DNA from: Opitutia bacterium ISCC 52
GTDB lineage: Bacteria; Verrucomicrobiota; Verrucomicrobiia; Opitutales; UBA2995
Assembly (NCBI GenBank): GCA_014529675.2
Contig: CP076040.1
Coordinates: 2,313,894-2,377,893, forward strand
DNA length: 64,000 nt
Direction: 5' to 3'
Shown here: piece by piece, positions 1 to 64,000 of the stretch
Position numbering within the stretch: position 1 is the first letter of the stretch
Layout: the number at the start of each line of letters is the position of its first letter
Notes under the pieces: generated by a model
The model's input: only the letters and a program-made list of their open reading frames with translations
What the model was told of the DNA's origin: nothing
The model's database searches: none
Translations under genes and position numbers: made by a program

Positions 1-2
1 GC

Positions 3-407
3 ACCAAGCAAGAATTTGAAGACTTCAATTTAAAATTAGAAGTCATGGTTCCTGAGAAAGGTAACAGTGGCATCTACTTGAGAGGCATTTATGAAATCCA
101 GGTTGCTGCTACCTATGGCAAGGGCCTGGACTCCCACTTCATGGGCGGCATCTACAGTCGGGTTGCTCCAGCCATGTTAGCAGAAAAACCTACAGGCGAA
201 TGGCAAACCTACGACATCACGCTCGTCGATCGACATGCGACGGTGATCCTGAACGGAAAAAAGATTCATGACAACGTGCCTCTACAAGGCTGCACTGGTG
301 GCGCTCTCTGGTCAGACGAATCGAAACCTGGCCCTATCTACCTCCAAGGTGACCACACTCAGGCCAGCTATCGAAATATCGTACTGACACCGGTGGTTAA
401 GAAATGA
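3..407 (+). CDS. DUF1080 (3-keto-disaccharide hydrolase-like) protein, 3' part
   Basis: The open frame enters from the left edge, so the N-terminus and any signal peptide are missing; about 134 codons remain. The segment has the features of the C-terminal half of a DUF1080 concanavalin-like jelly roll: a GNSGIYLRG strand, EIQV, a GGIY turn, GEWQTYDI, and a closing GPIYLQGDH followed by a YRNI strand. DUF1080 proteins are abundant secreted proteins of PVC bacteria, and some hydrolyse 3-keto-glycosides. The substrate cannot be read from this fragment. The stop lies directly before an inverted-repeat element. The family call is firm, the enzymatic role is inferred. Confidence 0.85.
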   Translation, partial: TKQEFEDFNLKLEVMVPEKGNSGIYLRGIYEIQVAATYGKGLDSHFMGGIYSRVAPAMLAEKPTGEWQTYDITLVDRHATVILNGKKIHDNVPLQGCTGGALWSDESKPGPIYLQGDHTQASYRNIVLTPVVKK

Positions 408-411
408 GGAA

Positions 412-516
412 TTAATCACTAATGGACACTAATGTACACGAATACTTGGAAACTCTAAAAAGCGTTCTGAGTAACGGCCTTTTTGATTCGTGTCTATTCG
501 TGTAATTCGTGGTTAA
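412..516. repeat. Imperfect long inverted repeat, REP/MITE-like
   Basis: The left arm (412-443) reads ttaatcact...cacgaat and the right arm (486-516) attcgtgt...ggttaa. The right arm's reverse complement matches the left arm with only a few mismatches over about 31 bases, enclosing a 42-base centre. Within each arm the short unit attcgtg / cacgaat recurs. It lies between two convergent genes (DUF1080 plus strand, sialidase minus strand), so it could act as a bidirectional terminator or be a non-autonomous interspersed repeat. No second copy was seen in the window. Confidence 0.6.
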
Positions 517-539
517 CTTTTACTCCCTAATCTTCATTT

Positions 540-1787
540 TTACCTGTCAAACTTCAGCTGATTCAGAGGTCCGTCTGACGAATCCAATTGATCCTCGCCA
601 TCGGTTAACCATTCCAGGTTGAACGATACGACACTCATGGCCTGGTTTTTGAAGTGATTGCCTTCGAAGCCTTCGATCGTGCCACCTTCGTAAAGAAGGT
701 GAACCATGGCATCCTCTGTCACGGCCATATCCGAATACCCTGAGATACCCGGATCGACGACCTTGGAAACCGGCCAAGTGTGACCCTCGTCATAGCTCAT
801 ACGAACGGTCAGGTTAGTACGATGACGATTGCGAGCTGAGCGGGGTGTTGATTGTTTACTGGCCATCCAAGGATCGTGACGACTGTCCGGGTTACAGAAA
901 AGGATACGGTTTTTGGACTGCGCTGGCTGCATCGAATAGCGAACCATACTGGCAAAACAAATAGGTTCGAAGAAAGCGTCATGAAAGAACGGTTCCGACC
1001 AGTTGGTAGCACCATCTTCACTATAGCTGATCAAGCGACGATAGTTGATGGATTCATTCCGACTATTAAACATCACTCGTCCATCGGCCAATTGAATGAC
1101 CGAGGTTTCGTTAGGTATCACTGAGACGTCGTTGTCCGGAACAGCTACTTCCCCGGCCCTCCAGGTTTTCCCATGATCATCACTGTAGACAGAGACGACA
1201 ATCGAGGGACGGTGCCCACGATGATTCGGTCCGAATTCCTTTCCACCACCATCAGATAGCCAAAACGGAACCACCAATCGCCCGTTCATCATCTGAATGC
1301 CGTGACCCGGTCCCGGGGCCAAAACAACCCAGGGGTAGATCTCTTTGAATTGATCAATAACGGACGTAATCTCGATGGGATCACTCCAACTCAGACCATC
1401 GTCGTCCGACTTTGTGTAGAAACATTTCGCATAGTCGATTTGATAGAGCAGATGCACCTCACCCGTCTCATAATCGGTAATGGGCATCGCGTTGTCGCAA
1501 GGTAGATCACCGTCTTCGACTACCACCTGAAGCGGCTCCCAGGTTTTGCCCATGTCGGTGCTACGTCGCATGACGATATTGATAGGATCCCAGTCACCGC
1601 CTTTTCCTTTTCTAGCCGCAGCAAAGGCCAACAAGGAGCCTTCCTTGGTCGCAACCATGGAAGCGATACGATACGTGAAATACCCGTGGGTGCCAGCTTG
1701 GTAGAGCACCTGGCGATTGATCTCAGGTGCGGCAGTGAGGGCAAGGCCGCACAGCATTAGGGAAATTATTGAGACTATGAACTTCAT
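540..1787 (-). CDS. Secreted exo-alpha-sialidase-like BNR protein (GH33-type)
   Basis: 415 residues with a Sec signal peptide ending near residue 19. It shows the sialidase six-blade pattern: a YRIA version of the FRIP arginine motif (Arg40), five Asp-boxes (STDMGKTW 76-83, SDDDGLSW 127-134, SDDHGKTW 202-209, SEDGATNW 256-263, SYDEGHTW 331-338), an acidic GGDWD segment before the first box, an NET/NSRNE region (Glu227, Arg243), and a GYSDM segment whose Tyr351 is a candidate nucleophile. The expected role is release of sialic acid or a related nonulosonic acid, outside the cytoplasm. It is downstream of a sulfatase gene on the same strand with a 32-base gap, so the two are probably co-transcribed. 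Many PVC sialidase homologues have unproven substrates, so specificity is uncertain. Confidence 0.85.
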   Translation of the reverse strand: MKFIVSIISLMLCGLALTAAPEINRQVLYQAGTHGYFTYRIASMVATKEGSLLAFAAARKGKGGDWDPINIVMRRSTDMGKTWEPLQVVVEDGDLPCDNAMPITDYETGEVHLLYQIDYAKCFYTKSDDDGLSWSDPIEITSVIDQFKEIYPWVVLAPGPGHGIQMMNGRLVVPFWLSDGGGKEFGPNHRGHRPSIVVSVYSDDHGKTWRAGEVAVPDNDVSVIPNETSVIQLADGRVMFNSRNESINYRRLISYSEDGATNWSEPFFHDAFFEPICFASMVRYSMQPAQSKNRILFCNPDSRHDPWMASKQSTPRSARNRHRTNLTVRMSYDEGHTWPVSKVVDPGISGYSDMAVTEDAMVHLLYEGGTIEGFEGNHFKNQAMSVVSFNLEWLTDGEDQLDSSDGPLNQLKFDR

Positions 1788-1819
1788 AAATGGGTCGAAG
1801 CTAAAGCAGCTCCTACAGA

Positions 1820-3235
1820 TTAATTGCTACCCTGATACAGAGGATTCGACCTCATCGGATCCGCGCCCACTTCAAGACGCCAAGCCTGTAATTCGGCCAA
1901 GAGTGACTTCGCAACAGCCGAACGTTTGTTAGCCAGGTTGTTTTGCTCACTCACGTCATCGGCCAAGTTGTAGAGTTCAAGCTCTCCGGTGTCATATTTT
2001 TCAATGAGCTTCCAGTCACCCTTGCGAATGACACCTGAAGGGAAACTTTCCGGATGCTGATTGTAGTGAGGATAATGCCAGAAGATAGCATCACGATCAA
2101 TCCGTCCTTGATTTTTCAATACCGGCGATAAGTCTACGCCATCGAGGTGTTGCAAAGGGCGCATGGGCTGTTCTGCTGCCGCCAATATAGTGGGATAAAA
2201 ATCGGAACTGGTTACCAACACATCTGAAACGGAACCCGGCTTTGTAGCCCCGGGCCATTTGATGATGACTGGGACACGCAGACCTCCTTCATAGTTCGAA
2301 CCCTTGTTAGCCCTTAGTGGAGCATTCTTGGTCGCTTTCCACATGCCACCATTATCGCTGGTAAAGATTACCAAGGTATTGTCTTCAGCGCCGATATCTC
2401 TGACTGCATTCATGATTCGGCCGACACTATCATCCACGCTTTCAACCATGGCAGCATAACGTGGGTCTCCCTGACTCTGGTCCTTGGGAATCTTCTCATA
2501 CTTCGCCACCTTGTCGGGCTTGCCTTGAAGTGGAGTATGCACTGCGTAATGCGACATCATGAGAAAGAACGGCTTGTCCTTGTTATCCCGGACAAACTTC
2601 TCCCCTTCCTCGGCTAAGCGGTCCGGCAAATAATCCCCGTCTTTGCCCGAAAGTGGATTATCCTTAAATACTTTCAGACCGCCCGCCGTTGGTATCGTCC
2701 AACTTCCCTCAAACGGATACCAATAACTGCCAGGTGCGCCATAGTCCCGGCCGGCCACATTTAAATCGAAGCCTTGGTGCTCAGGAAAATAATAAGGCAA
2801 AGGTCCCAGATGCCACTTTCCCATGAAAGCGGTCTTGTAGCCGCCCTCACGTAATGCTTCGGCAATCGTAAATTCCTCTAAAGGCAGATTCGAAATATAG
2901 CGGGCTTCCTGCTTCATGTATTTCTTGGCATCCCATCGACCAGAAGGCAGCCACTGGGTTAACAGAAGGCGCGCCGGATATTTCCCTGTCATCACCGCTG
3001 CTCGAGTAGGCGAACACACATTGCAGGCGGCATAACCGTTGGTGAAAAGCATGCCGTCGGCCGCCAGTTGGTCGATATTGGGAGTCTGATAATAGTCGCT
3101 GCCACTTGCCCCTACGTCATTCCACCCAAGGTCATCGATCAGAAAGAAGACGACGTTGAGGGGCTTTGCCGTCGACGCGAGCGGCCAAATGCCAGCCATT
3201 AGACAAAAAAGAAGAAATAGTTTCTTAGGACGCAT
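1820..3235 (-). CDS. Secreted type I sulfatase (arylsulfatase A-like)
   Basis: 471 residues with a signal peptide ending after STA (about residue 23). Alkaline-phosphatase-superfamily sulfatase with all hallmarks: metal-binding Asp34-Asp35 in FLIDDLGW, the formylglycine motif C74-S-P-T-R, the GKWHLG motif (Lys140, His142), His233 in the AVHTP segment, Asp294-Asn295 in FTSDNGG, and Lys311. Cys74 must be converted to formylglycine by a maturase not present here. Expected to remove sulfate esters from a glycan in the periplasm or outside. First gene of a probable two-gene unit with the sialidase; divergent from the next sulfatase across a 123-base region. The substrate cannot be assigned. Confidence 0.93.
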   Translation of the reverse strand: MRPKKLFLLFCLMAGIWPLASTAKPLNVVFFLIDDLGWNDVGASGSDYYQTPNIDQLAADGMLFTNGYAACNVCSPTRAAVMTGKYPARLLLTQWLPSGRWDAKKYMKQEARYISNLPLEEFTIAEALREGGYKTAFMGKWHLGPLPYYFPEHQGFDLNVAGRDYGAPGSYWYPFEGSWTIPTAGGLKVFKDNPLSGKDGDYLPDRLAEEGEKFVRDNKDKPFFLMMSHYAVHTPLQGKPDKVAKYEKIPKDQSQGDPRYAAMVESVDDSVGRIMNAVRDIGAEDNTLVIFTSDNGGMWKATKNAPLRANKGSNYEGGLRVPVIIKWPGATKPGSVSDVLVTSSDFYPTILAAAEQPMRPLQHLDGVDLSPVLKNQGRIDRDAIFWHYPHYNQHPESFPSGVIRKGDWKLIEKYDTGELELYNLADDVSEQNNLANKRSAVAKSLLAELQAWRLEVGADPMRSNPLYQGSN

Positions 3236-3358
3236 AAGTATAAATTAAACCAGATTTGAGAAAAAAGAAAAGTGTAGAGAATACAGACAAAGCCCACACT
3301 CTACATTGACCTGTATCTCTAATGTACCAAAGCTTCGGTTTTTACTATCACCTACCCT
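3236..3358. promoter_or_regulatory. Divergent promoter region between two sulfatases
   Basis: 123 AT-rich bases separate two divergently transcribed sulfatase genes, so both promoters must lie here. Interleaved symmetry is visible: tgtagag (3273-3279) with ctctaca (3299-3305), and agagaatacag (3276-3286) with ctgtatctct (3311-3320, one base short). This could be an operator for a shared regulator. No confident -10/-35 pair can be named. Confidence 0.3.
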
Positions 3359-4711
3359 ATGAAAACTACCCTGAAAGCGCTGTTTATTCTTTCAATCCTA
3401 ACGCTAGGCATACAAGCCGCCGACAAACCCAATGTCATTCTCTTACTCAGTGATGACCAGGCCTGGAACGATTATTCCTTTCTAGGGCATCCAGATGTTA
3501 GGACCCCGAACATCGATCAACTGGCCGGTGAATCAGTGACCTTCCCCAGGGGCTATGTGCCTACCGCTTTATGCCGCCCCTCATTAATGACCCTGGCTAC
3601 GGGACATTATGCTCACCGTCACGGGGTAACCGGCAATGACCCTTCACCCAAATACGCGGAAAAAGATTCGCCACTCTACAACGAGCGCAGAGCCCAACTC
3701 ATTTCCTACATCGACGAATTCGATACCCTGCCTGAGCTACTCGGTGAGCAGGGTTATCTCAGCCACCAGAGTGGTAAATGGTGGGAAGGTAATTTCACAC
3801 GTGGTGGATTCACCCACGGCATGACTCGAGGCTTTCCGGAGCCGGGCGGACGACATGGTGATGATGGACTCAAGATCGGCCGCGAAGGACTTCAGGAGAT
3901 CTACGACTTTGTAGACATGTCGGTCGAAGAAGATAAGCCCTTTTACTTGTGGTATGCTGCATTCCTTCCTCATACGCCGCACAATCCGCCTGACCGTCTT
4001 CTCAACAAATACAAAGACCACCACCCACTCACCATCGCCAAATACTACGCCATGATCGAATGGTGGGACGAAACCTGTGGCGATATTGTCAACTATCTCG
4101 AAAAGAAAAACATTCGGGACAATACCCTCATCGTTTACGTCGGTGACAATGGCTGGATTCAGCATCCCGAAAAACGCGGTTACGACGCACGCTCCAAACA
4201 GACACCCTACGAAGGCGGCATCCGACAACCCACCCTTTATTCATGGCCTGAAAAACTTAAGCCTGCCCATCGCATGGACTTGGTAAGCAGTATCGATATT
4301 TTACCTACTATTCTTGCCGCAACCGGTGCCCGCCAACCGTCGATCGAGATTCCCGGCCTGAATCTGCTTCCCTCGATGGAGGAAGGATCGCCTATCAAGC
4401 GTGACGCCATCTTCGGCGAATCCTTTGCCCATGACGTAGCGGATATCGAAAACCCAGAGACTTCCCTCATCTTCCGCTGGTGTATCCAAGGAGACTGGAA
4501 ACTACTTCTCACTTATGATGGAGAAGTAAACCGCTACAAGACCACTCATCCTCGCGAAGAAAAACGCCCACAGTTCTTCAATCTTCGAACCGACCCCCAT
4601 GAACTCACCAACCTCGCCGGGGATAACCCAAAGGTGGTCGCTCGCATGGTTAAAATGATCGATGACTGGTATCCGGTTAAAGAGCGAAAGGTTCTCAAAA
4701 AATTTAATTAA
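3359..4711 (+). CDS. Secreted sulfatase of a variant subfamily (C-R-P-S-L active site)
   Basis: 450 residues, signal peptide to about residue 20. Sulfatase fold with Asp32-Asp33 in LLSDDQAW, an active-site segment C72-R-P-S-L rather than C-x-P-S-R, SGKWWEG (Lys140) where most sulfatases have GKWH, His205 in a LPHTPH segment, and VGDNGW late in the protein. Cys72 is still positioned for formylglycine conversion, but the arginine that normally follows and the histidine after the KW pair are both replaced. This may mark a distinct subfamily with a different pocket. It starts an operon: the next sulfatase begins 10 bases after its stop. Confidence 0.88.
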   Translation: MKTTLKALFILSILTLGIQAADKPNVILLLSDDQAWNDYSFLGHPDVRTPNIDQLAGESVTFPRGYVPTALCRPSLMTLATGHYAHRHGVTGNDPSPKYAEKDSPLYNERRAQLISYIDEFDTLPELLGEQGYLSHQSGKWWEGNFTRGGFTHGMTRGFPEPGGRHGDDGLKIGREGLQEIYDFVDMSVEEDKPFYLWYAAFLPHTPHNPPDRLLNKYKDHHPLTIAKYYAMIEWWDETCGDIVNYLEKKNIRDNTLIVYVGDNGWIQHPEKRGYDARSKQTPYEGGIRQPTLYSWPEKLKPAHRMDLVSSIDILPTILAATGARQPSIEIPGLNLLPSMEEGSPIKRDAIFGESFAHDVADIENPETSLIFRWCIQGDWKLLLTYDGEVNRYKTTHPREEKRPQFFNLRTDPHELTNLAGDNPKVVARMVKMIDDWYPVKERKVLKKFN

Positions 4712-4721
4712 TACCAGGGAG

Positions 4722-6086
4722 ATGAAACCTCTATTGGCCTTCTTATCGATCGGGTTATCTTTATACCTAGCTGGCCCCACCCTTCAAGCAGTCGAACAGC
4801 CCAACATAGTTGTTCTTTTTGCAGACGATTCCGGCTATGCCGATTTCGGTTTTCAAGAAAGTGTTCGTGACGACTTCAAACACCTTACCCCGCACATTGA
4901 CAGCATTGCCGACGCGGGAGCTCGGTTTACCAACGCTTATGTAACCGCTGCTGTTTGTTCACCCTCTCGTGCGGGTATGATGACTGGACGTTATCAGGAG
5001 CGCTTCGGTCATGAAACCAACTTACCTCCCGGCACTCAAAACGGCTTGCCCTTGTCTGAAACGTTCGGTGTTAAACGACTACAGAAAATCGGTTATACAA
5101 CGGGACTCATCGGAAAGTGGCATCTTGGCTATCCTGATGCGTTTCACCCCAATAAAAGAGGCTACGATGACTTCTATGGTTTGCTTCAAGGATCCCGTCC
5201 TTATTACCCCATGGAAAAGACCACCAAGGATCGGGTCATTCAAGATAATGGAGTTAATACTCCCGAGTCGAGTTACGTAACCGACAGGCTGGGAGATGCT
5301 GCCTGTGAATTCATTAAGAAAAACAAAGACAAACCGTTCTACCTCTTCCTTTCTTTTACCGCACCCCATGGGCCACTCCAGCCACGCATGAGCAGTTACG
5401 ACGCCCAACGCATAAAACACATTGCGCATGAGCCACGTCGGAACTACGCAGGATTGATCGTAGCTATGGATGACAATGTCGGAAAGGTTCTCAGCACCCT
5501 CGAGAACACAGGGCTGAACGATAACACCATCGTTATTTTCACCAACGACAACGGCGGCCCTGGAGGCAAGGACTCGACCAGCAACTATCCACTTCGCGGC
5601 TACAAAGGCGGTCTTTACGAGGGAGGTGTTCGTGTGCCCTGGGCCATCGCCTGGCCCGGCGTTATTGAGCCTGGCATGGTCATCGATACCCCGGTCAGTA
5701 CGATGGATATTTTGCCGACTGCGTTTGAAGCTGCTGGCGAACCCATCGATCCTTCATGGGGTCTGGACGGACACAGCCTGCTCCCTCTTTTCGGTGCTTC
5801 TCAAAAACCCTTTCCAAACCGCACTCTTTACTGGCGCCGCAGTGGCATCGAAGGCCCTATTTCCTTACGTGTTGGAGATTGGAAACTGCTCAATCGAAAT
5901 ACACCCGATGGGAAACCTGAGCTCTACAATCTCGCGTCCGACATAGGCGAAAGCAAAAACGTGGCGACAGAACATCCCAAAGTCCTGAAACACCTTCTAG
6001 TCAAATTAGACGCCTGGGAAAAAGATTTAGTTACCCCACTTTGGGGTCCCGGTAGTCTTGACTATAAAGATCCCAAGAAAAAATGA
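4722..6086 (+). CDS. Secreted type I sulfatase
   Basis: The start is placed at the ATG at 4722 because it is preceded by an aggga ribosome-binding site and opens a clean signal peptide (MKPLLAFLSI...). The in-frame upstream extension to 4662 would overlap the previous gene and put charged residues before the signal. 454 residues. Motifs: FADDSGYADFG metal site near residues 34-36, formylglycine motif C79-S-P-S-R, IGKWHLG, an APHGP histidine segment, and FTNDNGG. It overlaps the next gene by the 4 bases ATGA, so translation is probably coupled. Two sulfatases in tandem suggest sequential desulfation of one substrate. Confidence 0.92.
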   Translation: MKPLLAFLSIGLSLYLAGPTLQAVEQPNIVVLFADDSGYADFGFQESVRDDFKHLTPHIDSIADAGARFTNAYVTAAVCSPSRAGMMTGRYQERFGHETNLPPGTQNGLPLSETFGVKRLQKIGYTTGLIGKWHLGYPDAFHPNKRGYDDFYGLLQGSRPYYPMEKTTKDRVIQDNGVNTPESSYVTDRLGDAACEFIKKNKDKPFYLFLSFTAPHGPLQPRMSSYDAQRIKHIAHEPRRNYAGLIVAMDDNVGKVLSTLENTGLNDNTIVIFTNDNGGPGGKDSTSNYPLRGYKGGLYEGGVRVPWAIAWPGVIEPGMVIDTPVSTMDILPTAFEAAGEPIDPSWGLDGHSLLPLFGASQKPFPNRTLYWRRSGIEGPISLRVGDWKLLNRNTPDGKPELYNLASDIGESKNVATEHPKVLKHLLVKLDAWEKDLVTPLWGPGSLDYKDPKKK

Positions 6087-7336
6087 AATGCTCTATCTAC
6101 ATCTCCTTTCTGCTCGTTGCGATTTCCACCTCAGCCGTTGCAGTTGAGAATCTGGAAGTTAAACAAATCACTGAAGGTCCCGAACACCACTTCTTCGGCT
6201 ACATCGGCCATGTTCAGAATATTTCCTGGAATGAATCGGAGCGTTACATCCTGGCTCTTCGTTCAACCTTCCAGGACCACCTACCAGAAGGCCATGAGCC
6301 GGCAGATGTAATCTTGATCGATACGCAGAACAACAACCAAGTAATCAAAATCGAAGAATCTCGTGGCTGGAATCCGCAACAGGGGACCATGTTCTACTGG
6401 AATCCTCTCAAACCGGATACCCAGTTCTTCTTTAATGACCGAGATCAAAAGACAGGGAAAGTCTTCACGGTCCTCTACGACATTGAAAAGAAACAACGCA
6501 TTCGGGAATACCGTTTCGAGGATCACCCGATTGGCAATGGAGGAGTGATGCAGGAAGGCGGTTACTTTTCCGGCATCAACTACGCCCGCATGGCACGGCT
6601 ACGTCCGGTAACCGGCTACAAAGGTGCCTGGGACTGGACCGAGAGTGTTTTGCATCCCAAGGACGACGGTATCTACAAAGTGAATACCGAAACCGAACAA
6701 GCCAAGGTCCTGGTATCATTCCATCAAATGGCCGAGGTCATTCGTAAAACCGAGCCCCATATCGACCACCTGGCACTGTTCATCAATCACACGCTTTGGA
6801 ACCGTGAGGGAGATCGACTATTTTTCTTTGCACGAGCTGGATGGCGCGGAAACAGAACACATCCCCGTGTAAACGTTCCTTTTGTCGTCAACGCCGATGG
6901 TACCGGACTCAAACGTTTGAAAACCTTTTTTGGAGGGCATCCCGAGTGGGATTACGGACAGCGAATGATGGGTGCCTTAGATGGACGCCAAGTGATCTAC
7001 GATGTGGATCGAGATCAAGTCGTCGGACACCTGGGTAACCAAGAGATTTTCCCAGACCCGGAGGGTGACATCACGCTCTCCCCCCAAGGCGACTGGTTTG
7101 TCAATGGCCACAAAGACAAGGGAGCTGCCAAAAACTACTACACCTTCTACCAACGATCCACCAATAAGTGGTTTCGCTCCCAGGGATTCGACATTGGTCA
7201 GTGGATATCCGGTGATCTTCGACAGGACCCCTCCCCGACCTGGAATCGCAGCGGAACCAAGATCATGGTTCCAGGCCTGGTCGGCGACACAACACCCAGT
7301 CGCCAATTGTTCATTATCAGTCTACCTGAAAAATGA
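6083..7336 (+). CDS. Secreted beta-propeller protein (TolB / oligogalacturonate-lyase-like)
   Basis: 417 residues, signal peptide ending near SAVA (residue 20). The body is a series of propeller-like blades with WNESERYILAL, WNPLKPDTQFFF, WNREGDRLFFF and WNRSGTKIMV strands, the pattern of TolB-type WD40-like repeats. The late HPEWD segment and overall arrangement recall PL22 oligogalacturonate lyases, which use a propeller with metal-binding histidines, but I cannot confirm catalytic residues. It sits between a sulfatase and an esterase with ATGA overlaps on both sides, so it almost certainly acts on the same substrate, as a lyase or as a binding protein. Fold likely, function unknown. Confidence 0.6.
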   Translation: MKCSIYISFLLVAISTSAVAVENLEVKQITEGPEHHFFGYIGHVQNISWNESERYILALRSTFQDHLPEGHEPADVILIDTQNNNQVIKIEESRGWNPQQGTMFYWNPLKPDTQFFFNDRDQKTGKVFTVLYDIEKKQRIREYRFEDHPIGNGGVMQEGGYFSGINYARMARLRPVTGYKGAWDWTESVLHPKDDGIYKVNTETEQAKVLVSFHQMAEVIRKTEPHIDHLALFINHTLWNREGDRLFFFARAGWRGNRTHPRVNVPFVVNADGTGLKRLKTFFGGHPEWDYGQRMMGALDGRQVIYDVDRDQVVGHLGNQEIFPDPEGDITLSPQGDWFVNGHKDKGAAKNYYTFYQRSTNKWFRSQGFDIGQWISGDLRQDPSPTWNRSGTKIMVPGLVGDTTPSRQLFIISLPEK

Positions 7337-8217
7337 GTTGGCAGGGCCTAACTATTTTATGCTCGTTTCTACTCTCTGCCCTCATTCAATTAAGCGTCGC
7401 ACAGTCCATGAATGCACCTGATCCCAAACGCCCGTTAGATGCCATCGCAGACCAACTGGAACCATCGACAAAAGTGGTCTATAAAACAGTCGGTGATCGA
7501 TCACTAAATCTGCACATCTTCAATCCAGCCGATCACAAAACCTCGGATAAGAGAGCTGTATTCATCACCTTTCACGGAGGAGGCTGGGTAAACCGGGACG
7601 CCAGGTATTTTTATCCCTTCGCCGATCATTTTGCTCAACAGGGAATAGTCGGGGTCAGCGTCGAGTATCGACTCCATGACAAAGACGCAGATGTCTCTGT
7701 CTTCGATTGTGTAAAAGATGCAAGATCCGCGGTCCGTTACGTGCGTAAGCATGCAAGCGAGCTTGGCATCGACCCCAATAGGGTGATTGTCAGCGGCGGC
7801 TCTGCCGGTGCGCATCTAGCTGCGGGCACAGCCCTTTTCGATGAGGTAAATGACACCAGCGATGATTTTTCCATTTCAACAATCCCGGATGTGTTAATCC
7901 TCTATTACCCAGTCATCGACACTTCCGTGGACGGTTATGGAAATGAGAAAATTGGTGAGCGATGGAAAGAACTCTCCCCCGTCGATCAAGTCCGCGGTGG
8001 CATGCCACCTACACTGGTTCTCCACGGCACAGGCGATGAAGTAACTCCCTATGCCGGAGCCAAACGATTTGAAGAAAAAATGCTGGAGGCGGGAAACAAG
8101 TGCCAGCTCATCACCTACGAAGGCGGCAGGCACGGCTACTTCATTTTCGATCTCGACCTATTCCAGGAAACTATGGAGCAAACTGATAGCTTTCTTAAGT
8201 CCAACGACCTAATTTAA
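7333..8217 (+). CDS. Secreted alpha/beta-hydrolase (HSL-type carboxylesterase)
   Basis: 294 residues with an N-terminal hydrophobic segment consistent with a signal peptide (cleavage near SVAQ). HSL-family features: oxyanion motif HGGGW (81-85), nucleophile Ser157 in GGSAG, Asp235 in HGTGDEVTP and His267 in GGRHGY complete the triad. Expected to remove acetyl or other acyl esters. It overlaps the propeller gene by ATGA and closes the four-gene operon, fitting deacylation of a decorated, sulfated sugar. The 3' end overlaps the convergent DUF6090 pseudogene by 9 bases. Confidence 0.88.
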   Translation: MSWQGLTILCSFLLSALIQLSVAQSMNAPDPKRPLDAIADQLEPSTKVVYKTVGDRSLNLHIFNPADHKTSDKRAVFITFHGGGWVNRDARYFYPFADHFAQQGIVGVSVEYRLHDKDADVSVFDCVKDARSAVRYVRKHASELGIDPNRVIVSGGSAGAHLAAGTALFDEVNDTSDDFSISTIPDVLILYYPVIDTSVDGYGNEKIGERWKELSPVDQVRGGMPPTLVLHGTGDEVTPYAGAKRFEEKMLEAGNKCQLITYEGGRHGYFIFDLDLFQETMEQTDSFLKSNDLI

Positions 8218-8976
8218 AGCAGCATCCAGCTTTTCTATAAGATTTTTGATATCGCGCAGGCTGTATTGGTGCGAGATGAGGTAGGATTCTCCTTCAGCAA
8301 GACATGCTTTAAGAATCGAAAGAAAATTTTCGTCCTCTTTAAAGGCATCAAAGTTTCTCATTTCGGATAATCTTAGAATGGATATGAAATCGGGATTAAT
8401 GATGTCTGCAGAAATATACTCTCTTTTAAAGGGCTTCGAACCAAAATATTTCCTCATCGCAGGAGATATCTAAAAGTTGTAAAAATGCTAAAGGTCCTCT
8501 TCCTTAGCCTGTATGTAGGGATATCCGAATTGGTAGAGATTAGTAACTGCTCTGCGAAGTTCATCATCATTTACCAGATCAAGTCCTTTGTTTTGTAAAA
8601 GCTCATATCCTGCCGTCTTAGGAGTGAATCCAGGATAAAGCACGGCTAACAATAAGTAGACGCCATAAGACTCATCGTAGGCTAAATCATCCCGTGCGAT
8701 CTCTAACAATTTACGTGAAGACAATTGCTGATTCCTGAGGTGGGCCAAATTCCGATTGAATTCTTCCAAATCCATTTCCAGGTCAGATCGTATCTCTGCT
8801 AATATCGAGAGCTCAATTTGCCTGTCCTTCCTCGATTCGTTCCAATTATTCACCTGGAGGGCGATCAGGATGCCGATTACCACGAGAATTATTTCACCCA
8901 CCGCGTAAGTCAGGTAGCGCGTCACTTTGCTTTTTTCTAATAACCCCATCCTGATCTTGCTGAAAAAACGAATCAT
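8209..8976 (-). pseudogene. DUF6090 family membrane protein interrupted by two in-frame amber codons
   Basis: Read on the minus strand from 8976, the frame gives the DUF6090 N-terminus: a basic FFSKIR start, one membrane helix (GEIILVVIGILIALQ), NNWNE and a coiled-coil-like stretch. It then hits TAG at 8490-8488. The same frame continues through a second TAG at 8472-8470 and goes on for 83 codons to the stop at 8209. Reading through both ambers gives about 255 residues, near the usual family length, and the downstream part (MRKYFG..., YLISHQYSL) looks like the missing C-terminal half. No frame change is needed, so these are nonsense lesions. The N-terminal 162 residues might still be made. 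The role of DUF6090 is unknown. Confidence 0.75.
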
Positions 8977-9041
8977 TCAGACCCAAGCTACTAACGATTC
9001 ACGATTTGCCACAAACGAATTATTCTTGGTAAAAACAAACG

Positions 9042-10475
9042 ATGAGCAGAGACCTTCGATCGCCGTTCCAATTATTGAATTACGGATTCCTTATTTTATG
9101 TTTTCTAACTGTGCTTTTGAGTACGGCGATTGCTCAAGATGCGAAGACGCAAAAAAATGTGCTATTCATCGTATCCGACGACCTGACGAACCGACTGGGC
9201 AGCTACGGTGATCCGATTGTTCAATCACCTAACATCGACCGCCTAGCTCAGAAGGGCGTCCGCTTCGAGCGAGCATATTGCCAGTATCCACTTTGTAATC
9301 CCAGCCGAGCTTCCTTCATGACGGGCCGCCGTCCAGGGACGACCGACGTAACAGAAAACAAAACCCATTTTCGAGAAGCCTTGCCCCAAGTAGTAACCTT
9401 ACCACAGCTCTTTCAGAAGCATGATTATTATGTAGCACGTTCTGGGAAGATCTTTCACTACGGTGTTCCCGGGGGAATCGGAACCAGCGGCTTCGATGAT
9501 GATCCATCCTGGCAGCAAACAGCCAACCCGAAAGGCCGAGACCGTCTATCGCATGATCGGCTAATTAACTACACACCCGAAATGCACTTGGGAATCGCCT
9601 TGGCCTATTTGAAAGATGGCGGTGAGGACACAGAACAAACCGACGGCATGGTCGCGACTGAAGCAATCAAAATGATGGAAGCCAATAAGGACCGTCCTTT
9701 CTTTATTGCTGCAGGCTTCTTCCGCCCCCACGTGCCAAGCGTGGCAACGGAGAAGTACTTCGATATGTATAATCTTGAAGACGTACAGCTTCCGGAAACA
9801 CCTCCCCAGAATCGACCTTCATTACCAGATCCCAGCTACGATTATTGGGAACCCAACTACGGGCTCGATACGGTGAAACTTCGGACTTTTACCCAGGCTT
9901 ACCTGGCAACTATCTCATTCATGGATGCACAAGTGGGTCGGCTGCTCGATGCACTGGACCGACTCGAACTGACGGACAACACCATCGTTGTTTTCTTCTC
10001 TGATCACGGTTGGCTTTTGGGCGAACACGGAGGCCAGTGGCAGAAGCGCAGTCTTTTTGAAGAATCGGCTCGTGTACCGCTCATCATCTATGATCCTTTG
10101 GCTAAAGGAAATGGACAAAGCAGTTTACGCATAGTGGAGCTCATTGACCTGTTCCCTACCCTGGCCGAACTCTGCGGACTTCCCCTTCCCACAGGTCTTG
10201 AAGGAGCCAGCCTGGCACCGCTCCTCGAAAACCCTTCTCATACTTGGAGCAAGCCAGCTATCACTGAGGTCGTAAGACGTAAGGACCGCTCCATCAAAGA
10301 AGGCATCAACGGTCGATCCTTGCGAACCGAACGCTACCGTTACACCGAGTGGGATGGTGGCTCAAAGGGCATTGAACTCTACGATCACCAGACGGATCCC
10401 AATGAATGGTTTAACCTCGCCGCGGATCCAGCCCACAAAAAGACCACCGAGCGTCTTAAAGCTATGCTTCCATAG
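9042..10475 (+). CDS. Secreted sulfatase, iduronate-2-sulfatase-like
   Basis: 477 residues with a signal peptide ending near residue 31 (STAIAQ). It resembles the iduronate-2-sulfatase branch: FIVSDDLTNRLGSYGD, SPNIDRLA, formylglycine motif C85-N-P-S-R followed by MTGRRPGTT, SGKIFH in place of GKWH, a FRPHVP histidine segment, and FSDHGWLLGEHG. This branch commonly removes 2-O-sulfate from uronic acids or related sugars, but many PVC members are uncharacterised. It is divergent from the DUF6090 remnant and stands alone, the next plus-strand frame being a broken fragment. Confidence 0.9.
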   Translation: MSRDLRSPFQLLNYGFLILCFLTVLLSTAIAQDAKTQKNVLFIVSDDLTNRLGSYGDPIVQSPNIDRLAQKGVRFERAYCQYPLCNPSRASFMTGRRPGTTDVTENKTHFREALPQVVTLPQLFQKHDYYVARSGKIFHYGVPGGIGTSGFDDDPSWQQTANPKGRDRLSHDRLINYTPEMHLGIALAYLKDGGEDTEQTDGMVATEAIKMMEANKDRPFFIAAGFFRPHVPSVATEKYFDMYNLEDVQLPETPPQNRPSLPDPSYDYWEPNYGLDTVKLRTFTQAYLATISFMDAQVGRLLDALDRLELTDNTIVVFFSDHGWLLGEHGGQWQKRSLFEESARVPLIIYDPLAKGNGQSSLRIVELIDLFPTLAELCGLPLPTGLEGASLAPLLENPSHTWSKPAITEVVRRKDRSIKEGINGRSLRTERYRYTEWDGGSKGIELYDHQTDPNEWFNLAADPAHKKTTERLKAMLP

Positions 10476-10540
10476 AGTCAAAGAGCTGAGTGAAGTTTGT
10501 CCTCCTTGACGGACTGATAGCACGGAGCTAAGCATAAGGC

Positions 10541-10861
10541 ATGGACACCTCCTTCACCAATACCAAGGAAAGTATATCTCAGGCCCGGCGTGACGCCACT
10601 AATTGGTCAGGTCTAACACGAGCTGATAAGATCCGGTCCATTGAATTGGAAGGTTACTTGGTTTTACCGGATCTGCTGACACCCGATACTTTTGAGCAGA
10701 TTATTGGAGAGCTTAGCCAGTTACCGACTCGAGGAGTTGATTATAGTAAGCATCAACGCGGTTACTCCAACGTACAATGGACTGACTCACCTAAAACCAT
10801 ACCCAAGACACTCATTCAATTAAGTAAACCGAGCTTCACGGGCACTCACTTCATCGCCTGA
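10541..10861 (+). pseudogene. Truncated phytanoyl-CoA dioxygenase-like fragment
   Basis: The 106-codon frame starts with MDTSFTNTKES and contains EGYLVLPDLLTPDTFEQII, the typical opening of PhyH-family Fe(II)/2-oxoglutarate dioxygenases. These are normally 250-300 residues with a HxD...H iron triad further on. None of that triad is present: the recognisable coding ends near 10815, where the convergent nitrilase gene stops (10820). The tail after that point is antisense to the nitrilase. I read it as a 5' remnant left after deletion. The family call rests on a short segment and is moderate. Confidence 0.5.
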
Positions 10862-11767
10862 CGTTTTGGCAATACCTTGATACAATTCCGGTCTACGTCC
10901 TCGCATCCAGCGACGCCCTGAACTTTTTTCCAATAGCTCCAAATTCAAATCAGCCAGAACCATGGTGTTATCGGGCGAGCAGGTTTCGGCTAGAATGCGA
11001 CCGTAAGGATCAATAACCATGGCGTTGCCCGTCCTGATCTCATTGTCATCTAATCCCACCCCGTTACTGAAAATAATAAACAGGCCGTTGTCGTGAGCCC
11101 TAGAAGGCAACCAACACATGAGCCACTCTCTTCCATTCGGACCTTTGAGTGCTTCTTCCAATGCTTCGGGATTCCGGTCTCGTTTTTCCCAGAGCTGGAT
11201 ATCGATCCGCTTCATGCCGTGTGGACTTCCGGAATGGCATCCGCCGGTCTGGTGAGGTGCCAAAAGAATATCCGCACCTTCAAGAGCAGTCATGCGAACA
11301 TTCTCAAAGATGTTGTTATCATAACAAATAAGCACACCGATCTTATAACCCTGTTTCGTTTCAAACACGGTGTATTCATCCCCACTCGACATATGCTTAT
11401 TAATGAAACAATGCAGCTTTCGATGGCAGTGAACCTGACCATTGGGCTCAACTACGACATAGGAATTGTAGAGCTTTCCATCTGGAGCCATTTCAATAAG
11501 ACCTGCACCGACAATGAGTCGATGTTGTTTAGCCAGCCCGATAAGGGCTTGGGTGGATGGCCCTTCCGGCACCGCCTCGGCCAGACCTTCAAGTTGAGTT
11601 CTTCGAAAGTCTCGTAAGTGCCAATAGCCCGTGATGCACATTTCAGGAAAAACAAGGATCTCCACCTTCTCCATCGAAGCCTGCTCACAAAATACTTTTA
11701 TGGTATTTAGGTTCGCACTTTTATTTCCAGGGGCGTGGTTAAACTGAACGGAAGCTACTTTGATCAT
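10820..11767 (-). CDS. Carbon-nitrogen hydrolase (nitrilase superfamily amidase)
   Basis: 315 residues, cytoplasmic, no signal. The three catalytic residues are visible: Glu42 in VFPEMCITGY, Lys117 in HRKLH and Cys148 in ICYDNN. The MIKVASVQFN start is typical of the superfamily, as is the late GNAMVIDPYGRILAE strand. The likely reaction is hydrolysis of an amide or N-carbamoyl bond. Specificity cannot be named: an inserted HGMKRIDIQLWEKR segment after the cysteine motif is unusual and may shape the pocket. It is divergent from a sulfatase across 151 bases, where both promoters should lie. Confidence 0.85.
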   Translation of the reverse strand: MIKVASVQFNHAPGNKSANLNTIKVFCEQASMEKVEILVFPEMCITGYWHLRDFRRTQLEGLAEAVPEGPSTQALIGLAKQHRLIVGAGLIEMAPDGKLYNSYVVVEPNGQVHCHRKLHCFINKHMSSGDEYTVFETKQGYKIGVLICYDNNIFENVRMTALEGADILLAPHQTGGCHSGSPHGMKRIDIQLWEKRDRNPEALEEALKGPNGREWLMCWLPSRAHDNGLFIIFSNGVGLDDNEIRTGNAMVIDPYGRILAETCSPDNTMVLADLNLELLEKSSGRRWMRGRRPELYQGIAKTSGDEVSAREARFT

Positions 11768-11918
11768 AATATTTCGTTACCAATTGAAGATTAGATCCAT
11801 ATATATGAGAGAACTCAAGTAACCTATTATCACCCGCCAACGGCAACCAAGGTCATGGTTCATCCTCGCATTTGGTTCATTCAAACTTACATTCCCATCT
11901 TCACCCAAAGAAATACCC

Positions 11919-13280
11919 ATGAAAATGCCTCCATTTATCCCCAGCCTAGTATTGGTAATACTCTGCACTGCTACCGCACTGTTCGCCGCCGAACGTCCCA
12001 ATATTGTAGTCATTCTAACCGACGACCAGGGTTACGCGGATATCAGCTTCAATCCGAATCACCCGAAGGAGGTTAACACGCCTCATATGGATAGCCTGGC
12101 CAAAGAAGGAGTTTTCTTCACACAAGCCTATACGAGTGGTGTTGTATGCTCTCCCACCCGAGCAGGCATGATGCTGGGAAAATATCAGCAACGCGTAGGC
12201 ATCTATACCGCAGGTGAAGGTGGCAATGGCTTTGATCCCAAACTTAGGATGTTCCCTGGTTTTCTACCGGACGAATATACATGTACGGCCATTGGTAAAT
12301 GGCATCTGGGTCTCGACAACGATTATCCCGAGTTGAAGTGGCACGCCATGAATCGTGGCTTTGACGAAGCCTACAAGTTCATGGGCCGTGGAGGACACGA
12401 CTATTTTGAATCCAAAGGAGTCAATGGCGACGACTACGCCCCCATCTACCGGAATAAGACTCGTATTCCCGCCGATGAGTATGAGGGCTATCTCACCACG
12501 CGGCTTAGCGAAGAAGCGGTCGCCTTTATCGATCGCGAGAAGGACAATCCCTTCTTCCTCTACCTGGCTTACAACGCGGTTCATACCCCAGCTCAGGCCC
12601 CGCAAAAAGATATCGATGTCTACAAGAAAAAGTATCCTTACCTCTCAGAGCGAAGAGCGACACTTATGGCCATGCTTGAGCACCTGGACAAAGGAGTCGG
12701 TTCCGTAGTCAACAAATTGAAGGACGAAGGTATCTGGGACAATACGCTCTTGTTTTTCTTAACCGACAACGGTGGCGCCGGAGCCATGGAAGCTGACAAC
12801 GGCATCTTGCGCGGTTTCAAGCAGCAGGTCTATGAAGGCGGCATCCGCACCCCGTGGATCGTTAGTTGGCCCAAACAATTTAAAGGGGGTCGAAAAATCG
12901 ATACACCGGTGATCTCCTTTGACATCTTGCCTACCGTGATGGACGCACTGGATCTGTCTCCCCCCGAAGCCAAACACTTCGACGGGAAAAGCATCCTGCC
13001 ATTGATCGAAAGTAAAACAAAATCTCATCACGACGTTCTCTTTTGGGATACCGCCAGCCCAAAGGCCGGTTGGGCAGTGCGCAAGGGTCACTGGAAAATC
13101 CGTGGTGACGCGAAAGGCTTGGAACTTTATAATTTGGCAAGCGACCCATCTGAAGCAAAGGATCTTGCGAAGAAGCAGCCTGAACGCGTGAAAGCCATGG
13201 AAGCGCTTTACACTGCATGGCGATCTGAAATGGCACCCCCCGTTTCAGAGTCTCAAAAGAGAGATAGACGAAACAGGTAA
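11919..13280 (+). CDS. Secreted type I sulfatase
   Basis: 453 residues with a signal peptide ending near residue 24 (LFAA). Motifs: ILTDDQGYADIS metal site (Asp35-Asp36), formylglycine motif C77-S-P-T-R, IGKWHLG, NAVHTPAQAP histidine segment, and FLTDNGGAGAM. The arrangement matches the broad N-acetylgalactosamine-6 / arylsulfatase type found in marine PVC bacteria. It ends in a basic, Arg-rich tail (SQKRDRRNR). The nearest plus-strand neighbour, another sulfatase, starts 70 bases on, so both may share a transcript. Confidence 0.92.
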   Translation: MKMPPFIPSLVLVILCTATALFAAERPNIVVILTDDQGYADISFNPNHPKEVNTPHMDSLAKEGVFFTQAYTSGVVCSPTRAGMMLGKYQQRVGIYTAGEGGNGFDPKLRMFPGFLPDEYTCTAIGKWHLGLDNDYPELKWHAMNRGFDEAYKFMGRGGHDYFESKGVNGDDYAPIYRNKTRIPADEYEGYLTTRLSEEAVAFIDREKDNPFFLYLAYNAVHTPAQAPQKDIDVYKKKYPYLSERRATLMAMLEHLDKGVGSVVNKLKDEGIWDNTLLFFLTDNGGAGAMEADNGILRGFKQQVYEGGIRTPWIVSWPKQFKGGRKIDTPVISFDILPTVMDALDLSPPEAKHFDGKSILPLIESKTKSHHDVLFWDTASPKAGWAVRKGHWKIRGDAKGLELYNLASDPSEAKDLAKKQPERVKAMEALYTAWRSEMAPPVSESQKRDRRNR

Positions 13281-13325
13281 CGTACTCTTATTAGGAGATC
13301 GTTCGTATTTTTGTCTCCACTCCAT

Positions 13326-13349
13326 GTGACCAGTGACCATACTGGTCAC
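13326..13349 (+). promoter_or_regulatory. Perfect 9-bp inverted repeat abutting a sulfatase start codon
   Basis: gtgaccagt (13326-13334), spacer gaccat, then actggtcac (13341-13349) is a perfect palindrome ending one base before the ATG at 13351. In RNA it would form a 9-bp hairpin occupying the ribosome-binding position; in DNA it has the form of a dimeric operator. A GTG inside it (13333) is an in-frame alternative start. Confidence 0.45.
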
Positions 13350-13350
13350 T

Positions 13351-14901
13351 ATGCCTACCTATCGACTTGCTACCTGTTTCCTCTATGCTTGGACTTTTTT
13401 GTGCGTTAGTATCTTCGTAATCGCTGACTCCAGACCCAACATCCTCTTTATCATTGCGGACGATCAGGCTCCCTTTGACCTGAAAACTTACGAACCAGAC
13501 TCCATTCTCGAAACGCCCCATATCGATCGCCTGGCCCGGGAAGGCATGGTCATTGATCAAGCCTATCACATGGGGGCCTGGGTCAGTGGAGTCTGCACAC
13601 CTTCACGCCATATGATCATGTCAGGGCGCACATTGTGGCATACACCCAATCGACCAGGCCGAGATAACAACCCTCATTGGAATAATCCTGACATGGTCCC
13701 ACCGGATCTGGTCAAGAATACCCTGGCTGCGGTATTCAATCGAGCTGGCTACGATACCATGCGGACCTGCAAGCGGGGCAATAGCTACGAAGCTGCCAAT
13801 GCGGAGTTTACGGTCCGGCGCGATGCCGATAAGCGTGGTGGAACAGACGAGACGGGCAGCGCATGGCATGGAGAGCAAGTTTTAGACTATCTGAACGAAC
13901 GCGAAGCAGCCAAAGACCAGGATCCTTTTCTCATATATTTTGGGTTCTCTCATCCGCATGACACTCGTGATGGAACACCTGAACTTCTGGCAAAATATGG
14001 CGCCGTTAACCATATCGATCCAGATACCTTACCGAAAGCTCACCCCAAACAACCTCCTTTACCCGCCAATTATCTTCCAGGACACCCATTCCCGTTTCGT
14101 CTCCCTGGTGCACGGGATGAAGAACGAGTGAGCGGCGTCTGGTTCAACCGCGACGAAAGAACCATTCGCAATGAGCTTGGTCGAGAATTCGCCTGTAGTG
14201 AAAACATCGATATTCAAATTGGCCGTGTATTGGAAAAGTTGGAATCAATGGGTGAGTTGGAAAACACCTACATCATTTATACCTCCGATCATGGCATAGC
14301 CATCGGCCGTCATGGTCTCCAGGGAAAACAGAACCTGTATGAACACAGTTGGCGCGTTCCTTTCATCGTTAAAGGCCCGGGAATCAAAGCAGGTTCCCGC
14401 GAGCCAGGAAACGTTTACCTACTCGACGCACTCGCCACGCTCTGTGATTTAGCCGGTATTGAAGCACCCGATACAAATGAAGGCCTAAGCTTAAAACCCG
14501 TCTTAACCGGTAAAAAGAAAACGATACGAGATGTCATTTATGGAGTATTCGCTGCTGAGACACGGCCTGGGTTACGCGCGGTTCGCAAGGGCGATTGGAA
14601 GCTCACCAAGTACGACGTCTACGATGGCAAGTATCAGATCACTCATTTGTTTAACCTGGCAGACAATCCCAACGAATTTATCCCCGAACACCACGACCCT
14701 GCGGTTGTAGCATTAACCGGAATCGAACCACAAAGCCATCAGACCAACCTGGCCGAACATCCCATTTATGCCGACAAACTCGCCGAAATGGAAGCAATCC
14801 TCCTCGAGCAGATGCAGAAGCACGATGATCCCTTCCGCTTATGGAATCAGCCCAAAGGCATAGCAAATCCGGACATGAAAAAAGCTCATAAATTCTATTG
14901 A
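13351..14901 (+). CDS. Secreted type I sulfatase
   Basis: I use the ATG at 13351, which opens a signal peptide (MPTYRLATCFLYAWTF..., cleavage near IADS); an in-frame GTG at 13333 would add six residues. 516 residues. Motifs: FIIADDQAPFD metal site, formylglycine motif C82-T-P-S-R followed by MSGRTLWH, a SHPHD segment, YTSDHGIAIGRHG and an LYEHSWRVPF strand near the active site. GKWH is replaced by a TCKRGNSYE segment, so the pocket differs from classical arylsulfatases. It is longer than the neighbouring sulfatases and has an extended C-terminus. Confidence 0.9.
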   Translation: MPTYRLATCFLYAWTFLCVSIFVIADSRPNILFIIADDQAPFDLKTYEPDSILETPHIDRLAREGMVIDQAYHMGAWVSGVCTPSRHMIMSGRTLWHTPNRPGRDNNPHWNNPDMVPPDLVKNTLAAVFNRAGYDTMRTCKRGNSYEAANAEFTVRRDADKRGGTDETGSAWHGEQVLDYLNEREAAKDQDPFLIYFGFSHPHDTRDGTPELLAKYGAVNHIDPDTLPKAHPKQPPLPANYLPGHPFPFRLPGARDEERVSGVWFNRDERTIRNELGREFACSENIDIQIGRVLEKLESMGELENTYIIYTSDHGIAIGRHGLQGKQNLYEHSWRVPFIVKGPGIKAGSREPGNVYLLDALATLCDLAGIEAPDTNEGLSLKPVLTGKKKTIRDVIYGVFAAETRPGLRAVRKGDWKLTKYDVYDGKYQITHLFNLADNPNEFIPEHHDPAVVALTGIEPQSHQTNLAEHPIYADKLAEMEAILLEQMQKHDDPFRLWNQPKGIANPDMKKAHKFY

Positions 14902-14964
14902 GTGGTACGCTCGGGTAACGACTCTCTCTAAAACTAATTCCAAAGAGCGTTTTCTATAAACTTC

Positions 14965-16452
14965 ATGCAAGAGCTTCCTTTATTTACTCGAGCACGCGGA
15001 CATGGCGAAAAGATCGCCATTCGCTCTGGCACCAAGGATTCCAGTTACAAAGACTTGTTCACCCAATCAGCTAGCTTGGCTTATAGGTTATTAGACGGAA
15101 AAGACGACTTAAAGGAAGCACGGATCGCCTTTCTGGCTCCAGCAGGCTTCGAGTATGCAACCATTCAATGGGGAATCTGGCGTGCCGGTGGAGTTCTCGT
15201 CCCTTTATGCTTATCCGCAGCCGAACCGGAACTGGAGTATGCGCTCCTCAATTCAGAAACGAGCATGGTCGTGGCGACTGAAGATCAAAACGCCAAAATA
15301 GCAGCTCTTTGCCAACAACTCGACATACCGCTAATTGTCCTTGAGCAGTTGGTTCTCGTATCCGTAAAACCGCTACCCAAACTGGATCCTTCAAGGAGAG
15401 CCATGATTCTTTATACTAGCGGTACCACTAGTAAGCCGAAGGGTGTGGTTTTATCTCACGCAAATCTTCAGGCACAAATTGAATCCCTGGTCGAAGCCTG
15501 GGAGTGGCAGACCAACGATCGCATTCCGCTTTTTCTACCACTCCACCATATTCACGGAATCATCAATGTGCTTTCCTGCGCCCTATGGATGGGTGCAACC
15601 GTCGAAGCCTTTCCAAAGTTTGACAGTCCTAACATTTTGAAACGAGTCGAAGAAGACGCCTACACCGTTTTCATGGCCGTGCCCACTATCTATGTAAAAC
15701 TGATTGAAGCACTGGAAGCACTGGCGGAAGAGGAACGAAGAGCAGTAGTCCGAGGATTCAAAAACCTGCGACTGATGGTGTCAGGATCGGCCGCCCTACC
15801 TGCCAGCGTTCATAAAGCCTGGACTGAATTAACAGGACAAAAGCTTTTAGAACGCTATGGAATGACCGAAATCGGCATGGCCTTGTCCAATCCATTTCAT
15901 GGTGAACGTCGGCCAGGAGCTGTTGGCAAACCCCTACCACAGGTCGAAGTTCGACTCGTGGCCGAATCAGGCGAATGGGTGACGGTTGAAAACGAACCAG
16001 GAGAAATTCAAGTGCGCGGCCCCTGTGTCTTCAATGAATATTGGAAGCGTCCTGATGTTACAGCAGAGTCATTTGAAAATGGCTGGTTCCGCACCGGAGA
16101 CATGGCCGTCATAGAAAACGGTTACTACCGAATAATGGGGAGACTCTCCGTAGACATCATCAAGAGTGGAGGTTACAAATTATCGGCTTTGGAAATTGAG
16201 GCCGTGCTCTTACAACACCCTTTGATTAAAGAATGCGCTGTGATTGGGCATCTGGATGACACCTGGGGTGAAGTTGTTGCAGCAGCCGTGGCCCTTGAGG
16301 AAGGCTCAAGCCTGGCGTTGGATGACCTCCGGGATTGGTGTCGCGACAAACTCTCTCATTATAAACTTCCTAAAAAACTTCTGATCGTAGAATCACTACC
16401 CAGAAATGCCATGGGTAAGCTTACAAAACCCGCGGTAAAGGAGTTGTTCTAA
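14965..16452 (+). CDS. AMP-forming acyl-CoA synthetase, malonyl-CoA synthetase (MatB/ACSF3)-like
   Basis: 495 residues, cytoplasmic. ANL-superfamily signatures in order: P-loop YTSGTTSKPKG (150-160), LPLHHIHGIINVL, MAVPTIYVKL, ERYGMTEIGMALSNP, GWFRTGDMAVIENGYYRIMGR, the hinge/acyl segment IIKSGGYKLSALEIE, and the C-terminal catalytic Lys485 in AMGKLTK. The HHIHG and PTIYVKL segments match the malonyl-CoA synthetase group. It would make malonyl-CoA or a related acyl-CoA from the free acid. The 63-base gap after a sulfatase allows co-transcription, but a functional link is not obvious. The 3' end overlaps the convergent sulfatase by 4 bases. Confidence 0.8.
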   Translation: MQELPLFTRARGHGEKIAIRSGTKDSSYKDLFTQSASLAYRLLDGKDDLKEARIAFLAPAGFEYATIQWGIWRAGGVLVPLCLSAAEPELEYALLNSETSMVVATEDQNAKIAALCQQLDIPLIVLEQLVLVSVKPLPKLDPSRRAMILYTSGTTSKPKGVVLSHANLQAQIESLVEAWEWQTNDRIPLFLPLHHIHGIINVLSCALWMGATVEAFPKFDSPNILKRVEEDAYTVFMAVPTIYVKLIEALEALAEEERRAVVRGFKNLRLMVSGSAALPASVHKAWTELTGQKLLERYGMTEIGMALSNPFHGERRPGAVGKPLPQVEVRLVAESGEWVTVENEPGEIQVRGPCVFNEYWKRPDVTAESFENGWFRTGDMAVIENGYYRIMGRLSVDIIKSGGYKLSALEIEAVLLQHPLIKECAVIGHLDDTWGEVVAAAVALEEGSSLALDDLRDWCRDKLSHYKLPKKLLIVESLPRNAMGKLTKPAVKELF

Positions 16453-18041
16453 TTCTGCCCCTGAGCTTGCCTTCTATTGGGACCATCCGAGTTCTCGCCA
16501 CGAGGCCGGCGACCACCACCCTGTCCTGTTTGAGGACCTTCTCCGCGAGGACCAGTCTGAGCACGCCCTCCAGGACCCCCCTGCCGTCCAGCTCCGCCAC
16601 GACCACCTCCACGAGCGCCGCCTATTTGCGGTGCATTCTTCTTGGGGAGCCATTTAGCCAGTCTGGTTTTATGACCTGCATAGCCGGAATCAGAGGCCAG
16701 ATTGTGCCATTCATGGGGATCATTTTCGATGTCGTAAAACTCTTCAGAACCATCGGGATAACTCAGATATCGAAACCGCTCTCCAGATACCACATGCGTT
16801 CTAAAGGCGGAGGAAGAAACCACGGCACGATCAGGACGCTTATTTGGATCTTTTAACAAAGGAACCAAACTTGTTCCTTGAACGTGGTCAGGCGCTTTCA
16901 GTCCAGTCAACTCAGTTAGAGTGGCATAGAGATCCATGGTCGAAACGGGAGAATGGGAAGTACTACCGGGTGTGGTAACTCCTGGTGCAACGACAATAAA
17001 AGGAACGCGATGCGACTCACCCCAGAGAGATCCTTTCCGCCAACGACCTTTTTCTCCCAAATGAAACCCATGGTCCGACCACAGGACGATGATGGTATCG
17101 TCTGCTCGGCCGCTTTCATCCAGTGCATCCAAGATTAGACCAAGCATCGTATCCGCAAAACTTATACTTGCGAGGTACCCCTGAACGCCTTCCTTCCATC
17201 GTTTGAGAGATTTATCTTCAAGCACCCAATCATGGAGAGCAAAAGAACTCGTTCTGCCGGCAGGACCTCCCCTCGAGGTAGCAACCGGGGAAACATCATC
17301 CAAATCTCCTTCCAAAACTTCTGGGAGCTGAATACTTTCCAATGGATATAGATCAAAATAAGATTGCGGAACGAACCAGGGTTCGTGTGGCCGGTAGATT
17401 CCCACGGCGTTAAACCTGGGACTCTCACTTTGTTCGAGTATTTTTTCAACAGACCAGCTTACCACCTGTCCATCGCCAATAGCTGAATCGTGGGCAACTA
17501 CTGGTGACCAGTCAAAATTCCGCTCAGGACCTCCATTCGCTGGCCGTTCGTGAGGACCGATTTCATCTGGCAATTGCCGGTCCAAGGATGGCCAGAAAGC
17601 ATCCCAACCATTTGGATCGTTATATCCGAGGTAAGCAGCAGGGGCAAAAGTTGAGCCGTGGAATAACTTTCCTGCCCCGACGGTCTGGTAGCCTGCCTCT
17701 CTAAAAAAGCGAGGAATGGTCGCTTTATCCTTAGTGGCATCTATGGTTCTCCAATCCGGTCCATTGCCAAAAATACCTGTACTCGAAGGATGAAGACCTA
17801 ACATAATAGCGGTTCGAGTTGGGTTGCAGATCATGGATGGACTATGCGCATTGGTAAATGTTATGCCACGCTCAGCAAGTCGATCCATGTTGGGCGTCTT
17901 GGCTTGTTCATGCCCTAAGGGCCCAATCCAATCGTTCAAGTCATCGATGGATATAAATAATATATGGGGCCTTTCACTTGCTTTAAGAAACGACGCGATA
18001 ACGAGTATCGCACCAACGAGTATGAATCTAGATTTTGCCAT
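16449..18041 (-). CDS. Secreted iduronate-2-sulfatase-like sulfatase with Gly/Arg-rich tail
   Basis: 530 residues; signal peptide to about residue 20 (FLKAS). Motifs: ISIDDLNDWIGPLG, formylglycine motif C72-N-P-T-R, AGKLFHG, YRPHEPW histidine segment and WSDHGFHLGEKGRWRKGSLW. It belongs to the iduronate-2-sulfatase-like branch. From about residue 475 the catalytic domain gives way to a roughly 55-residue low-complexity tail of GGARGGGRGG and GGPGG units with Arg and Gln, found also in other secreted proteins here. It is the last gene of a minus-strand run and follows the membrane-anchored protein by 60 bases. Confidence 0.9.
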   Translation of the reverse strand: MAKSRFILVGAILVIASFLKASERPHILFISIDDLNDWIGPLGHEQAKTPNMDRLAERGITFTNAHSPSMICNPTRTAIMLGLHPSSTGIFGNGPDWRTIDATKDKATIPRFFREAGYQTVGAGKLFHGSTFAPAAYLGYNDPNGWDAFWPSLDRQLPDEIGPHERPANGGPERNFDWSPVVAHDSAIGDGQVVSWSVEKILEQSESPRFNAVGIYRPHEPWFVPQSYFDLYPLESIQLPEVLEGDLDDVSPVATSRGGPAGRTSSFALHDWVLEDKSLKRWKEGVQGYLASISFADTMLGLILDALDESGRADDTIIVLWSDHGFHLGEKGRWRKGSLWGESHRVPFIVVAPGVTTPGSTSHSPVSTMDLYATLTELTGLKAPDHVQGTSLVPLLKDPNKRPDRAVVSSSAFRTHVVSGERFRYLSYPDGSEEFYDIENDPHEWHNLASDSGYAGHKTRLAKWLPKKNAPQIGGARGGGRGGAGRQGGPGGRAQTGPRGEGPQTGQGGGRRPRGENSDGPNRRQAQGQN

Positions 18042-18101
18042 AGTTTGTAACCGGATTGAGAAGTTGCTTTGCGGAAAATTAGAGTTCGAGATTTAGGAAA
18101 A

Positions 18102-18764
18102 CTAAAACTCGACGGTTTTGATAACCTTGCCGTCCACTGCTCGGTACATTTCTTTGTGCTCCGTCCAGTAACCACTAACATTTAAACGCACGGTAATCTC
18201 CGCCTCTTCCAGGTTCATAAGGTACCAGCCATGGTAGCCAGGAAAGGGAGTCGTGAAGGAACCACTCTGAGAGGTGCCTTCACCTTTGCTGTAGGCCTGC
18301 TCGAAACCTTCGGGATAATTAGGAGCATCTGCGGTTGAAGGATGGCCATGAAATTCAAAGTATACGCCATCGCTTTTAGCTCCCAAGACTTCCCACGAAT
18401 AGACCAAGGTCGAGTCGGCCGGCATGATGAATTTGTGTTCCATTTCGCCAAAGTCCTCGATTTTCAAGTCGATGGTCTCCGTTCTAAAAGGAACTTCCTC
18501 GAGTTTTATTAGCCCTTGGATCGACTCTTCGATTCTCTCAGCCGTGACGTCATATTCGGCTATATTGAATTCCATGGTTTGCCCGAAGTCTTGTCCTGCA
18601 GCCGGCGCACTCTCCGACAATTTGCTAATGCTGGTTAAGCGGCCGAACCCGGTAGGATCGATCCCATACTCAGCGGGCAGAACGACCATTACTAACAGGA
18701 TGACAGCGCCAAGGGCAGCCAATCCCAGTTTCTTTCCAATAGACCACGATGTTTTGTCAGTCAT
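18102..18764 (-). CDS. Membrane-anchored conserved protein next to HupE/UreJ-like gene
   Basis: 220 residues: short basic cytoplasmic start, one membrane helix (about residues 12-28), then LPAEYGIDPTGFGR, a segment I recognise from single-helix anchor proteins that accompany HupE/UreJ-type membrane proteins. The remainder would be periplasmic and beta-rich (VYFEFHGHPS, YHGWYLMN, ITVRLNVSGYW), with several histidines. It follows the HupE-like gene by 9 bases, so it is probably a partner of it. No enzymatic motif is visible; a metal-binding or sensing role is only a guess. Confidence 0.6.
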   Translation of the reverse strand: MTDKTSWSIGKKLGLAALGAVILLVMVVLPAEYGIDPTGFGRLTSISKLSESAPAAGQDFGQTMEFNIAEYDVTAERIEESIQGLIKLEEVPFRTETIDLKIEDFGEMEHKFIMPADSTLVYSWEVLGAKSDGVYFEFHGHPSTADAPNYPEGFEQAYSKGEGTSQSGSFTTPFPGYHGWYLMNLEEAEITVRLNVSGYWTEHKEMYRAVDGKVIKTVEF

Positions 18765-18773
18765 AATGTTACC

Positions 18774-19469
18774 TTAATAAATAAAATAGCCGGTTGCCTG
18801 TAGACCAAAAAAGATGAGGCCAGAGCCGAACAATAGAACATTTGCATTGCGTGAAACTGGCTCGAAGTCAGAGCGATCACGCAGCCAGGTCAGACCCATA
18901 AAGAGGAAGACGAGTCCAATCACCTGTCCGATTTCGACACCGATATTAAAGAAGATCATATTGGGCACCAATCCATCACTGGATAGCGTCAGATCCTGCA
19001 ATTTGGTCGAAAGACCGAAACCGTGAACCAGACCAAAACCGAACACAGCCAGCTTGGGATCGATGAAACGAATGGAACCCAGGTTTTCCAGAGCCTTGTA
19101 ACAAATCGAAAGACCAATGATCGCATCGATAAAATAAGGACTGATGTGGATGTGTGCTAATACTCCGAACAAGAGTGTAATAGAATGGCCGATGGCAAAG
19201 AGACTGACGAACTTTACGACGTCGGTCAGTTTTCCCAGATAGAAAATGACTCCTGCTAGATAGAGCAGATGATCGTAGCCGGTGACCATGTGTTTGGCAC
19301 CGAGATACATGAAAGGACCGGCCCAGACTCCCTCGGCCCTAGCCAGGAAACTTTGATCTCCTTCAGCTACCCCATGAGCGAAAGCTTGGTTGAGCAAAAT
19401 CAATCCTACGAAGGACAGGAAGATCGATCGCGCATCGATCGCTCTGGTGCTGTTCTTAATATTCCACAT
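18774..19469 (-). CDS. HupE/UreJ-type multi-pass membrane protein
   Basis: 231 residues from the ATG at 19469; a TTG at 19487 would add six. The start overlaps the preceding DUF6644 gene by 14 bases. After an N-terminal signal segment ending NQAFA comes HGVAEGD, so the mature chain may begin with His. The body has about six helices with the family features YLGAKHMVTGYDHLLYL, FAIGHSITL and FGLVHGFGLS, whose conserved His/Asp residues in membrane helices suggest metal transport. HupE/UreJ relatives are linked to nickel or other metal permeation. Here no hydrogenase or urease is nearby, so the ion is unknown. Confidence 0.8.
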   Translation of the reverse strand: MWNIKNSTRAIDARSIFLSFVGLILLNQAFAHGVAEGDQSFLARAEGVWAGPFMYLGAKHMVTGYDHLLYLAGVIFYLGKLTDVVKFVSLFAIGHSITLLFGVLAHIHISPYFIDAIIGLSICYKALENLGSIRFIDPKLAVFGFGLVHGFGLSTKLQDLTLSSDGLVPNMIFFNIGVEIGQVIGLVFLFMGLTWLRDRSDFEPVSRNANVLLFGSGLIFFGLQATGYFIY

Positions 19470-19938
19470 AGGGAATGATACGCCCAAATACGATTACACA
19501 GGTCCAGAGGATCAGCGAAAGAGCTGCAACGAAACGAGCCCCGCCAGATAGATCTTTTCCCTCGAGCCCTTGTAAGATCTGAGGGCGTATTCGCCACATG
19601 TAATAGACGACATTTAGCCCGGCTATCACGATCAGGATCATTTTGATACGAAAGGCAATATTCGGTAAATAACGATCCGGGTCTCCGATTATGAAAATAA
19701 TCCCGGTGATCAAATTGATAATGAACCCAACCATCGCTGAAACCATAAAGATTTCGACTCGGATAAGAGGCACAGCACGTGCGACACCCAAAGCTCGAAG
19801 ATCAAAGATGATAACAGACCCCAGTAGTAGGCACAGACCAAAGAAATGGAATATTTCCAAGGTAGGCCAAAGCCAGGCCTCCGACATAATGTATTTATTG
19901 AGCGCAGTGCTATTCAGCCATTGAATAAGTGTTTCCAT
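19456..19938 (-). CDS. DUF6644 family membrane protein (copy 2)
   Basis: 160 residues, four predicted membrane helices, no cleaved signal. It has the DUF6644 pattern: an N-terminal amphipathic LIQWLNSTALN, LWPTLEIFHFFGLCLLLGS in helix 1, FDLRALG in the following loop, and FRIKM/LNVVYYMW before the last helices. It is paralogous to the gene just upstream (19950-20411), which has the same layout with LHAVGMAVLVG and FRALGFG. The conserved His in helix 1 and the Arg in RALG are candidate functional residues. It overlaps the HupE-like gene and follows its paralogue by 11 bases. Function unknown. Confidence 0.7.
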   Translation of the reverse strand: METLIQWLNSTALNKYIMSEAWLWPTLEIFHFFGLCLLLGSVIIFDLRALGVARAVPLIRVEIFMVSAMVGFIINLITGIIFIIGDPDRYLPNIAFRIKMILIVIAGLNVVYYMWRIRPQILQGLEGKDLSGGARFVAALSLILWTCVIVFGRIIPYVEY

Positions 19939-19949
19939 ATCTCAGTCCT

Positions 19950-20411
19950 CTATGAAAAATACCCAATTAGACGTCCCGCAATGAGTGCCACTGCCCAAGC
20001 CACAACAGAGCCTGCGGCAATTCCGCGATGTGCTCCGGAGATCTCACCGTCACCCTTCACACATACTTTCACTAACCACCAGGTTAGCATCAATCCAATC
20101 ACCACCCCAATTAATTTGATATGGAAGGCCGTGTTGTAAAAAAGAGTCGAAGCACTACCCATAAAAAGAGCCGCGCCTGATAACAGGTTTAAAATGAATC
20201 CGTAGACTGCGACGTTCCAATAGGGATCCAAAGCAGTAACCGGAATTTCCCTACCAAACCCCAAAGCCCTGAAGGCCAGTATCAACGATACGCCGACCAG
20301 AACCGCCATCCCAACTGCGTGCAAGGACAGCACAATCGGATATCCCCATTGGGAACTCGAGACGAGCATCCCAATTTTAGAATCTTCTATCCACCACAAT
20401 ATTTCTTCCAT
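19950..20411 (-). CDS. DUF6644 family membrane protein (copy 1)
   Basis: 153 residues with four membrane helices. The family pattern is visible: LWWIEDSKIGMLVSSSQWGYPIVLSLH start, FRALGFG loop, FHIKLIGVV before helix 3 and AGRLIGYF at the end. Together with the next gene it forms a tandem pair, possibly a heterodimer of membrane subunits. It lies 64 bases after the third DUF6152 gene and 11 bases before its paralogue. No catalytic motif is visible. Confidence 0.7.
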   Translation of the reverse strand: MEEILWWIEDSKIGMLVSSSQWGYPIVLSLHAVGMAVLVGVSLILAFRALGFGREIPVTALDPYWNVAVYGFILNLLSGAALFMGSASTLFYNTAFHIKLIGVVIGLMLTWWLVKVCVKGDGEISGAHRGIAAGSVVAWAVALIAGRLIGYFS

Positions 20412-20475
20412 TCGAAATTCAGCCTACCGTTAATTTATCATATGACGTATCCATCTATCAGGTACTGCGCATCAT

Positions 20476-21645
20476 TTATTGTGTATCGTCCTTCAATTCT
20501 TCGCATTCGTATGGAATGAACTTGTCGGCCGTATACAAGGATGAGTTTGAGCCCGAATAGGATTCGGCTAGGTAGACCGGATCAACGACCTTGTATTCGC
20601 GTGTTAATTCTTTACCATCCTTACTCATGGTGAAGCGTTCTGTGATTTCCATCTGGTCACCGTGCCGAACGCCTCCTCTAGATCCTCTAGGAGCTTGCAG
20701 AAATCCTGGCTTAAAACCTTTTGTTTGGACGACCAGGGTATCCCCTTCCCATCTACCAATGGAGTAGCCTGCGGCACTAGGTTCAATGCTATCAGGAAAG
20801 TCTCCGACCAAATGAATGGTGCGCACCAGGTCCATAAAGCCGTAGCTGATCACGATGGTAGATCCCGTTTGCTCGATCTTGTTCATCATCTGGTCAAAGG
20901 CATAATCGAAAATGATATTGGTCGGTTCACAATTGAATCGCGGATTATCGTCTCCAGAGTAGTTAGCTGCGTCATCTTGTCCGATCTGCGTAGGTACATA
21001 TCGTGTTCGCGACCGGCCACCTCCGCCTCCGGGCCTTCCCTGGTTTCCCACGGGCGGAAGTATCTCCACGCGTTGAGTGGATCCGTCAATTGAGAGATCC
21101 AATTCTGGCGGAGGTCCATCAGCTCTGGGCGTAGGATCGAATGGTGGTGGACCATCTCGTACGGGTTCCGACCAGTTTCCCGCCAAATTAGGAGTTCCAT
21201 CTTCACGCGTGAGATCACGCTCACCAAGGACGACATTTCCTGATGCGTCTAATGCCTGGTAGCGAGCGACGACTGTGCCGTCTTCAAAAGTAATCGTCTC
21301 GGTATAAACTGTTTTTGGATCACGTCGATCTGGTGATCCAAATATCTCAATGGTGCTACCAATAGCAAACATGTCAGTGGTCCAACCCTTGCGTTTGAGC
21401 AAGCTGCCAGAACGCAATTCACAGCGCCACTGCTCCTCTTTGCCTGCATCGTTGGTTACCTTGAAGTAGACGTATGCATGGGGGTTCACAAAGCGAACCC
21501 GGTTCACAACTCCTTTCACTCTCAGGACTTGCTCCAGGTCAAACTGCCCGGTGATACCATGGTGCGCTACCGCGGTAGACGATAAAAACGACATGCTCAG
21601 CAAGAATGCAAGCAATCCGGTGATAAAAATTCGCTTCATGGTCAT
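20476..21645 (-). CDS. Secreted DUF6152 family protein (third tandem paralogue)
   Basis: 389 residues; signal peptide ends SSTAVA, so the mature protein probably begins HHGITGQFD. The N-terminal DUF6152 domain (about 28-110) carries VNRVRFVNPHAYVYFKV, EEQWRCELRSGSLLKRKGW and GSPDRRDPKTVY. A short Gly-rich linker (GGGGRSRTR) leads to a C-terminal domain with FNCEPTNIIFDY, IEQTGSTIVISYGFMD and RTIHLVGDFP. All three paralogues share these blocks almost word for word. The start MTMKR could also be the second ATG at 21639. It is 37 bases from its upstream paralogue. The function is unknown; conserved His and Cys residues suggest a metal or cofactor role. Confidence 0.75.
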   Translation of the reverse strand: MTMKRIFITGLLAFLLSMSFLSSTAVAHHGITGQFDLEQVLRVKGVVNRVRFVNPHAYVYFKVTNDAGKEEQWRCELRSGSLLKRKGWTTDMFAIGSTIEIFGSPDRRDPKTVYTETITFEDGTVVARYQALDASGNVVLGERDLTREDGTPNLAGNWSEPVRDGPPPFDPTPRADGPPPELDLSIDGSTQRVEILPPVGNQGRPGGGGGRSRTRYVPTQIGQDDAANYSGDDNPRFNCEPTNIIFDYAFDQMMNKIEQTGSTIVISYGFMDLVRTIHLVGDFPDSIEPSAAGYSIGRWEGDTLVVQTKGFKPGFLQAPRGSRGGVRHGDQMEITERFTMSKDGKELTREYKVVDPVYLAESYSGSNSSLYTADKFIPYECEELKDDTQ

Positions 21646-21682
21646 TATCTGGTTTGGTGGGAAATAGTGCTCAGCAAATCCC

Positions 21683-22924
21683 TTACTGCTGCATATCGTC
21701 TTTCAACTCCTCACATTCTGTTGGAATGTACGGATCACTGGTATAGACGGATTGATTCCTATGTGAGCTGGGTTCGGCCAGGTAAACAGGGTCTAGCACA
21801 GTATATTCGCGAACTAATTCGGAGCCGTCATCACTCATAGTGAAGCGTTCAGTAATTTCCATCTGGTCACTATGTCGAACGCAGCTATTTCGATTACCTC
21901 CAGGTGCTTGAAGAAATCCTGGCTTAAAGCCTTTGGTTTGAACGACCAAAGTATTGCCTTCCCATTTTCCTACGGAATAACCTGCGACACTGGGTTCAAT
22001 TTGATCAGGAAAGTCACCAACCAGGTGAATGGTACGAACCATGTCCATAAAACCGTAAGTTATTACAATCCCCGAGCCTGTTTGTTCGATCTTGTTGATC
22101 ATTTGATCGAAGTCATAATCAAAGATAATATTAGTTGGTTGACAATTGAACCTAGGATTCTGATCTCCCGAATAATCGTCGGACTCATCTATGCCAATTT
22201 GTGTCATCACAAAAGGTGCTGGTCTGGCAGGACCGCCAGCTCCTCGACCAGGGCCTCCTCGGCCTCCCGGACCTCCTTGGCCTCTTTGACCCTCAGCTCT
22301 TGGACCACCGCCTCTTTGCGGACGATTCATAGACGGAGGAGCGGCAACTCTTATCGGAGTGCCGTCAGCTGACAGTTCAATGCCTTTGGGAGGTCCATCC
22401 GCTCTTGGAAGTGCACCACGGGGTCCTGGGGCATCTCTTTGAGGCGTGGACCAGTTACCAGCTAAATTAGGCGTTCCATCTTCACGTGTGAGGTCACGTT
22501 CCCCGATGACGATGTTTCCAGACTTATCTAATACGTCATAGCGTGCGATAACAGAGCCATCTTCAAAGGTAATGGTTTCAGTATAAACCGTCTTAGGATC
22601 ACGACGATCTGGTGATCCAAAAATTTTAATTTTGGTTCCTGGCTTGAACATATCTGTGGTCCAACCTTTGCGCTTAAGTAAGCTGCCTGCCCGCAACTCG
22701 CAACGCCATTGCTCCTCCTTCCCTTGATCGTTCGTGACTTTGAAATAGAGGTAGGCATGCGGGTTCACAAATCGAACGCGATTCACCACACCTGTTACGG
22801 TCAATATCTGCTCAAGATCGAACTGCCCTGAAACACCGTGGTGGGCCACCGCAGTAGAGGGAAGAGATATTAGGCTGCACGAGAGTGCAAGTAAGGCGGC
22901 TATGGATGTTTGCTTTATAGTCAT
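21683..22924 (-). CDS. Secreted DUF6152 family protein (second tandem paralogue)
   Basis: 413 residues with a signal peptide ending SSTAVA and mature start HHGVSGQFD. Same architecture as its neighbours: N-terminal DUF6152 domain, long Gly/Arg/Pro-rich linker (about residues 200-240, repeated GGPGGRGGP units), then the C-terminal domain with FNCQPTNIIFDYDF and GFMDMVRTIHLVGDFP. The linker is the longest of the three. It ends QTKGFKPGFLQAPGGNRNS and a CEELKDDMQQ tail whose Cys is kept in all copies. The two gaps to its paralogues are 37 and 100 bases. It arose by tandem duplication; no function is known. Confidence 0.75.
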   Translation of the reverse strand: MTIKQTSIAALLALSCSLISLPSTAVAHHGVSGQFDLEQILTVTGVVNRVRFVNPHAYLYFKVTNDQGKEEQWRCELRAGSLLKRKGWTTDMFKPGTKIKIFGSPDRRDPKTVYTETITFEDGSVIARYDVLDKSGNIVIGERDLTREDGTPNLAGNWSTPQRDAPGPRGALPRADGPPKGIELSADGTPIRVAAPPSMNRPQRGGGPRAEGQRGQGGPGGRGGPGRGAGGPARPAPFVMTQIGIDESDDYSGDQNPRFNCQPTNIIFDYDFDQMINKIEQTGSGIVITYGFMDMVRTIHLVGDFPDQIEPSVAGYSVGKWEGNTLVVQTKGFKPGFLQAPGGNRNSCVRHSDQMEITERFTMSDDGSELVREYTVLDPVYLAEPSSHRNQSVYTSDPYIPTECEELKDDMQQ

Positions 22925-23024
22925 GTTTATAGTTTTTCAGGTATCATTGTTAGTCGAGCCAAGTTTAATCTAAACGAACTGAAATGCAGTTAGTTCTCAG
23001 GTTGTGTATCAGTCACCTCGATAC

Positions 23025-24236
23025 CTAGTTCTGCATGTCATCTTTCAGCTCTACGCACTCGTAAGTGATGAACGCCTCGGTCGTGTGCTGGGACGCATTT
23101 GAACCCTTGTAGGGTTCTGCCAGGTAAATGGGATCTACCACTGTATAGTCACGGGTCAACTCATTGCCATCTTCACTCATAGTGAAGCGCTCGGTGATGA
23201 CCATCTGATCGCTGTGGCGAACCGCTGTTCTGGCACGGCCACCAACAGCTCGAAGGAATCCTGGTTTAAATCCTTTGGTTGTAACAACCAGAGTATCACC
23301 TTCCCATTTACCAAGAGAATAGCCTGCCAAACTGGGTTCAATCTCATTGGGAAAGCCACCAACTAAATGAATCGTCCGCACCAGGTCCATAAAACCGTAG
23401 GAAAAGATGATTCCAGCTCCGGTTTGCTCTATTTTATTGATCATCTGATCCTTTGCATAATCAAGGATAATGTTGGTGGGCTGACAGTTGAATTGAGGAT
23501 TCTGCTCCTCCGTATAATCGTCCTGCTCATCGATGGCAATCTGGGTCAACACGTAGGGTGAAGGGCGAGGTCTTCCACCACCTCCACCACCCCGGGGCCG
23601 TCCACCGCCACCACCGCCTCCGGCTGCTTGAGGTCGACCAGTTGGAGGAGGTAAACCTACCCTTACCGGGGAGCCATCTGGAGCGAGGTTGAGATCCGCT
23701 GTCGGTCCATCTGCTCTTGGGCGTGGACCTTGAGGTGGAGGGCTATCTCTTACAATTTCTGACCAATTTCCTGCTAAATTCGGTGTACCGTCTTCTCGTT
23801 TGAGATCACGCTCTCCAACCATAATATTCCCTGACTTGTCCAGTGCATCATAACGAGCGAGAACCGAACCATCTTCAAAGGTTATGGTTTCAGTATAGAC
23901 CGTCTTTGGATCACGACGATCCGGTGAACCAAATAATTTGATGGTGGAACCAACTGGAAACATATCTGTTGTCCAACCTTTGCGCTTAAGCAAACTGCCC
24001 GAACGTAATTCGCAGCGCCACTGCTCCTCCTTGCCTTGGCTATTGCTCACTTTGAAATAGACATAGGAATGTGGGTTTACAAAACGCACGCGGTTGACTT
24101 TGCCTGTCACGGTTAAAACCTGCTCCAGGTCGAATTGTCCAGTGACTCCATGGTGTGCCACTGCGGTTGAGGGTAATACCAATAGACTGCAAAGAGAGGT
24201 AAGCGCAGCTGCGATAAGAGTATATATGATCCTCAT
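23025..24236 (-). CDS. Secreted DUF6152 family protein (first tandem paralogue)
   Basis: 403 residues; signal peptide ends LPSTAVA and the mature chain would begin HHGVTGQFD. N-terminal DUF6152 domain, poly-Gly/Arg linker (GGGGGGGRPRGGGGGGRPR, about residues 205-225) and C-terminal domain with FNCQPTNIILDYAKDQM and GFMDLVRTIHLVGGFP. It is the first gene of the minus-strand cluster, with 485 bases of non-coding sequence upstream, so the cluster promoter should lie there. The linker varies most among the copies while both domains are tightly conserved, suggesting the domains are functional and the linker is a spacer. Confidence 0.75.
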   Translation of the reverse strand: MRIIYTLIAAALTSLCSLLVLPSTAVAHHGVTGQFDLEQVLTVTGKVNRVRFVNPHSYVYFKVSNSQGKEEQWRCELRSGSLLKRKGWTTDMFPVGSTIKLFGSPDRRDPKTVYTETITFEDGSVLARYDALDKSGNIMVGERDLKREDGTPNLAGNWSEIVRDSPPPQGPRPRADGPTADLNLAPDGSPVRVGLPPPTGRPQAAGGGGGGGRPRGGGGGGRPRPSPYVLTQIAIDEQDDYTEEQNPQFNCQPTNIILDYAKDQMINKIEQTGAGIIFSYGFMDLVRTIHLVGGFPNEIEPSLAGYSLGKWEGDTLVVTTKGFKPGFLRAVGGRARTAVRHSDQMVITERFTMSEDGNELTRDYTVVDPIYLAEPYKGSNASQHTTEAFITYECVELKDDMQN

Positions 24237-24721
24237 ATTGTTTGTACTTGGGTGTATAGTCTGTGATTGAGTCTGATCTGAAGACGAGAAGTCCCCACTA
24301 GCGTTAACGATCGTCAGCGTAGTCCGATTTCGAGACCTGAAGAGATACTTTTTAAACGACCAGATCTGGTAAAGGTTACATCCAGAGAATGAAAATTTGG
24401 CTGAACAGTCTGTAGTGCGTATGTTGGTACTGAATCCGTGTCTTTACCAACTATTCGTTCCTGCTCCCTCATATCATTCACCGGTTTCTCCTCGGCACCT
24501 CTAATCTCTTTTCAGGAAAGTCTCTTAGCAAGCAGAAAACCTCCGAAAGACGAGGCTTTAGAATTACAACTGGACCGATATTGATGAATCTTTGGGCATT
24601 CCTTCTGGACTCCATACTTTTTGTCAGCAGACTAAATGTATAGCATCTTCGCAATAGAGCTCAACTATTACGCAGATACTTGTACAATCGTCTTAAAACC
24701 AATTAACCCAGGGTTACCTCT
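24237..24721. other. 485-base divergent intergenic region
   Basis: No frame of convincing coding quality is present. It must hold the promoters of the DUF6152 cluster (leftward) and of the lipoprotein sulfatase (rightward). The only clear symmetrical site is a 12-base palindrome at 24359-24370. The length is unusual for this gene-dense window; a long leader or small RNA is possible but not shown by any structure I can see. Confidence 0.4.
24359..24370. promoter_or_regulatory. Perfect 12-bp palindrome accagatctggt
   Basis: accagatctggt is self-complementary and lies 123 bases upstream of the first DUF6152 start, in the divergent region. It is shaped like a dimeric regulator site. One such palindrome in 485 bases could be chance. 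Confidence 0.25.
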
Positions 24722-26497
24722 ATGAAAAAACATCTGCTTGTTTGTGCACTCGTATGCGCGCTAACTTTCTTCTTTTCGGCATGCAATGGCGGACAAAGCG
24801 GGGACAACGCCTCGAGCACCAATACCTTGGCTGAAATCAAAGGCTCTCAACCGAATATCCTATTCATCGTTGCCGATGACCTTGGCTACACTGACCTGGG
24901 CGTATATGGTGGAGAAATTGAAACGCCACACTTGGACCAGCTTGCGCGAGCCGGCCTCATTCTTACCGATTTCCACAACGAAGCGGTCTGCGGGCCCACT
25001 CGCGCTTCCATTATGGCAGGAACCGACAATCGTAATGCGGGTGGCGCCATGCACCAAACGGCTAATCAAATCGGTGTGCCAGGATACGAATCTCATTTAA
25101 GTCGGGACGTAGTGCCTTTCTCAGACCTACTGCAACAGAGCGGCTACAATACCTATTTTCTTGGGAAATGGCATTTGGGCAGCGAACCAGCCCTACTGCC
25201 AACTGCGCGTGGGTTTAACCGATCGTATTCCTTGATGGAAGGCTTCGCCAGTCACTTTCATGATATGGGTCGTTTTCGCCCCGACCAACTGGGCACTTAC
25301 TTTGCAGATGGAAAGAAGGTCGATGAACTGCCGAAAGATTTTTTCTCAACAGACTTTTATACGGACCTATTGATTGAGTATCTGGATAAGGACGCTGATA
25401 GCGGGAAGCCCTGGTTTGCCTATATGGCTTACACCGCACCTCATTGGCCCCTTCAAGCACCCGACGAGTATATTGATAAATACAAGGGCATGTATGATAA
25501 AGGTTACGAGGTACTACGTGAACAACGTATTGTCCGTGGAAAAGAACTCGGAGTGATCCCCGAGGAAGCAGTCATGTATCCCCGTCTAAAATCGGTTCCT
25601 GCCTGGGACAATCTCACCTCAGAAGAAAAAGCAGTCGCTTCAAGAGAAATGGAAATTTATGCGGCGATGGTCGACGGCATCGACCAGAACGTAGGACGAC
25701 TTTTGGATCACCTGAAGGCGATCGACGAATATGAAGACACCCTGATCATTTTCATCTCTGACAATGGTGCAGAAGGTATTGATCGAGGAGGCCCAGCTCG
25801 TGGTTGGGATAACAGCTTAGAAAATTTGGGGCGTATTAACTCCTACATTTATTACGGTGAAAAATGGGCTCAAGCCGGCGTGGGTGTCGGGCGCTATTTC
25901 AAATCCCATAGCTCTGAAGGAGGATCACTCGGCCCTGCATTTTTCTACCATAAGGACATGACCAAGAAAGGTCAGTTGAACGATAAGTTTATGGGCGTAG
26001 TCGATTTCTATCCAACTTTTGTAGAACTAGCCGGGGGCAGCCACTTGAAAACGGGTAGCAACGGAAAACCTATCCATGAGGTGCAAGGACATTCCCTGTT
26101 GCCTGTCCTTTTTGGTGACGCTGATTCAGTCCGTCCGGATGACTTCACCTACGGTTGGGAAGTGTTTGGACATCGAGCATTACGCAAAGGGGATTATAAA
26201 TTGGTGTGGTTAACATCCAAGGCTACCGAAGGCGGACAGAAGGTACCTGAGTTGGCTGATCAATGGGGTCTCTTTGACCTTTCCGTCGATCCGGGTGAAA
26301 CCAATGACCTCTCTGAGGCGATGCCGGAAATCAGAGCAGACCTTCTGAAGTCCTGGGATACTTACGTGGCGGACAATGGAATTGTATTACCGATCGGCCT
26401 TCCTCCACGTCCTGGAGGCGGTGGTCCTCGGCCCGGCGGTGGTCCTGGAGCTCGTGGACCTCGGGGTGGTCCTCCACCAGGTGGCCCAGGAGACTAG
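24722..26497 (+). CDS. Lipoprotein sulfatase (AtsA-type arylsulfatase) with Gly/Pro-rich tail
   Basis: 591 residues. The N-terminus is a lipoprotein signal with lipobox FSAC at Cys21, so the enzyme is membrane-anchored, unlike the soluble sulfatases nearby. Motifs: FIVADDLGYTDLG, formylglycine motif C90-G-P-T-R followed by SIMAGTDNRNAGG (the AGTD/N signature of the AtsA-type branch), LGKWHLGSE, TAPHWPLQAP and FISDNGAEG, then a large insertion typical of this longer type. From about residue 562 there is a PPRPGGGGPRPGGG tail. It is divergent from the DUF6152 cluster and convergent with the TRAP operon's last gene. Confidence 0.92.
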   Translation: MKKHLLVCALVCALTFFFSACNGGQSGDNASSTNTLAEIKGSQPNILFIVADDLGYTDLGVYGGEIETPHLDQLARAGLILTDFHNEAVCGPTRASIMAGTDNRNAGGAMHQTANQIGVPGYESHLSRDVVPFSDLLQQSGYNTYFLGKWHLGSEPALLPTARGFNRSYSLMEGFASHFHDMGRFRPDQLGTYFADGKKVDELPKDFFSTDFYTDLLIEYLDKDADSGKPWFAYMAYTAPHWPLQAPDEYIDKYKGMYDKGYEVLREQRIVRGKELGVIPEEAVMYPRLKSVPAWDNLTSEEKAVASREMEIYAAMVDGIDQNVGRLLDHLKAIDEYEDTLIIFISDNGAEGIDRGGPARGWDNSLENLGRINSYIYYGEKWAQAGVGVGRYFKSHSSEGGSLGPAFFYHKDMTKKGQLNDKFMGVVDFYPTFVELAGGSHLKTGSNGKPIHEVQGHSLLPVLFGDADSVRPDDFTYGWEVFGHRALRKGDYKLVWLTSKATEGGQKVPELADQWGLFDLSVDPGETNDLSEAMPEIRADLLKSWDTYVADNGIVLPIGLPPRPGGGGPRPGGGPGARGPRGGPPPGGPGD

Positions 26498-26514
26498 TTT
26501 TGCAGGAGCTGCTG

Positions 26515-27153
26515 TTACAAGATTTCCGCTACCTCATCGAAATCCATTCGCGGGCCGCGCGGATGTAAGCCTTCCGTTTCTCCGTAACCGAGACAGCAAA
26601 GGAAGTTCGACTTGTAACGTCCGTCAGCAAAGAACTCCTTATCGATGATGTCATTGTGGAAGCCGGAGATGCCATTGACGTCTAAACCGAGGGCACGGGC
26701 AGCTAGCATGAAGTAGGCCCCTTGAAGTGAGCTATTACGGAAGGCAGTTGATTCGGCTTTCTCAGGATTATCCCTATACAAGCCACTCACATCCTTTATT
26801 GGAAACAACTTTGGCAAATACTCAAAAAATTGAGTATCATAAGCAATGATAGCCACTACCGGAGATACTTTTACCTTGGGAATATTCCCTTCGTGTAAAG
26901 ACGGAATCGTACGACTGATGGCTTCTTCACTTTTCAGAAACAAATAACGCGCAGGATTGGAATTCTGCGAAGTAGGTCCCCACTTCATCACCTCATACAA
27001 TTCCCGAAGAACAGAATTCTCTACCTCGCGATCTTGCCACTTCTTGAAGGAACGAGCATTTCGAAATAATAAGTCCAGACCATTGTGATCCAAATTTTGG
27101 ATACGGTCTCTCAGGTTTTTAATAGCGTCGCCAGGCGTCGAGTTCTCAGACAT
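26515..27153 (-). CDS. Nitroreductase-family protein, RutE (malonic semialdehyde reductase)-like
   Basis: 212 residues. The RutE/HadB-type signature is clear: LFRNARSFKKWQDREV, LRELYEVMKWGPTSQNSNPARYLFL with FMN-contact residues, and a C-terminal LGYGETEGLHPRGPRMDFDEVAEIL. RutE reduces malonic semialdehyde to 3-hydroxypropionate in pyrimidine breakdown; no other rut gene is near. It is the last gene of the TRAP/dioxygenase run, 75 bases after the aldolase-type enzyme. Here it might reduce an aldehyde or enone made by ring cleavage. Family firm, substrate unknown. Confidence 0.78.
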   Translation of the reverse strand: MSENSTPGDAIKNLRDRIQNLDHNGLDLLFRNARSFKKWQDREVENSVLRELYEVMKWGPTSQNSNPARYLFLKSEEAISRTIPSLHEGNIPKVKVSPVVAIIAYDTQFFEYLPKLFPIKDVSGLYRDNPEKAESTAFRNSSLQGAYFMLAARALGLDVNGISGFHNDIIDKEFFADGRYKSNFLCCLGYGETEGLHPRGPRMDFDEVAEIL

Positions 27154-27229
27154 AGTTTTAAAAAATCAATGCTAGTGTTCTTAATGCCACCGAAATGAAA
27201 CTTGGTGGGTTGAACCAGTGAAGAACAAC

Positions 27230-28441
27230 CTAAGTAACATTGGCTAAGATTTCTTTGAACTCGTCGTTAGTCAGAATTCGCTTTTTAGCAATCCCCGCCT
27301 GTTTGACCTCGGCCAACAATTGCGTGATCTGCTCATCACTCACGCCGTCAATACCGAGTTCATTCAGCTTATAGATAATCGATGCCTTACCACTTTTCTT
27401 ACCCAATACGATATCGCCGGTTCTACCAGTTAGTGCCGGGTGCGTGCCGAACATAGCCAGCGGCTTCTCGACAACCAAGTTAACGCCGATACCAGATTCG
27501 CGTGTAAAGTTCCTGTCTCCCAGAATGGGTTTATTCAAGGCGTAGGGAATGCCGGTGATGTCTGCCAAAAGATTTCCAAGTTCAGGCAATTTCGCCAGAT
27601 CGTATTTTGTTTCGTACCCGTAGAGTAGTTCGAGGCAGAGAATTAGCTCCTCAAGGGCAGCATTACCGGTTCGTTCACCGAGTCCACCGACACAACTGTG
27701 GACACAAGTGGCGCCAACCGTGACGGCTGCCAGCTCAGTAGCAACGCCCGTTCCGAAATCATTGTGCGTGTGGATCTCAACGGGAAGCCCCGTAAGTCCA
27801 TTGACCTTTTGCACCAAGTACTTAATCGCTTCAGGAGTCGCACAGCCCATCGTGTCTACCACGCCAATCGAATCCGGCGAGGAATGCTTCATAATGCCGG
27901 TGAGCAGATTAGTCAGGTCATCTTCGCGAGCCCGTGTCGTATCGTAGGGAAAGAAGACAGCGTGGAGTCCTTTTTCTTTGGCGTAATTGATCACATCCGC
28001 ACTCTTTTTTAGGACGTCTTCCCAGGTCCAATTAAATTGGTATTTGAGCTTCGGATAACCAATGGGTACTTCGATGATCACACCGTCGGCTCCACATTCG
28101 ACTGCTCTGTCGATATCGGCATTCATAGCACGAGCGAAGGTATAAATTTTGGCGTCAAGACCCAGAGCGGAAATTTGCTTAATCGCTTCAAAATCCTGTG
28201 GAGAAACCGCTGGCATTCCAGCTTCGATCCGATCGATACCGACTTCGTCCAGCTTCTTTGCAATCGCAACTTTTTCTTCGACTGTAAAAACTAGCCCAGG
28301 TGTTTGCTCGCCATCTCGAAGGGTCGCATCGTGAATCTCCACCTTCTCTGGTAAATTGAGTTCACCTGTGACCTCTGGATGAAAGTTGTATGGGCTGACC
28401 CAATACTGGTCTTCTTTGTAATGTTTGCCGTGTTCGCTCAT
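27230..28441 (-). CDS. DRE-TIM metallolyase (homocitrate / isopropylmalate synthase-like)
   Basis: 403 residues from the ATG at 28441; an upstream in-frame start at 28510 would add 23 residues of poor quality. The HMGL-like TIM barrel is visible: DATLRDGEQTPG (38-49) with the metal/base Asp-Arg, HTHNDFG (224-230) with both metal histidines, then GLGERTGNA. The C-terminus (KSGKASIIYKLNELGI) resembles homocitrate-synthase-type tails without a LeuA regulatory domain. These enzymes condense acetyl-CoA with a 2-oxo acid or run as lyases. Embedded in a ring-cleavage operon rather than an amino-acid operon, it may act on a cleavage product. No leu or lys genes are nearby. Confidence 0.75.
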   Translation of the reverse strand: MSEHGKHYKEDQYWVSPYNFHPEVTGELNLPEKVEIHDATLRDGEQTPGLVFTVEEKVAIAKKLDEVGIDRIEAGMPAVSPQDFEAIKQISALGLDAKIYTFARAMNADIDRAVECGADGVIIEVPIGYPKLKYQFNWTWEDVLKKSADVINYAKEKGLHAVFFPYDTTRAREDDLTNLLTGIMKHSSPDSIGVVDTMGCATPEAIKYLVQKVNGLTGLPVEIHTHNDFGTGVATELAAVTVGATCVHSCVGGLGERTGNAALEELILCLELLYGYETKYDLAKLPELGNLLADITGIPYALNKPILGDRNFTRESGIGVNLVVEKPLAMFGTHPALTGRTGDIVLGKKSGKASIIYKLNELGIDGVSDEQITQLLAEVKQAGIAKKRILTNDEFKEILANVT

Positions 28442-28521
28442 GGTTGTATATCTATGTTTTAAATTTGGTATGTCGATAATTGTCTCTCTATTGAGGCGGT
28501 CGGTTAACAAACCGCACTGAA

Positions 28522-28914
28522 TTATATCAACTCTCGTTGCCCATTGGAATAGGTCACCTTGAGCGTGATCGATCCTTCGTTCATCATCCAGGGCCTGACT
28601 CGGAATGTGCGCGCCCCACTCTTATGCATGGGATCGTTCTCGGCTATGGACCGGGCCTCATCGATAGAGCTTGCGCGCAGGATAACCATCCCCTCGCCTT
28701 CCCATTCCTGCTCAGCATCATCCGCAAAAGGTCCGGCGGCGAATATCGAACCATTCGCCTCCAATTCCAATTGGTATTTGAGATGTTCCTGCAAGTGCTC
28801 CATGACCGCATCCATACCACCAGCTGGCTTGGTAAGAACTACATAGAGTTTTTTGGCTAAGAGACCCTTTGCTTTGACGTGCTCGTGATGTGCTTCCCAG
28901 GAAGATTGTGCCAC
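28522..28914 (-). CDS. YciI-family (dimeric alpha+beta barrel) protein
   Basis: 130 residues from a GTG start at 28914; the YCII domain proper begins around residue 20 (KKLYVVLTKP). The core is typical: GSIFAAGPFADD, GEGMVILRASSIDEARSIAENDPMHKSGARTFRVRPWMMNEG, with the Asp in NDPMH corresponding to the conserved YCII acid. The fold is shared with muconolactone isomerase, and the position directly after an intradiol dioxygenase (19 bases) makes an isomerase or hydrolase role on the cleavage product plausible. The 20-residue N-terminal extension is unusual for YciI. Confidence 0.7.
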   Translation of the reverse strand: MAQSSWEAHHEHVKAKGLLAKKLYVVLTKPAGGMDAVMEHLQEHLKYQLELEANGSIFAAGPFADDAEQEWEGEGMVILRASSIDEARSIAENDPMHKSGARTFRVRPWMMNEGSITLKVTYSNGQRELI

Positions 28915-28933
28915 TGTTTAGATGGGGTTGAGA

Positions 28934-29791
28934 TTAGAGTGCTTCGAGGTCGAAATCGAAATCGACTTTATAGAAAGGAGATGGAATGCCGTACTTTTCA
29001 GCTTCTTCTTCAGAGGTGACCAACTTATACGGTACCGCCAGAGATTGACGGACACCGAACACAGCATCCTCCTCAATGTATTCGTCCTCTTCACAAAAAA
29101 CTTCGGTTATCAGGTTGCGGTGCCCTTCCGCGCTCACTTTGTAGTGCAGATGGGACGGACGCCAGGCATGTCTCCCCTGCAAGTCGAGCATGCGACCCAC
29201 CGGTCCATCGGTCGGAACTTTATAACTGACAGGCTTGATAGTGGTAAATTCGTAATAGCCGTCTTTGTTGGTCAGCATTTTGCAACGCAGGTTATTCTCC
29301 GGCTGTTCGGGATCCTGATTTTCGTAGAGCCCGTTGGCAGCGGTTTGCCATACGTCAATAATTGCGCCTTCGATCGGATCACCACCCAGTGTCCTGACGG
29401 TGCCTGAAACCACGGTAGGCTCCCCTTCACTGTCGCCGATCAAGTTGGTGCCAATTTCAACCATCTTCGAGCCCTCAATGTAAAAGGGCCCTAACACGCT
29501 CGCTTCTGTACCTCCATCGGGATTGCTGTTGATAATATCCACCAAGGACGAAATTCCCAGGGTATCAGATGTCAGGATAAATTCATTGCGCGTGGGTCCG
29601 GTGATTTGTCCCGTATCGTAGAGATATTCAATCGCGGCTTCCCATTCATCTTGAGTTAATTGAACATCCTTAACAAAGGCGTGCAGGTGGCGAATCAAGC
29701 TCGACATCACCTCTTTCGCCCGAGGTTCTTTGGTCCCATCGATGGCTTTAAGGACCGCATCGGTTATGTTACCTTCTGTAAGATTTTTCAT
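28934..29791 (-). CDS. Intradiol ring-cleavage dioxygenase (catechol / hydroxyquinol 1,2-dioxygenase type)
   Basis: 285 residues with the N-terminal helical dimerisation domain (1-100) and catalytic beta-sandwich. Non-haem Fe(III) ligands can be placed: Tyr156 (ANGLYENQDPEQ), Tyr190 (KPVSYKVPTDGPVG), His214 and His216 (RPSHLHYKV), with the family-like spacing. RHAWRPSHLH and DAVFGVRQSL resemble hydroxyquinol 1,2-dioxygenases more than plain catechol enzymes. It would open a dihydroxylated or trihydroxylated aromatic ring to a muconate. It lies 31 bases downstream of the TRAP permease genes, so an aromatic acid may be the transported substrate. Confidence 0.85.
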   Translation of the reverse strand: MKNLTEGNITDAVLKAIDGTKEPRAKEVMSSLIRHLHAFVKDVQLTQDEWEAAIEYLYDTGQITGPTRNEFILTSDTLGISSLVDIINSNPDGGTEASVLGPFYIEGSKMVEIGTNLIGDSEGEPTVVSGTVRTLGGDPIEGAIIDVWQTAANGLYENQDPEQPENNLRCKMLTNKDGYYEFTTIKPVSYKVPTDGPVGRMLDLQGRHAWRPSHLHYKVSAEGHRNLITEVFCEEDEYIEEDAVFGVRQSLAVPYKLVTSEEEAEKYGIPSPFYKVDFDFDLEAL

Positions 29792-29822
29792 AGAGTGTTA
29801 TTCTGAATAATGGTCAGAGGTC

Positions 29823-31139
29823 TTAAAGAAAGACCAAGGAAAGAGAGGGAAAACTGATTATTAAAATGAGAACTGCCAACATGATCAGAGCAAATGGAAA
29901 GGCTCCGATAAATACATCTGATAATTTTATCTCCGGATCATTCAGCGAGCTATGAATCACAAAACAAGATACACCCAATGGTGGCGTTAGTAATCCGATC
30001 TCTGCACCGATGACTGTAACAATTCCAAACCACACCAAGTGGATATCCAAGGGTGTCAGAATGGGCAAAAAGAGAGGAACTATGATAAGAATAATGGACA
30101 CCGTATCCAAGATGGTCCCCATGAGCACCAGGAGGATCACGTAAATAATCATGATCCCTACAAACCCGAATTCCTGGTGCTGAATCCATTCACTAAAGGT
30201 GGTTGGCAATCCAGCTATCCCCAGCATTCGGCTATACATGGAAGCAGCAATCAAGAGCAGCAGAATAGAGGCGGTAATATGACCGGTCTCTATAAGAACT
30301 TTCCAAAACCCCTTGAATGTTAAACGCCTTTTGGCGACGGCTACAATCAGAGCTCCTACTGCCCCAGCGGCACCAGCCTCAGTAGCGGTAAACCAGCCGG
30401 TGTAAATGCCGCCCAACACAATACCTACCAATAGAACGATAGGAAAAACCATACGTAGAATCTGCAAGCCGTTCAGCGACTGGCCTTGTTCTTCGACTTT
30501 CTCACTCCCGCTTTTCATGACCATCTTCGGGAAGAATGTGGCCATAGAAAGAATCGCCACTCCAAAGGCGACGGAAAGCAGTATTCCCGGAATCACACCA
30601 GCGATGAACATATGCCCCACCGATTGTTCGGTGATTATGGCATAGAGAATGAGCATCACACTTGGAGGGATTAACATGCCAAGAACAGAGCTACCGGCTA
30701 CTACTCCCACTGTGAATCGCGGAGTATATCCGAATCGCTTCATTTCCGGAATCGACACTTTGGTAAACACCGATGCTGAGGCAATAGATGAGCCAGTAAT
30801 CGATGCAAAGATGGCATTGGCCGCAACGGTTGCTATTCCCAATCCGCCTCGGAGTCTGCGAAAAATATAATTGGAGACCTCATAGATATCTCGACCCACC
30901 CCCGCATGACTGATCAACAGCCCCATTAAAGCAAACAAAGGAACCACCGCAAAGGTAGGCTCTGCAATGCTGTCTGCAGCAGCCAACGAAAGTAAGGAAA
31001 TCGGCACGTCAATATCTCCACGCAGCATCCACACTCCGACAAAAGAGACCAAACCCAAGGCCACGGGAATGTACAATCCAGAGTAAATCAAGACGAGGAT
31101 CAAGACTACCGAAAGTAAACCTATTTGAATTTCAGTCAT
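29823..31139 (-). CDS. dctM: TRAP transporter large permease subunit (DctM-type)
   Basis: 438 residues with about 12 membrane helices. DctM signatures: GLYIPVALGL start, FAVVPLFALMGLL, FASITGSSIASASVFTK, GSSVLGMLIPPSVMLILYAI and a late LTPPLGVSCFVIHS. It forms the Na+-coupled channel unit with the DctQ protein (31144-31701, 4-base gap) and takes solute from the DctP lipoprotein. The operon places it before an intradiol dioxygenase. Confidence 0.9.
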   Translation of the reverse strand: MTEIQIGLLSVVLILVLIYSGLYIPVALGLVSFVGVWMLRGDIDVPISLLSLAAADSIAEPTFAVVPLFALMGLLISHAGVGRDIYEVSNYIFRRLRGGLGIATVAANAIFASITGSSIASASVFTKVSIPEMKRFGYTPRFTVGVVAGSSVLGMLIPPSVMLILYAIITEQSVGHMFIAGVIPGILLSVAFGVAILSMATFFPKMVMKSGSEKVEEQGQSLNGLQILRMVFPIVLLVGIVLGGIYTGWFTATEAGAAGAVGALIVAVAKRRLTFKGFWKVLIETGHITASILLLLIAASMYSRMLGIAGLPTTFSEWIQHQEFGFVGIMIIYVILLVLMGTILDTVSIILIIVPLFLPILTPLDIHLVWFGIVTVIGAEIGLLTPPLGVSCFVIHSSLNDPEIKLSDVFIGAFPFALIMLAVLILIISFPSLSLVFL

Positions 31140-31143
31140 TCCG

Positions 31144-31701
31144 CTAATCTATCTTGGTTACGGTTGCCGGTTCAGCCCTCGGCCTACTCAAATTTCTCTG
31201 AATGAAGACAACGAATTGCAGGAGCGTAACCGCACAGCCGATGACAATGATCAATTTAATCGGCCAAACCGGTGCAGTAAATACACCTTCGACACCTACA
31301 TAGAAATCTGCTCGATAGGCTTCGAAAAAGAGCGGCACACTCCCCCAGAGTATCAGCCCCATGAATACTGCACCTAGTAGGTCGAACAGAGCTGCATGAA
31401 ATTTACCAAAGGTGGGCCATTTCCTTCCAATGATATGAAAGAGTCCGTCCGACCGAGGTAAGCGTCCCTTGCGTGTCGCATCGCCCAACTGCAGAAACAC
31501 AATACCAACAATGGAGAGCTCGACGATTTCGTTCACCCCATCAATGGGTGAATGGAAAAGCTTCCGACCAAAAGCATCCATATTGATCAGAATGGTCAGC
31601 ACAAAAATCCAGACCGAACCGATACTATTTAGATTCGATAGGACAATTTCCAGGACCCGATCAAACTTACCGTTTGATCCTGTAGAACTTACGTCTTCCA
31701 T
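31144..31701 (-). CDS. dctQ: TRAP transporter small permease subunit (DctQ-type)
   Basis: 185 residues, four membrane helices. DctQ pattern: a first helix around IGSVWIFVLTILINMDAFGRKLF, VNEIVELSIVGIVFLQLG, the polar ATRKGRLPRSD segment and a last helix ending in FIQRNLSR. It lies 6 bases downstream of DctP and 4 bases upstream of DctM, so the three are one transcript. Confidence 0.88.
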   Translation of the reverse strand: MEDVSSTGSNGKFDRVLEIVLSNLNSIGSVWIFVLTILINMDAFGRKLFHSPIDGVNEIVELSIVGIVFLQLGDATRKGRLPRSDGLFHIIGRKWPTFGKFHAALFDLLGAVFMGLILWGSVPLFFEAYRADFYVGVEGVFTAPVWPIKLIIVIGCAVTLLQFVVFIQRNLSRPRAEPATVTKID

Positions 31702-31707
31702 AAATAA

Positions 31708-32781
31708 TTACTCTCGATCCCAATGTCGGGAAATATCCTGCCCGTTGGCCCGCATGGTATCCATGTAGAACTTCAAGATCTCATGGCCAGGCAGTCCTTT
31801 TTCTTCAAGACCGTCAGCCCACTCTTTCGCAATATTGGGCATATTGATCGCCCATTGCTTGCGCTCTTCAGCCGACATTGCGGCAATCGTCCCACCATTC
31901 TCCTGAAAAATCTTAACACTTTCAGAGCCTTTGGATACGGCCAACTTCGCCACATGGTCCCGATAATCGATAGCTGTCTCAGCCAGGATATTCTGAACTT
32001 CTGGAGGTAGCTTTTCCCAAGACCGCTTATTGACCGTGATGGCCTTGGAATTCACGGTCCCCATGTCCGTTTGAAGCATATAAGGAGCAACCTCATGCAT
32101 CTTAAAAGAAACGGCAGCTTCAGGCCAGATCATAGCCGCATCCACAACACCCGTGTTAATATTCTGAAAATAGGTCACGAGGCTCCCAGCTACCCCAGCC
32201 GAACCCAGGCCGTGCAGATAACGCAAGTTGGTACCAGCCCCGTTTATCTTTAGACCTTTAAAGTCGGATAAGCTTTGAATCGGTTCTTTGGAAAATACCT
32301 GATAGCTATCAAGCACTACCATGTTGGTTAAGTAAACCTGGTTGTAGGTATCCCAAGCCTCCTTCATTTCAGGGAATTTTCCAGCAATTTCATCTACTGT
32401 GCGTGCCACTAATTCCGGATCGGTTGTCACAAAAGGCGTGACATAAGCGATGGCTTGGATCGGCACTTTATCCTGATGAAAAACAGTAGTCACTACTCCG
32501 ATATCCCCTAAGCCTTTCTGGAGTCCAGGTAGCACATTCCTAGTTTTAACAATCTGCCCACCCCAAGCCTGGTTCCACTTGATCTGGTAGGTCCCAGCGG
32601 ATTCTAGGCGCTTTTCTACCTCCGGAATATAGTAATCGATAAACTCCTTCACCCACAGTGACTGGGTGGGATAGCCATCTACGACGGTCAATCGGATCGT
32701 TGATTGATCAGACTTGGAACATCCTAGCAGAGATACCAATGCAATTAATATGGAGACTTGGGTAATTATCTTTTTAGGCAC
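31708..32781 (-). CDS. dctP: TRAP transporter solute-binding lipoprotein (DctP-type)
   Basis: 357 residues with a lipobox LLGC (Cys21), so the protein is anchored to a membrane. The DctP fold is seen in KINGAGTNLRYLHGLGSAGVAGS, where the substrate-contact Arg is expected, and in a TVNKRSWEKLPPEVQNIL helix. It has a WGGQIVKTRNVLPGLQKGLGDIGVV segment typical of DctP proteins for organic acids. It leads the operon, making it likely that the operon's enzymes act on its ligand, which the sequence does not name. Confidence 0.88.
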   Translation of the reverse strand: MPKKIITQVSILIALVSLLGCSKSDQSTIRLTVVDGYPTQSLWVKEFIDYYIPEVEKRLESAGTYQIKWNQAWGGQIVKTRNVLPGLQKGLGDIGVVTTVFHQDKVPIQAIAYVTPFVTTDPELVARTVDEIAGKFPEMKEAWDTYNQVYLTNMVVLDSYQVFSKEPIQSLSDFKGLKINGAGTNLRYLHGLGSAGVAGSLVTYFQNINTGVVDAAMIWPEAAVSFKMHEVAPYMLQTDMGTVNSKAITVNKRSWEKLPPEVQNILAETAIDYRDHVAKLAVSKGSESVKIFQENGGTIAAMSAEERKQWAINMPNIAKEWADGLEEKGLPGHEILKFYMDTMRANGQDISRHWDRE

Positions 32782-33002
32782 CTAAATAAATTCCTTCTTT
32801 TTTTTAGTAAAACTACGCGGCATAAAAGCCTTGAGATATAAAATTCCTACAAGCGTTCGTTGCTTGAGAAGAGGATCATGTACCGCGTCTACGAAAGGTA
32901 TGGAAAAGCAAATACATAGGGTCTGGCAAGCATACGTTTGATTGTCACAGCCCACCCTTACATCTAATCATCACCTTTTTTCTTCTCAAATTCTATGATC
33001 GA

Positions 33003-34589
33003 TTAGCTTCCCGGCACGGTCTCGTGCAAGTGAATGATATTACCCTCTGCATCAACTGGCGGGGCTGAACGAGGAGGGCCTCCACGCCGACCACCAGCAG
33101 GTCCACCTTGACGACCGCCCGGTCTTCCACCTGTAGCTTCAACTCCGGGTCTTCCACCGGGGCCTCCCTGGCCAGCGGCCTGACGACCGCCACCACGTCC
33201 TCCGCGACCTCCACCTCGTGCGCGGAAGGGAGCTTCACTTATCAAAGCGGCCCATTCTGCATTTTCAGCCATCAGCTGCTTAATCACCTCAGGATGTGCG
33301 TCTGCAACATTGCTAGTTTCATTGGGGTCTTCATAAATTTTGAAGAGCTCTACCAATTCCAGAGGGCCATTTTGAGGTGCGTTCTTATTAATATTACTAT
33401 GAACCAATTTAAAATCGCCTGAATGAACTGAATAGCCAGTTCCGGTTCCTATGACGATATCCGTGTTGCGGGGACGAGTCTTCCCTGATTGCAATGTGTC
33501 CCACACGCTCTCCCCATCGAACGGTGATCTCAAATTGGTCTCCAGCCCAATGGCATCAACAAGAGTGGGAAACAAGTCGTAAACAACCATGGGCTGCTCA
33601 CTCCGAATACCAGCGGGAATTTTACCTGGCCAGCGAATGACTGCGGGCATGCGTGTACCTCCTTCGTAAAGCTGGCCTTTCTGCCCTCTGAAGCCACCAT
33701 TATCACCGACAGGCCCCGCGCCGTTGTCTGAAAAGAACATCACAATCGTATTATCCCGCATGCCTTCGTCATCGATTGTTTTGAGGATATTACCAATAGC
33801 CACATCCAGTACCTCAACCATGGCACAATAAGTACGGCGACTCTCATCCTCGACATGGGCATACTTATCTACATACGCCTGAGGCGCTTGAAAGGGAGTA
33901 TGAGGAGCTGTGAACGCCACGTATGAAAAAAACGGTTTCGAAGGATCTCGGTCGCGAATCAGCCGGCTGACTTCGTTGCCAAACAAATAAGTCATGTAGC
34001 CATTCTCGAAGACGGTTTTCCCATCCCGGGCCCAATCCTTTGAACCCCCACGGCCATGGTGTGTCCAGTAGTCCGGAAAGGCCTCAAGCGAACCATACGT
34101 ATGATCGAAGCCGCGATTGATTGGAAAGTCTCGCACGTGAGTATGGCCAAGATGCCACTTACCAGCAGTCATGGTCACATAGCCCGCATTTTTAAAAGCC
34201 TGGTTCATGAGCTGGTCGTCATGAGTCAGTGTATGGTCCCCCGAATCAGAATCGAAAGGCATAAAGACTTTGTGACGCATGGAAATATGCCCAGTTAAGA
34301 GCGAGGTTCGCGTAGGCGAGCAAATCGGGTAGGTATAAAATCGATTCAGTTCCATTCCATCTTTGACAAGCTGATCGATATTCGGCGTCGCCATTTCGCC
34401 ACCATGGTAGCCCACATCTCCCCATCCCTGATCATCAGAAACAAGAAGAATCACATTTGGCTTGGTGTCTGCGGCAGATAAAATGGAAACGGAGATCGAA
34501 GCGATGAGTCCAAGCATTAAATATAGGGTCAGCCACTTGAACGAGTAGTAGTGCGGCCAATGCCTCGGGGTAAAGAGAGCAGTTTGCAT
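33003..34589 (-). CDS. Secreted type I sulfatase with Gly/Arg-rich tail
   Basis: I take the ATG at 34589 (MQTALFTPRHW...), 528 residues; an upstream in-frame start at 34652 would put 21 extra residues before an already long n-region. The signal helix is at about 20-39. Motifs: LLVSDDQGWGDVG, formylglycine motif C90-S-P-T-R, AGKWHLGHT, TAPHTPFQAP and FFSDNGAGP. The last 80 residues or so contain FRARGGGRGGRGGGRQ and GGPGGRPG units before the ending HLHETVPGS, so the low-complexity stretch is subterminal. It is a stand-alone gene with 221 bases between it and the TRAP operon. Confidence 0.9.
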   Translation of the reverse strand: MQTALFTPRHWPHYYSFKWLTLYLMLGLIASISVSILSAADTKPNVILLVSDDQGWGDVGYHGGEMATPNIDQLVKDGMELNRFYTYPICSPTRTSLLTGHISMRHKVFMPFDSDSGDHTLTHDDQLMNQAFKNAGYVTMTAGKWHLGHTHVRDFPINRGFDHTYGSLEAFPDYWTHHGRGGSKDWARDGKTVFENGYMTYLFGNEVSRLIRDRDPSKPFFSYVAFTAPHTPFQAPQAYVDKYAHVEDESRRTYCAMVEVLDVAIGNILKTIDDEGMRDNTIVMFFSDNGAGPVGDNGGFRGQKGQLYEGGTRMPAVIRWPGKIPAGIRSEQPMVVYDLFPTLVDAIGLETNLRSPFDGESVWDTLQSGKTRPRNTDIVIGTGTGYSVHSGDFKLVHSNINKNAPQNGPLELVELFKIYEDPNETSNVADAHPEVIKQLMAENAEWAALISEAPFRARGGGRGGRGGGRQAAGQGGPGGRPGVEATGGRPGGRQGGPAGGRRGGPPRSAPPVDAEGNIIHLHETVPGS

Positions 34590-34846
34590 AGTAGGTTTGA
34601 GAATCAAGAAATCCAAGGAAGCATTGGTAGCAAGTGCAATCCGAGCAACCATTACCTCAATTAGTAGTTAGAGAAAATGCGGTAGAGTCTGATAAGAATT
34701 TGTGTAGGTCCTAGAAGTAACGCATTTTTGGACCCCTGAGGTTACAGGAATATATTTTTTTCAGATATCCGCTGCAGTTATCTTATAAATACGATTAGAA
34801 TGAGAAAACAAACAAAGCGCCTTTCCTCCCACCTCTAGTAGTCAAA

Positions 34847-37084
34847 TCAAGGACTAATCTTTTTAGCTCCTGCCACGTCTTCATTGCCTAGAAGATACGC
34901 CTGGCGCCGCTCCATAAACCCTCGCAATGTCCGCTCCTCATCTACCCCACCATTATCAAAAGCCGCGTAGAATGCCTCTGTGGTATCCAGCTTGCGGGTA
35001 TCCTCTTCGACCACTTCTTCGATCAAAGCCTGATAACGAAGGATCCTCGGCCCGCTCTTTTCCCAATCGAGCCAGTTCTCAGCAATATCGCGGACATAGC
35101 TTAAATACCGGGCGCGTAGTTCAGGAACCAACAATAGCTTCGAAGCAAGCGGCTTACTTTCGTCGTTCGCCAGCACCAGTGGATCCAAATCGACGCCGCC
35201 ACCGCCGGGTCGACCTCCTCCTGGAGCACCACCGGCACCTCTTCCTCCTGCAGGTCCTCCGCGGCCGCCCACTCCTCTGAATCCACCAGGATTTTGTCCA
35301 CCCGCAGCTCTCTGACGGAGCCTCGACAAGGTTTGGTCCAATCCTTCAGTTAATTGATCCACGGCGAGTTCGTTGTTTTGATCTTCATCCCACTCCGCGT
35401 ACCAATCCCCCAAAAGCTTCAGGAGATCAGAATGCATCACAAAACCATCTCCATCCGCATCGATTGATCTAAATAAGTAGCGGCCCGTAAACCCAATCGG
35501 TGAGAATCCCCCACGTCCTTGAAAAGGCTGACCACCTTCATTGCCCCATTGACTCAAGGTAGAAATGAATTGTTCAGCAGTCATACTCGCCGAGATATCC
35601 ATCTCAGATTCCGTAAACCAGACATCGGCGATACCCACAAACTCGTCACGATCAATTTGGCGATCGTTGTTTACATCAGCCTGAGCAATAAGGCCAGGCG
35701 CCAAAAATGTACCAGGCGAAAAGCCTCCCGGTCCACCGCGGCCTCTTCCTCCTTGGCCACGACCTCCGCGAGCGCCACCTGGGCCACCACCTCCACGTCC
35801 GACCGAAAAGGTCTCGTTGGCATCGTAAGGGAAAATATGGAATTTTCCATGTGGGTCCTGATAAAGGTTATAGTCACTTGCTCGAGTCCAGAAGCCGTCC
35901 CCGTTTACAAAAACATTGTCCAGAGCAAGAAACTTAAGAACACCATCCACATTGAGAATTTGAGCAAGTGCACTTTCGAGTAATTCGCTTGGCGCATTGT
36001 TTAAGGTATCAAAAAGAAGCATGAGCCCAACCCAACTTTTTGGATCCTCTCTGGTCTTAAGCTCGAAGGTCGAGCGGTAGGAATCAATATCGTCTCCCAA
36101 ATAGCTAAAGCCACCTTGACCTAGCGGACTTCCAGGTACCTTCCAACGGGCACCCATAGGAGTGCCAAAGAAGTCCCTGGTGAAGTTGGAATCAAACTGC
36201 TGCACATTGATATACAGTCCCCAGCTTTCACCATTAATCACCAAGCGGACAAAATTCGCTTTAAATGCCGGAATGTACTGCCGAGCAATTTCGTAGTATA
36301 GCACGTTTCGAAGGAAGGTCGGATCACTGTGAGAATTAAGTAGATTCAGTGTATTGTAGCCGCCGATTTCCTGTTTCGGATATACCATATCGAGTGTCAG
36401 ATTTAGAGGGCGCTTCCGACCACTCCCGATTGAGCTATAGGACGTGTTACCGCGGAACCGAACACCTACATGACGAAGTTTCTGGCCATCGACCTCCAGG
36501 CTTGCCGGCACATCAACATCGGTATCATGAAACTTCTCAAGCTCGTCCTCCCAATCATCACTTTCGAACTCGAGGAACAAACTACGTAAAGTAAATGGAT
36601 CATAGAGTGGCGCATCGGGATAGGAAGCCACATCTGAAGGTGTCATTTGTGGACCCGTTTCTGGCTCTCCTTGATCACCTCCACCGCCACCAAATCTTCC
36701 TCCTCCACGAAAGCCACCACGGCCACCGCCTGGACCTCCATTGGCTCGCTCGGTTTCCAAATGCACAAGCGCTGCTTCTCGTTCGGTCGCATTGAGCCAG
36801 CCGTTGTTATCCTCATCGAACTGCTCAAGAACTTTGGTGGTCTGACGCCTAGCTCCACCTGGACCTGCTTGTCCTCCCGGACCTCCGGCTCCTGGTCCTC
36901 CGAAAGCAGGTAAGTCCGCTATATCTGAAAGTGCATCATTCTCCAAAGAAGCAGCCTCTTCATCTGGTAAAGCGTTTGACCGGACGACCAAAATCAGGAC
37001 AACGGCTACCACTCCCAAGGCCCCAACACCCAAGATCAAGTCGAGCACCGAAGAACGAGGAAGATGGGAAAGTGGGCGTTTCAT
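34847..37084 (-). CDS. CotH-like kinase with EF-hands and Gly-rich segments, membrane-anchored
   Basis: 745 residues. One N-terminal membrane helix (about 14-34), then Gly-rich spacers, an EF-hand (DEDNNGWLNATE, 90-101) and a CotH kinase-like domain from about residue 155 (LRHVGVRFRGNTSY, KRPLNLTLDM, LLNSHSDPTFLRN, GLYINVQQFD, SDYNLYQDPHGKFHIFPYDANETF). The PYDANETF Asp corresponds to the catalytic DLD of CotH-type kinases. Inserted after the kinase core are further Gly-rich blocks and three more EF-hand-like loops (DVNNDRQIDRDEF, DADGDGFVMHSD, DEDQNNELAVDQ), so Ca2+ binding is likely. It is 26 bases downstream of the VTC gene in a conserved cassette; the phosphorylated target is unknown. Confidence 0.82.
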   Translation of the reverse strand: MKRPLSHLPRSSVLDLILGVGALGVVAVVLILVVRSNALPDEEAASLENDALSDIADLPAFGGPGAGGPGGQAGPGGARRQTTKVLEQFDEDNNGWLNATEREAALVHLETERANGGPGGGRGGFRGGGRFGGGGGDQGEPETGPQMTPSDVASYPDAPLYDPFTLRSLFLEFESDDWEDELEKFHDTDVDVPASLEVDGQKLRHVGVRFRGNTSYSSIGSGRKRPLNLTLDMVYPKQEIGGYNTLNLLNSHSDPTFLRNVLYYEIARQYIPAFKANFVRLVINGESWGLYINVQQFDSNFTRDFFGTPMGARWKVPGSPLGQGGFSYLGDDIDSYRSTFELKTREDPKSWVGLMLLFDTLNNAPSELLESALAQILNVDGVLKFLALDNVFVNGDGFWTRASDYNLYQDPHGKFHIFPYDANETFSVGRGGGGPGGARGGRGQGGRGRGGPGGFSPGTFLAPGLIAQADVNNDRQIDRDEFVGIADVWFTESEMDISASMTAEQFISTLSQWGNEGGQPFQGRGGFSPIGFTGRYLFRSIDADGDGFVMHSDLLKLLGDWYAEWDEDQNNELAVDQLTEGLDQTLSRLRQRAAGGQNPGGFRGVGGRGGPAGGRGAGGAPGGGRPGGGGVDLDPLVLANDESKPLASKLLLVPELRARYLSYVRDIAENWLDWEKSGPRILRYQALIEEVVEEDTRKLDTTEAFYAAFDNGGVDEERTLRGFMERRQAYLLGNEDVAGAKKISP

Positions 37085-37110
37085 GAGAACTTTAAAATTT
37101 TAAATTTAGC

Positions 37111-37809
37111 TCAGGCACGACGAGTCGCTTCAATACCTAGCAAGTATTTGGAGCAGCGTACTACGCGGCAGGGAAACCAACCCGCAATGTCAGCGGCATC
37201 ATCCGGATCGGCCGGCATGTATTTAAGTTCAATAACGACCGAGTATTCTTCGGGCGACTGACTCGCCAGGGATTCAGTTGTGTTGTCAGGCTCGTAGAAA
37301 GATAGATTGGAATCCACCGTCAGGCGTACTCGGCCATCCCCACTGAGGTAGTAATGACGATGATAGCGATTAATCAGGCTGGGTTGCCGATAATCGAGAC
37401 AGGACCACAATAAATTCTCTTTTTCGAGATCTCTCAACATATCCCTTAAAGTAGACTCCGTCAGACTTCCATTCAGGGACATGGGAGTTAATACGCTTGA
37501 GCGCTTCCCATTCACAATACCCCGTTTATGTTTAATTTCAAAAACAGGTTTAGGGATCGATCCTCGCAGCTCACCGTACCAACGGATCCGGCTCTTGCTT
37601 CTAATAGCCAGGCCTGTGACGTGGTCGTGATAATCGTTCAATCCTTCCGAATCGAGATAAACATTATTCACCCAACGTGGCGGAAAGGCCTCATGAAATC
37701 CACAAGGATGCTGACGAACCAAGGCTAACACCTCCGCTAGAGCATAACCAGCCGGAACCAGCTTGCGCTCGTGGCGAAATTCTTCACTTGCCGTAATCAC
37801 AACAGGCAT
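37111..37809 (-). CDS. VTC-domain protein (polyphosphate polymerase-like)
   Basis: 232 residues, entirely a VTC domain of the triphosphate-tunnel type. Tunnel-lining charged residues are present in the expected order: FRHERKLVP near the start, VNNVYLDS, RSKSRIRWYG, VFEIKHKRG, YSVVIELKY and VVRCSKYLLG. Eukaryotic Vtc4 makes polyphosphate from ATP; bacterial stand-alone VTC proteins of this kind usually sit beside DUF4956 and CotH genes, as here (11 and 26 bases). It is probably cytoplasmic and works with the DUF4956 membrane protein. Confidence 0.82.
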   Translation of the reverse strand: MPVVITASEEFRHERKLVPAGYALAEVLALVRQHPCGFHEAFPPRWVNNVYLDSEGLNDYHDHVTGLAIRSKSRIRWYGELRGSIPKPVFEIKHKRGIVNGKRSSVLTPMSLNGSLTESTLRDMLRDLEKENLLWSCLDYRQPSLINRYHRHYYLSGDGRVRLTVDSNLSFYEPDNTTESLASQSPEEYSVVIELKYMPADPDDAADIAGWFPCRVVRCSKYLLGIEATRRA

Positions 37810-37820
37810 CGAGGATGGGA

Positions 37821-38507
37821 TTAATGATTTAAGCCGCCATCCTCAACGCAACTTATCTCAACCGACGGGCTGAGTTTACGGACACTCTCGCTAAACGATT
37901 CAATACCTTGGGCATCCGTAAAACCGACGCGGAACGAAGCTCGCATGAGCTCAGGCCCATCATCCATTCGCCTCAAACTGGCCGTGGCTCCAACACTGGC
38001 GAGCGCATCCAGAATCTGCTGAGTATTCAGTTTATCAGGAGCGGAACTGTTAATGGTAAGAAATAGATTTCCCGAATCGGTCTTTGGACGGGATAGGCTT
38101 CTCAATGCTACGAGCCCAAGGATCAAAACAAAGGCGACTACCGTTACTAATCCCTGGCCTGCTCCCAAACCTAACCCAACGGAAATTGCCAGGAATAGAA
38201 AGGCCAGCTCCTCGGGTTCCTTAATGGCCGCCCTGAAACGAACAATCGAAAGCGCCCCTACCAAGCCAAGTGATAAAGCGAGCGATGATTTCACAATGCT
38301 GATAATCAGCGTCGTTGTCACCGTCAGTAACAGGAAGTTTCGGGCAAACTGTCGTCGATTGGAAAGAGCGGTGCCAAAGCGAATGTAGGCGAGGCCCAAA
38401 ATCCAACCTAGCAGAGCAGCCGTTAGCAGGCTAATGGCGAAAGTCGGCAGTGACTCGATAGTCACGGGGTTCATGAACAATTCATTGAAGCTATTTTTTA
38501 GTTCCAT
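37821..38507 (-). CDS. DUF4956 family membrane protein
   Basis: 228 residues: about four membrane helices in the first 145 residues, with the family motif SLALSLGLVGALSIVRFRAAIKEPEE and AISVGLGLGAGQG, then a cytoplasmic ferredoxin-like C-terminal domain (about 150-228). The MgtC-like IVRFR segment is typical. First gene of the DUF4956-VTC-CotH cassette, so it probably provides the membrane platform. Biochemical function not established. Confidence 0.82.
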   Translation of the reverse strand: MELKNSFNELFMNPVTIESLPTFAISLLTAALLGWILGLAYIRFGTALSNRRQFARNFLLLTVTTTLIISIVKSSLALSLGLVGALSIVRFRAAIKEPEELAFLFLAISVGLGLGAGQGLVTVVAFVLILGLVALRSLSRPKTDSGNLFLTINSSAPDKLNTQQILDALASVGATASLRRMDDGPELMRASFRVGFTDAQGIESFSESVRKLSPSVEISCVEDGGLNH

Positions 38508-38647
38508 AAACTTGGCGTAATATTTCGTAGGCTATCTGCTACAGATTCCTCAATTGGATAACTAATGGATCAGTAAAAAGGTTACGATGAATTTAATCCA
38601 TAAAAAATCGCTGGACCTTATACCTGTATCCAATCGACGAATGCACC

Positions 38648-39206
38648 TCAGAATTCATCAAGATCGTTTCCGAGTATGACCTTACCGGAATAGAGAGCCT
38701 CAACTTCAGTCTTCGCTGTTTCAATCGGAGCACCGTAATGAAGAATATGAGTCAGCACAAGCACCCCGGGCTTTGTCTTGTTCGCAATTTCAGCAAGCTC
38801 GCTGGTCAGCGTATGCGCGGATCGATGATAAGCCTGCCAATCAGGCGGCAGCGCTTTCCAACCCTCCTCACTGATGACCTCATGAATGAGAATATCGACT
38901 CCTTTTGCCTTTTCTAGGAGCTTCTCACTATAGCTTGTATCACCGGAGAATACGATCGATTTGTCCGAAGTCACAATTTTGTAGCCATAGGCAGGATGAA
39001 TGGAGCCATGACTGACAATAAAAGCCTCCGCCGGCATCAAAAAGAAAAGCCTCACCATTAGAGCTGATGACAAGGCCTGAACCTGAACGTTCTTCATCTG
39101 GAACTGGGGTACCTGTGCTCAAAAGAATCTCCCTTGTTTGTGCCTCAACATAGACAAATCCACTGATTACAGATAAGATCAACAGAATGGGTTTCAAGAT
39201 TATCAT
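38648..39206 (-). pseudogene. Metallo-beta-lactamase-fold hydrolase with internal deletion and frameshift
   Basis: The minus-strand frame from ATG 39206 gives a signal peptide (MIILKPILLILSVISG) and the N-terminal MBL strand LLSTGTPVPDEERSGSG...FLFDAGGG. At about 39020-39030 the sequence jumps to another frame that resumes in the last third of the fold: FIVSHGSIHPAYGYKI, IVFSGDT, DILIHEV and LTHILHYG. The middle, with the HxHxDH metal motif, is missing (roughly 150 residues against typical relatives). The 9-mer gaggctttt occurs at both 39045-39053 and 39020-39028 (complement). A working enzyme is not expected. Confidence 0.78.
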
Positions 39207-39243
39207 GGTTTTAAAACTACGGAGAATTGTATTAAAACAAACC

Positions 39244-40878
39244 CTACATAAACAACAAGTAGATACCCACGTAAACAACTCCCACAATGCCAAGCCACAG
39301 TTTGAATTGCTTATTCTCAGCAGCGGTGGGCTCCATACCGGTCAAACGGGTGCTTTTCATTTCGGCAAAGGATTCCGAACCGTCGCCTTTCGTAAGGAAA
39401 GAAATACCAAAGAGCAGAACAAAACCGCTGACAGTGAGAAACACAGCCCCATGGAGAAAATGCATATCCAAGAATCCTAAACCCATTGAATGTGCCAAGG
39501 CATTGAGCGCATTGTTATCGGCGATCAGCCACATAACAAGCCCAAGAACGGACCCAATAATGAGGGTCCAAAACCCAGCTTTACGATTTGGATAAGGTGA
39601 AAGTAGTCCTCCTATAAAGCAGGCAAGCAAGCCCCCAACCGAATAGGAATTAAACTTGGCCAGATAATCGAAAAGGAACTTAAAATGTGGAATGACAAAT
39701 ATCGCCCAGATCATTCCCATTATGATAATAACAGCCCCCACGACTCTACCGACTTTCACGAGCTCCTTCTCTGAAGCATTGGGCCTGGCAGGCTGATACC
39801 AATCAATGGTGATCAGACTAGATGCGGAACAGATATTGGAATCCACCGAGCTCATCAATGCGGCTACCAATCCGGAAAGCGTGAGGCCAATTAATCCGCT
39901 CGGCAATAAAGAGCGCACCATAGCTGAGTAAATCTGGTCCTCAGTCTCAGGAGGCGTGGTAAAGAAGCCGTCTTTGAGCAATACCAACCCGACGATTCCC
40001 GGAAGCACGATAATAAACACCGTGAGTGCTTTCAGTAAACCTGCAAACAATCCTCCCATGCGGCCCTGATGAATACTTTTTGCGGCCATCGCACGTTGCA
40101 CGATCGTATGGTTCATTGAGCAGTAATAAAACGCATGTACCGTTAATCCGAATACTACACCTGTCCAAGGAATAACCGGATGATTGGCCGGGCGAAATAA
40201 AGACAGCATATCCTCACCCCCACTCGCTTTCAATGACTCCATCTTGACAAGGAAGCTATCAATGCCACCCGCAGCATGAAGCCCAAAACCGAGCACTAAA
40301 AAACCTCCTATAACCAAAATGAACATTTGGAGAAAATCGGTGACCACCACGGCTTTCAATCCACCAATCACGGCATACACTCCTGTGGTCGCACAAAGAA
40401 TTAAAATCCCAGGCAAAATGGAGTCCCAACCGAACATATCCCGCATGACCTGACCACCCGCATAAAGCGAAAGGGGCACCGCATTTAAACCGATGAATAG
40501 AATCGTTATAATCGAAAGAAACTTCCGCGACTCGAGACCGTAACGAATCTCCAGGAACTGTGGGGCTGTTTTTATCCCCAATCGAATGAAGGTCGGCAGA
40601 AATATGAGGCCCATCAAAGCAAAACCCAACACTCCAGCCAATTGGTAGTTAGCCACGGCAATCCCCACCGCAACAGCCAAACCAGCCTGCCCCACGAATT
40701 GCTCAGCCGAAATGTTGGTGGCAAAGAGAGATGCCCCAATCATTGGCCATCGCATAGAGCGACCGGCGAGGAAGTAATCGTCTGAATCGGAAACCTTGCG
40801 ACCAATCCGAACAGTTATGATGAAGATAAAGACAAAGTAACAGGCAATGATGGAGAAATCGAGCCAGGAGATATTCAT
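39244..40878 (-). CDS. Sodium:solute symporter (SSS/SGLT family), probably sugar
   Basis: 544 residues with about 14 membrane helices. SSS signatures: DDYFLAGRSMRWPMIGASLFATNISAEQFVGQAG, a sodium-site segment, and GLTLSGLVAALMSSVDSNICSASSLITIDWY in helix 8. The AGRSMRWPMIGASLFATNIS block is typical of the SGLT-like sugar and organic-solute group. It lies 12 bases after the L-rhamnose mutarotase gene, so a 6-deoxyhexose or related sugar is a good guess for its cargo. Confidence 0.85.
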   Translation of the reverse strand: MNISWLDFSIIACYFVFIFIITVRIGRKVSDSDDYFLAGRSMRWPMIGASLFATNISAEQFVGQAGLAVAVGIAVANYQLAGVLGFALMGLIFLPTFIRLGIKTAPQFLEIRYGLESRKFLSIITILFIGLNAVPLSLYAGGQVMRDMFGWDSILPGILILCATTGVYAVIGGLKAVVVTDFLQMFILVIGGFLVLGFGLHAAGGIDSFLVKMESLKASGGEDMLSLFRPANHPVIPWTGVVFGLTVHAFYYCSMNHTIVQRAMAAKSIHQGRMGGLFAGLLKALTVFIIVLPGIVGLVLLKDGFFTTPPETEDQIYSAMVRSLLPSGLIGLTLSGLVAALMSSVDSNICSASSLITIDWYQPARPNASEKELVKVGRVVGAVIIIMGMIWAIFVIPHFKFLFDYLAKFNSYSVGGLLACFIGGLLSPYPNRKAGFWTLIIGSVLGLVMWLIADNNALNALAHSMGLGFLDMHFLHGAVFLTVSGFVLLFGISFLTKGDGSESFAEMKSTRLTGMEPTAAENKQFKLWLGIVGVVYVGIYLLFM

Positions 40879-40890
40879 AGGTAATACTAA

Positions 40891-41205
40891 CTATTCAGCG
40901 TGAAATACTTCCTTCAAGGGGATTGCCACCGGAGAGTTATCCGGATTGCACTCCATAATATCGGACATATAGGCCCACCACTTTTTAACAATTTCTGTAT
41001 CCGGCAACTGATCGGCCGTGTGATTATCTGAGAGTTTTTGAACCGCAAAGAGAGTCAGGGTTTCCTCATCGAGGAATATCGAATAATCGGATACACCGGC
41101 TGCAGATAACTCTTCTGACAATTCCGGCCAAATCTCGTCATGCCGTTTTTTGTATTCTTCCTCAAAGCCGGCTTTGAGTTTCATTTTAAATGCGTTGCGT
41201 ATCAT
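40891..41205 (-). CDS. rhaM: L-rhamnose mutarotase
   Basis: 104 residues, full family length. Diagnostic sequence: KRHDEIWPELSEEL with catalytic His22, SIFLDEETLTLFA, the tryptophan pair in KKWWAYMSDIM, and NPDNSPVAIPLKEVF. It interconverts anomers of L-rhamnose (some relatives take L-fucose). Upstream an alpha/beta-hydrolase ends 8 bases before it and an SSS carrier follows after 12 bases, so the trio is probably one unit for uptake of a deoxyhexose. No rhamnose isomerase, kinase or aldolase of the RhaBAD type is in the window. Confidence 0.9.
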   Translation of the reverse strand: MIRNAFKMKLKAGFEEEYKKRHDEIWPELSEELSAAGVSDYSIFLDEETLTLFAVQKLSDNHTADQLPDTEIVKKWWAYMSDIMECNPDNSPVAIPLKEVFHAE

Positions 41206-41213
41206 CTTCCAAT

Positions 41214-41957
41214 CTATGCCAGGCTTCTAAGCCACGAAACGACAGCTTCTAAAAGCGCTGCTTTGTGGGAGGGTTCGTTAAAACTGTGGTCTGCACCCTC
41301 TACGGATAGTAAATCGACCGAATCACCTTTGAGTCTTTTGACAGTTTCGCTGTCCTGAGGAAGCACGACATCGTCACCCGTACCGTGCACCAGCAACCAG
41401 GGCACCTCGACCTTGCAAATCCAAGATTCGACATTGCCAACGGTAGTACACAGATCGTTCATAAACAAGGAGGACAGTGGACAATCCGTTTCTTCCCACA
41501 TGAGTCCTGCATCGGGGACCTCTTCTCCAAACTCTGTTTGAGCAAACGCTTTGGTATCGACCATTCCAGCCATAGATACCAGAGCGTTGATACGCTTGTC
41601 CTCTGCTGCCCGAATAACACCTACCGCTGCACCCATGCTATGACCGAGGTAGCACACCTTAGAATAAGATCCAGATACAGCGTTCAACGCAACAGCTAGA
41701 TCTTCGACTTCCTTGGAAATGTTTGAATCCACAAATCTACCTTCAGAATCACCATTGCCAGAAAAAGAAAAACGGAGGGTATCAATCCCTGCTTTATTCA
41801 AAGCATCAGCGGTATCGGCAACTATGGGTCGATCCTTATTCCCCGTGACTCCGTGTCCAAGAACGGCAATCCATTCGCTTTGTTCGGAGTCGTGGTCGCC
41901 TTTGGAAAATTCGAAATCCAGCCCCTCCCCTTCCTTGTTCTTTATCGTATCGATCAT
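41214..41957 (-). CDS. Alpha/beta-hydrolase, serine-aminopeptidase/esterase type
   Basis: 247 residues, no signal peptide, so cytoplasmic. LGHGVTGNKDRP gives the oxyanion region, GHSMG holds the nucleophilic Ser, HGTGDDVV the Asp and ADHSFNE the His. The small cap and length match the lysophospholipase/serine aminopeptidase-like hydrolases. It leads the RhaM-SSS unit with an 8-base gap, so a sugar ester is a possible substrate. Specificity is not visible. Confidence 0.8.
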   Translation of the reverse strand: MIDTIKNKEGEGLDFEFSKGDHDSEQSEWIAVLGHGVTGNKDRPIVADTADALNKAGIDTLRFSFSGNGDSEGRFVDSNISKEVEDLAVALNAVSGSYSKVCYLGHSMGAAVGVIRAAEDKRINALVSMAGMVDTKAFAQTEFGEEVPDAGLMWEETDCPLSSLFMNDLCTTVGNVESWICKVEVPWLLVHGTGDDVVLPQDSETVKRLKGDSVDLLSVEGADHSFNEPSHKAALLEAVVSWLRSLA

Positions 41958-42090
41958 TTCTATTCTTCAATTTTTCAACAAGACTCATGAGTTTCTTCAA
42001 CGCGTCAATCGTCTCCTCAGAAATGTTCATTGCAATCGGAGGAATTGAGATACATACAAAATCTTTGCTCTAACCCTGAGATCCAAGTTT

Positions 42091-43473
42091 ATGAGTCGCG
42101 CACCTTCATGTATCATTATCACACTACTAACCTACCTGGTCATGACGATACACTCCGTAGCCGAATCTCCCAATTTTGTGGTCATCCTCACAGACGATCA
42201 AAGCTGGGTGGGCAGCTCTCTTGAAATTATTCCAGGAGATGAACATACCAAAAGCGATTACTACCGGACGCCCCACATCGAACGGCTGGCCTCGACAGGA
42301 ATCAGATTCACTCAAGGCTATTCGCCGGCTCCATTTTGTTGTCCTACCCGACGCAGCATTCTGATTGGGCAAACACCGGCTCGCCACATTTATCAAAAAG
42401 ATCAGCGGAACTGGACCGTGAATTATCGAAAGCAGCTGAGTATTCCACAGATGCTCAAGTCAGCGAATCCCGACTATCGCGCTGCACACTTCGGCAAATG
42501 GGACTTTCGTTTCGATGATGTCACACCCGAGGAAATGGGTTACGATATCAGTGATGGGGTTACGACCAATGGCACCGGAGGCGGCAAAGGCAGTGGAGGT
42601 CCATCACCTCAGGAAGATCCGAAATTGATTTGGGGCATCACGGAACGCGCGAGTGAATTTATGGAGACACAGTCGCAAGCGGGACACCCCTTCTACCTAC
42701 AGGTTTCTCACTATGCTGTGCATTTGGATATTTTCTACCGGGAGCAAACGCTCAAGAAAACGAGTAACTGGCGAAAAGGACAGAAACACTCTATGCCGGA
42801 ATTTGCAGCTATGACATCCGACGTGGATACGGGCATTGGACTATTAATCGACAAGATCGATTCACTCGGGCTGACAGATTCGACTTACATTTTCTTCCTT
42901 TCCGATAACGGTGGAAGAAACGGTATTCCTGGTCAGGATGATCCTGAAGTTCACCGAAACGACCCATTGCGCGAAGGAAAAGGTACTGTTTACGAAGGTG
43001 GAGTTCGTGTGCCTTTTATCATTTCCGGACCCGGCGTTGATAAAAACGCTATCAGCGATGTTGTTGTTACCGGTCTGGACATCCTCCCGACTCTGGCTGA
43101 GCTTGCAGGTTATAAGAAGGCTCTACCCAAGGCCCTAGACGGTGGTAGCCTGAGCCCAATGATTCACAATGGGGGACGTGGAAAGGTTCAGCGCAATAAT
43201 CCCTTTTTCATCTTTCACCAGGCAGTTGCTCGCGATGCCGAGACATCCCTAATTCTCGGCGACTATAAATTAGTCAAAACCTGGGATAGGGATCGCCTTG
43301 AGCTCTTCGACATATCCAAGGACATCGGTGAATCGAAAGACCTTTCTAAAAAGAATCCCAAGAAGGCAGAGGAACTCCATCGGCACATGGTAAACTTCCT
43401 AAAAGAGGTCGGAGCCGAAACGAGGAAAGTCGGATCCAAAGCTGAGGTCTATGAAAACGCGAAGCCTCTATAA
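42091..43473 (+). CDS. Secreted type I sulfatase
   Basis: 460 residues with a signal peptide ending near VAES (residue 25). Motifs: ILTDDQSWVG metal site, formylglycine motif C83-C-P-T-R followed by RSILIGQTPARH, FGKWDFRFD replacing GKWHLG, SHYAVHL and FLSDNGGRNG. A second cysteine (Cys84) directly follows the formylglycine cysteine, which is uncommon. A GTGGGKGSGG loop lies in the middle. It is divergent from the hydrolase-RhaM-SSS unit and convergent with the ABC sugar importer, so it probably belongs to the same sugar-acquisition region. Confidence 0.9.
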   Translation: MSRAPSCIIITLLTYLVMTIHSVAESPNFVVILTDDQSWVGSSLEIIPGDEHTKSDYYRTPHIERLASTGIRFTQGYSPAPFCCPTRRSILIGQTPARHIYQKDQRNWTVNYRKQLSIPQMLKSANPDYRAAHFGKWDFRFDDVTPEEMGYDISDGVTTNGTGGGKGSGGPSPQEDPKLIWGITERASEFMETQSQAGHPFYLQVSHYAVHLDIFYREQTLKKTSNWRKGQKHSMPEFAAMTSDVDTGIGLLIDKIDSLGLTDSTYIFFLSDNGGRNGIPGQDDPEVHRNDPLREGKGTVYEGGVRVPFIISGPGVDKNAISDVVVTGLDILPTLAELAGYKKALPKALDGGSLSPMIHNGGRGKVQRNNPFFIFHQAVARDAETSLILGDYKLVKTWDRDRLELFDISKDIGESKDLSKKNPKKAEELHRHMVNFLKEVGAETRKVGSKAEVYENAKPL

Positions 43474-43485
43474 TTTCCCCATCAC

Positions 43486-44541
43486 TTAAACTAATTTCCG
43501 GTGGTGTAATCGATCGACGGCCACAGCCAGAATAATAATTACTCCGATTACCATTTCCTGCACCCATTTGGGCCAGCCCATTTGCTGTCCACCCATATAA
43601 AGGATGGTAATAATCAGTGCGCCAATGATGGTTCCGAGAATGGAGCCTTCACCCCCAGAAAAGCTGGCACCCCCGATAATCACAGCGGCGATGACAAAGA
43701 GCTCATACATGACGCCCGTCGTCGGTTGCCCCACTCCACCAATGTAGGAAAATTGCATGAAGCCAGCCAATGCGCAAAAGAACCCAGTTAATCCATAAAC
43801 GATAAGCTTGGTTCGCCCAACAGGCACACCACACAAGCGAGCTGTTTCTTCATTGGATCCCACTGCATAGACGTGACGTCCAAAGCGCGTGTATTTCAAA
43901 ATAAAGGACGCTACCGCGATACAGACGATCAAGATCCAAACGCCAGCAGGAAATATCATCCAACTCTTTGCCTGATTAGTGAGCGTCGGATCCATCAGCC
44001 CACCTATCCAGGTTTCTTCGGGGGGATAAATGTCTCTTTCGCTGGCAATCCCTTTCGCCAATCCACGAATAATTCCCATCGAGCCCAGGGTTACAATAAA
44101 CGGCACCATCCGCAGCCTGACGATGATAGCACCATTGAGTAACCCCACGGCAGTCGATGCACCGATGGCGAGCAGGCAAGCCGCGATAGGAGTCATGAAA
44201 GGGTACTGGTGAACTAAATACACCATTTCCCCTGCAGGGCCATCGACTTGAATATTCAAAGTCCAAGCTACCACCACCACCGCCAATGCGATTATGGATC
44301 CGACGGACAAATCAATACCTGCAGCGATGATCACAAAAGTCATCCCAAGGGCTGCCGTTGCATAAACCGAACTTTGACGAACAATGTTTTCCAGGTTTCT
44401 TAAGGTATAAAATTTTCCGTCTTCGACGAAGATGGCAAAAAACATAAAGACGATGACCAGTGCGAGAAACCGGGCAGCGATATTAATCCAGGTCTTAGAT
44501 CCGGAAGAACTGAAAAGCTTATTAATTGCAGAGATGCTCAT
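43486..44541 (-). CDS. rbsC: Sugar ABC transporter permease (RbsC-type)
   Basis: 351 residues, about ten helices. RbsC/AraH-type features: GMTFVIIAAGIDLSVGSIIALA, GLLNGAIIVRLRMVPFIVTLGSMGIIRG, GRHVYAVGSNEETARLCGV (the coupling helix toward the ATPase) and GGEGSILGTIIGALIITILYMGGQ. Third gene of an importer operon, 14 bases after the ATPase. The substrate is a monosaccharide; which one is set by the binding protein. Confidence 0.88.
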   Translation of the reverse strand: MSISAINKLFSSSGSKTWINIAARFLALVIVFMFFAIFVEDGKFYTLRNLENIVRQSSVYATAALGMTFVIIAAGIDLSVGSIIALAVVVVAWTLNIQVDGPAGEMVYLVHQYPFMTPIAACLLAIGASTAVGLLNGAIIVRLRMVPFIVTLGSMGIIRGLAKGIASERDIYPPEETWIGGLMDPTLTNQAKSWMIFPAGVWILIVCIAVASFILKYTRFGRHVYAVGSNEETARLCGVPVGRTKLIVYGLTGFFCALAGFMQFSYIGGVGQPTTGVMYELFVIAAVIIGGASFSGGEGSILGTIIGALIITILYMGGQQMGWPKWVQEMVIGVIIILAVAVDRLHHRKLV

Positions 44542-44555
44542 AGGAAAAATAATCG

Positions 44556-46067
44556 TTAGTTCTCACCAATGGCGGCTGCCATCAATTGGTGTTCATTCCA
44601 CTTGCTTACCGGACGTGCCTCACTCAGCACGCCTCGACACATGACAGCGATGCGATCGCATATGCCGAGTAGTTCTGGCAGATAGCTGCTCACAACGAGT
44701 ATGGCTTTGGGTTTGCGGCCCTGCGATTCGTCTCCGCGGGCGAGCGAATCAATCAGACGGTAAATCTGAGCCTTCGACCCAACGTCAATTCCTCGGGTTG
44801 GCTCATCGAGTAATAAAATATCCACATCGGCATGAAGCAATCGAGCAATGGCCACCTTCTGTTGATTGCCTCCAGAAAGGTCACTTGTCATTTGTCCAGC
44901 CGACTCACATTTGATCGGAATTTTCTCGATCCAGGGATCACAGACCGTTCGTTGCTTTGCTGGCATCACCAAACGCCCTGGTCCCAGATCGTCCAGTTTA
45001 GGTAAGGTGATGTTGTCAGCAATACTCAGGCCCAACGCGAGCCCCTGCGTCTTGCGATCCTCACTGACCATACCGACGCTTTGGTCCCAACTGAGGGCAG
45101 GTGTTTTTAATCCTGAGTAAGCGCCGACCTTAACCGTTCCCTGCGCAACCGGCTCCAGCCCAAATATAGACTCCAGAAGCTCCGTCCGTCCCGCACCAAC
45201 TAATCCGGCAACGCCAAACACTTCACCTTCATGCAATTGAAAACTGGATGATCCCGACTTGGCATGACCGCACAAGTTTTCCACTTCCAATTTAACCGAG
45301 CCATGAACGTGTTCATTTCTTGGGTACAGGTTATCCACATTGCGCCCAACCATGAGTTCGATGATTTCTTCATTACGAGCCTCTGCTGTAATTCCACCTC
45401 CGACACTTTCACCGTCTCGCAATACAGTAAAATGATCACTCAAGGTCTGCACCTCTTCAAGAAAGTGAGAGATATAAATGACCGCGATCCCCTTTGCTGA
45501 AAGCGAACGAACCAGATCGAAAAGCTTTTGTATATCTTGAGCCGTTAATGAGCTCGTTGGTTCATCCAAAACGAGGACACGACTATCCAGAGCCACCGCA
45601 CGGGCAATCTCTACGAGTTGCTGTTGAGCGATAGACAAATGACTGACCGGCGTTTCTGGGTTCACGGATTCTAATCCCACCGTTGCCATAGCCTCACTGG
45701 CCAGGCGTTTCATTTCCTTCCATTTCACCAATCCCTTATTCGCAGGTTCGATCCCAAGAAGAATATTCTCCATGGTTGAAAGGTGCGGCGCCAAAGACAG
45801 CTCCTGATAAATCATTGCCACACCCGACTCTCTGGCGTGTAGCGGGTTCATCGGAGTATAGGGCTCACCATCTAGAAGCAGCGTTCCACTATCAGGTGAA
45901 TGAGCCCCGGAAAGCACCTTCATTAAAGTGCTTTTACCAGCACCATTTTCACCGACCAGTGCTAATATTTCTCCCGGATTTACAGAAAGATCCACACCTT
46001 TCAGTGCACGCGTAGCACCGAAACTCTTTTCGATACCGTGCATTTCCAGCCGAGGTGTATCGCTCAC
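44556..46067 (-). CDS. rbsA: Sugar ABC transporter ATP-binding protein (RbsA/MglA-type)
   Basis: 503 residues with two fused ABC domains. The first has Walker A GENGAGKSTLMKVL, a signature LSIAQQQLVEIARA and Walker B VLVLDEPTSS. The second has the degenerate Walker A GLVGAGRTELLESIFG, LSGGNQQKVAIARLL and ILLLDEPTRGIDVGSK. This is the standard RbsA pattern, where the second site is less active. It lies between the binding protein (41-base gap) and the permease (14 bases). Confidence 0.9.
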   Translation of the reverse strand: MSDTPRLEMHGIEKSFGATRALKGVDLSVNPGEILALVGENGAGKSTLMKVLSGAHSPDSGTLLLDGEPYTPMNPLHARESGVAMIYQELSLAPHLSTMENILLGIEPANKGLVKWKEMKRLASEAMATVGLESVNPETPVSHLSIAQQQLVEIARAVALDSRVLVLDEPTSSLTAQDIQKLFDLVRSLSAKGIAVIYISHFLEEVQTLSDHFTVLRDGESVGGGITAEARNEEIIELMVGRNVDNLYPRNEHVHGSVKLEVENLCGHAKSGSSSFQLHEGEVFGVAGLVGAGRTELLESIFGLEPVAQGTVKVGAYSGLKTPALSWDQSVGMVSEDRKTQGLALGLSIADNITLPKLDDLGPGRLVMPAKQRTVCDPWIEKIPIKCESAGQMTSDLSGGNQQKVAIARLLHADVDILLLDEPTRGIDVGSKAQIYRLIDSLARGDESQGRKPKAILVVSSYLPELLGICDRIAVMCRGVLSEARPVSKWNEHQLMAAAIGEN

Positions 46068-46108
46068 AATTCGGTCAATCTGGTTGATGAGTTAATTGAT
46101 CCGTCGAT

Positions 46109-47122
46109 CTATTTTAAGCCTACTAGCGTGCGAATGTCGGCCTCATTTTTCAGGCGTTCCGCGGTGACCACTTCAACGCCAGTATCAATTAAGGCATCCA
46201 CCGTTTCACCCCTGGAAACTGCCAGTGCCGTTTTTACAGCAAGGTAGCCCATCTTCTCAGGACTCTGAACAATGAGCGCATCGATTTTCCCAGACTGGAC
46301 TTCTTCAACCAGTTTTTTGGAGCTATCAAAACCAACAAAGGTTATATCCACTTCAATTCCGCTATCTCTTAAATCATCCATGGCCGAAGACACACCCAAT
46401 GTGGCGGTCAGGTTCGCGGCAAATACGCCGTCGATATCCAGTTTGCCGTTTTGAATGAAACGTTCGAACGTATTGGCAACCACACTCTTGGAACCTTCAA
46501 GCGTTCCGGATTCAGAAAATGGGTCAGCAACGATCTCATGACCCGCTGCTTTGGCAGCCTCAATAAATCCATCCGAGCGTTTGGTGGTGCTCGCCGTTCC
46601 TTGGACATAACGAAATACGATGATCTTCCCCTTACCGGAAAGCTGCTCAGATAGATAATCAGCGCCGAGCTTGCCTCCCAGTTCATTGTCGGTAGCCACA
46701 AAACTGGAGTGAGCATTCCCGTCGACACCCGAGTCAAAAACGACCACGGGAATTCCGTTATCAACGGCCGATTGAACCGGTTTTCTTTGAGCCTGATTAT
46801 TGAGAGGTGCCAATGCGATGGCATCTACTCCCAGATTGATCATATTCTCAATGATTTTGGTCTGCTCGGCGATTTCAGTTTCGGTCACTGTGCCTTCCCA
46901 TTTTAAATCAATATCCAACTCTGTAGCGGCTCTACGAGCTCCGGCTTCGACGGTTTCCCAGAAGTCACCACCGGTTGCTTTGGGGATAGCGGCTATGGTG
47001 GTTCTATCACTACTGGAAGATCCTGAACCACCGTCCTCAGATGAGGAACATCCGGAAATTAGAACCAGTAAAGAAAGGGCTGAGATAAAAGTGAGAAGGC
47101 TAGATTTTTTTGAATTAGTCAT
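46109..47122 (-). CDS. Sugar ABC transporter substrate-binding lipoprotein (RbsB-like)
   Basis: 337 residues from the ATG at 47122; another ATG at 47146 would add eight. Lipobox LISGC puts the lipid on Cys25, followed by a Ser/Gly linker. Type I periplasmic-binding fold: TTIAAIPKATGGDFWETVEAGARRAATEL, GVDAIALAPLNN, IPVVVFDSGVDG, GKIIVFRYVQGTASTTKRSDGF and DALIVQSPEKMGYLAVK. The domain is of the ribose/allose/xylose cluster. First gene of the RbsBAC operon. Confidence 0.88.
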   Translation of the reverse strand: MTNSKKSSLLTFISALSLLVLISGCSSSEDGGSGSSSSDRTTIAAIPKATGGDFWETVEAGARRAATELDIDLKWEGTVTETEIAEQTKIIENMINLGVDAIALAPLNNQAQRKPVQSAVDNGIPVVVFDSGVDGNAHSSFVATDNELGGKLGADYLSEQLSGKGKIIVFRYVQGTASTTKRSDGFIEAAKAAGHEIVADPFSESGTLEGSKSVVANTFERFIQNGKLDIDGVFAANLTATLGVSSAMDDLRDSGIEVDITFVGFDSSKKLVEEVQSGKIDALIVQSPEKMGYLAVKTALAVSRGETVDALIDTGVEVVTAERLKNEADIRTLVGLK

Positions 47123-47306
47123 CGATATGGAATTAAATCGCCTCATTTATTTATGGATAAACAGGACCTTCAAGGAGGAAAAAGCGCATTCTATAGCTAA
47201 GCAAGAAATAAGGCCATCCCCCATTTACAGGATAACCCTTCTTTTCCTTAAAAGTCCTCATACTAGAGAAAGGGCATTGCAGCATCCTTGAATCCTCTAA
47301 AGATAG

Positions 47307-48866
47307 ATGTTTCAGTTTCCCCATCTATCCCAATTCATGAGCTCCCATAAACCTACGAATGTACGCTGGCTGGTCCTAGGCCTTAGTTCGATGATCTCCT
47401 TGATCCTCTATGTCCACCGTTACACTTGGACAATTATACGGCCGCAGCTGGAACAAGAGTATGGATTCTCAAATACGCAATTGGAGTGGATATTCACATC
47501 GTTCCAGTTCAGTTACGCCTTAGGACAAATCCCCAGTGGCATTGTCTCTGACTTTTTTGGAGCGCATATCTTTCTAAGTTCTAGCATCGCGGTGTGGTCC
47601 CTTTGCCTGGTCCTCTTTGCGAGCGTTGGTAGCATCTGGGCTTTTGCAGGAGCGCGGGTTCTGTTCGGAGCCGCACAAGCGGGAGCCTATCCTAGCCTAA
47701 GTGGCATTTCCGGCAGGTGGTTCGTTCCATCTAGCAGAACCACACTGCAGGGATTTATCTCAAGCTTCGCAGGCAGAATGGGCGGTGCCTTGGCCCCGGT
47801 CATTATGGCTACCGTTCTAATCGGACACTTCGGTTATTCCTGGCGGATGACACTGGTCATCATGTCGGGAGTCGGCATACTGTTTGCGGCTGTATTCTTC
47901 ATTTTATATCGCAACTCCCCGCAAATAGATGGCCGCGTGAATGATGAGGAGTTGAAACTCATTCAAGAAGGCACGGAACCGAAAGGGCTCACCGTGAGAA
48001 CTCTCACTCCCCTCGTCATTGCATTACCTTTAACCATCCTCTACTATAACTGGGTCACGGTCACATTTCTCGTCGTCGCACTCGCATTTTTTCTTAATCC
48101 CATGGTCTCAGCCATCTTCGGCAGGAAAAAATTCAAGCATAGCGATGATACTAACTCCGAATCATCGAAGGACTCAGCCAAGAAGCCCGAACGAAAGATC
48201 CTCAAGCTTTCCAATGCGATCAAACATCGCAGCTATCAGTTGCTTCTATTTCAACAAACCGCGAATGCCGGTGCGGACGTCGTATATACATCAGTATTGG
48301 GAAGTGTATTTGTCGCCAAAGGTGTATCATGGACTGAATTAGGCATGTTTGCCAGTCTTCCCCTCATTGGAGGCGCCATTGGCGGCTATGTCGGTGGTTA
48401 CCTGAACGATGTACTATTCAGGATTCTGGGAAACAGGCTCTGGTCACGTCGCATCATGGGGGCCCTGGGAAAAGCCATCGCCGCAGGTTGCCTGCTTATT
48501 GCTATATCACAAACAAGCGCAGAGGCCCTGGCATGGGGATTGTTTGTAGTAAAATTCTTTAGTGATTGGTCCCAACCTACCGTTTGGGGAGCCTGCACCG
48601 ATATAGGAGGACCCAATGCCGGAACCGTATTCAGTGGCGTAAATATGATGGGGAACATAGGAGCCTTGGTAATGCCGTTGGTCGTTGGCCCCCTGCTCGA
48701 TCATTATTCGACTATGGAAACAGTCGGAGGCGAATTAATCCGAAACACCGACTACGTCCCCATGTTCATACTCGTTGCCTGTCTCTATTTGGTAAGTTCA
48801 ATCACCTGGCTATTCATTGATTGCACCAAAACCATCCAATCCGAGACCAAACAAGAATCAGAGTAA
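47307..48866 (+). CDS. Major facilitator superfamily transporter (anion:cation symporter-like)
   Basis: 519 residues with 12 helices. It resembles the sugar-acid/organophosphate group: VHRYTWTIIRPQLEQEYGFSNTQLEWIFTSFQFSYALGQIPSGIVSDFFGA and a GARVLFGAAQAGAYPSLSGISGRWF helix. A long loop between residues about 240 and 310 carries an Asp/Ser/Lys-rich stretch (HSDDTNSESSKDSAKK). The start could also be ATG 47337. It is divergent from the RbsBAC operon (160 bases apart), and a broken dehydrogenase gene follows after 8 bases. Confidence 0.85.
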   Translation: MFQFPHLSQFMSSHKPTNVRWLVLGLSSMISLILYVHRYTWTIIRPQLEQEYGFSNTQLEWIFTSFQFSYALGQIPSGIVSDFFGAHIFLSSSIAVWSLCLVLFASVGSIWAFAGARVLFGAAQAGAYPSLSGISGRWFVPSSRTTLQGFISSFAGRMGGALAPVIMATVLIGHFGYSWRMTLVIMSGVGILFAAVFFILYRNSPQIDGRVNDEELKLIQEGTEPKGLTVRTLTPLVIALPLTILYYNWVTVTFLVVALAFFLNPMVSAIFGRKKFKHSDDTNSESSKDSAKKPERKILKLSNAIKHRSYQLLLFQQTANAGADVVYTSVLGSVFVAKGVSWTELGMFASLPLIGGAIGGYVGGYLNDVLFRILGNRLWSRRIMGALGKAIAAGCLLIAISQTSAEALAWGLFVVKFFSDWSQPTVWGACTDIGGPNAGTVFSGVNMMGNIGALVMPLVVGPLLDHYSTMETVGGELIRNTDYVPMFILVACLYLVSSITWLFIDCTKTIQSETKQESE

Positions 48867-48874
48867 TTTTAAAA

Positions 48875-51429
48875 ATGAAACTCTGGAAATCCGTTTCAGT
48901 TTGCGCGCTCTTCGCCTACAACCTCTCTGCACAAATCCCAAGACCTGACGATGCACCTCAACCACGCTCGCCAGAAGAAAGTGCGGCTTCATTTAAGCTG
49001 CCTCCAGGTTTTCAAATGCAAGTGCTGGCCAGTGAGCCGTTGATTGTTTCCCCCTCTGGTATTTGCTGGGACGAACAGGGGCGTATGCTTGTAAGCGAGC
49101 TCCATGGGTACAATCTGGAGGGTCACCTCGATATCGAAGAGCTAGACAAGTCTGGAATGCTCGATACTCAGGTTCGTCGTGTGCAAGCGAGTGAGGAGCA
49201 TAAGAAAGAAGCAGAGGAAGGTAGCTATGGGGTTATCAAACTACACAGCGACACGGATGGCGATGGCCGCATGGACCAGGCCAATATCTGGGCAGATGAT
49301 TTGCCTCCAGCTTATGGATTGGTAGCGGCCCGAAAAGGCGTGATTGTAGCCTGCGCTCCGGATATCGTTTATCTGGCAGACCTCGATGGAGATGGGACAG
49401 CTGAAACACGGGAGACATTATTCACTGGTTTTGCCACCGGCATGCTCGAGCGAGGCATCAATGCTCCACTGTGGGGAGACGACGGATGGATCTACTTTGG
49501 GCGCGGTTGGCCGGGAGGAACTATTACCGGACCGAATTTTGATGGGAGCATAGAATTGCCTGACTCCGATTTTCGGATACGGGCAGACGGATCTGCCATT
49601 GAACCTGTAACAGGTGGAACCCATACCCTTGGATTTACCATGACACAGGGCGGAGATCGCTTTGTCATTGGAACCACAGTGCCCGGTATTTTCATCGCCC
49701 CACTTCCCTATCAGTATCAACTGAGAAATCCCAATATCGCGGCTAGCAATATTGAAGTTCGAACGGGAGATGCCCGAGCCTACTCCTTGGCTCCTGCACA
49801 TCCCTGGCGAAGCAAGCGGGCCGATCACCCTGGCTACTTTAGCTTCTATAACTCTCGCTTCGGCGCACCGGAAATTGATCCCAATGGCTGGTTCACCGCT
49901 GCCTGTGGAAACTTTATATATCGAGACAACGTACTGCCAGATCCGCAGGGACAACTGTTCGCTTGCGAGCCATCCGTAAATCTCATTCACAGAGCGGAGG
50001 TTCGCCAAGATGGATCTGCTCTGAGCCTTCATCGTTTAGCAGAAGAAAGTAACTCAGAGTTCGCTGCCACGACTGACCAATGGAGTCATCCCATAAACTT
50101 GCTTCATGGTCCGGACGGAGCGATCTGGGTCGTCGACTACTATCGCGAAATCATCGAAGACTACTCCGCCATCCCCCGTCACCTGCAGCAGCAATACGAA
50201 CTCTACAATGGAGCCGACCACGGTCGTATTTATAGACTGACTCACAAGGAAATCAAAAAAGCACCTTCTGCGAACCTCAGCAATTTATCCACGGCAGGCC
50301 TAGCAAAGAAATTACTCAGTCCCATCTACTGGCATCGGCAAACTGCCCAGCGATTATTGATTGAAAGAAACAGTTAGAGCACAAGCAAGGAACTGATTCA
50401 ACTACTGGAGAATCATTCCGATAATGAAGCAGCTGTGATTCCTGCCCTCCATGTATTGAATCGTTTAAACAAACTAAGAGCCGTTCAACTGATTCCCTAT
50501 TTAACTCACCTCAGTGCTGATGTCCGCATCCACACGATTCAATTGTGCGCTTCCAGGTTAAGCGATTCAGACCTCTTAGAAGCAGTCATTCAAGCAGCCA
50601 ATAAGGAATCGAATGCACGGGTTCAAATCGAGTTTGCATTGGTCCTTGGCGAAACCCAATCACCGGCCAGCCTTCCTGTTCTGGCGGACTATGCGAGGAA
50701 GTCAATTGAGACGCCTTGGATGGCAGACGCGATTCTGAGTTCTGTCCATGGAAGAAGTGCAAAGTTACTCGATATCCTTCTTAAGGAGGGTCACGAAGCA
50801 GATCCCTTTATTCAATTTATGCCCCCGGATTGAAACTGACTGATCCTCGAGCAAAAGCTGCCCTGGAAGTGCTCAAGAACAACCAGGATGACGTCGTTTC
50901 AAATTTTGCAGCTACTCTGGAAAACAGTTTAAACCAGCCGACTAGCTTTAGCAGTACACCAGCCCCTGAAATTCCAAATGGCTCCTCAGCAGCATACGAA
51001 GTTAGTGATGAGACCTTTCAGACATTCACCGAAGCTCTCAGTGAAGAACGTGATTTATCAGCCGGACACCAAGTCTTCAAACTGCACTGCGCGCTTTGCC
51101 ACAAAGTTGGCGAAGAGGGTAACGAGGTAGGGCCCGACGTATTAGGCGAAGCCGGCGTGGCCGAAGAATCCCTGCTTCGACATGTTATCATTCCCAATGC
51201 TCGAATACGCCCTGAGTTCGGAACGACCTACGTGATCATGAAAGATGGCAGCCTGGTAACTTGCTTGCTCAAGGAAGATGGACCCACAGGTATTACGCTG
51301 ACCATTCCCGGCGGGATCCAACAAACCCTCTTGAGGAAAGATATTGAACGTATCGAACGCCGTTACGCCTCAATGATGCCACCCAAGGATATGGCGAATC
51401 TGTTGGGTTGGATAAATAGCCAACTTTAA
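48875..51429 (+). pseudogene. PVC membrane-bound dehydrogenase / HEAT / cytochrome c protein, broken twice
   Basis: From ATG 48875 the frame encodes a signal peptide (MKLWKSVSVCALFAYNLSA), then a PVC beta-propeller domain (LPPGFQMQVLASEPLIVSPSGICWDEQGRMLV, SDTDGDGRMD, YFGRGWPGG, HGPDGAIWVVDYYREIIEDY) to a TAG at 50375-50377. The same frame continues with HEAT-like helices to TGA 50831. Another frame then carries the C-terminal cytochrome c domain with C-A-L-C-H at 51088-51102 and a GTTYVIMKDGSLVT tail to 51429. Adding one C to the five-C run at 50822-50826 restores the frame. The intact product would be about 851 residues. The secreted propeller half (about 500 residues) may still be expressed. 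Upstream start 48821 is inside the MFS gene and rejected. Confidence 0.85.
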
Positions 51430-52379
51430 TTAACCCGATTGATCGCCTCACCACGCTGAAAACTACGAAGATTTTCAACCGCCATATCCATCAAACGGCT
51501 TCGGGCGGCCTTGGTCGCCCAGGCAATATGAGGTGTTATAAAGCAGTTTTTTGCTAAAAACAAGGGGTTGTCTTGGCTGGGAGGTTCTGAAGACAAGACG
51601 TCCAATCCGGCGCCAGCAATTTGCCCTGCATTAAGGGCCAAAGCAAGGGCACTCTCATCTACGAGCTGACCACGACCGGTGTTTATCAAGATAGCGGAAT
51701 CTTTCATCTGCTCGAGACGGTCCGTATTGATCATGTTTTCTGTTTCATCCGTAAGCGGACAGTGAAGCGATATATAATCACTCTCAGCAAAGAGCTCATC
51801 CAAAGTAGCCCAAGTGACTCCATTCGGAGCTGGACGACTGGTATCTCGAGTTGTGGCAATGACCCGCATCCCAAATCCTTGAGCAATACGAGCCGTGGCA
51901 CTGCCAATCTGGCCAAGCCCGACAATACCTATCGTCTGGTCTTTTAACTCAATCAGCGGGAAGTTCCAGTAGCAGAAATCCGGATTAAGCGACCAACCAC
52001 CCGCCATGGCATCACGAGCCTGATCCGCTAGCCGGTGAGTAAAATTCAGGATATGAGCGAACACCATTTGGGCGACCGAATCGGGACCGTAACCTACAAC
52101 ATTACACACGGGAATGTCTTTCTCGGCCGCGGCATCTACATCAACGATGTTTACTCCGGTTGCCAGAACACCGATGTATTTTAAGGATTCGGTGCTAGCA
52201 ATCGTTTCGGCCGAAACAATGGCTTTGTTAGTAATCAATACGTCGCAGTCTTTTGCTCGTTCCTGGACTTCCTCAGGAGAGGAGCGATCGTAAACCGTCA
52301 AATCTCCAAGCGCCTCCAGAGCATCCCAATTCAGATCCCCGGGGTTCAGGGCATATCCATCTAATACTACAATCTTCAT
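51426..52379 (-). CDS. D-2-hydroxyacid dehydrogenase (hydroxypyruvate/glycerate type)
   Basis: 317 residues from the ATG at 52379; a GTG at 52391 would extend into the neighbour. NAD-binding motif GIVGLGQIGSATA (mid-protein), LNTGRG-type catalytic region INTGRGQLVDESALA, EPPSQDNPLF with the catalytic Glu, and ITPHIAW with the catalytic His. It fits the glycerate/hydroxypyruvate reductase group. The stop of the RraA-like gene lies two bases before its start, so they form an operon for oxo/hydroxy acid metabolism. The 3' end overlaps the convergent broken dehydrogenase gene by 4 bases. Confidence 0.88.
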   Translation of the reverse strand: MKIVVLDGYALNPGDLNWDALEALGDLTVYDRSSPEEVQERAKDCDVLITNKAIVSAETIASTESLKYIGVLATGVNIVDVDAAAEKDIPVCNVVGYGPDSVAQMVFAHILNFTHRLADQARDAMAGGWSLNPDFCYWNFPLIELKDQTIGIVGLGQIGSATARIAQGFGMRVIATTRDTSRPAPNGVTWATLDELFAESDYISLHCPLTDETENMINTDRLEQMKDSAILINTGRGQLVDESALALALNAGQIAGAGLDVLSSEPPSQDNPLFLAKNCFITPHIAWATKAARSRLMDMAVENLRSFQRGEAINRVN

Positions 52380-52381
52380 TT

Positions 52382-53131
52382 TTAGGACCACTCTCCTCCT
52401 TGATTAAACTTTTCCTTCGCAGCCTTTCCAAATTCCGATCCCGCCTGCTTAAAACTCTCCAAAATTTCTTCAGTGGATTTCCCATGCGTGGAGCGGGCCG
52501 CTGCGATCACCGTGTTGCACTCGTTTTGATCCATAAAGACCGAGGCATCTAAAAGGGCTTCTTCATCTTCAGGAGGTATCGCCATAAAACCGTGTTTGTC
52601 CGCGTGAACCAACTGACCGGACTGTATTTGCTGTCCAAATACTTCTACGTCACAGCCCCATTCGACTGGAGTCGAATAGGCATGACCCACGCAAAGACCG
52701 CGACAGAGTGCTTTAAATCCGGCATTCTTCATTTCATCTACATCGCGGATGGCTCCATCCGTAATGGTTCCGACACAGCCCAAAGCTCGGTGAATATTGC
52801 TATTCACTTCCCCCCAATACGAACCGATCATCACCGGCTTGTCCAAATCCTGAACGATCACGATTTTGGGGCCCGGCACACTGGCCACATAGCGTCTGTA
52901 TTCATCTACTTTATTTCCTTTGTTTTGCGTATGCGCTTTGACCGACGGCTCAAACTTCACCGTGACCGCATGTCCAACCATAGGCCCCATCTCGGGCATA
53001 TAGTCCGTAACCGGCTCCAAATTAAACGCGTCTTTCGTACGGTCGTGCTTGGTGATTTGTTCCCAACCATTGTAGATAGTGGGGGTATTCCAGCGTTTTA
53101 GCTGAAGGAGTGTTGCGTATGATAAGGGCAT
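52382..53131 (-). CDS. RraA-like aldolase/decarboxylase (HMG aldolase family)
   Basis: 249 residues. The family core is GSYWGEVNSNIHRALGCVGTITDGAIRDVDEMKNAGFKAL, holding the GE, G-G-x-x-DG and RD residues used for the divalent metal and oxaloacetate-like substrate. The HGFMAIPPEDE segment near the end is typical. Relatives cleave 4-hydroxy-4-methyl-2-oxoglutarate or decarboxylate oxaloacetate; some are sugar-acid aldolases. It shares an operon with a D-2-hydroxyacid dehydrogenase and is divergent from an HpaI-type aldolase, so it fits catabolism of sugar-derived oxo acids. Longer than plain RraA (about 160). Confidence 0.82.
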   Translation of the reverse strand: MPLSYATLLQLKRWNTPTIYNGWEQITKHDRTKDAFNLEPVTDYMPEMGPMVGHAVTVKFEPSVKAHTQNKGNKVDEYRRYVASVPGPKIVIVQDLDKPVMIGSYWGEVNSNIHRALGCVGTITDGAIRDVDEMKNAGFKALCRGLCVGHAYSTPVEWGCDVEVFGQQIQSGQLVHADKHGFMAIPPEDEEALLDASVFMDQNECNTVIAAARSTHGKSTEEILESFKQAGSEFGKAAKEKFNQGGEWS

Positions 53132-53271
53132 AGTAAAATTTAGAAGTGCAAATACTAGTGAAGGGTTTAGCCATGTAACCAGCGAACTAAATCTGCACCT
53201 TCAATGGACCAGTTGACTCGGTTTGTCAAAATGTGGATTCAAAAACAACTTAAAGAACATCAATTAAAATC

Positions 53272-54099
53272 ATGACAGGCACATTTTCCGACCGACTTCG
53301 CCAAGGAGAAAAACTCTACGGCACACTCATCGTTTCTCCCTCTCCAAGATGGCCGGAGCAAATAGCAAAATTGGGTTTGGATTTTGTGTTCATCGATACG
53401 GAGCATATTGCAATTGATCGGGCTGAACTTTCCTGGATGTGCCAGACTTACAAGGCGCTGGGAATGTATCCCATTGTTCGGATTTTATCTCCCGACCCCT
53501 TTCTGGCGACCGCAGCTCTGGACGGAGGCGCCTGTGGCATCGTCGCTCCCTATGTCGAAACAGCAGATCAGGCTCGTGATTTGATGGGCGCCGTAAAACT
53601 TCGTCCCATTAAAGGTAAAAAACTAAATCAACTGTTGCATAAATCGGAGACCGCTTCCGACTGCCTCCAAGAATACATGAAGGAGGGCACCAAAGAAAAC
53701 TCCCTTATTCTCAATATAGAGAGCGCGGAAGGCATCCAAAACCTGGATGAGATACTGGAAGTCGAAGGAGTAGATGGCGTGTTGATCGGACCGCATGACC
53801 TTAGCTCTAGCCTAGAGATCCCTGAAGACTACCGTCATCCGGAATTCGATAAATCAGTCTGCAAAATCATTCAAACAGCCAGGGAGAAAAGTCGCGGAGC
53901 CGGTATTCACGCCATCATGGGAGCCAAGGGACTTGACCTGGAGCAAAGTTGGATTGAGGCGGGAGCCAATTTCATTCTACACAGCGCTGACATTATAGCT
54001 GCCGTTGATTCGCTAAACTCGGAATTCAAGACCCTGAAAGCTGGAGCTACAGGTGAATGCGAACAACAAGCCGATTCAACGGACCCAATTAACATATAA
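53272..54099 (+). CDS. HpcH/HpaI-type aldolase (2-keto-3-deoxy sugar acid aldolase-like)
   Basis: 275 residues, class II pyruvate aldolase barrel. Catalytic His45 in FIDTEH, GACGIVAPYVET and GVDGVLIGPHDLSSSL (metal site and substrate loop) are clear. In context with RhaM and hydroxyacid enzymes, a 2-keto-3-deoxy-L-rhamnonate or -fuconate aldolase is the best guess, releasing pyruvate and lactaldehyde. The loop KGKKLNQLLHKSETASD differs from classical RhmA, so another keto-acid substrate is possible. It is divergent from the RraA-like gene across 140 bases. Confidence 0.82.
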   Translation: MTGTFSDRLRQGEKLYGTLIVSPSPRWPEQIAKLGLDFVFIDTEHIAIDRAELSWMCQTYKALGMYPIVRILSPDPFLATAALDGGACGIVAPYVETADQARDLMGAVKLRPIKGKKLNQLLHKSETASDCLQEYMKEGTKENSLILNIESAEGIQNLDEILEVEGVDGVLIGPHDLSSSLEIPEDYRHPEFDKSVCKIIQTAREKSRGAGIHAIMGAKGLDLEQSWIEAGANFILHSADIIAAVDSLNSEFKTLKAGATGECEQQADSTDPINI

Positions 54100-54222
54100 G
54101 CCTAGCTTGCTTGATCCAAATACACACGAGGGCTACTTTTCTAGTCGCCACAATTGGTTGTTTTCATTTTAGACTCTGAATTGATACTAATTAGCATACC
54201 AAACCCTAAGAGCCTTCCTGTT

Positions 54223-55584
54223 ATGAAATTAACATCACCCATCGCTAGCACTTTAGTAGCATCTACTCTTCTCTCCTCCGCTGCCATGGAATGGCCGGCC
54301 TGGCGTGGTCCCGACGGAACGGGAATTGGAAAAGCTGAAAATCTGCCCGTCGAATGGACCACTGAAGAGAATGTGGCCTGGAAACTCGCACTCCCAGCCT
54401 GGAGCGGATCCTCGCCCATCATCTCTGGAGATTCTATCTATTTCATTTCCCCCTCCAAAGAGGAAGTAAAGGAGGAGCCCGAAGAACCAGCCCCGACCGG
54501 CAGACGGTCCCGTCGACCCGCTCCACCTTCCGGTATCATGGGTCCTGGAGGACAAACGATCTCACTCTACTCGGTAGCTCGCAAAGATGGTTCGATCAAT
54601 TGGACAACCGAACTGGATAGCGGGAACAAAATTTCTTTTAAACAAAACTCCAGTTCACCTTCCCCTGTAACAGACGGGGAAATAATCTACACAGTGACTG
54701 GTAACGGAATCGCCACAGCAATCAATACATCCGGCAAGATTATATGGGAATATGCCATCCAGGACCACCATTGGGATTTTGGTATTCAGGCAGGCTATGC
54801 GTCTTCTCCCGTTCTCTTTGAGGATCTGCTAATCATTCAGGTGCTTCATGGGATGTACACCGATGATCCTTCCTACCTTTTAGCCTTGGATAAAAATACC
54901 GGCAAACAACGTTGGTATCAAGAGAGAGAAACCGATGCGATCAAAGAGTCACCCGATTCTTATGCCACTCCTACCCTTTCCCAAACACACTCGGGCGTTC
55001 AATTGATCATTCTTGGCGGCGACTATGTAACGGGCCACAACCCAAGAGACGGAGAAGAGATTTGGCGTGCCGGTGGATTGAATCCAAAGAAAGCAAGCAA
55101 CTACCGCATCGTCCCATCACCCGTAGCTGTCGACGGCATGATTTATGCCCCGACACGCAAGAAGCCACTCCTGGCATTACGCTTTGAAGGCAAAGGCGAC
55201 GTAACGGATTCCCACCTCGTCTGGAAATATGACAAACCCGCAGGTGCTCCTGACGTTCCAACCCCCATTTGCGATGGTATGTTCTTTTACATGGTGGAGG
55301 ACTTTGGTCAGATCACCTGTCTCGATGCCAAAACCGGAGACGTCATTTGGGGTCCTGAAAGTACCGGACTGGGTCGAGTAAGCTCATCGCCCGTCATGGC
55401 CGACGGAAAAATCTATTTTTCAGATGAGGACGGTGAGACCGCCGTAGTGAAAGCCGGATCGGAATTTGAGCTGCTAGGCAAAAACAAACTCGATGGCAGT
55501 TTCACCTTATCTACCCCGGCTGTTGCTGGAAACCAGCTCTTTATCCGAACGGCTGAACACCTCTATTGCCTGGAGCAGGGATAA
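54223..55584 (+). CDS. Secreted PQQ-like beta-propeller protein
   Basis: I start at ATG 54223 (MKLTSPIASTLVASTLL signal peptide, 453 residues) rather than the in-frame ATG at 54154, which would add 23 residues before the signal. WPAWRGPDGTGIGKAENLPVEW opens the typical PVC propeller, followed by blades with SGSSPIISGDSIYF, NISFK-type strands, LLALDKNTGKQRWYQERE, TCLDAKTGDVIWG and YLYCLE-like repeats. PQQ-ligand residues are not evident, so it may be a non-catalytic BamB-type propeller. A basic/Pro-rich loop (TGRRSRRPAPP) lies near residue 100. No clear partner genes. Confidence 0.75.
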   Translation: MKLTSPIASTLVASTLLSSAAMEWPAWRGPDGTGIGKAENLPVEWTTEENVAWKLALPAWSGSSPIISGDSIYFISPSKEEVKEEPEEPAPTGRRSRRPAPPSGIMGPGGQTISLYSVARKDGSINWTTELDSGNKISFKQNSSSPSPVTDGEIIYTVTGNGIATAINTSGKIIWEYAIQDHHWDFGIQAGYASSPVLFEDLLIIQVLHGMYTDDPSYLLALDKNTGKQRWYQERETDAIKESPDSYATPTLSQTHSGVQLIILGGDYVTGHNPRDGEEIWRAGGLNPKKASNYRIVPSPVAVDGMIYAPTRKKPLLALRFEGKGDVTDSHLVWKYDKPAGAPDVPTPICDGMFFYMVEDFGQITCLDAKTGDVIWGPESTGLGRVSSSPVMADGKIYFSDEDGETAVVKAGSEFELLGKNKLDGSFTLSTPAVAGNQLFIRTAEHLYCLEQG

Positions 55585-55626
55585 AGCAGATTTCTGCCGA
55601 AGCCCAGGCTCTTAACTGTTCTCCTC

Positions 55627-56337
55627 TCAGTTCGACTCTTCGAACTCTACTACCAAATTCTGGTGGAACCAATGATGGACAGTCGGATGCCAACGCATGG
55701 CCGATATCAATCCGAATAGGATCAGGATTAGCCCTGCCATTCGCATGATCCACTTACGCTTTTGCATTCCAAGTTGGTGCTGAGTCAGGGCCAGGCCTAG
55801 TAATGCAGGAAAGGTTCCCAAACCGAAAAAGAAGGCCCCGACAATGCCAACGGTCACCGAGGTAAAACTGGCCAGATACCCGAGAGCGACCCAGACTAAG
55901 CCACAGGGCAGAAATCCATTAAACCAGCCAAAAAGAAATGCACCACTTGCTGTGCGCATTTGAAGTAACTTCAAGATGGGACTGCAAGTCTGAGCCAACC
56001 TTCCGCCTAAGAAACTGGGAATCTTGAAACGCCAATCAGTTACATAACCCAGCCCAAATAGAACCATAAAGATCCCAGCCAATACACCGAGGATAATCTG
56101 GAGCCGTTCAAAGCCTATTGAACCTCCCAAAGCACCACTAGCAATACTGACCAGCGCTCCCAGAAACATGTAAGTGAGCGCCTTCCCGCATTGATACAGC
56201 GTATACCTTAAGAGGAGATTCCCCCGACTTTGCGCACCCTGCCCCAAAAGCATTGAAAATCCGCCGCACATTGCCAGGCAATGTCCACTCCCCCAAAAGC
56301 CAATCAGGAACAAAGTGATGTATGGGGTCCAATTCAC
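55627..56337 (-). CDS. Urease accessory protein UreH-like / sulfite-exporter-like membrane protein
   Basis: 236 residues from a GTG start, six helices. The GHCLAMCGGF motif (near residue 18) and WFNGFLPCGLVWVALGYLAS are diagnostic of the UreH-like DsbD-type transmembrane family, with Cys residues in helix 1 and helix 4. This family is associated with metal or thiol handling, for example cytochrome oxidase copper assembly. No oxidase genes are visible here. It is convergent with the PQQ-propeller gene. Confidence 0.8.
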   Translation of the reverse strand: MNWTPYITLFLIGFWGSGHCLAMCGGFSMLLGQGAQSRGNLLLRYTLYQCGKALTYMFLGALVSIASGALGGSIGFERLQIILGVLAGIFMVLFGLGYVTDWRFKIPSFLGGRLAQTCSPILKLLQMRTASGAFLFGWFNGFLPCGLVWVALGYLASFTSVTVGIVGAFFFGLGTFPALLGLALTQHQLGMQKRKWIMRMAGLILILFGLISAMRWHPTVHHWFHQNLVVEFEESN

Positions 56338-56389
56338 GTTCTTAAATCAAAGGTCAAACTCAAGAGAACCGCAGGAAGGCGTAGTATTT

Positions 56390-57079
56390 TTACGGGTATC
56401 GGTATTTACACTCCACTGAATGAAAGCCGGCGGCCAAGGCCAGTTCTTTCCATGCTTCCTGTGAGGCAGGAAAATCATAATGCGTGATGTGATGCACGAT
56501 GGACTCCAATTGGTCATCATTCATGTTCATTTCTCGCGTTTTAACACCGTCTACGAGTCGCTCGATATAACGATCCCTTTCTTCACCTTCGCGAGTCACG
56601 ATATCATACACAATACAGCGGCCACCCTCACGTAGACGCTGCTTGGCATCTTTTAGAATCTGCAGATTCTCATCCGACGAAAAATGATGTAGGCAAAAAC
56701 CTGCGACAATCAGATCGTAATCCTTATTAGAATCAGTACCTGCAGTGCGAATGTCACTTTCAATCAGCTCAAATCCCCCATCCAGTTGTGCAAGGTTTTG
56801 AGCGGCGTCTTCAAGCGCCGTTTTCGACAAGTCTACGCCGGTATATTGAATGGTTTTGAATCCCTTAAATGCCTTAGCCACCGCAAAGGCATTTCCACAA
56901 CCCAGTTCGAATATATCCTGCATCTGATTGTTGGACGTCTTCCACTCTGTTCTCAGACAATCAATCATTTCCACATAGCGCATGTAGTTGTGCTTGATGA
57001 GCAGGTCATAAGGATGCCACTCTTCGAAATATTCTTTTGTGGTTTTCGCCAAGGTCATTGAACTACGAAGGTTTCTCAT
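56390..57079 (-). CDS. Class I SAM-dependent methyltransferase
   Basis: 229 residues from ATG 57079; a TTG three codons upstream or the ATG at 57058 are alternatives. Motif I DIFELGCGNAFAVAKAF, motif II YTGVDLSKTAL and post-motif DYDLIVAGFCLHHFS identify a Rossmann methyltransferase. The acceptor is not recognisable. It is divergent from apaG with only 33 bases between, which must contain both promoters. Confidence 0.82.
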   Translation of the reverse strand: MRNLRSSMTLAKTTKEYFEEWHPYDLLIKHNYMRYVEMIDCLRTEWKTSNNQMQDIFELGCGNAFAVAKAFKGFKTIQYTGVDLSKTALEDAAQNLAQLDGGFELIESDIRTAGTDSNKDYDLIVAGFCLHHFSSDENLQILKDAKQRLREGGRCIVYDIVTREGEERDRYIERLVDGVKTREMNMNDDQLESIVHHITHYDFPASQEAWKELALAAGFHSVECKYRYP

Positions 57080-57112
57080 TTCATACAAACAATCAACATC
57101 TACTGAACGAAT

Positions 57113-57520
57113 ATGTCGAATGATGCCATCGAGCTACCGGGACTTACAGTGCATCTGGACCAGTTGATTTATCAGAATGACCCTGAGCACTTTCCTGAAA
57201 AAACGCCCCACGCTTTTGTATATTTCTTAACCATACAGAATGAATCGACTAACACCGTTCACCTCTTTGGGCGAAAATGGATACTCGAATACCACGACGG
57301 ATCTACTCGGGTCATTGAAGGCGATGGCATCGTAGGCAAGAAACCCTCTTTGCCCCCGGGAGAAAGCTTCTCCTATAATAGTTTCCACTTGTCTGATCAA
57401 AGCGCACTTGCCATGGGTAGTTTTTTTGGTCGCGATGAAAATGACCGACGCATCTTTACCCGCATTCCTCCCATGGACCTACATCTACCTCCGGACATAC
57501 CGGGTGACGCCCAGGCATGA
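57113..57520 (+). CDS. apaG: ApaG-domain protein
   Basis: 135 residues, full-length for the family. ApaG/DUF525 sandwich features: FVYFLTIQNESTNTVHLFGRKWILEYHDG, EGDGIVGKKPSLPPGESFSYNSFH and a MGSFFG turn. E. coli ApaG is linked to Ap4A metabolism and Mg/Co resistance; the ligand is unknown. It overlaps the following beta-CASP nuclease gene by ATGA, so translation is coupled and a functional link is likely. Confidence 0.85.
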   Translation: MSNDAIELPGLTVHLDQLIYQNDPEHFPEKTPHAFVYFLTIQNESTNTVHLFGRKWILEYHDGSTRVIEGDGIVGKKPSLPPGESFSYNSFHLSDQSALAMGSFFGRDENDRRIFTRIPPMDLHLPPDIPGDAQA

Positions 57521-58872
57521 TTTTAACTGATTTAAATCCGGCCAATGGCATGGGGGCCAACTGCTTCCTGGTTGAACTTGGACCGTTTAAGCTCGTCATC
57601 GATTGCGGTATCAATCCCAAGGAGATGGGAATGAAAGCGATGCCGGAACTGCACCGTCTGGAAGACCATCGTATCGAACTGGCCATCGTGACCCATTGCC
57701 ACCTCGATCATTTGGGAGCGCTTCCAGTGCTATTGAAACATGCCCCCGACGTGGAAATCGCCATGAGCATCCCAAGTCAGATGATCTTTAGCCGCATGCT
57801 GCACAATTCGGTCAATGTGATGAAGCGACAGCGTGAGGAGCATTACATCAAAGAGTATCCGCTGTATTCACATGACGATATAGATCTCCTCGCCAAACAG
57901 GTGTACCCAATGATGTTTGGCAAAACCAAACGACTTCAAAAAAAGGGCGAAGAACTGGAAATTACTCTCTATTCGTCCGGTCATGTGGTTGGGGCAGCCG
58001 GAATAGAACTCGTTTACAAACATCGACGGATTTTCTTTACCGGGGATGTTTTATTTACTCAGCAAAGTATCTTAAACGGAGCCAAATTCCCGAAGCATCC
58101 AGTTGACACCTTGGTCATGGAGACGACTCGAGGTGCAAACGAAGCCGATCCTTACTACAATCGAAATGAAGAGGTAAAGTCGCTCCTCGAATGTATCAAT
58201 AATTCGCTTAAAGGAGGAGGTTCCGTATTGATCCCGGTGTTTGCATTTGGCCGCATGCAGGAGATCATGAATCTGGTTCATCAGGCACGACTGCGTGGAG
58301 ACATTCCGATCTCTCCTGTATTTTCTTCCGGCTTAGGAATGGATCTGGCCGACTACATAGACAAAATCACCAAACGAACCGAGCTCTGCACCTTTTCGAC
58401 TAAGGTGATTCGAGAGATGCGCGTTAAACCAGTGAAGAACCTTCGCCCAGGAAAGCGTGTATCCATGCCAGGCCTCTATATCTGCAGTAGCGGCATGATG
58501 GTTCAACACACTCCATCTTGGCGAGTAGCAGCCAGCCTTCTGCCCTTCCACGAAAACACCATCTGCTTCGTGGGATACTGCGATCCGGATACTCAAGGCG
58601 GGAAACTTCAACAAACTAAACCCGGAGAGAAGTTTTTGTTTGAGCAACTCAATATGGATTTACCCCTGCGAGCACGTGTTAGAAAGTTTGACCTGAGCGG
58701 CCACGCAAATCGAGACGAGCTCATGTCGTTTGCTTTGGATCGTGAACCTCGAAGCGTCGTTCTCACACACGGCGACCCGGATGCGCGTAACTGGTTTGCC
58801 GAGGCATTCGCCAATTCAGTGATCCAACCCAAGGTGACCATTCCTAAGTCCTTTGAGCCTTGCCTGGTGTAA
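57517..58872 (+). CDS. MBL-fold beta-CASP RNA nuclease (CPSF73/YSH1-like)
   Basis: 451 residues. Metal motif THCHLDHLG (H60-x-H62-x-D64-H65), then SSGHVVGAAG, FTGDVLF, METTRG, a beta-CASP domain with VFAFGRMQEIMNLVHQAR, CSSGMMVQHTPSWR, and the terminal Zn ligand in VLTHGDPDARNWF. This matches archaeal/bacterial CPSF73-type processing exonucleases rather than RNase J, which would be longer. Together with ApaG it forms a two-gene unit. Expected to act in RNA maturation or decay. Confidence 0.85.
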   Translation: MILTDLNPANGMGANCFLVELGPFKLVIDCGINPKEMGMKAMPELHRLEDHRIELAIVTHCHLDHLGALPVLLKHAPDVEIAMSIPSQMIFSRMLHNSVNVMKRQREEHYIKEYPLYSHDDIDLLAKQVYPMMFGKTKRLQKKGEELEITLYSSGHVVGAAGIELVYKHRRIFFTGDVLFTQQSILNGAKFPKHPVDTLVMETTRGANEADPYYNRNEEVKSLLECINNSLKGGGSVLIPVFAFGRMQEIMNLVHQARLRGDIPISPVFSSGLGMDLADYIDKITKRTELCTFSTKVIREMRVKPVKNLRPGKRVSMPGLYICSSGMMVQHTPSWRVAASLLPFHENTICFVGYCDPDTQGGKLQQTKPGEKFLFEQLNMDLPLRARVRKFDLSGHANRDELMSFALDREPRSVVLTHGDPDARNWFAEAFANSVIQPKVTIPKSFEPCLV

Positions 58873-58889
58873 TTTGAGTCTCCTAGCGC

Positions 58890-58975
58890 AATCGTACGGC
58901 AGAGCGGGACGCTCTTGCCCTACCGCGCAGAACTACCAGAAAATGGTAGGGCTACTGCGTCCTCGCAGTGGTGGA
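58890..58975 (+). repeat. Multi-hairpin interspersed repeat
   Basis: Three short stems lie in tandem: agagcg / cgctct (58901-58906 / 58910-58915), ccctacc / ggtaggg (58918-58924 / 58945-58951, with inner ctacca / tggtag 58933-58938 / 58944-58949) and actgcg / cgcagt (58954-58959 / 58964-58969). The GC-rich, repeatedly folding layout after a gene is like intergenic REP-type repeats. No T-run follows, so classic termination is unlikely. Confidence 0.5.
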
Positions 58976-59037
58976 ATAATCTTCATTGCTACAACTGAAA
59001 ACCCAGATCTTAATCCTAAGTTTGTAATTTTTCTCCC

Positions 59038-59511
59038 ATGGACAAGCTAGCGGTCATAGACGAAGTCATCAAAGCCCTTCAGCACGAAATCGATATCGGT
59101 AGCAAAGCTTCGCGAGAGGCTTTCGAAGCCGCGACCGATGAAGATTCGTATTCGGATGGCAAATACGATACCCGCAGCCTGGAAGCCTCTTACCTAGCTG
59201 GCGGTCAGGCGCAGATCGTTAAAGAACTAGGAGATGCGCTTCAGGGTTTTAACTTAATGAAAGCCCAACACTTCATCACTCCTCCATCCCAGCAAATCGG
59301 GCTAGGATCATTGGTAGAGATAAAAGGATCCAATTCAAACACCTGGTATATAGTGGGCCCGGGCGGAGGCGGAATGGACATCGAAGTCAATGGAACCGCC
59401 ATTACCGTTTTGACCCTTCACTCACCCCTTGGATTGTCTCTCGCCTCCAAAAGAGAAGGAGACGAAGTAGAAATGCCAGAGAGCACCGCAACGGTGATGC
59501 AAGTTCTATAA
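59038..59511 (+). CDS. GreA/GreB-like transcription elongation factor
   Basis: 157 residues: an N-terminal coiled-coil region (DEDSYSDGKYDTRSLEASYLAGGQAQIVKELGDALQGF) followed by a C-terminal FKBP-like domain from about residue 85 (GSLVEIKGSN, YIVGPGGGGMDIEVNGTAITVLTLHSPLGLSLASKREGDEVEM). The coiled coil is shorter than in E. coli GreA, so it may be a divergent member that regulates or rescues stalled RNA polymerase. The gene stands downstream of a repeat element and 23 bases before the GNAT gene. Confidence 0.75.
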   Translation: MDKLAVIDEVIKALQHEIDIGSKASREAFEAATDEDSYSDGKYDTRSLEASYLAGGQAQIVKELGDALQGFNLMKAQHFITPPSQQIGLGSLVEIKGSNSNTWYIVGPGGGGMDIEVNGTAITVLTLHSPLGLSLASKREGDEVEMPESTATVMQVL

Positions 59512-59534
59512 CCTTATTGAGCGAGGTGGTCTGA

Positions 59535-60335
59535 ATGCAAAACCTAGGCTACCTAACCGATTGTATCTTCCATAAGCTCAATGGTGTTATTGAGAAGAAG
59601 GAAGCTTACATCCTCATCAAAACGCCTTCGAATCCGACTTATCACTGGGGGAATTTGCTACATTTCCAGAAGGCTCCCAAAGAAAGCAGTTTTGCAAGGT
59701 GGATGGAGTATTTCAAAAAGGAGTTTGGAGAGAGCTGCAGTCATGTCACCTTCGCTTGGGATGAAGAAGCTAAAGGTGAGATAAAGGATTTCCTAGCCGC
59801 CGGCTTCGATTGGGACGAACAAATCGTTCTCCAAGCGGAGGAACCGCAATTAGATTCCGAGTTAAACAAGGACGTTGATGTTCGACCTATTTCAACAGAG
59901 GAAGATTGGCGGGCTGTGATAGATCTACAGATTCAAATGAATGATCAGGAGAAAACACCTGGCTTTATAGAATTTAAGGAAAAAGCATTTGCCACTATTC
60001 GAAACAATCAGGAGCAGGGATACGGCTCTTGGTGGGGCGCATTCCTCAATGGAAAATTAGTAGGCGACATGGGGTTGTTTTTTGATGACGAAAATGGAAT
60101 TGGCCGATTTCAAAGCGTGGAGACCCACCCGGACTTTCAGAATCGCAGGTTCTGCAAAACCTTACTTAAATCAGTCATAACCCATGCAATCGAAGCAAGA
60201 GGCATTTCGAATCTCGTGATTGTCACCGAATCCGACAATCACACCAGGCATGTATATCGATCCTGCGGCTTTGCCGACCACTCAAAACAATGTGGAGTAT
60301 GCCTTCCAAAGCCATACTGGAAGGAACATGGCTAG
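59535..60335 (+). CDS. GNAT-family N-acetyltransferase
   Basis: 266 residues, with an N-terminal lobe that is not GNAT-typical and a C-terminal GNAT domain from about residue 120 (VRPISTEEDWRAV, GSWWGAFLNGKLVGDMGLFFDDENGIGRFQSVETHPDFQNRRFCKTLLKSV, VTESDNHTRHVYRSCGF). The HPDFQNRRFCKTLL segment is the acetyl-CoA pyrophosphate loop. Good ribosome-binding site gaggtgg 6 bases upstream of the start. The acceptor is unknown. Confidence 0.8.
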   Translation: MQNLGYLTDCIFHKLNGVIEKKEAYILIKTPSNPTYHWGNLLHFQKAPKESSFARWMEYFKKEFGESCSHVTFAWDEEAKGEIKDFLAAGFDWDEQIVLQAEEPQLDSELNKDVDVRPISTEEDWRAVIDLQIQMNDQEKTPGFIEFKEKAFATIRNNQEQGYGSWWGAFLNGKLVGDMGLFFDDENGIGRFQSVETHPDFQNRRFCKTLLKSVITHAIEARGISNLVIVTESDNHTRHVYRSCGFADHSKQCGVCLPKPYWKEHG

Positions 60336-60368
60336 AGATATAGGAGCTGTTTTGAAACCTGAAATAGA

Positions 60369-60611
60369 TTACCTGCAGGCCGTGCATCCTGCGGCAACAG
60401 CCCCACCTGACACAGCACTACCTGGTTCAATTTGAGATATGAGATTTACTTGGTCACCCTCGACCATGGAATCGGTTCGAGTCATACCAATTTTCGAGAC
60501 AAGCTCCTGCTCATAGACTGGAACATTGGCACATCCGCCTAAAAAAACGGATGCTGTCAGGATAACAACTGAGACTGCGAAGATGGAACTACGGCTGATT
60601 TGGGCACGCAT
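60369..60611 (-). CDS. Small lipoprotein, DUF4266-like
   Basis: 80 residues. Signal with lipobox LGGC (Cys27), then ANVPVYEQELVSKIGM, which fits the DUF4266 pattern of a Cys, Val-x-x-Tyr-Glu and a Met shortly after, and a Gly/Cys tail (AAGCTACR). DUF4266 proteins often accompany thioredoxin-like or DUF3570 proteins; neither is beside it. Location: outer or inner membrane. The match is by pattern only. Confidence 0.55.
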   Translation of the reverse strand: MRAQISRSSIFAVSVVILTASVFLGGCANVPVYEQELVSKIGMTRTDSMVEGDQVNLISQIEPGSAVSGGAVAAGCTACR

Positions 60612-60731
60612 AGAAGATAAGTGATTTTAAACCAAGACGGCTTTCTGGGGATATTATTCCAAAAAACGCGAAATGAGCCTGAAAACGCAAAGTACCTCAA
60701 AGAAGGTAGATTTTCTCAGCACATTCCCCGC

Positions 60732-61895
60732 TCAAAGAGTGCTTAAGAATCCCTCAATCCGCCTCAGTGCTTCACCAATGTTCTCAATCGAATTGGCATA
60801 GGAAAAACGAATAAACCCCTCACCTTGCTGACCGAAGCCATCACCTGCCAAGCAAGCAACACCTGCCTCTTCTAGCAAGCGTCCCTCCAACTCCTTCGAA
60901 CTTAGAGGGAGCTCTGAAACATTAGCAAAGGCGTAAAACGCGCCCTTGGGCACCCGACAAGAGATACCGGGAATTCTGTTTAGACCATCAATGAAGAAAT
61001 CACGACGCTTTAAGAATTCTGCCCGCATTTCAGCCAACGCATCCTGCGGTCCATTCAACGCCTCCATGCCTGCACGCTGAGAAAAGGATGCGGTACAGGA
61101 GTTACTATTGACCATGAGTCGCTCAATCGAATCGACCATCCAATCGGGGAAAATCCCGTAGCCAAGACGCCAACCTGTCATCGAGTAACTCTTTGAAAAG
61201 CCATCGAGGATAACAGCCCGATCGAGCACGCCCTCAAATTGAGTAATCGATTCAAACTCATCTTCATAGAGCAACTCGGAATAAATTTCGTCGGTCAAAA
61301 TCACTACATCGTGGTTAACACAAAGTTCGGCGATCTTCTGCAGATCATCCTTCCCGAGAACACCACCTGTCGGATTCTGAGGTGAATTCAGGATGAGCAA
61401 TTTAGTTTTGCCAGAAACAAGCTGCTCCAATTTTTCTACATCGAAACTAAAATCATTTTCTTCCAGCAATGGCAGCGGCACCGCTTTACCACCGGCATAA
61501 TCAATCAACGATTTATAGATGGGAAATCCCGGATCCGGATAAACCACCTCATCGCCAGGTTCTACCAAACTAAGCATGGTGTAGAACATCACCGGTTTAC
61601 CTCCAGGCGTCACAACCACCTGCGAGCCATTCACCTCGATGTTTCGGGTTTTCGAAATATGACCAGCAATGAGCTCGCGGAAATCAGGCTGCCCACAGGT
61701 AGGGCCATAGCTCGTCCATCCTTCATCAATAGCCCGTTTACCTGCCTCAACAATGTTGGACGGCGTAGGGAAATCTGGCTGCCCAATCTCGAGGTGAACG
61801 ATATCCTTACCTTGTGCTTCAAGGTCTTTCGCTTTGGCTAAGACTTTGAAGGCCGTTTCCGTTCCAAGTTGCTGAACAGCATGAGTCAATTGCAT
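60732..61895 (-). CDS. Class I/II PLP aminotransferase
   Basis: 387 residues. Fold-type I aminotransferase: IGQPDFPTP, YGPTCGQPDFRE, Asn174 in SPQNPTGG, Asp202 and Tyr205 in TDEIYSE, PLP-lysine Lys235 in GFSKSYSMTGWRLGYG, and a C-terminal FIRFSYA. It resembles aspartate or methionine-type transaminases of the Ialpha/Igamma group. It uses one strand alone; its promoter region (160 bases) is shared with the divergent DUF1552 gene. Confidence 0.88.
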   Translation of the reverse strand: MQLTHAVQQLGTETAFKVLAKAKDLEAQGKDIVHLEIGQPDFPTPSNIVEAGKRAIDEGWTSYGPTCGQPDFRELIAGHISKTRNIEVNGSQVVVTPGGKPVMFYTMLSLVEPGDEVVYPDPGFPIYKSLIDYAGGKAVPLPLLEENDFSFDVEKLEQLVSGKTKLLILNSPQNPTGGVLGKDDLQKIAELCVNHDVVILTDEIYSELLYEDEFESITQFEGVLDRAVILDGFSKSYSMTGWRLGYGIFPDWMVDSIERLMVNSNSCTASFSQRAGMEALNGPQDALAEMRAEFLKRRDFFIDGLNRIPGISCRVPKGAFYAFANVSELPLSSKELEGRLLEEAGVACLAGDGFGQQGEGFIRFSYANSIENIGEALRRIEGFLSTL

Positions 61896-62056
61896 CGCGG
61901 AAAACTAGGGATCTAAAATTCTACCAACAAGTAAAATTCCATTTTACAAACGTATTTTCCGTTAAAAATAAAACACTCGTATATCGAGGACTTTCGACTA
62001 CATTAAGCCCCAATTCAATTTTCAATACCCTGCTTCATAAACCCTAAGAAAACCCT

Positions 62057-63358
62057 ATGAATACGAGACGAATCGATCGTCGGACCTTTTTAAAAGGCAC
62101 CGGTGTCGCGATGGCTCTGCCATTTTTTGAAAGCATGGGCCCTATGAGCGTGGAAGCGGTTGGAGCGGCCGCCAAGACCAGTGCAGCCGGATCACCCATG
62201 CGAATGGTCTGCATCGGCAATCCCCTGGGGCTGATGCCGGACAGTTTCTTCCCCAAAGGGAATGGCCGGGACTATGAGCTATCTCCCCTGCTCCAACCTA
62301 TTGCCCGACATCGTGATGACTTCACCATTTTCTCCAATTTGGATCATGACATCTCGGGCGGTCACAGTGCCGTACATGCCTTCTTGAGCGGCATTAAAGA
62401 TTCAGATGCCTCGGACTGGCCGGAAGGAAACATATCGGTCGATCAACGAGCAGCCGAATTCGTGGGTACTCGAACTCGCTATTCATCCTTGGTTATTTCA
62501 ACGGGCTCAGGGGACGGTGATCTACGCTGCAAACTCTCCTGGACTAGAAATGGGGTCAACGTACCGCCAGTGACCCGAGCCAGAGATCTTTTTCGAGCGT
62601 TGTTCGTGAGTGACGATCCAAAATCACTCGCCAAACGCCAAGCCGCCTACGACGTAAATGAAAGCATCCTCGATGCCGTGAACAGTCAGGCTAAAATCCT
62701 GAGTCGCCAACTGGGGAAAACGGATCAGGAAAAGTTAGACGAATACCTGAACTCGGTTCGTGAAGTGGAAAAGAAACTGGGCATGTCTCGCGAGTGGCTG
62801 CATAAGCCCAAACCCACGGTTGATATAGACGAGCCGGGTGAAGGCGATCTTACCTATACGGTGCCCGCCTTCTACGACCTGCTTGCCCTCGCCCTGGAAA
62901 CTGACTCTACGCGTGTTGCAACTCTAGGTGTGCCAGGGAACATCTCTACCGCTGACCTGGGGCTCGTGGGTAGTTACCATGGTTTTTCACACCATGGTAA
63001 AGCGGAGAAACTCCGACGCGGACTCTTTGTCATAGAAAAATTCCAGGTAGAACAAATGGGACGATTCTTAGACCGCCTAAAAGCAATCAAGGAACCCGAC
63101 GGACAATCCCTCTTCGATCGAACCATGGTTCTAATGGGAAGTGGCATGGGTAATGGAAGCTCTCACTCAAACAAGAATCTACCAGTGCTACTGGCAGGAG
63201 GCGGATTCAAGCATGGGGAGCATAAGATTCTTCCTACTGAGAGTCATAAGCGAATTCCTTTGTGCAATCTCTACAGCTCTATGCTTCAACGCTTCGGATT
63301 GGAGATTGATCAATTCAACAAAGGATCCGGAACTTTGACTGGACTCGAAATCGCATGA
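62057..63358 (+). CDS. DUF1552 family protein with Tat signal
   Basis: 433 residues. The N-terminus has a twin-arginine signal (DRRTFLKGTG) and GSP/IGNPLGLMPDSFFP. The DUF1552 pattern is clear: FTIFSNLDHDISGGHSAVHAFLSGI, SVDQRAAEFVG, RELFRALF-like VTRARDLFRALFV, EYLNSVREVEKKLG and a DRTMVLMGSGMGNGSSHSNKNLPVLLAGGG. Exported folded protein of unknown enzymology; nearly always found next to a cytochrome-containing DUF1587/1592/1595 protein, as here, with an ATGA overlap. Confidence 0.9.
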   Translation: MNTRRIDRRTFLKGTGVAMALPFFESMGPMSVEAVGAAAKTSAAGSPMRMVCIGNPLGLMPDSFFPKGNGRDYELSPLLQPIARHRDDFTIFSNLDHDISGGHSAVHAFLSGIKDSDASDWPEGNISVDQRAAEFVGTRTRYSSLVISTGSGDGDLRCKLSWTRNGVNVPPVTRARDLFRALFVSDDPKSLAKRQAAYDVNESILDAVNSQAKILSRQLGKTDQEKLDEYLNSVREVEKKLGMSREWLHKPKPTVDIDEPGEGDLTYTVPAFYDLLALALETDSTRVATLGVPGNISTADLGLVGSYHGFSHHGKAEKLRRGLFVIEKFQVEQMGRFLDRLKAIKEPDGQSLFDRTMVLMGSGMGNGSSHSNKNLPVLLAGGGFKHGEHKILPTESHKRIPLCNLYSSMLQRFGLEIDQFNKGSGTLTGLEIA

Positions 63359-64000
63359 AGCACATCAGATATCGTTTTGTCACGACGCTGATTCTGCTTA
63401 GTGCATTCAGCTGTATCCTATCGGCAAATACCTACCAGAAGACAGTCGAACCATTTCTTGAGACGTACTGCATCCAATGCCATGGTGCCGATAAACAAAA
63501 AGGAGATCGCCGTTACGATACTTTAAACAATGATTTACTGGATCCTGATTCACTCATTCTTTGGCAGGACATTGTTGACCTCATGAACCTGGGTGACATG
63601 CCGCCCGAGGAAGAAAAACAACCAGACCCATCTGAACGCCTGGAAGTCATAGAATGGATCACGGAGAATCTGGAAGTTGCCTATGCTAACCACAAAAGCA
63701 ACGACCGCAGAACGGTCCTTCGGCGTCTGAACAAGCTTGAGTACAATCGAAGCGTCCGTGACCTTCTCAAGCTGGAACCGATCCTCATGGATCCGACGGA
63801 ATCATTTCCGCCCGACGAGGTGGAAGAGAATTTCAACAACATCGGTTCGGCACTCATAACGTCAGACTTTTTACTACAAGGCTATCTAGATGCAGCTGAG
63901 GCATACGTTGAGCAAGCCTCACGCGTGGGTCCAAAGCCAGAAACCAAGCACTACCGTTTCGAAGCTCCCTTTTATCCGGCACGTAATCGGCGGGATGGAA
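63355..64000 (+). CDS. PSCyt1/DUF1587-type cytochrome protein, 5' part
   Basis: Runs off the right edge with 215 codons visible. ATG at 63355 overlaps the DUF1552 stop by ATGA, so the pair is translationally coupled. A signal peptide (RFVTTLILLSAFSCILSA) is followed by the planctomycete-type cytochrome c site ETYCIQCHG (CxxCH), DMPPEEEKQPD, and the DUF1587 start KLEYNRSVRDLLKLE. Typical complete members continue with DUF1592, DUF1588, DUF1585 and DUF1595 domains. Probably exported and haem-binding, partner of DUF1552. Confidence 0.88.
   Translation, partial: MKHIRYRFVTTLILLSAFSCILSANTYQKTVEPFLETYCIQCHGADKQKGDRRYDTLNNDLLDPDSLILWQDIVDLMNLGDMPPEEEKQPDPSERLEVIEWITENLEVAYANHKSNDRRTVLRRLNKLEYNRSVRDLLKLEPILMDPTESFPPDEVEENFNNIGSALITSDFLLQGYLDAAEAYVEQASRVGPKPETKHYRFEAPFYPARNRRDG

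Follow-up and report, generated by a model that had tools for sequence, protein, structure and literature searches.

The window analysed here, i.e., the whole stretch of 64,000 nucleotides, belongs to the genome of a member of the Opitutales (Verrucomicrobiota), which comprises 4.8 Mb in one contig. The listing of its open reading frames contains seven genes packed head-to-tail on the minus strand across 24236-18102, three of them encoding DUF6152 proteins, two DUF6644-like proteins, one a HupE_UreJ_2 protein and one a single-helix anchored protein (Table 1). In transcription order the genes are spaced by 100, 37, 64, 11, -32 and 9 bp, and another 60 bp separate the last gene, that of the anchored protein, from a co-directional sulfatase gene. 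A preliminary description of this DNA had spoken of seven co-directional genes with gaps of 9-100 bp or overlaps, and the coordinates of the reading frames confirm it. Scans for promoters and terminators gave match counts not above those in shuffled sequence.

Table 1. Genes and sequence features of the operon and the adjoining sulfatase genes (positions in the window).
Feature	Position	Strand	Remarks
Secreted DUF6152 protein 1, 403 aa	23025..24236	-	Signal peptide, predicted His-His mature N-terminus, OB-fold domain, C-terminal beta domain
His28-His29 codons of protein 1; predicted mature N-terminus after AVA	24150..24155	-	Invariance across family
Secreted DUF6152 protein 2, 413 aa	21683..22924	-	Architecture as protein 1
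His28-His29 codons of protein 2	22838..22843	-	Family invariance
Secreted DUF6152 protein 3, 389 aa	20476..21645	-	Architecture as protein 1; structure model starts at residue 28
His28-His29 codons of protein 3	21559..21564	-	Family invariance
DUF6644-like paralogue A, 153 aa, four-helix membrane protein	19950..20411	-	CopD/HemJ superfamily
DUF6644-like paralogue B, 160 aa, four-helix membrane protein	19456..19938	-	Model mean pLDDT 90; invariant H31, G79, K99
HupE_UreJ_2 membrane protein, predicted cleaved signal AFA/HGVAE, N-terminal His38	18774..19487	-	Pfam
His38 codon, predicted mature N-terminus of HupE	19374..19376	-	
Anchored partner of HupE: one N-terminal membrane helix and extracytoplasmic domain	18102..18764	-	Fused to HupE in other bacteria
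Divergent lipoprotein-like sulfatase, active-site motif CGPTR	24722..26497	+	Conserved Opitutales neighbour; association only
Co-directional sulfatase, CNPTR	16449..18041	-	Kept in 3/6 loci; no fixed member

The gene order of the operon is conserved in six further Opitutales loci (L018/L021, L020, L022, L023, L024 and L025), each of which carries one or two DUF6152 genes; the L018/L021 locus (G005) ends at a contig end just past DUF6644. The named relatives bearing the operon are Opitutales and Opitutaceae MAGs. The wider neighbourhood is partly common to these loci and rearranged among them, with intradiol dioxygenase, YciI-like, HMG-lyase-like and nitroreductase-like genes and a divergent sulfatase.

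The sulfatase said earlier to close the run turns out not to be fixed: a downstream co-directional sulfatase is present in three of the six loci that reach so far (the window, L022 and L024), which rules it out as a core member of the operon. The divergent upstream sulfatase is the steadier neighbour (the window, L018, L020, L022 and L023). Aerobic formylglycine-generating enzyme requires copper, and one could imagine that the Opitutales operon supplies it with copper for activating the many Cys-type sulfatases of the genome. Seven sulfatases with the CxPxR motif are encoded in the window, the divergent one is conserved at the operon, and sulfatases adjoin both solitary DUF6152 genes. However, this proximity carries little weight because sulfatases abound in the host genome, and no sulfatase is found among the common neighbour families of the minimal DUF6152-DUF6644 pairs outside the Opitutales. 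We therefore regard a role in sulfatase maturation as very unlikely.

The three secreted proteins match DUF6152 (PF19649) with 74.9-79.5 bits against a curated Pfam cut-off of 27 (E-values 2e-22 to 5e-21). They share 72-75% pairwise identity, which does not bear out the view that they are near-identical. All three are two-domain proteins, in which the DUF6152 domain at residues ~21-108 is followed by a part of ~280 residues. In other bacteria this C-terminal part is a separate gene adjoining DUF6152, so that in the Opitutales two partners are fused into one protein. An alignment of 97 distinct DUF6152 proteins revealed that the predicted mature His-His is present in all 95 sequences that reach the region, from three phyla, and is directly preceded by Ala in 92 of them. 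A third histidine, that of an NPH motif, is likewise found in 95/95. A signal-peptidase-like site lies exactly before His-His in 91 of the 92 proteins with enough upstream sequence, as predicted by a rule (a hydrophobic stretch with small residues at -3 and -1) and not by SignalP. Judging from the alignment, the predicted His-His start and the NPH histidine together resemble the signature of a histidine brace, here placed on what is predicted to be an OB-fold.

The structure model of mature DUF6152 protein 3 has a mean pLDDT of 55. Its residues 12-93, mostly at 63-85 by block, form an OB-fold, and residues 1-3, the candidate brace end, are of low confidence (pLDDT < 50). Comparison with OB-folds gives a best Foldseek E-value of 0.003 and a VIA Z of about 7 with an rmsd of 2.3 over 79; furthermore, some DUF6152 relatives weakly match OB-type families. 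The C-terminal part bears a weak resemblance, in a poor part of the model, to a barrel of the fatty-acid-binding-protein or lipocalin type. In the Pfam searches the CopC domain was matched neither by the window proteins nor among the families hit by 46 DUF6152 relatives, and DUF6152 did not match DUF1775. No convincing sequence relatives of DUF6152 were found in the PDB, and the same holds for DUF6644.

The two DUF6644 genes of the window score 20.1 and 23.6 bits against PF20349, below its 27-bit cut-off (E-values 7.8e-4 and 6.2e-5). They nevertheless group inside the family by iterated profile search, by tree placement and by the common residues H31, G79, F96, K99 and R153, all five of which are invariant among 52 DUF6644 rows. 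The family assignments made at the outset thus stand: DUF6152 and HupE_UreJ_2 exceed their Pfam cut-offs, whereas DUF6644 falls under its cut-off but belongs to the family by profile and tree. The model of paralogue B (pLDDT 90, pTM 0.81) consists of four long helices. Foldseek found no match to it at an E-value of 0.001; a second look gave Z up to 11.3, within the range that the tool flags for helical bundles. A class-wide count with the Pfam model placed DUF6644 in 2/384 genomes, which may be too low since this model misses distant members. No DUF6644 relative was detected in viral contigs.

When the 52 DUF6644 members were compared with Pfam at an E-value of 0.1 or better, 28 matched DUF2214, six CopD (best 8.9e-9) and three UPF0093. 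A single member exceeds the curated cut-off of CopD (PF05425), and the window proteins have no CopD match. Comparison of the DUF6644 profile yielded E-values of 2.9e-4 for a short CopD-like family, 5.5e-4 for HemJ, 0.007 for CopD and 0.48 for HupE as a negative control; given low hhalign probabilities of 5-41%, the comparison by itself is no proof of kinship. Since the CopD and HemJ profiles give 0.0049 with each other, DUF6644 is about as near to each of them as they are mutually. H31, G79 and K99 of DUF6644 align with the invariant H, G and K of CopD, in the columns of H154, G205 and K230 of E. coli YebZ. From these sequence comparisons, DUF6644 is judged to be a member of the CopD/HemJ/DUF2214 superfamily of membrane proteins.

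The two DUF6644 proteins of the window are 31% identical. The tree of the upstream (A) and downstream (B) copies shows mirrored clades over three phyla, with 9 label changes against 65.6 for shuffled labels. The order of A and B is swapped in a few pairs, which still keep one of each type. The tandem copies are thus not recent, and the tree suggests a heteromeric pair of old standing that may be likened to the halves of CopD.

An initial search for DUF6644 returned eight loci, three of them outside the Verrucomicrobiota, and DUF6152 was near in all three. DUF6644 was then found in 29 of 398 Pseudomonadota and 24 of 199 Acidobacteriota genomes, phylum labels being taken from the named records around which each set was drawn. 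The 80 DUF6644 loci from the two phyla were scanned with purpose-built profiles: at 51 of them DUF6152 is found no more than 5 kb from DUF6644, and at 35 the distance is at most 500 bp. It is present in 28/28 of the DUF6644-bearing Pseudomonadota genomes checked vs. 3/20 without DUF6644 (Fisher p 3e-10, ignoring kinship; the 20 controls are unmatched by lineage and all the genomes are phylogenetically non-independent). Where a genome has a single DUF6152 gene, DUF6644 is found within 1 kb in 18 of 23 cases and within 3 kb in 22. Furthermore, a natural fusion of 570 aa (L149) joins a signal, HHG, the DUF6152 domain, the beta domain and a four-helix DUF6644-A, with DUF6644-B encoded next to it. 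The genes flanking DUF6152-DUF6644 pairs are otherwise variable, which marks the pair as the conserved unit. DUF6152 and DUF6644 are a cross-phylum gene pair.

A survey of the neighbours of minimal DUF6152-DUF6644 pairs revealed no common pathway: the matches are scattered, with at most three Rrf2 regulators and at most three histidine phosphatases, and copper genes are not enriched, which counts against the copper reading given below. The pair and the HupE-anchor module mostly occur separately and are joined in the Opitutales; elsewhere the union was seen at one Acidobacteriota locus (L160), where the two modules lie side by side. As the union is confined in this way, the trio of DUF6152, DUF6644 and HupE is rare. 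The expected co-occurrence of all three thus holds widely for DUF6152 with DUF6644 and only in the Opitutales and L160 for the trio. The idea of a dedicated complex gains from the DUF6152-DUF6644 fusion. The seven genes as a whole, however, make up two modules and no indivisible system.

Chance assembly of the operon is ruled out by the order recurring in the Opitutales and by the linkage of DUF6152 with DUF6644 in other phyla; with the latter, at 51 of the 80 loci and across genomes, the idea survives the co-occurrence check proposed earlier. A narrower version holds that the modules came together by lineage-specific chance in the Opitutales and share no function, DUF6152 having a non-metal role such as the binding of envelope ligands by its OB-fold. 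The restricted distribution of the full combination speaks for it. However, the order is constant in the Opitutales loci, the modules adjoin again in L160, and the strict conservation of the DUF6152 histidines would need some other cause, so that we consider the absence of a joint function improbable.

The HupE protein of the window matches PF13795 with 154.2 bits against a cut-off of 24.5 (E-value 2.8e-45). After predicted cleavage of its signal it would start with HGVAEGDQ, and a similar start of the A/H type is predicted in nearly all HupE relatives with a readable start. The anchored protein has no match in Pfam or NCBIfam; its conserved residues include H139, H178, G179 and W180. This HupE is present inside the fetched flank of 28 of 30 Pseudomonadota anchor loci, fused with the anchor in ten, and a HupE-anchor fusion also occurs in the Verrucomicrobiota (L034). 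In anglerases, where Ang-1 or Ang-2 accompanies HupE_UreJ_2 (PF13795), the protein with the permease has an N-terminal His (PMC12537917), as is predicted for the HupE of the operon once its signal peptide is removed. Unlike them, the operon HupE has no Ang domain: its permease domain starts at residue 59, ~20 residues past His38, and the anchored domain is separate or C-terminally fused instead. By analogy, the anchored protein may take the place of the absent Ang domain.

Relatives in PF13795 have been described as nickel permeases, and DUF4198 proteins with an N-terminal His prefer Ni2+ (PMC12537917). HupE could accordingly be the permease of a nickel or cobalt system for which DUF6152 is the external nickel scavenger. 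This is in our view quite unlikely, given that isolated Ang domains of PF13795 proteins favoured Cu2+ (PMC12537917) and that the kinship of DUF6644 with CopD points to copper. The N-terminal-His Ang domains on HupE_UreJ_2 proteins bind Cu2+ with a Kd of about 62-74 nM (PMC12537917).

What the analysis establishes are the pairing of the genes and their fusions, the residues that are conserved, the superfamily to which DUF6644 belongs and the folds as predicted. The operon may be an extracytoplasmic capture and transfer system for a transition metal, most likely copper, resembling CopC-CopD with other parts, a proposal that we judge to have an even chance of being correct. The three exported DUF6152 proteins would be cleaved just before His-His, after which a metal ion would be held on the OB-fold by the freed amino terminus and His1 together with His2, the NPH histidine or both. 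The metal, or a linked electron, would be handed to the inner-membrane pair of DUF6644-A and DUF6644-B, which together would make up the eight helices of CopD and retain one invariant membrane His, Gly and Lys. The second module, HupE with its predicted N-terminal His and the anchored partner, may take up metal in parallel or move it over the membrane. Metal binding, the identity of the metal, the direction of transport and a physical complex are what we infer.

The closest parallels are CopC-CopD, YobA-YebZ and YcnI-YcnJ, where a secreted N-terminal-His protein (such a start is predicted here) and a membrane protein are adjacent or fused. Histidine-brace proteins of the YcnI/CopC type act with CopD in copper acquisition, and growth under copper limitation requires the histidine-brace residues and a CopD His, in YcnJ His295, which may or may not be the His aligned here (PMC12362106, PMC13344008). 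DUF6644 weakly matches CopD, keeps its membrane His, Gly and Lys and reaches eight helices as A plus B. In contrast, CopD is one eight-helix chain and not two chains of four, and DUF6152 is predicted to have an OB-fold instead of the CopC or DUF1775 fold. DUF4198 and DUF6702 are also unstudied secreted families with a conserved His right after signal cleavage (PMC12537917); DUF6152 differs from them in its Pfam family, the predicted OB-fold, the two consecutive His with a third invariant one, and the DUF6644 partner. By analogy, the operon most likely represents an undescribed CopC-CopD relative, of similar logic and with different parts. The main text of the signal-strapping paper that sought N-terminal-His families reports DUF4198, DUF6702, Ang-1 and Ang-2, and not DUF6152 (PMC12537917). 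DUF6152, DUF6644 and their Pfam accessions have no mention in the 5.39 million open papers that were searched. The predicted His-His N-terminus, the membership of DUF6644 in the CopD superfamily and the predicted N-terminal His of HupE all lend weight to metal passage as guessed early on, whereas the suggestion of sensing found no support.

The strongest doubts about copper transfer come from the many DUF6152 copies and from one fusion protein, which favour a redox role. DUF6152 has 57 copies in G684 (Bryobacterales) and 13 in G683; most copies in multi-copy genomes sit apart from DUF6644. The beta-domain protein accompanies the majority of these paralogues, and some of them adjoin PQQ dehydrogenases. 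Fifty-seven copies are more than a carrier needs and suit enzymes better, which counts against the carrier reading. The L185 protein, which combines two DUF6644 domains with a CESCH-containing cytochrome c'-like domain, has weak HemJ similarity and points to electron transfer, again against the metal-transfer reading. In such a role DUF6644-A/B could carry electrons by way of a quinone or haem, as its relative HemJ does, and the barrel-bearing DUF6152 could oxidise a substrate in the periplasm, either as a copper enzyme of the histidine-brace kind or as an electron acceptor. Consistent with this, DUF6644 is nearer to HemJ than to CopD in the profile comparison, a ferric-reductase gene adjoins the pair in L156, and the beta domain looks barrel-like, weakly and in a low-confidence model. 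HemJ (UPF0093), a protoporphyrinogen oxidase, is a four-helix protein of the same superfamily, with its conserved His and Lys aligned to those of DUF6644; unlike HemJ, DUF6644 has its own conserved R48, F96, W145 and R153 and an exported His-His partner. However, DUF6644 has a single invariant His and hence no obvious bis-His haem site, most minimal pairs are isolated, with no cytochrome or substrate enzyme nearby, and the Ang N-terminal-His domains had weak oxidase/peroxidase activity (PMC12537917). In general, we consider such a redox module the main rival of the metal-transfer reading, if an unlikely one. A more specific proposal sees in DUF6152 a new enzyme family, with copper held by a histidine brace on an OB-fold, that has expanded to dozens of copies in some Acidobacteriota and is fed with electrons of the quinone pool via the DUF6644-A/B heterodimer; this seems rather improbable.

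With these data, two widespread families without an assigned function gain a stable partnership, candidate metal residues and a link to the CopD/HemJ superfamily, which makes their function testable. The DUF6644 A/B pair is a simple two-chain model for the roles of the two halves of CopD. If the metal-transfer reading is true, metal handling of the CopC-CopD type evolved independently here, by combining an OB-fold protein with a CopD-like protein split in two. Classical CopD was not detected in the host genome, as its sole PF05425 match is HemJ-like; if the same reading holds, the system could provide copper in organisms that lack classical CopD.

DUF6644 is found fused to other domains at two loci, L149 and L185 (listed in the table). 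The DUF6644-B paralogue is encoded directly downstream of the L149 fusion ORF, and the cytochrome c'-like domain of the L185 fusion carries a CESCH motif. Immediately upstream of the DUF6152-DUF6644 pair, a gene for an Rrf2-family regulator occurs in L135, L142, and L153, loci of three related Pseudomonadota genomes.

Coordinates of the features discussed
Feature	Location	Strand
Fusion ORF, 570 aa, one chain: signal peptide, His-His DUF6152, beta domain, four-helix DUF6644-A	L149:6466-8178	-
Fusion, one chain: two DUF6644 domains, then cytochrome c'-like domain	L185:5602-6861	+
DUF6152-DUF6644 pair, then ferric-reductase-like and CopD-like genes	L156:5559-8905	
Two more DUF6152 + beta-domain proteins, own genome	G000:C1:3605261 (L010), G000:C1:3630721 (L011)	
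Conserved cluster near the operon (by eye): nitroreductase-like, HMG-lyase-like, YciI-like, intradiol dioxygenase, and TRAP transporter genes	window 26515-32781	

The Bryobacterales genome G684, the source of L027, yields 57 DUF6152 matches; most of these genes adjoin one for a secreted beta-domain protein, and some adjoin PQQ dehydrogenases. The genes at L010 and L011 are distant from DUF6644, their neighbours being sulfatases and other hydrolases.

Sulfatases are abundant across the window (1-64000), where a simple motif scan (CxPxR) returned seven of the Cys type and further ones were recognized by eye. The conserved cluster near the operon, partly common to L020, L022, and L023, looks by eye like an aromatic catabolism island.

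Follow-up and report, generated by a model that had tools for sequence, protein, structure and literature searches.

The described systems closest to the locus considered here are the hydroxyquinol 1,2-dioxygenase pathways, the end of the 2,4-dinitrotoluene pathway, the isopropylmalate, homocitrate and citramalate synthases, and the TRAP clusters for malonate utilization. Much of the carbon of brown algae is present as phlorotannins, whose aerobic breakdown is poorly known. In 2,4-dinitrotoluene degradation, extradiol cleavage of 2,4,5-trihydroxytoluene is followed by the action of an FAH-family enzyme, which releases pyruvate and methylmalonic semialdehyde; our literature search on this pathway end found nothing.

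Organization of the operon and its ring-cleavage dioxygenase

The window, a stretch of 64,000 nucleotides, belongs to a member of the Opitutales (Verrucomicrobiota) whose 4.8 Mb genome is a single contig. Seven minus-strand genes fill positions 26515-32781, separated from DctP to RutE by 6, 4, 31, 19, 80 and 76 bases. Both the coordinates and the family matches agree with the one-strand operon of DctPQM, intradiol dioxygenase (IDO), YciI, DRE-TIM enzyme (DRE) and RutE-like protein described in an earlier note.

31708..32781, minus: DctP, TRAP solute-binding protein with a lipoprotein-like start (PF03480)
31144..31701, minus: DctQ, small TRAP membrane subunit (PF04290)
29823..31139, minus: DctM, large TRAP membrane subunit (PF06808; TIGR00786 over cut-off)
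28934..29791, minus: IDO, hydroxyquinol 1,2-dioxygenase group (PF00775 and PF04444, PDB relatives, residues)
28522..28914, minus: YciI-like protein (PF03795; weak PDB match to TftG)
28442..28521, minus: 80-base gap, the site of malonyl-CoA decarboxylase (MCD) or of MBL/MCD remnants in relatives (comparison with L010, L018, L009 and L088)
27230..28441, minus: DRE-TIM enzyme, apparently derived from isopropylmalate/homocitrate synthases (PF00682, HMGL-like, and HCS_D2)
26515..27153, minus: RutE-like flavin reductase of the nitroreductase family (PF00881; NF003768, 252 bits, cut-off 152)
24722..26497, plus: flanking sulfatase, convergent with RutE (CGPTR motif; neighbour conserved in Opitutales)

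The DRE-TIM protein probably starts at ATG 28441 (403 aa) rather than at TTG 28510, the start of the open reading frame (426 aa), as aligned relatives start alike. The sulfatase also lies beside RutE in L009, L010, L011, L018 and L088, at 77-86% identity.

PnpC and enzymes of the hydroxyquinol group make up the top five PDB relatives of IDO (274-318 bits), whereas catechol enzymes reach at most 164 bits. Residues Y156, Y190, R211, H214 and H216, which we take to be the Tyr/Tyr/His/His iron ligands plus the Arg, are unchanged in 17 of 17 sequences. Judged by these relatives, IDO belongs to the hydroxyquinol rather than the catechol or protocatechuate type. The classical downstream enzymes, said in the earlier note to be missing, are indeed absent from the operon, and none was recognized genome-wide: neither muconolactone isomerase (PF02426) nor a muconate cycloisomerase over the TIGR02534 cut-off occurs in any of the 11 genomes searched, host included. 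TIGR02534 was used because PF02746, which covers the enolase superfamily, is too broad for cycloisomerases (all 12 genomes searched contain matches, and G000 has 20). Two iron-type alcohol dehydrogenases of the host were considered as maleylacetate reductases and set aside, on best-family grounds, as closest to lactaldehyde reductase/ErcA; NCBIfam, for which the presence of a maleylacetate-reductase model is not confirmed, gave no such match for either. A pca set lies 0.64 Mb from the operon, and the host encodes pcaF and pcaIJ, which could finish 3-oxoadipate.

The DctP model (pLDDT 87) retrieves TRAP receptors for coumarate, cinnamate and other aromatic acids at Z 28-34, not clearly separated from sialate or ectoine receptors, with many ranking alike. 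All 28 sequences have N or A at position 180, and R187 is invariant; the nearest solved relative, 4nap, has at the place of residue 180 an Arg, presumably the usual carboxylate-binding residue of TRAP receptors. With this Arg missing, the acidic ligand envisaged in the earlier note is no more than a possibility; an algal source of the ligand is plausible. RutE passes the NCBIfam equivalog model for malonic semialdehyde reductase, a candidate activity of the protein.

Distribution of the gene set and exchange of the DRE-TIM and FAH enzymes

Five further genomes of Opitutales carry close copies of the operon (L008/G064, L009, L010, L018 and G211/L088, those of L009 and L018 being interrupted by contig ends), and L011 (the same genome as G564) has a variant copy. 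Between YciI and DRE, L010 and L018 carry MCD and L009 and L088 carry MBL/MCD remnants; MCD has been lost from the window's copy, and a PF05292 search found no match anywhere in the host genome. The family to which a Planktomarina MAG belongs, presumably the Rhodobacteraceae, has the same gene set, there with MCD. The comparison of dioxygenase neighbourhoods proposed in the earlier note thus reveals a set conserved in Opitutales and in the Planktomarina family, that is, across two phyla, and this recurrence, together with the L011 variant, makes the set more than a chance association.

Among the 295 genomes of the Planktomarina family, DRE is present in 15 and the IDO clade in 40, and 14 of the 15 DRE genomes also contain the IDO clade (Fisher 1e-12, uncorrected for kinship). 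A finer count in 41 genomes of this family, made from gene maps by a codon-scored caller and tblastn (identity floors of 45% for FAH and MatB, 55% for DRE, 50% for DctM, 44% for IDO and 40% for the others), gave DRE only in 16, an FAH-superfamily hydrolase (FAH) only in 22, neither in three and both in none. One genome that appeared to hold both, L124, was rejected since the FAH that it encodes is a separate paralogue, sharing 31-38% identity with that of the module. On the IDO tree, at least seven changes between the DRE and FAH states are forced by the starred branches, which argues that the two enzymes do the same job. The FAH protein has as its nearest curated family 2,4-didehydro-3-deoxy-L-rhamnonate hydrolase, below the cut-off, with L-2,4-diketo-3-deoxyrhamnonate hydrolase second in its PDB list, and an N-Y-x-x-H-x-x-E motif is present in 23 of 23 sequences.

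MatB, identified as malonyl-CoA synthetase by its family score (763 bits, cut-off 558), follows this exchange. Within the examined stretch it is found in 14 of 14 FAH+MCD genomes versus 0 of 11 DRE+MCD genomes, although with kinship counted the pattern reduces to five of five independent pairs (p 0.0625, not significant). Genome-wide, it is present in all eight FAH genomes tested and absent from four of 12 DRE genomes.

The DRE enzyme is similar over its whole length to isopropylmalate/homocitrate synthases and yet falls below every listed NCBIfam cut-off for isopropylmalate, homocitrate and citramalate synthases (356 versus 517 bits, 353 versus 484.75, the rest likewise). LRDGEQ, HTHND and GLGERTGNA, which we take to be metal and CoA-loop motifs, are invariant or nearly so. 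By contrast, all 21 DRE sequences have Tyr (Y166) and Gly (G319) where the condensing enzymes have Glu and His; the Glu is present in five of five aligned condensing relatives and the His in three of three, namely those whose shown alignment passes that column. The AlphaFold model (mean pLDDT 71) falls below 50 for residues 300-351, the region of the lost His, and was left out for this residue. For MAMS, a relative of DRE, it has been proposed that a His serves as the general base and that Glu227/His388 activate water (PMC8468904); equating residues of MAMS with those replaced in DRE is our own reading. A plasmid search for DRE gave no match among 72,556 records at E 1e-60. The earlier suggestion that the DRE-TIM protein could act as a lyase gains support here: that DRE has been exchanged for an FAH-type hydrolase several times over, and that it has lost two condensing residues, both point to a C-C lyase.

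Proposed pathway and alternative explanations

Based on the above data, we propose that the operon is a polyphenol-ring module in which either DRE or FAH would cleave an acylpyruvate, a tentative reading that we consider nearly as likely to be right as wrong. A polyhydroxylated aromatic compound would be imported by the TRAP system and opened by the hydroxyquinol-type IDO between two ortho hydroxyls, and the product would tautomerize, perhaps with the help of YciI, to an acylpyruvate. The simplest such product would be 2,4-dioxoadipate ('malonylpyruvate'), as expected from 1,2,3,5-tetrahydroxybenzene (6-hydroxy-hydroxyquinol). In the FAH version, hydrolysis would give pyruvate and malonate, the latter being converted by MatB into malonyl-CoA and by MCD into acetyl-CoA. 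In the DRE version, that of the window, the same bond would be cleaved with coenzyme A to give pyruvate and malonyl-CoA directly, the pyruvate enolate leaving on the metal while CoA takes the malonyl group. The presence of MCD in other copies and the MatB/FAH partnership, neither of which figures in the earlier note, suggest the malonyl unit as product. RutE, as a quinone reductase, and, in other copies of the module, OsmC may shield an easily oxidized substrate; alternatively, RutE could handle malonic semialdehyde. The substrate has a possible source, since tetrahydroxybenzene, hydroxyquinol and pyrogallol have been annotated in brown algae (PMC13412289).

Several observations stand against this proposal. 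An outcome of pyruvate and malonate leaves RutE unexplained, the module contains no tetrahydroxybenzene-forming enzyme, and we know of no precedent for CoA thiolysis by an isopropylmalate synthase-like fold. MatB is present elsewhere in the genome in eight of 12 DRE genomes, and malonyl-CoA would need another use in the Opitutales copies without MCD (G000, G064, G211 and G564). Moreover, G564 has both enzymes: a module-type FAH lies beside RutE, and some 7.5 kb beyond it stands a DRE that shares 93% identity with that of the window; a replacement of DRE by FAH in this genome was dropped once DRE was found beyond the first examined stretch.

Retro-aldol chemistry is unlikely in our judgement. 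A pyrogallol-type ring would be opened to 2-hydroxymuconate and hydrated to 4-hydroxy-2-oxoadipate, which a DRE aldolase would split into pyruvate and malonic semialdehyde for RutE to reduce to 3-hydroxypropionate. This would accommodate the RutE score above the malonic semialdehyde reductase cut-off, the lost condensing residues, which fit a lyase, and the occurrence of 4-hydroxy-2-oxovalerate aldolases among DRE-TIM relatives (1nvm; 48.6 bits, Z 29.5). However, the module lacks a hydratase, the closest relatives of IDO are hydroxyquinol enzymes, MCD and MatB require malonyl and not its semialdehyde, and the DRE/FAH exchange is left unexplained; to our knowledge, aldol cleavage by FAH hydrolases has no example. 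A halogenated substrate, which we regard as quite unlikely, would lead from 6-halo-hydroxyquinol to 2-halomaleylacetate and, after removal of the halide by a TftG-like YciI or in a later step, to the 2,4-dioxo acid of the main proposal, again as a substrate of FAH or DRE. Although the second PDB relative of IDO is 6-chlorohydroxyquinol 1,2-dioxygenase, IDO is no closer to it than to PnpC; and although the chlorohydroxyquinol dehydrochlorinase TftG is the only functional PDB relative of YciI from its own large family, the match is a weak one that comes after designed proteins in the ranking (23 bits, E 7e-4), and no halide-specific gene was seen.

An ordinary hydroxyquinol pathway, in which IDO forms maleylacetate and an undetected reductase elsewhere supplies 3-oxoadipate to pcaF and pcaIJ, is distinctly improbable: the group and conserved ligands of IDO agree with it, but both host iron-type dehydrogenases resemble other enzymes, and the DRE/FAH exchange and MatB/MCD are unaccounted for once YciI, DRE, RutE and MCD are relegated to side functions. 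Least of all do we credit a biosynthetic condensing enzyme placed beside the dioxygenase by chance; its whole-length similarity to the synthases speaks for this, whereas the uniform replacement of two residues implicated in their chemistry, the co-occurrence with the IDO clade and the exchange with FAH speak against it.

Returning to the polyphenol-ring module, its most specific form is possible but doubtful: an unreported aerobic, tetrahydroxybenzene-type (phlorotannin-related) route in which a DRE-TIM enzyme, derived from the isopropylmalate synthase type by losing condensing residues, would cleave a 2,4-dioxo acid with CoA to pyruvate and malonyl-CoA and has been repeatedly exchanged with FAH plus MatB in marine bacteria. 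Our literature search, whose coverage left subscription journals and preprints largely outside, found no paper on this gene set, and a splitting step performed by either of two unrelated enzymes appears not to have been recorded before. The unrecognized branch envisaged in the earlier note therefore largely stands, as a conserved and probably unrecognized aromatic-catabolic set; muconolactone-isomerase chemistry for YciI is a conjecture, the weak TftG match being the only functional one in the PDB. If the proposal is true, marine bacteria from two phyla have a means of converting a polyphenol ring into pyruvate plus malonyl-CoA that bypasses 3-oxoadipate, the well-studied DRE-TIM superfamily gains a new reaction, and two unrelated enzymes swapped at least seven times offer a clean natural experiment for assigning functions to neighbours such as YciI.

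Comparison with known systems

Malonate-utilization TRAP clusters of the MatPQM-AB type likewise bring together TRAP, MCD, MatB and a GntR-type regulator, as the FAH-type clusters do; the module adds a ring-cleavage dioxygenase, YciI, RutE and FAH or DRE, and its DRE-type clusters are without MatB in the examined stretch. With the isopropylmalate, homocitrate and citramalate synthases, DRE shares the fold and the three motifs, and differs by Tyr and Gly in place of Glu and His and by scores below the curated cut-offs. The end of the 2,4-dinitrotoluene pathway resembles the module in that an acylpyruvate is cleaved by an FAH enzyme into pyruvate and a malonate-like acid, whereas its ring cleavage is extradiol, without a DRE-TIM alternative and without MatB/MCD. 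Hydroxyquinol 1,2-dioxygenase pathways (PnpC-type; TftH in 2,4,5-T degradation) have the dioxygenase family and its conserved ligand residues in common with the module, which, in place of a recognized maleylacetate reductase, carries DRE or FAH together with MCD/MatB.

The operon and the absent classical enzymes

The seven genes placed together by the earlier note lie on one strand with short gaps, and their names match the family scans. For the DRE-TIM gene (DRE), comparison with relatives indicates that ATG 28441 is probably the start, in preference to TTG 28510. The operon and its neighbours in the window are:

26515-32781, minus strand: TRAP importer genes DctP, DctQ and DctM, intradiol dioxygenase (IDO), YciI, DRE and RutE-like flavoprotein (RutE)
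24722-26497 and 33003-34652: sulfatases, flanking the operon on both sides
21683-22924 and 23025-24236: two alike tandem proteins, secreted-looking, with Gly/Arg-rich stretches
34847-37084: large protein with EF-hand-like repeats and Gly-rich runs, adjoining two genes in the same order as in the Opitutales locus L008

The host genome (G000) is a single contig of 4.8 Mb. Genome searches of G000 and ten further genomes returned no muconolactone isomerase and no muconate cycloisomerase match up to the cut-off, so that the reported lack of classical downstream enzymes extends, for these two, to the whole of G000. Its two iron-type alcohol dehydrogenases fall closest to the ErcA and lactaldehyde reductase families, each below the cut-off. 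At a distance of about 0.64 Mb from the operon, near 1.70 Mb, G000 has a separate pobA-pcaHG-pcaF-pcaB-pcaD-pcaIJ-like cluster, its pcaB-like gene being below its cut-offs (by 2.7 bits in one model). This cluster would serve protocatechuate via the ordinary route and does not supply the missing operon steps.

A module common to two phyla

Genome-neighbourhood analysis of the IDO, proposed earlier as a check, was run and revealed a conserved module common to two phyla. In a Planktomarina MAG (L012), an IDO (48% identical to that of the window) is followed by a DRE (68%). Among 295 genomes of the Planktomarina family, 15 carry DRE and 40 the IDO clade; 14 of the 15 DRE genomes also have IDO, and the remaining one, G580, has a broken IDO piece near an intact DRE (L127:11922). 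One more DRE, in G724 (L192), is cut at the contig end. Neighbourhoods compared at 14 and then 28 loci share DctPQM, IDO, a GntR-type regulator, RutE, an OsmC-like protein, YciI and malonyl-CoA decarboxylase (MCD). Because this set recurs in the second phylum, the window genes are a module and not a chance string; no paper on it was found in the literature searched. In L012, the GntR regulator has a DMSP demethylase gene (L012:4325-5449; 553 bits against a cut-off of 410) some 600 bases away. In four loci (L118, L119, L120, L125), DRE is followed by, or has close by, a gene that we read from its sequence as TAXI-type TRAP binding-protein-like.

IDO is rare in Opitutales (3 of 223 genomes), as is DRE in the phylum sample (2 of 387). 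The 78-91% protein identity between the window operon and that of G211 (L088), from another family of the order, suggests, despite this rarity, spread by horizontal transfer. MCD, which converts malonyl-CoA to acetyl-CoA, is intact between YciI and DRE in the relatives L010 and L018, decayed alongside MBL-fold gene remnants in L009:2076-3080 and L088:13269-13577, and gone from this position in the window and L008; genome searches of G000, G064, G211 and G564 gave zero matches. Since relatives keep this gene, the window operon is a reduced version. The sulfatase at 24722-26497 is a conserved neighbour of RutE in five Opitutales loci (77-86% identity), which would fit a sulfated substrate, though proving nothing.

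Exchange of DRE and FAH, and the proposed chemistry

Where a cluster has no DRE, a FAH-superfamily protein (FAH) of about 290 residues is encoded between YciI and RutE. By genome, the fetched stretches hold DRE only in 16, FAH only in 22, both in none and neither in three, namely a lone IDO in G579 and G586 and a degenerate cluster in G816 (L216). Whole-genome searches for DRE in five FAH genomes gave weak matches only (at most 214 bits). A quick IQ-TREE phylogeny of IDO (37 labelled rows) requires at least seven switches between DRE and FAH, forced by its starred branches. Recombination of cluster parts could account for these; by recombination or otherwise, DRE and FAH repeatedly replace each other. 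The exception is the Opitutales genome G564, where a module-type FAH (49-59% identical to other module FAHs) precedes RutE and a DRE 93% identical to that of the window lies about 7.5 kb beyond it. In this MAG (L011:10879-17878), an MBL gene, a cyclase, an SSF transporter, a cupin, an SDR and the FAH occupy the interval between YciI and RutE.

Hydrolysis of 2,4-dioxo acids by FAH enzymes of this kind yields pyruvate and an acid. In the closest curated family and in one of the top PDB relatives, a sugar acid undergoes what we take to be this same reaction, and 23 of 23 sequences retain the H-x-x-E pair that is catalytic in acylpyruvases. Were the acid malonate, the substrate would be 2,4-dioxoadipate, which would arise by intradiol cleavage of 1,2,3,5-tetrahydroxybenzene, that is, hydroxyquinol with an extra hydroxyl at position 6. 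The IDO falls in the hydroxyquinol group and has a 6-chlorohydroxyquinol dioxygenase among its relatives. Tetrahydroxybenzene is annotated alongside hydroxyquinol and pyrogallol in fucoid brown algae (PMC13412289) and is a unit of Ascophyllum phlorotannins (PMC7551814). The observation itself is confirmed, and the earlier suggestion of an unrecognised branch is largely upheld and sharpened, its chemistry being a testable proposal and not a result.

The distribution of malonyl-CoA synthetase (MatB; identified at 763 bits, cut-off 558) is the one to be expected were FAH to release malonate and DRE malonyl-CoA. MatB is present in the fetched stretch of all 14 FAH genomes with MCD there and in 0 of 11 DRE genomes with MCD (Fisher 5e-7 for the 24 also having RutE, kinship uncorrected); with kinship counted, five of five independent pairs agree (p 0.0625). 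The other 8 of the 22 FAH stretches contain neither MCD nor MatB. Genome-wide, MatB occurs in 8 of 8 tested FAH genomes and 8 of 12 DRE genomes, being absent from G615, G623, G724 and G750, and exceeds the cut-off in none of seven Opitutales genomes tested.

RutE matches the malonic semialdehyde reductase model above its cut-off; alongside a polyphenol prone to autoxidation it may instead act as a quinone reductase, OsmC then defending against peroxide. In DctP the usual Arg is missing; R187, W43, W219 and F101 are kept in 28 of 28 sequences and W69 in 27. Several aromatic-acid receptors are among its structural neighbours, with no clear lead.

DRE and the known synthases

The structural match of DRE is homocitrate synthase (Z 33.8, rmsd 2.3, 282 aligned, barrel only). 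DRE retains the metal and loop motifs known from isopropylmalate and homocitrate synthases. Two residues differ in 21 of 21 DRE sequences, a set that leaves out the G564 DRE: Tyr takes the place of a Glu present in 5 of 5 aligned relatives, and Gly that of a His present in 3 of 3 relatives whose alignment extends past the site. For MAMS, a related enzyme, a His is proposed as general base and Glu227/His388 as candidate water activators (PMC8468904); on our reading, these residues correspond to the positions replaced in DRE. Devoid of the Glu/His pair, DRE should not perform the condensation and thioester hydrolysis usual for these synthases, and a pyruvate enolate on the metal together with CoA would suit thiolysis or the reverse reaction.
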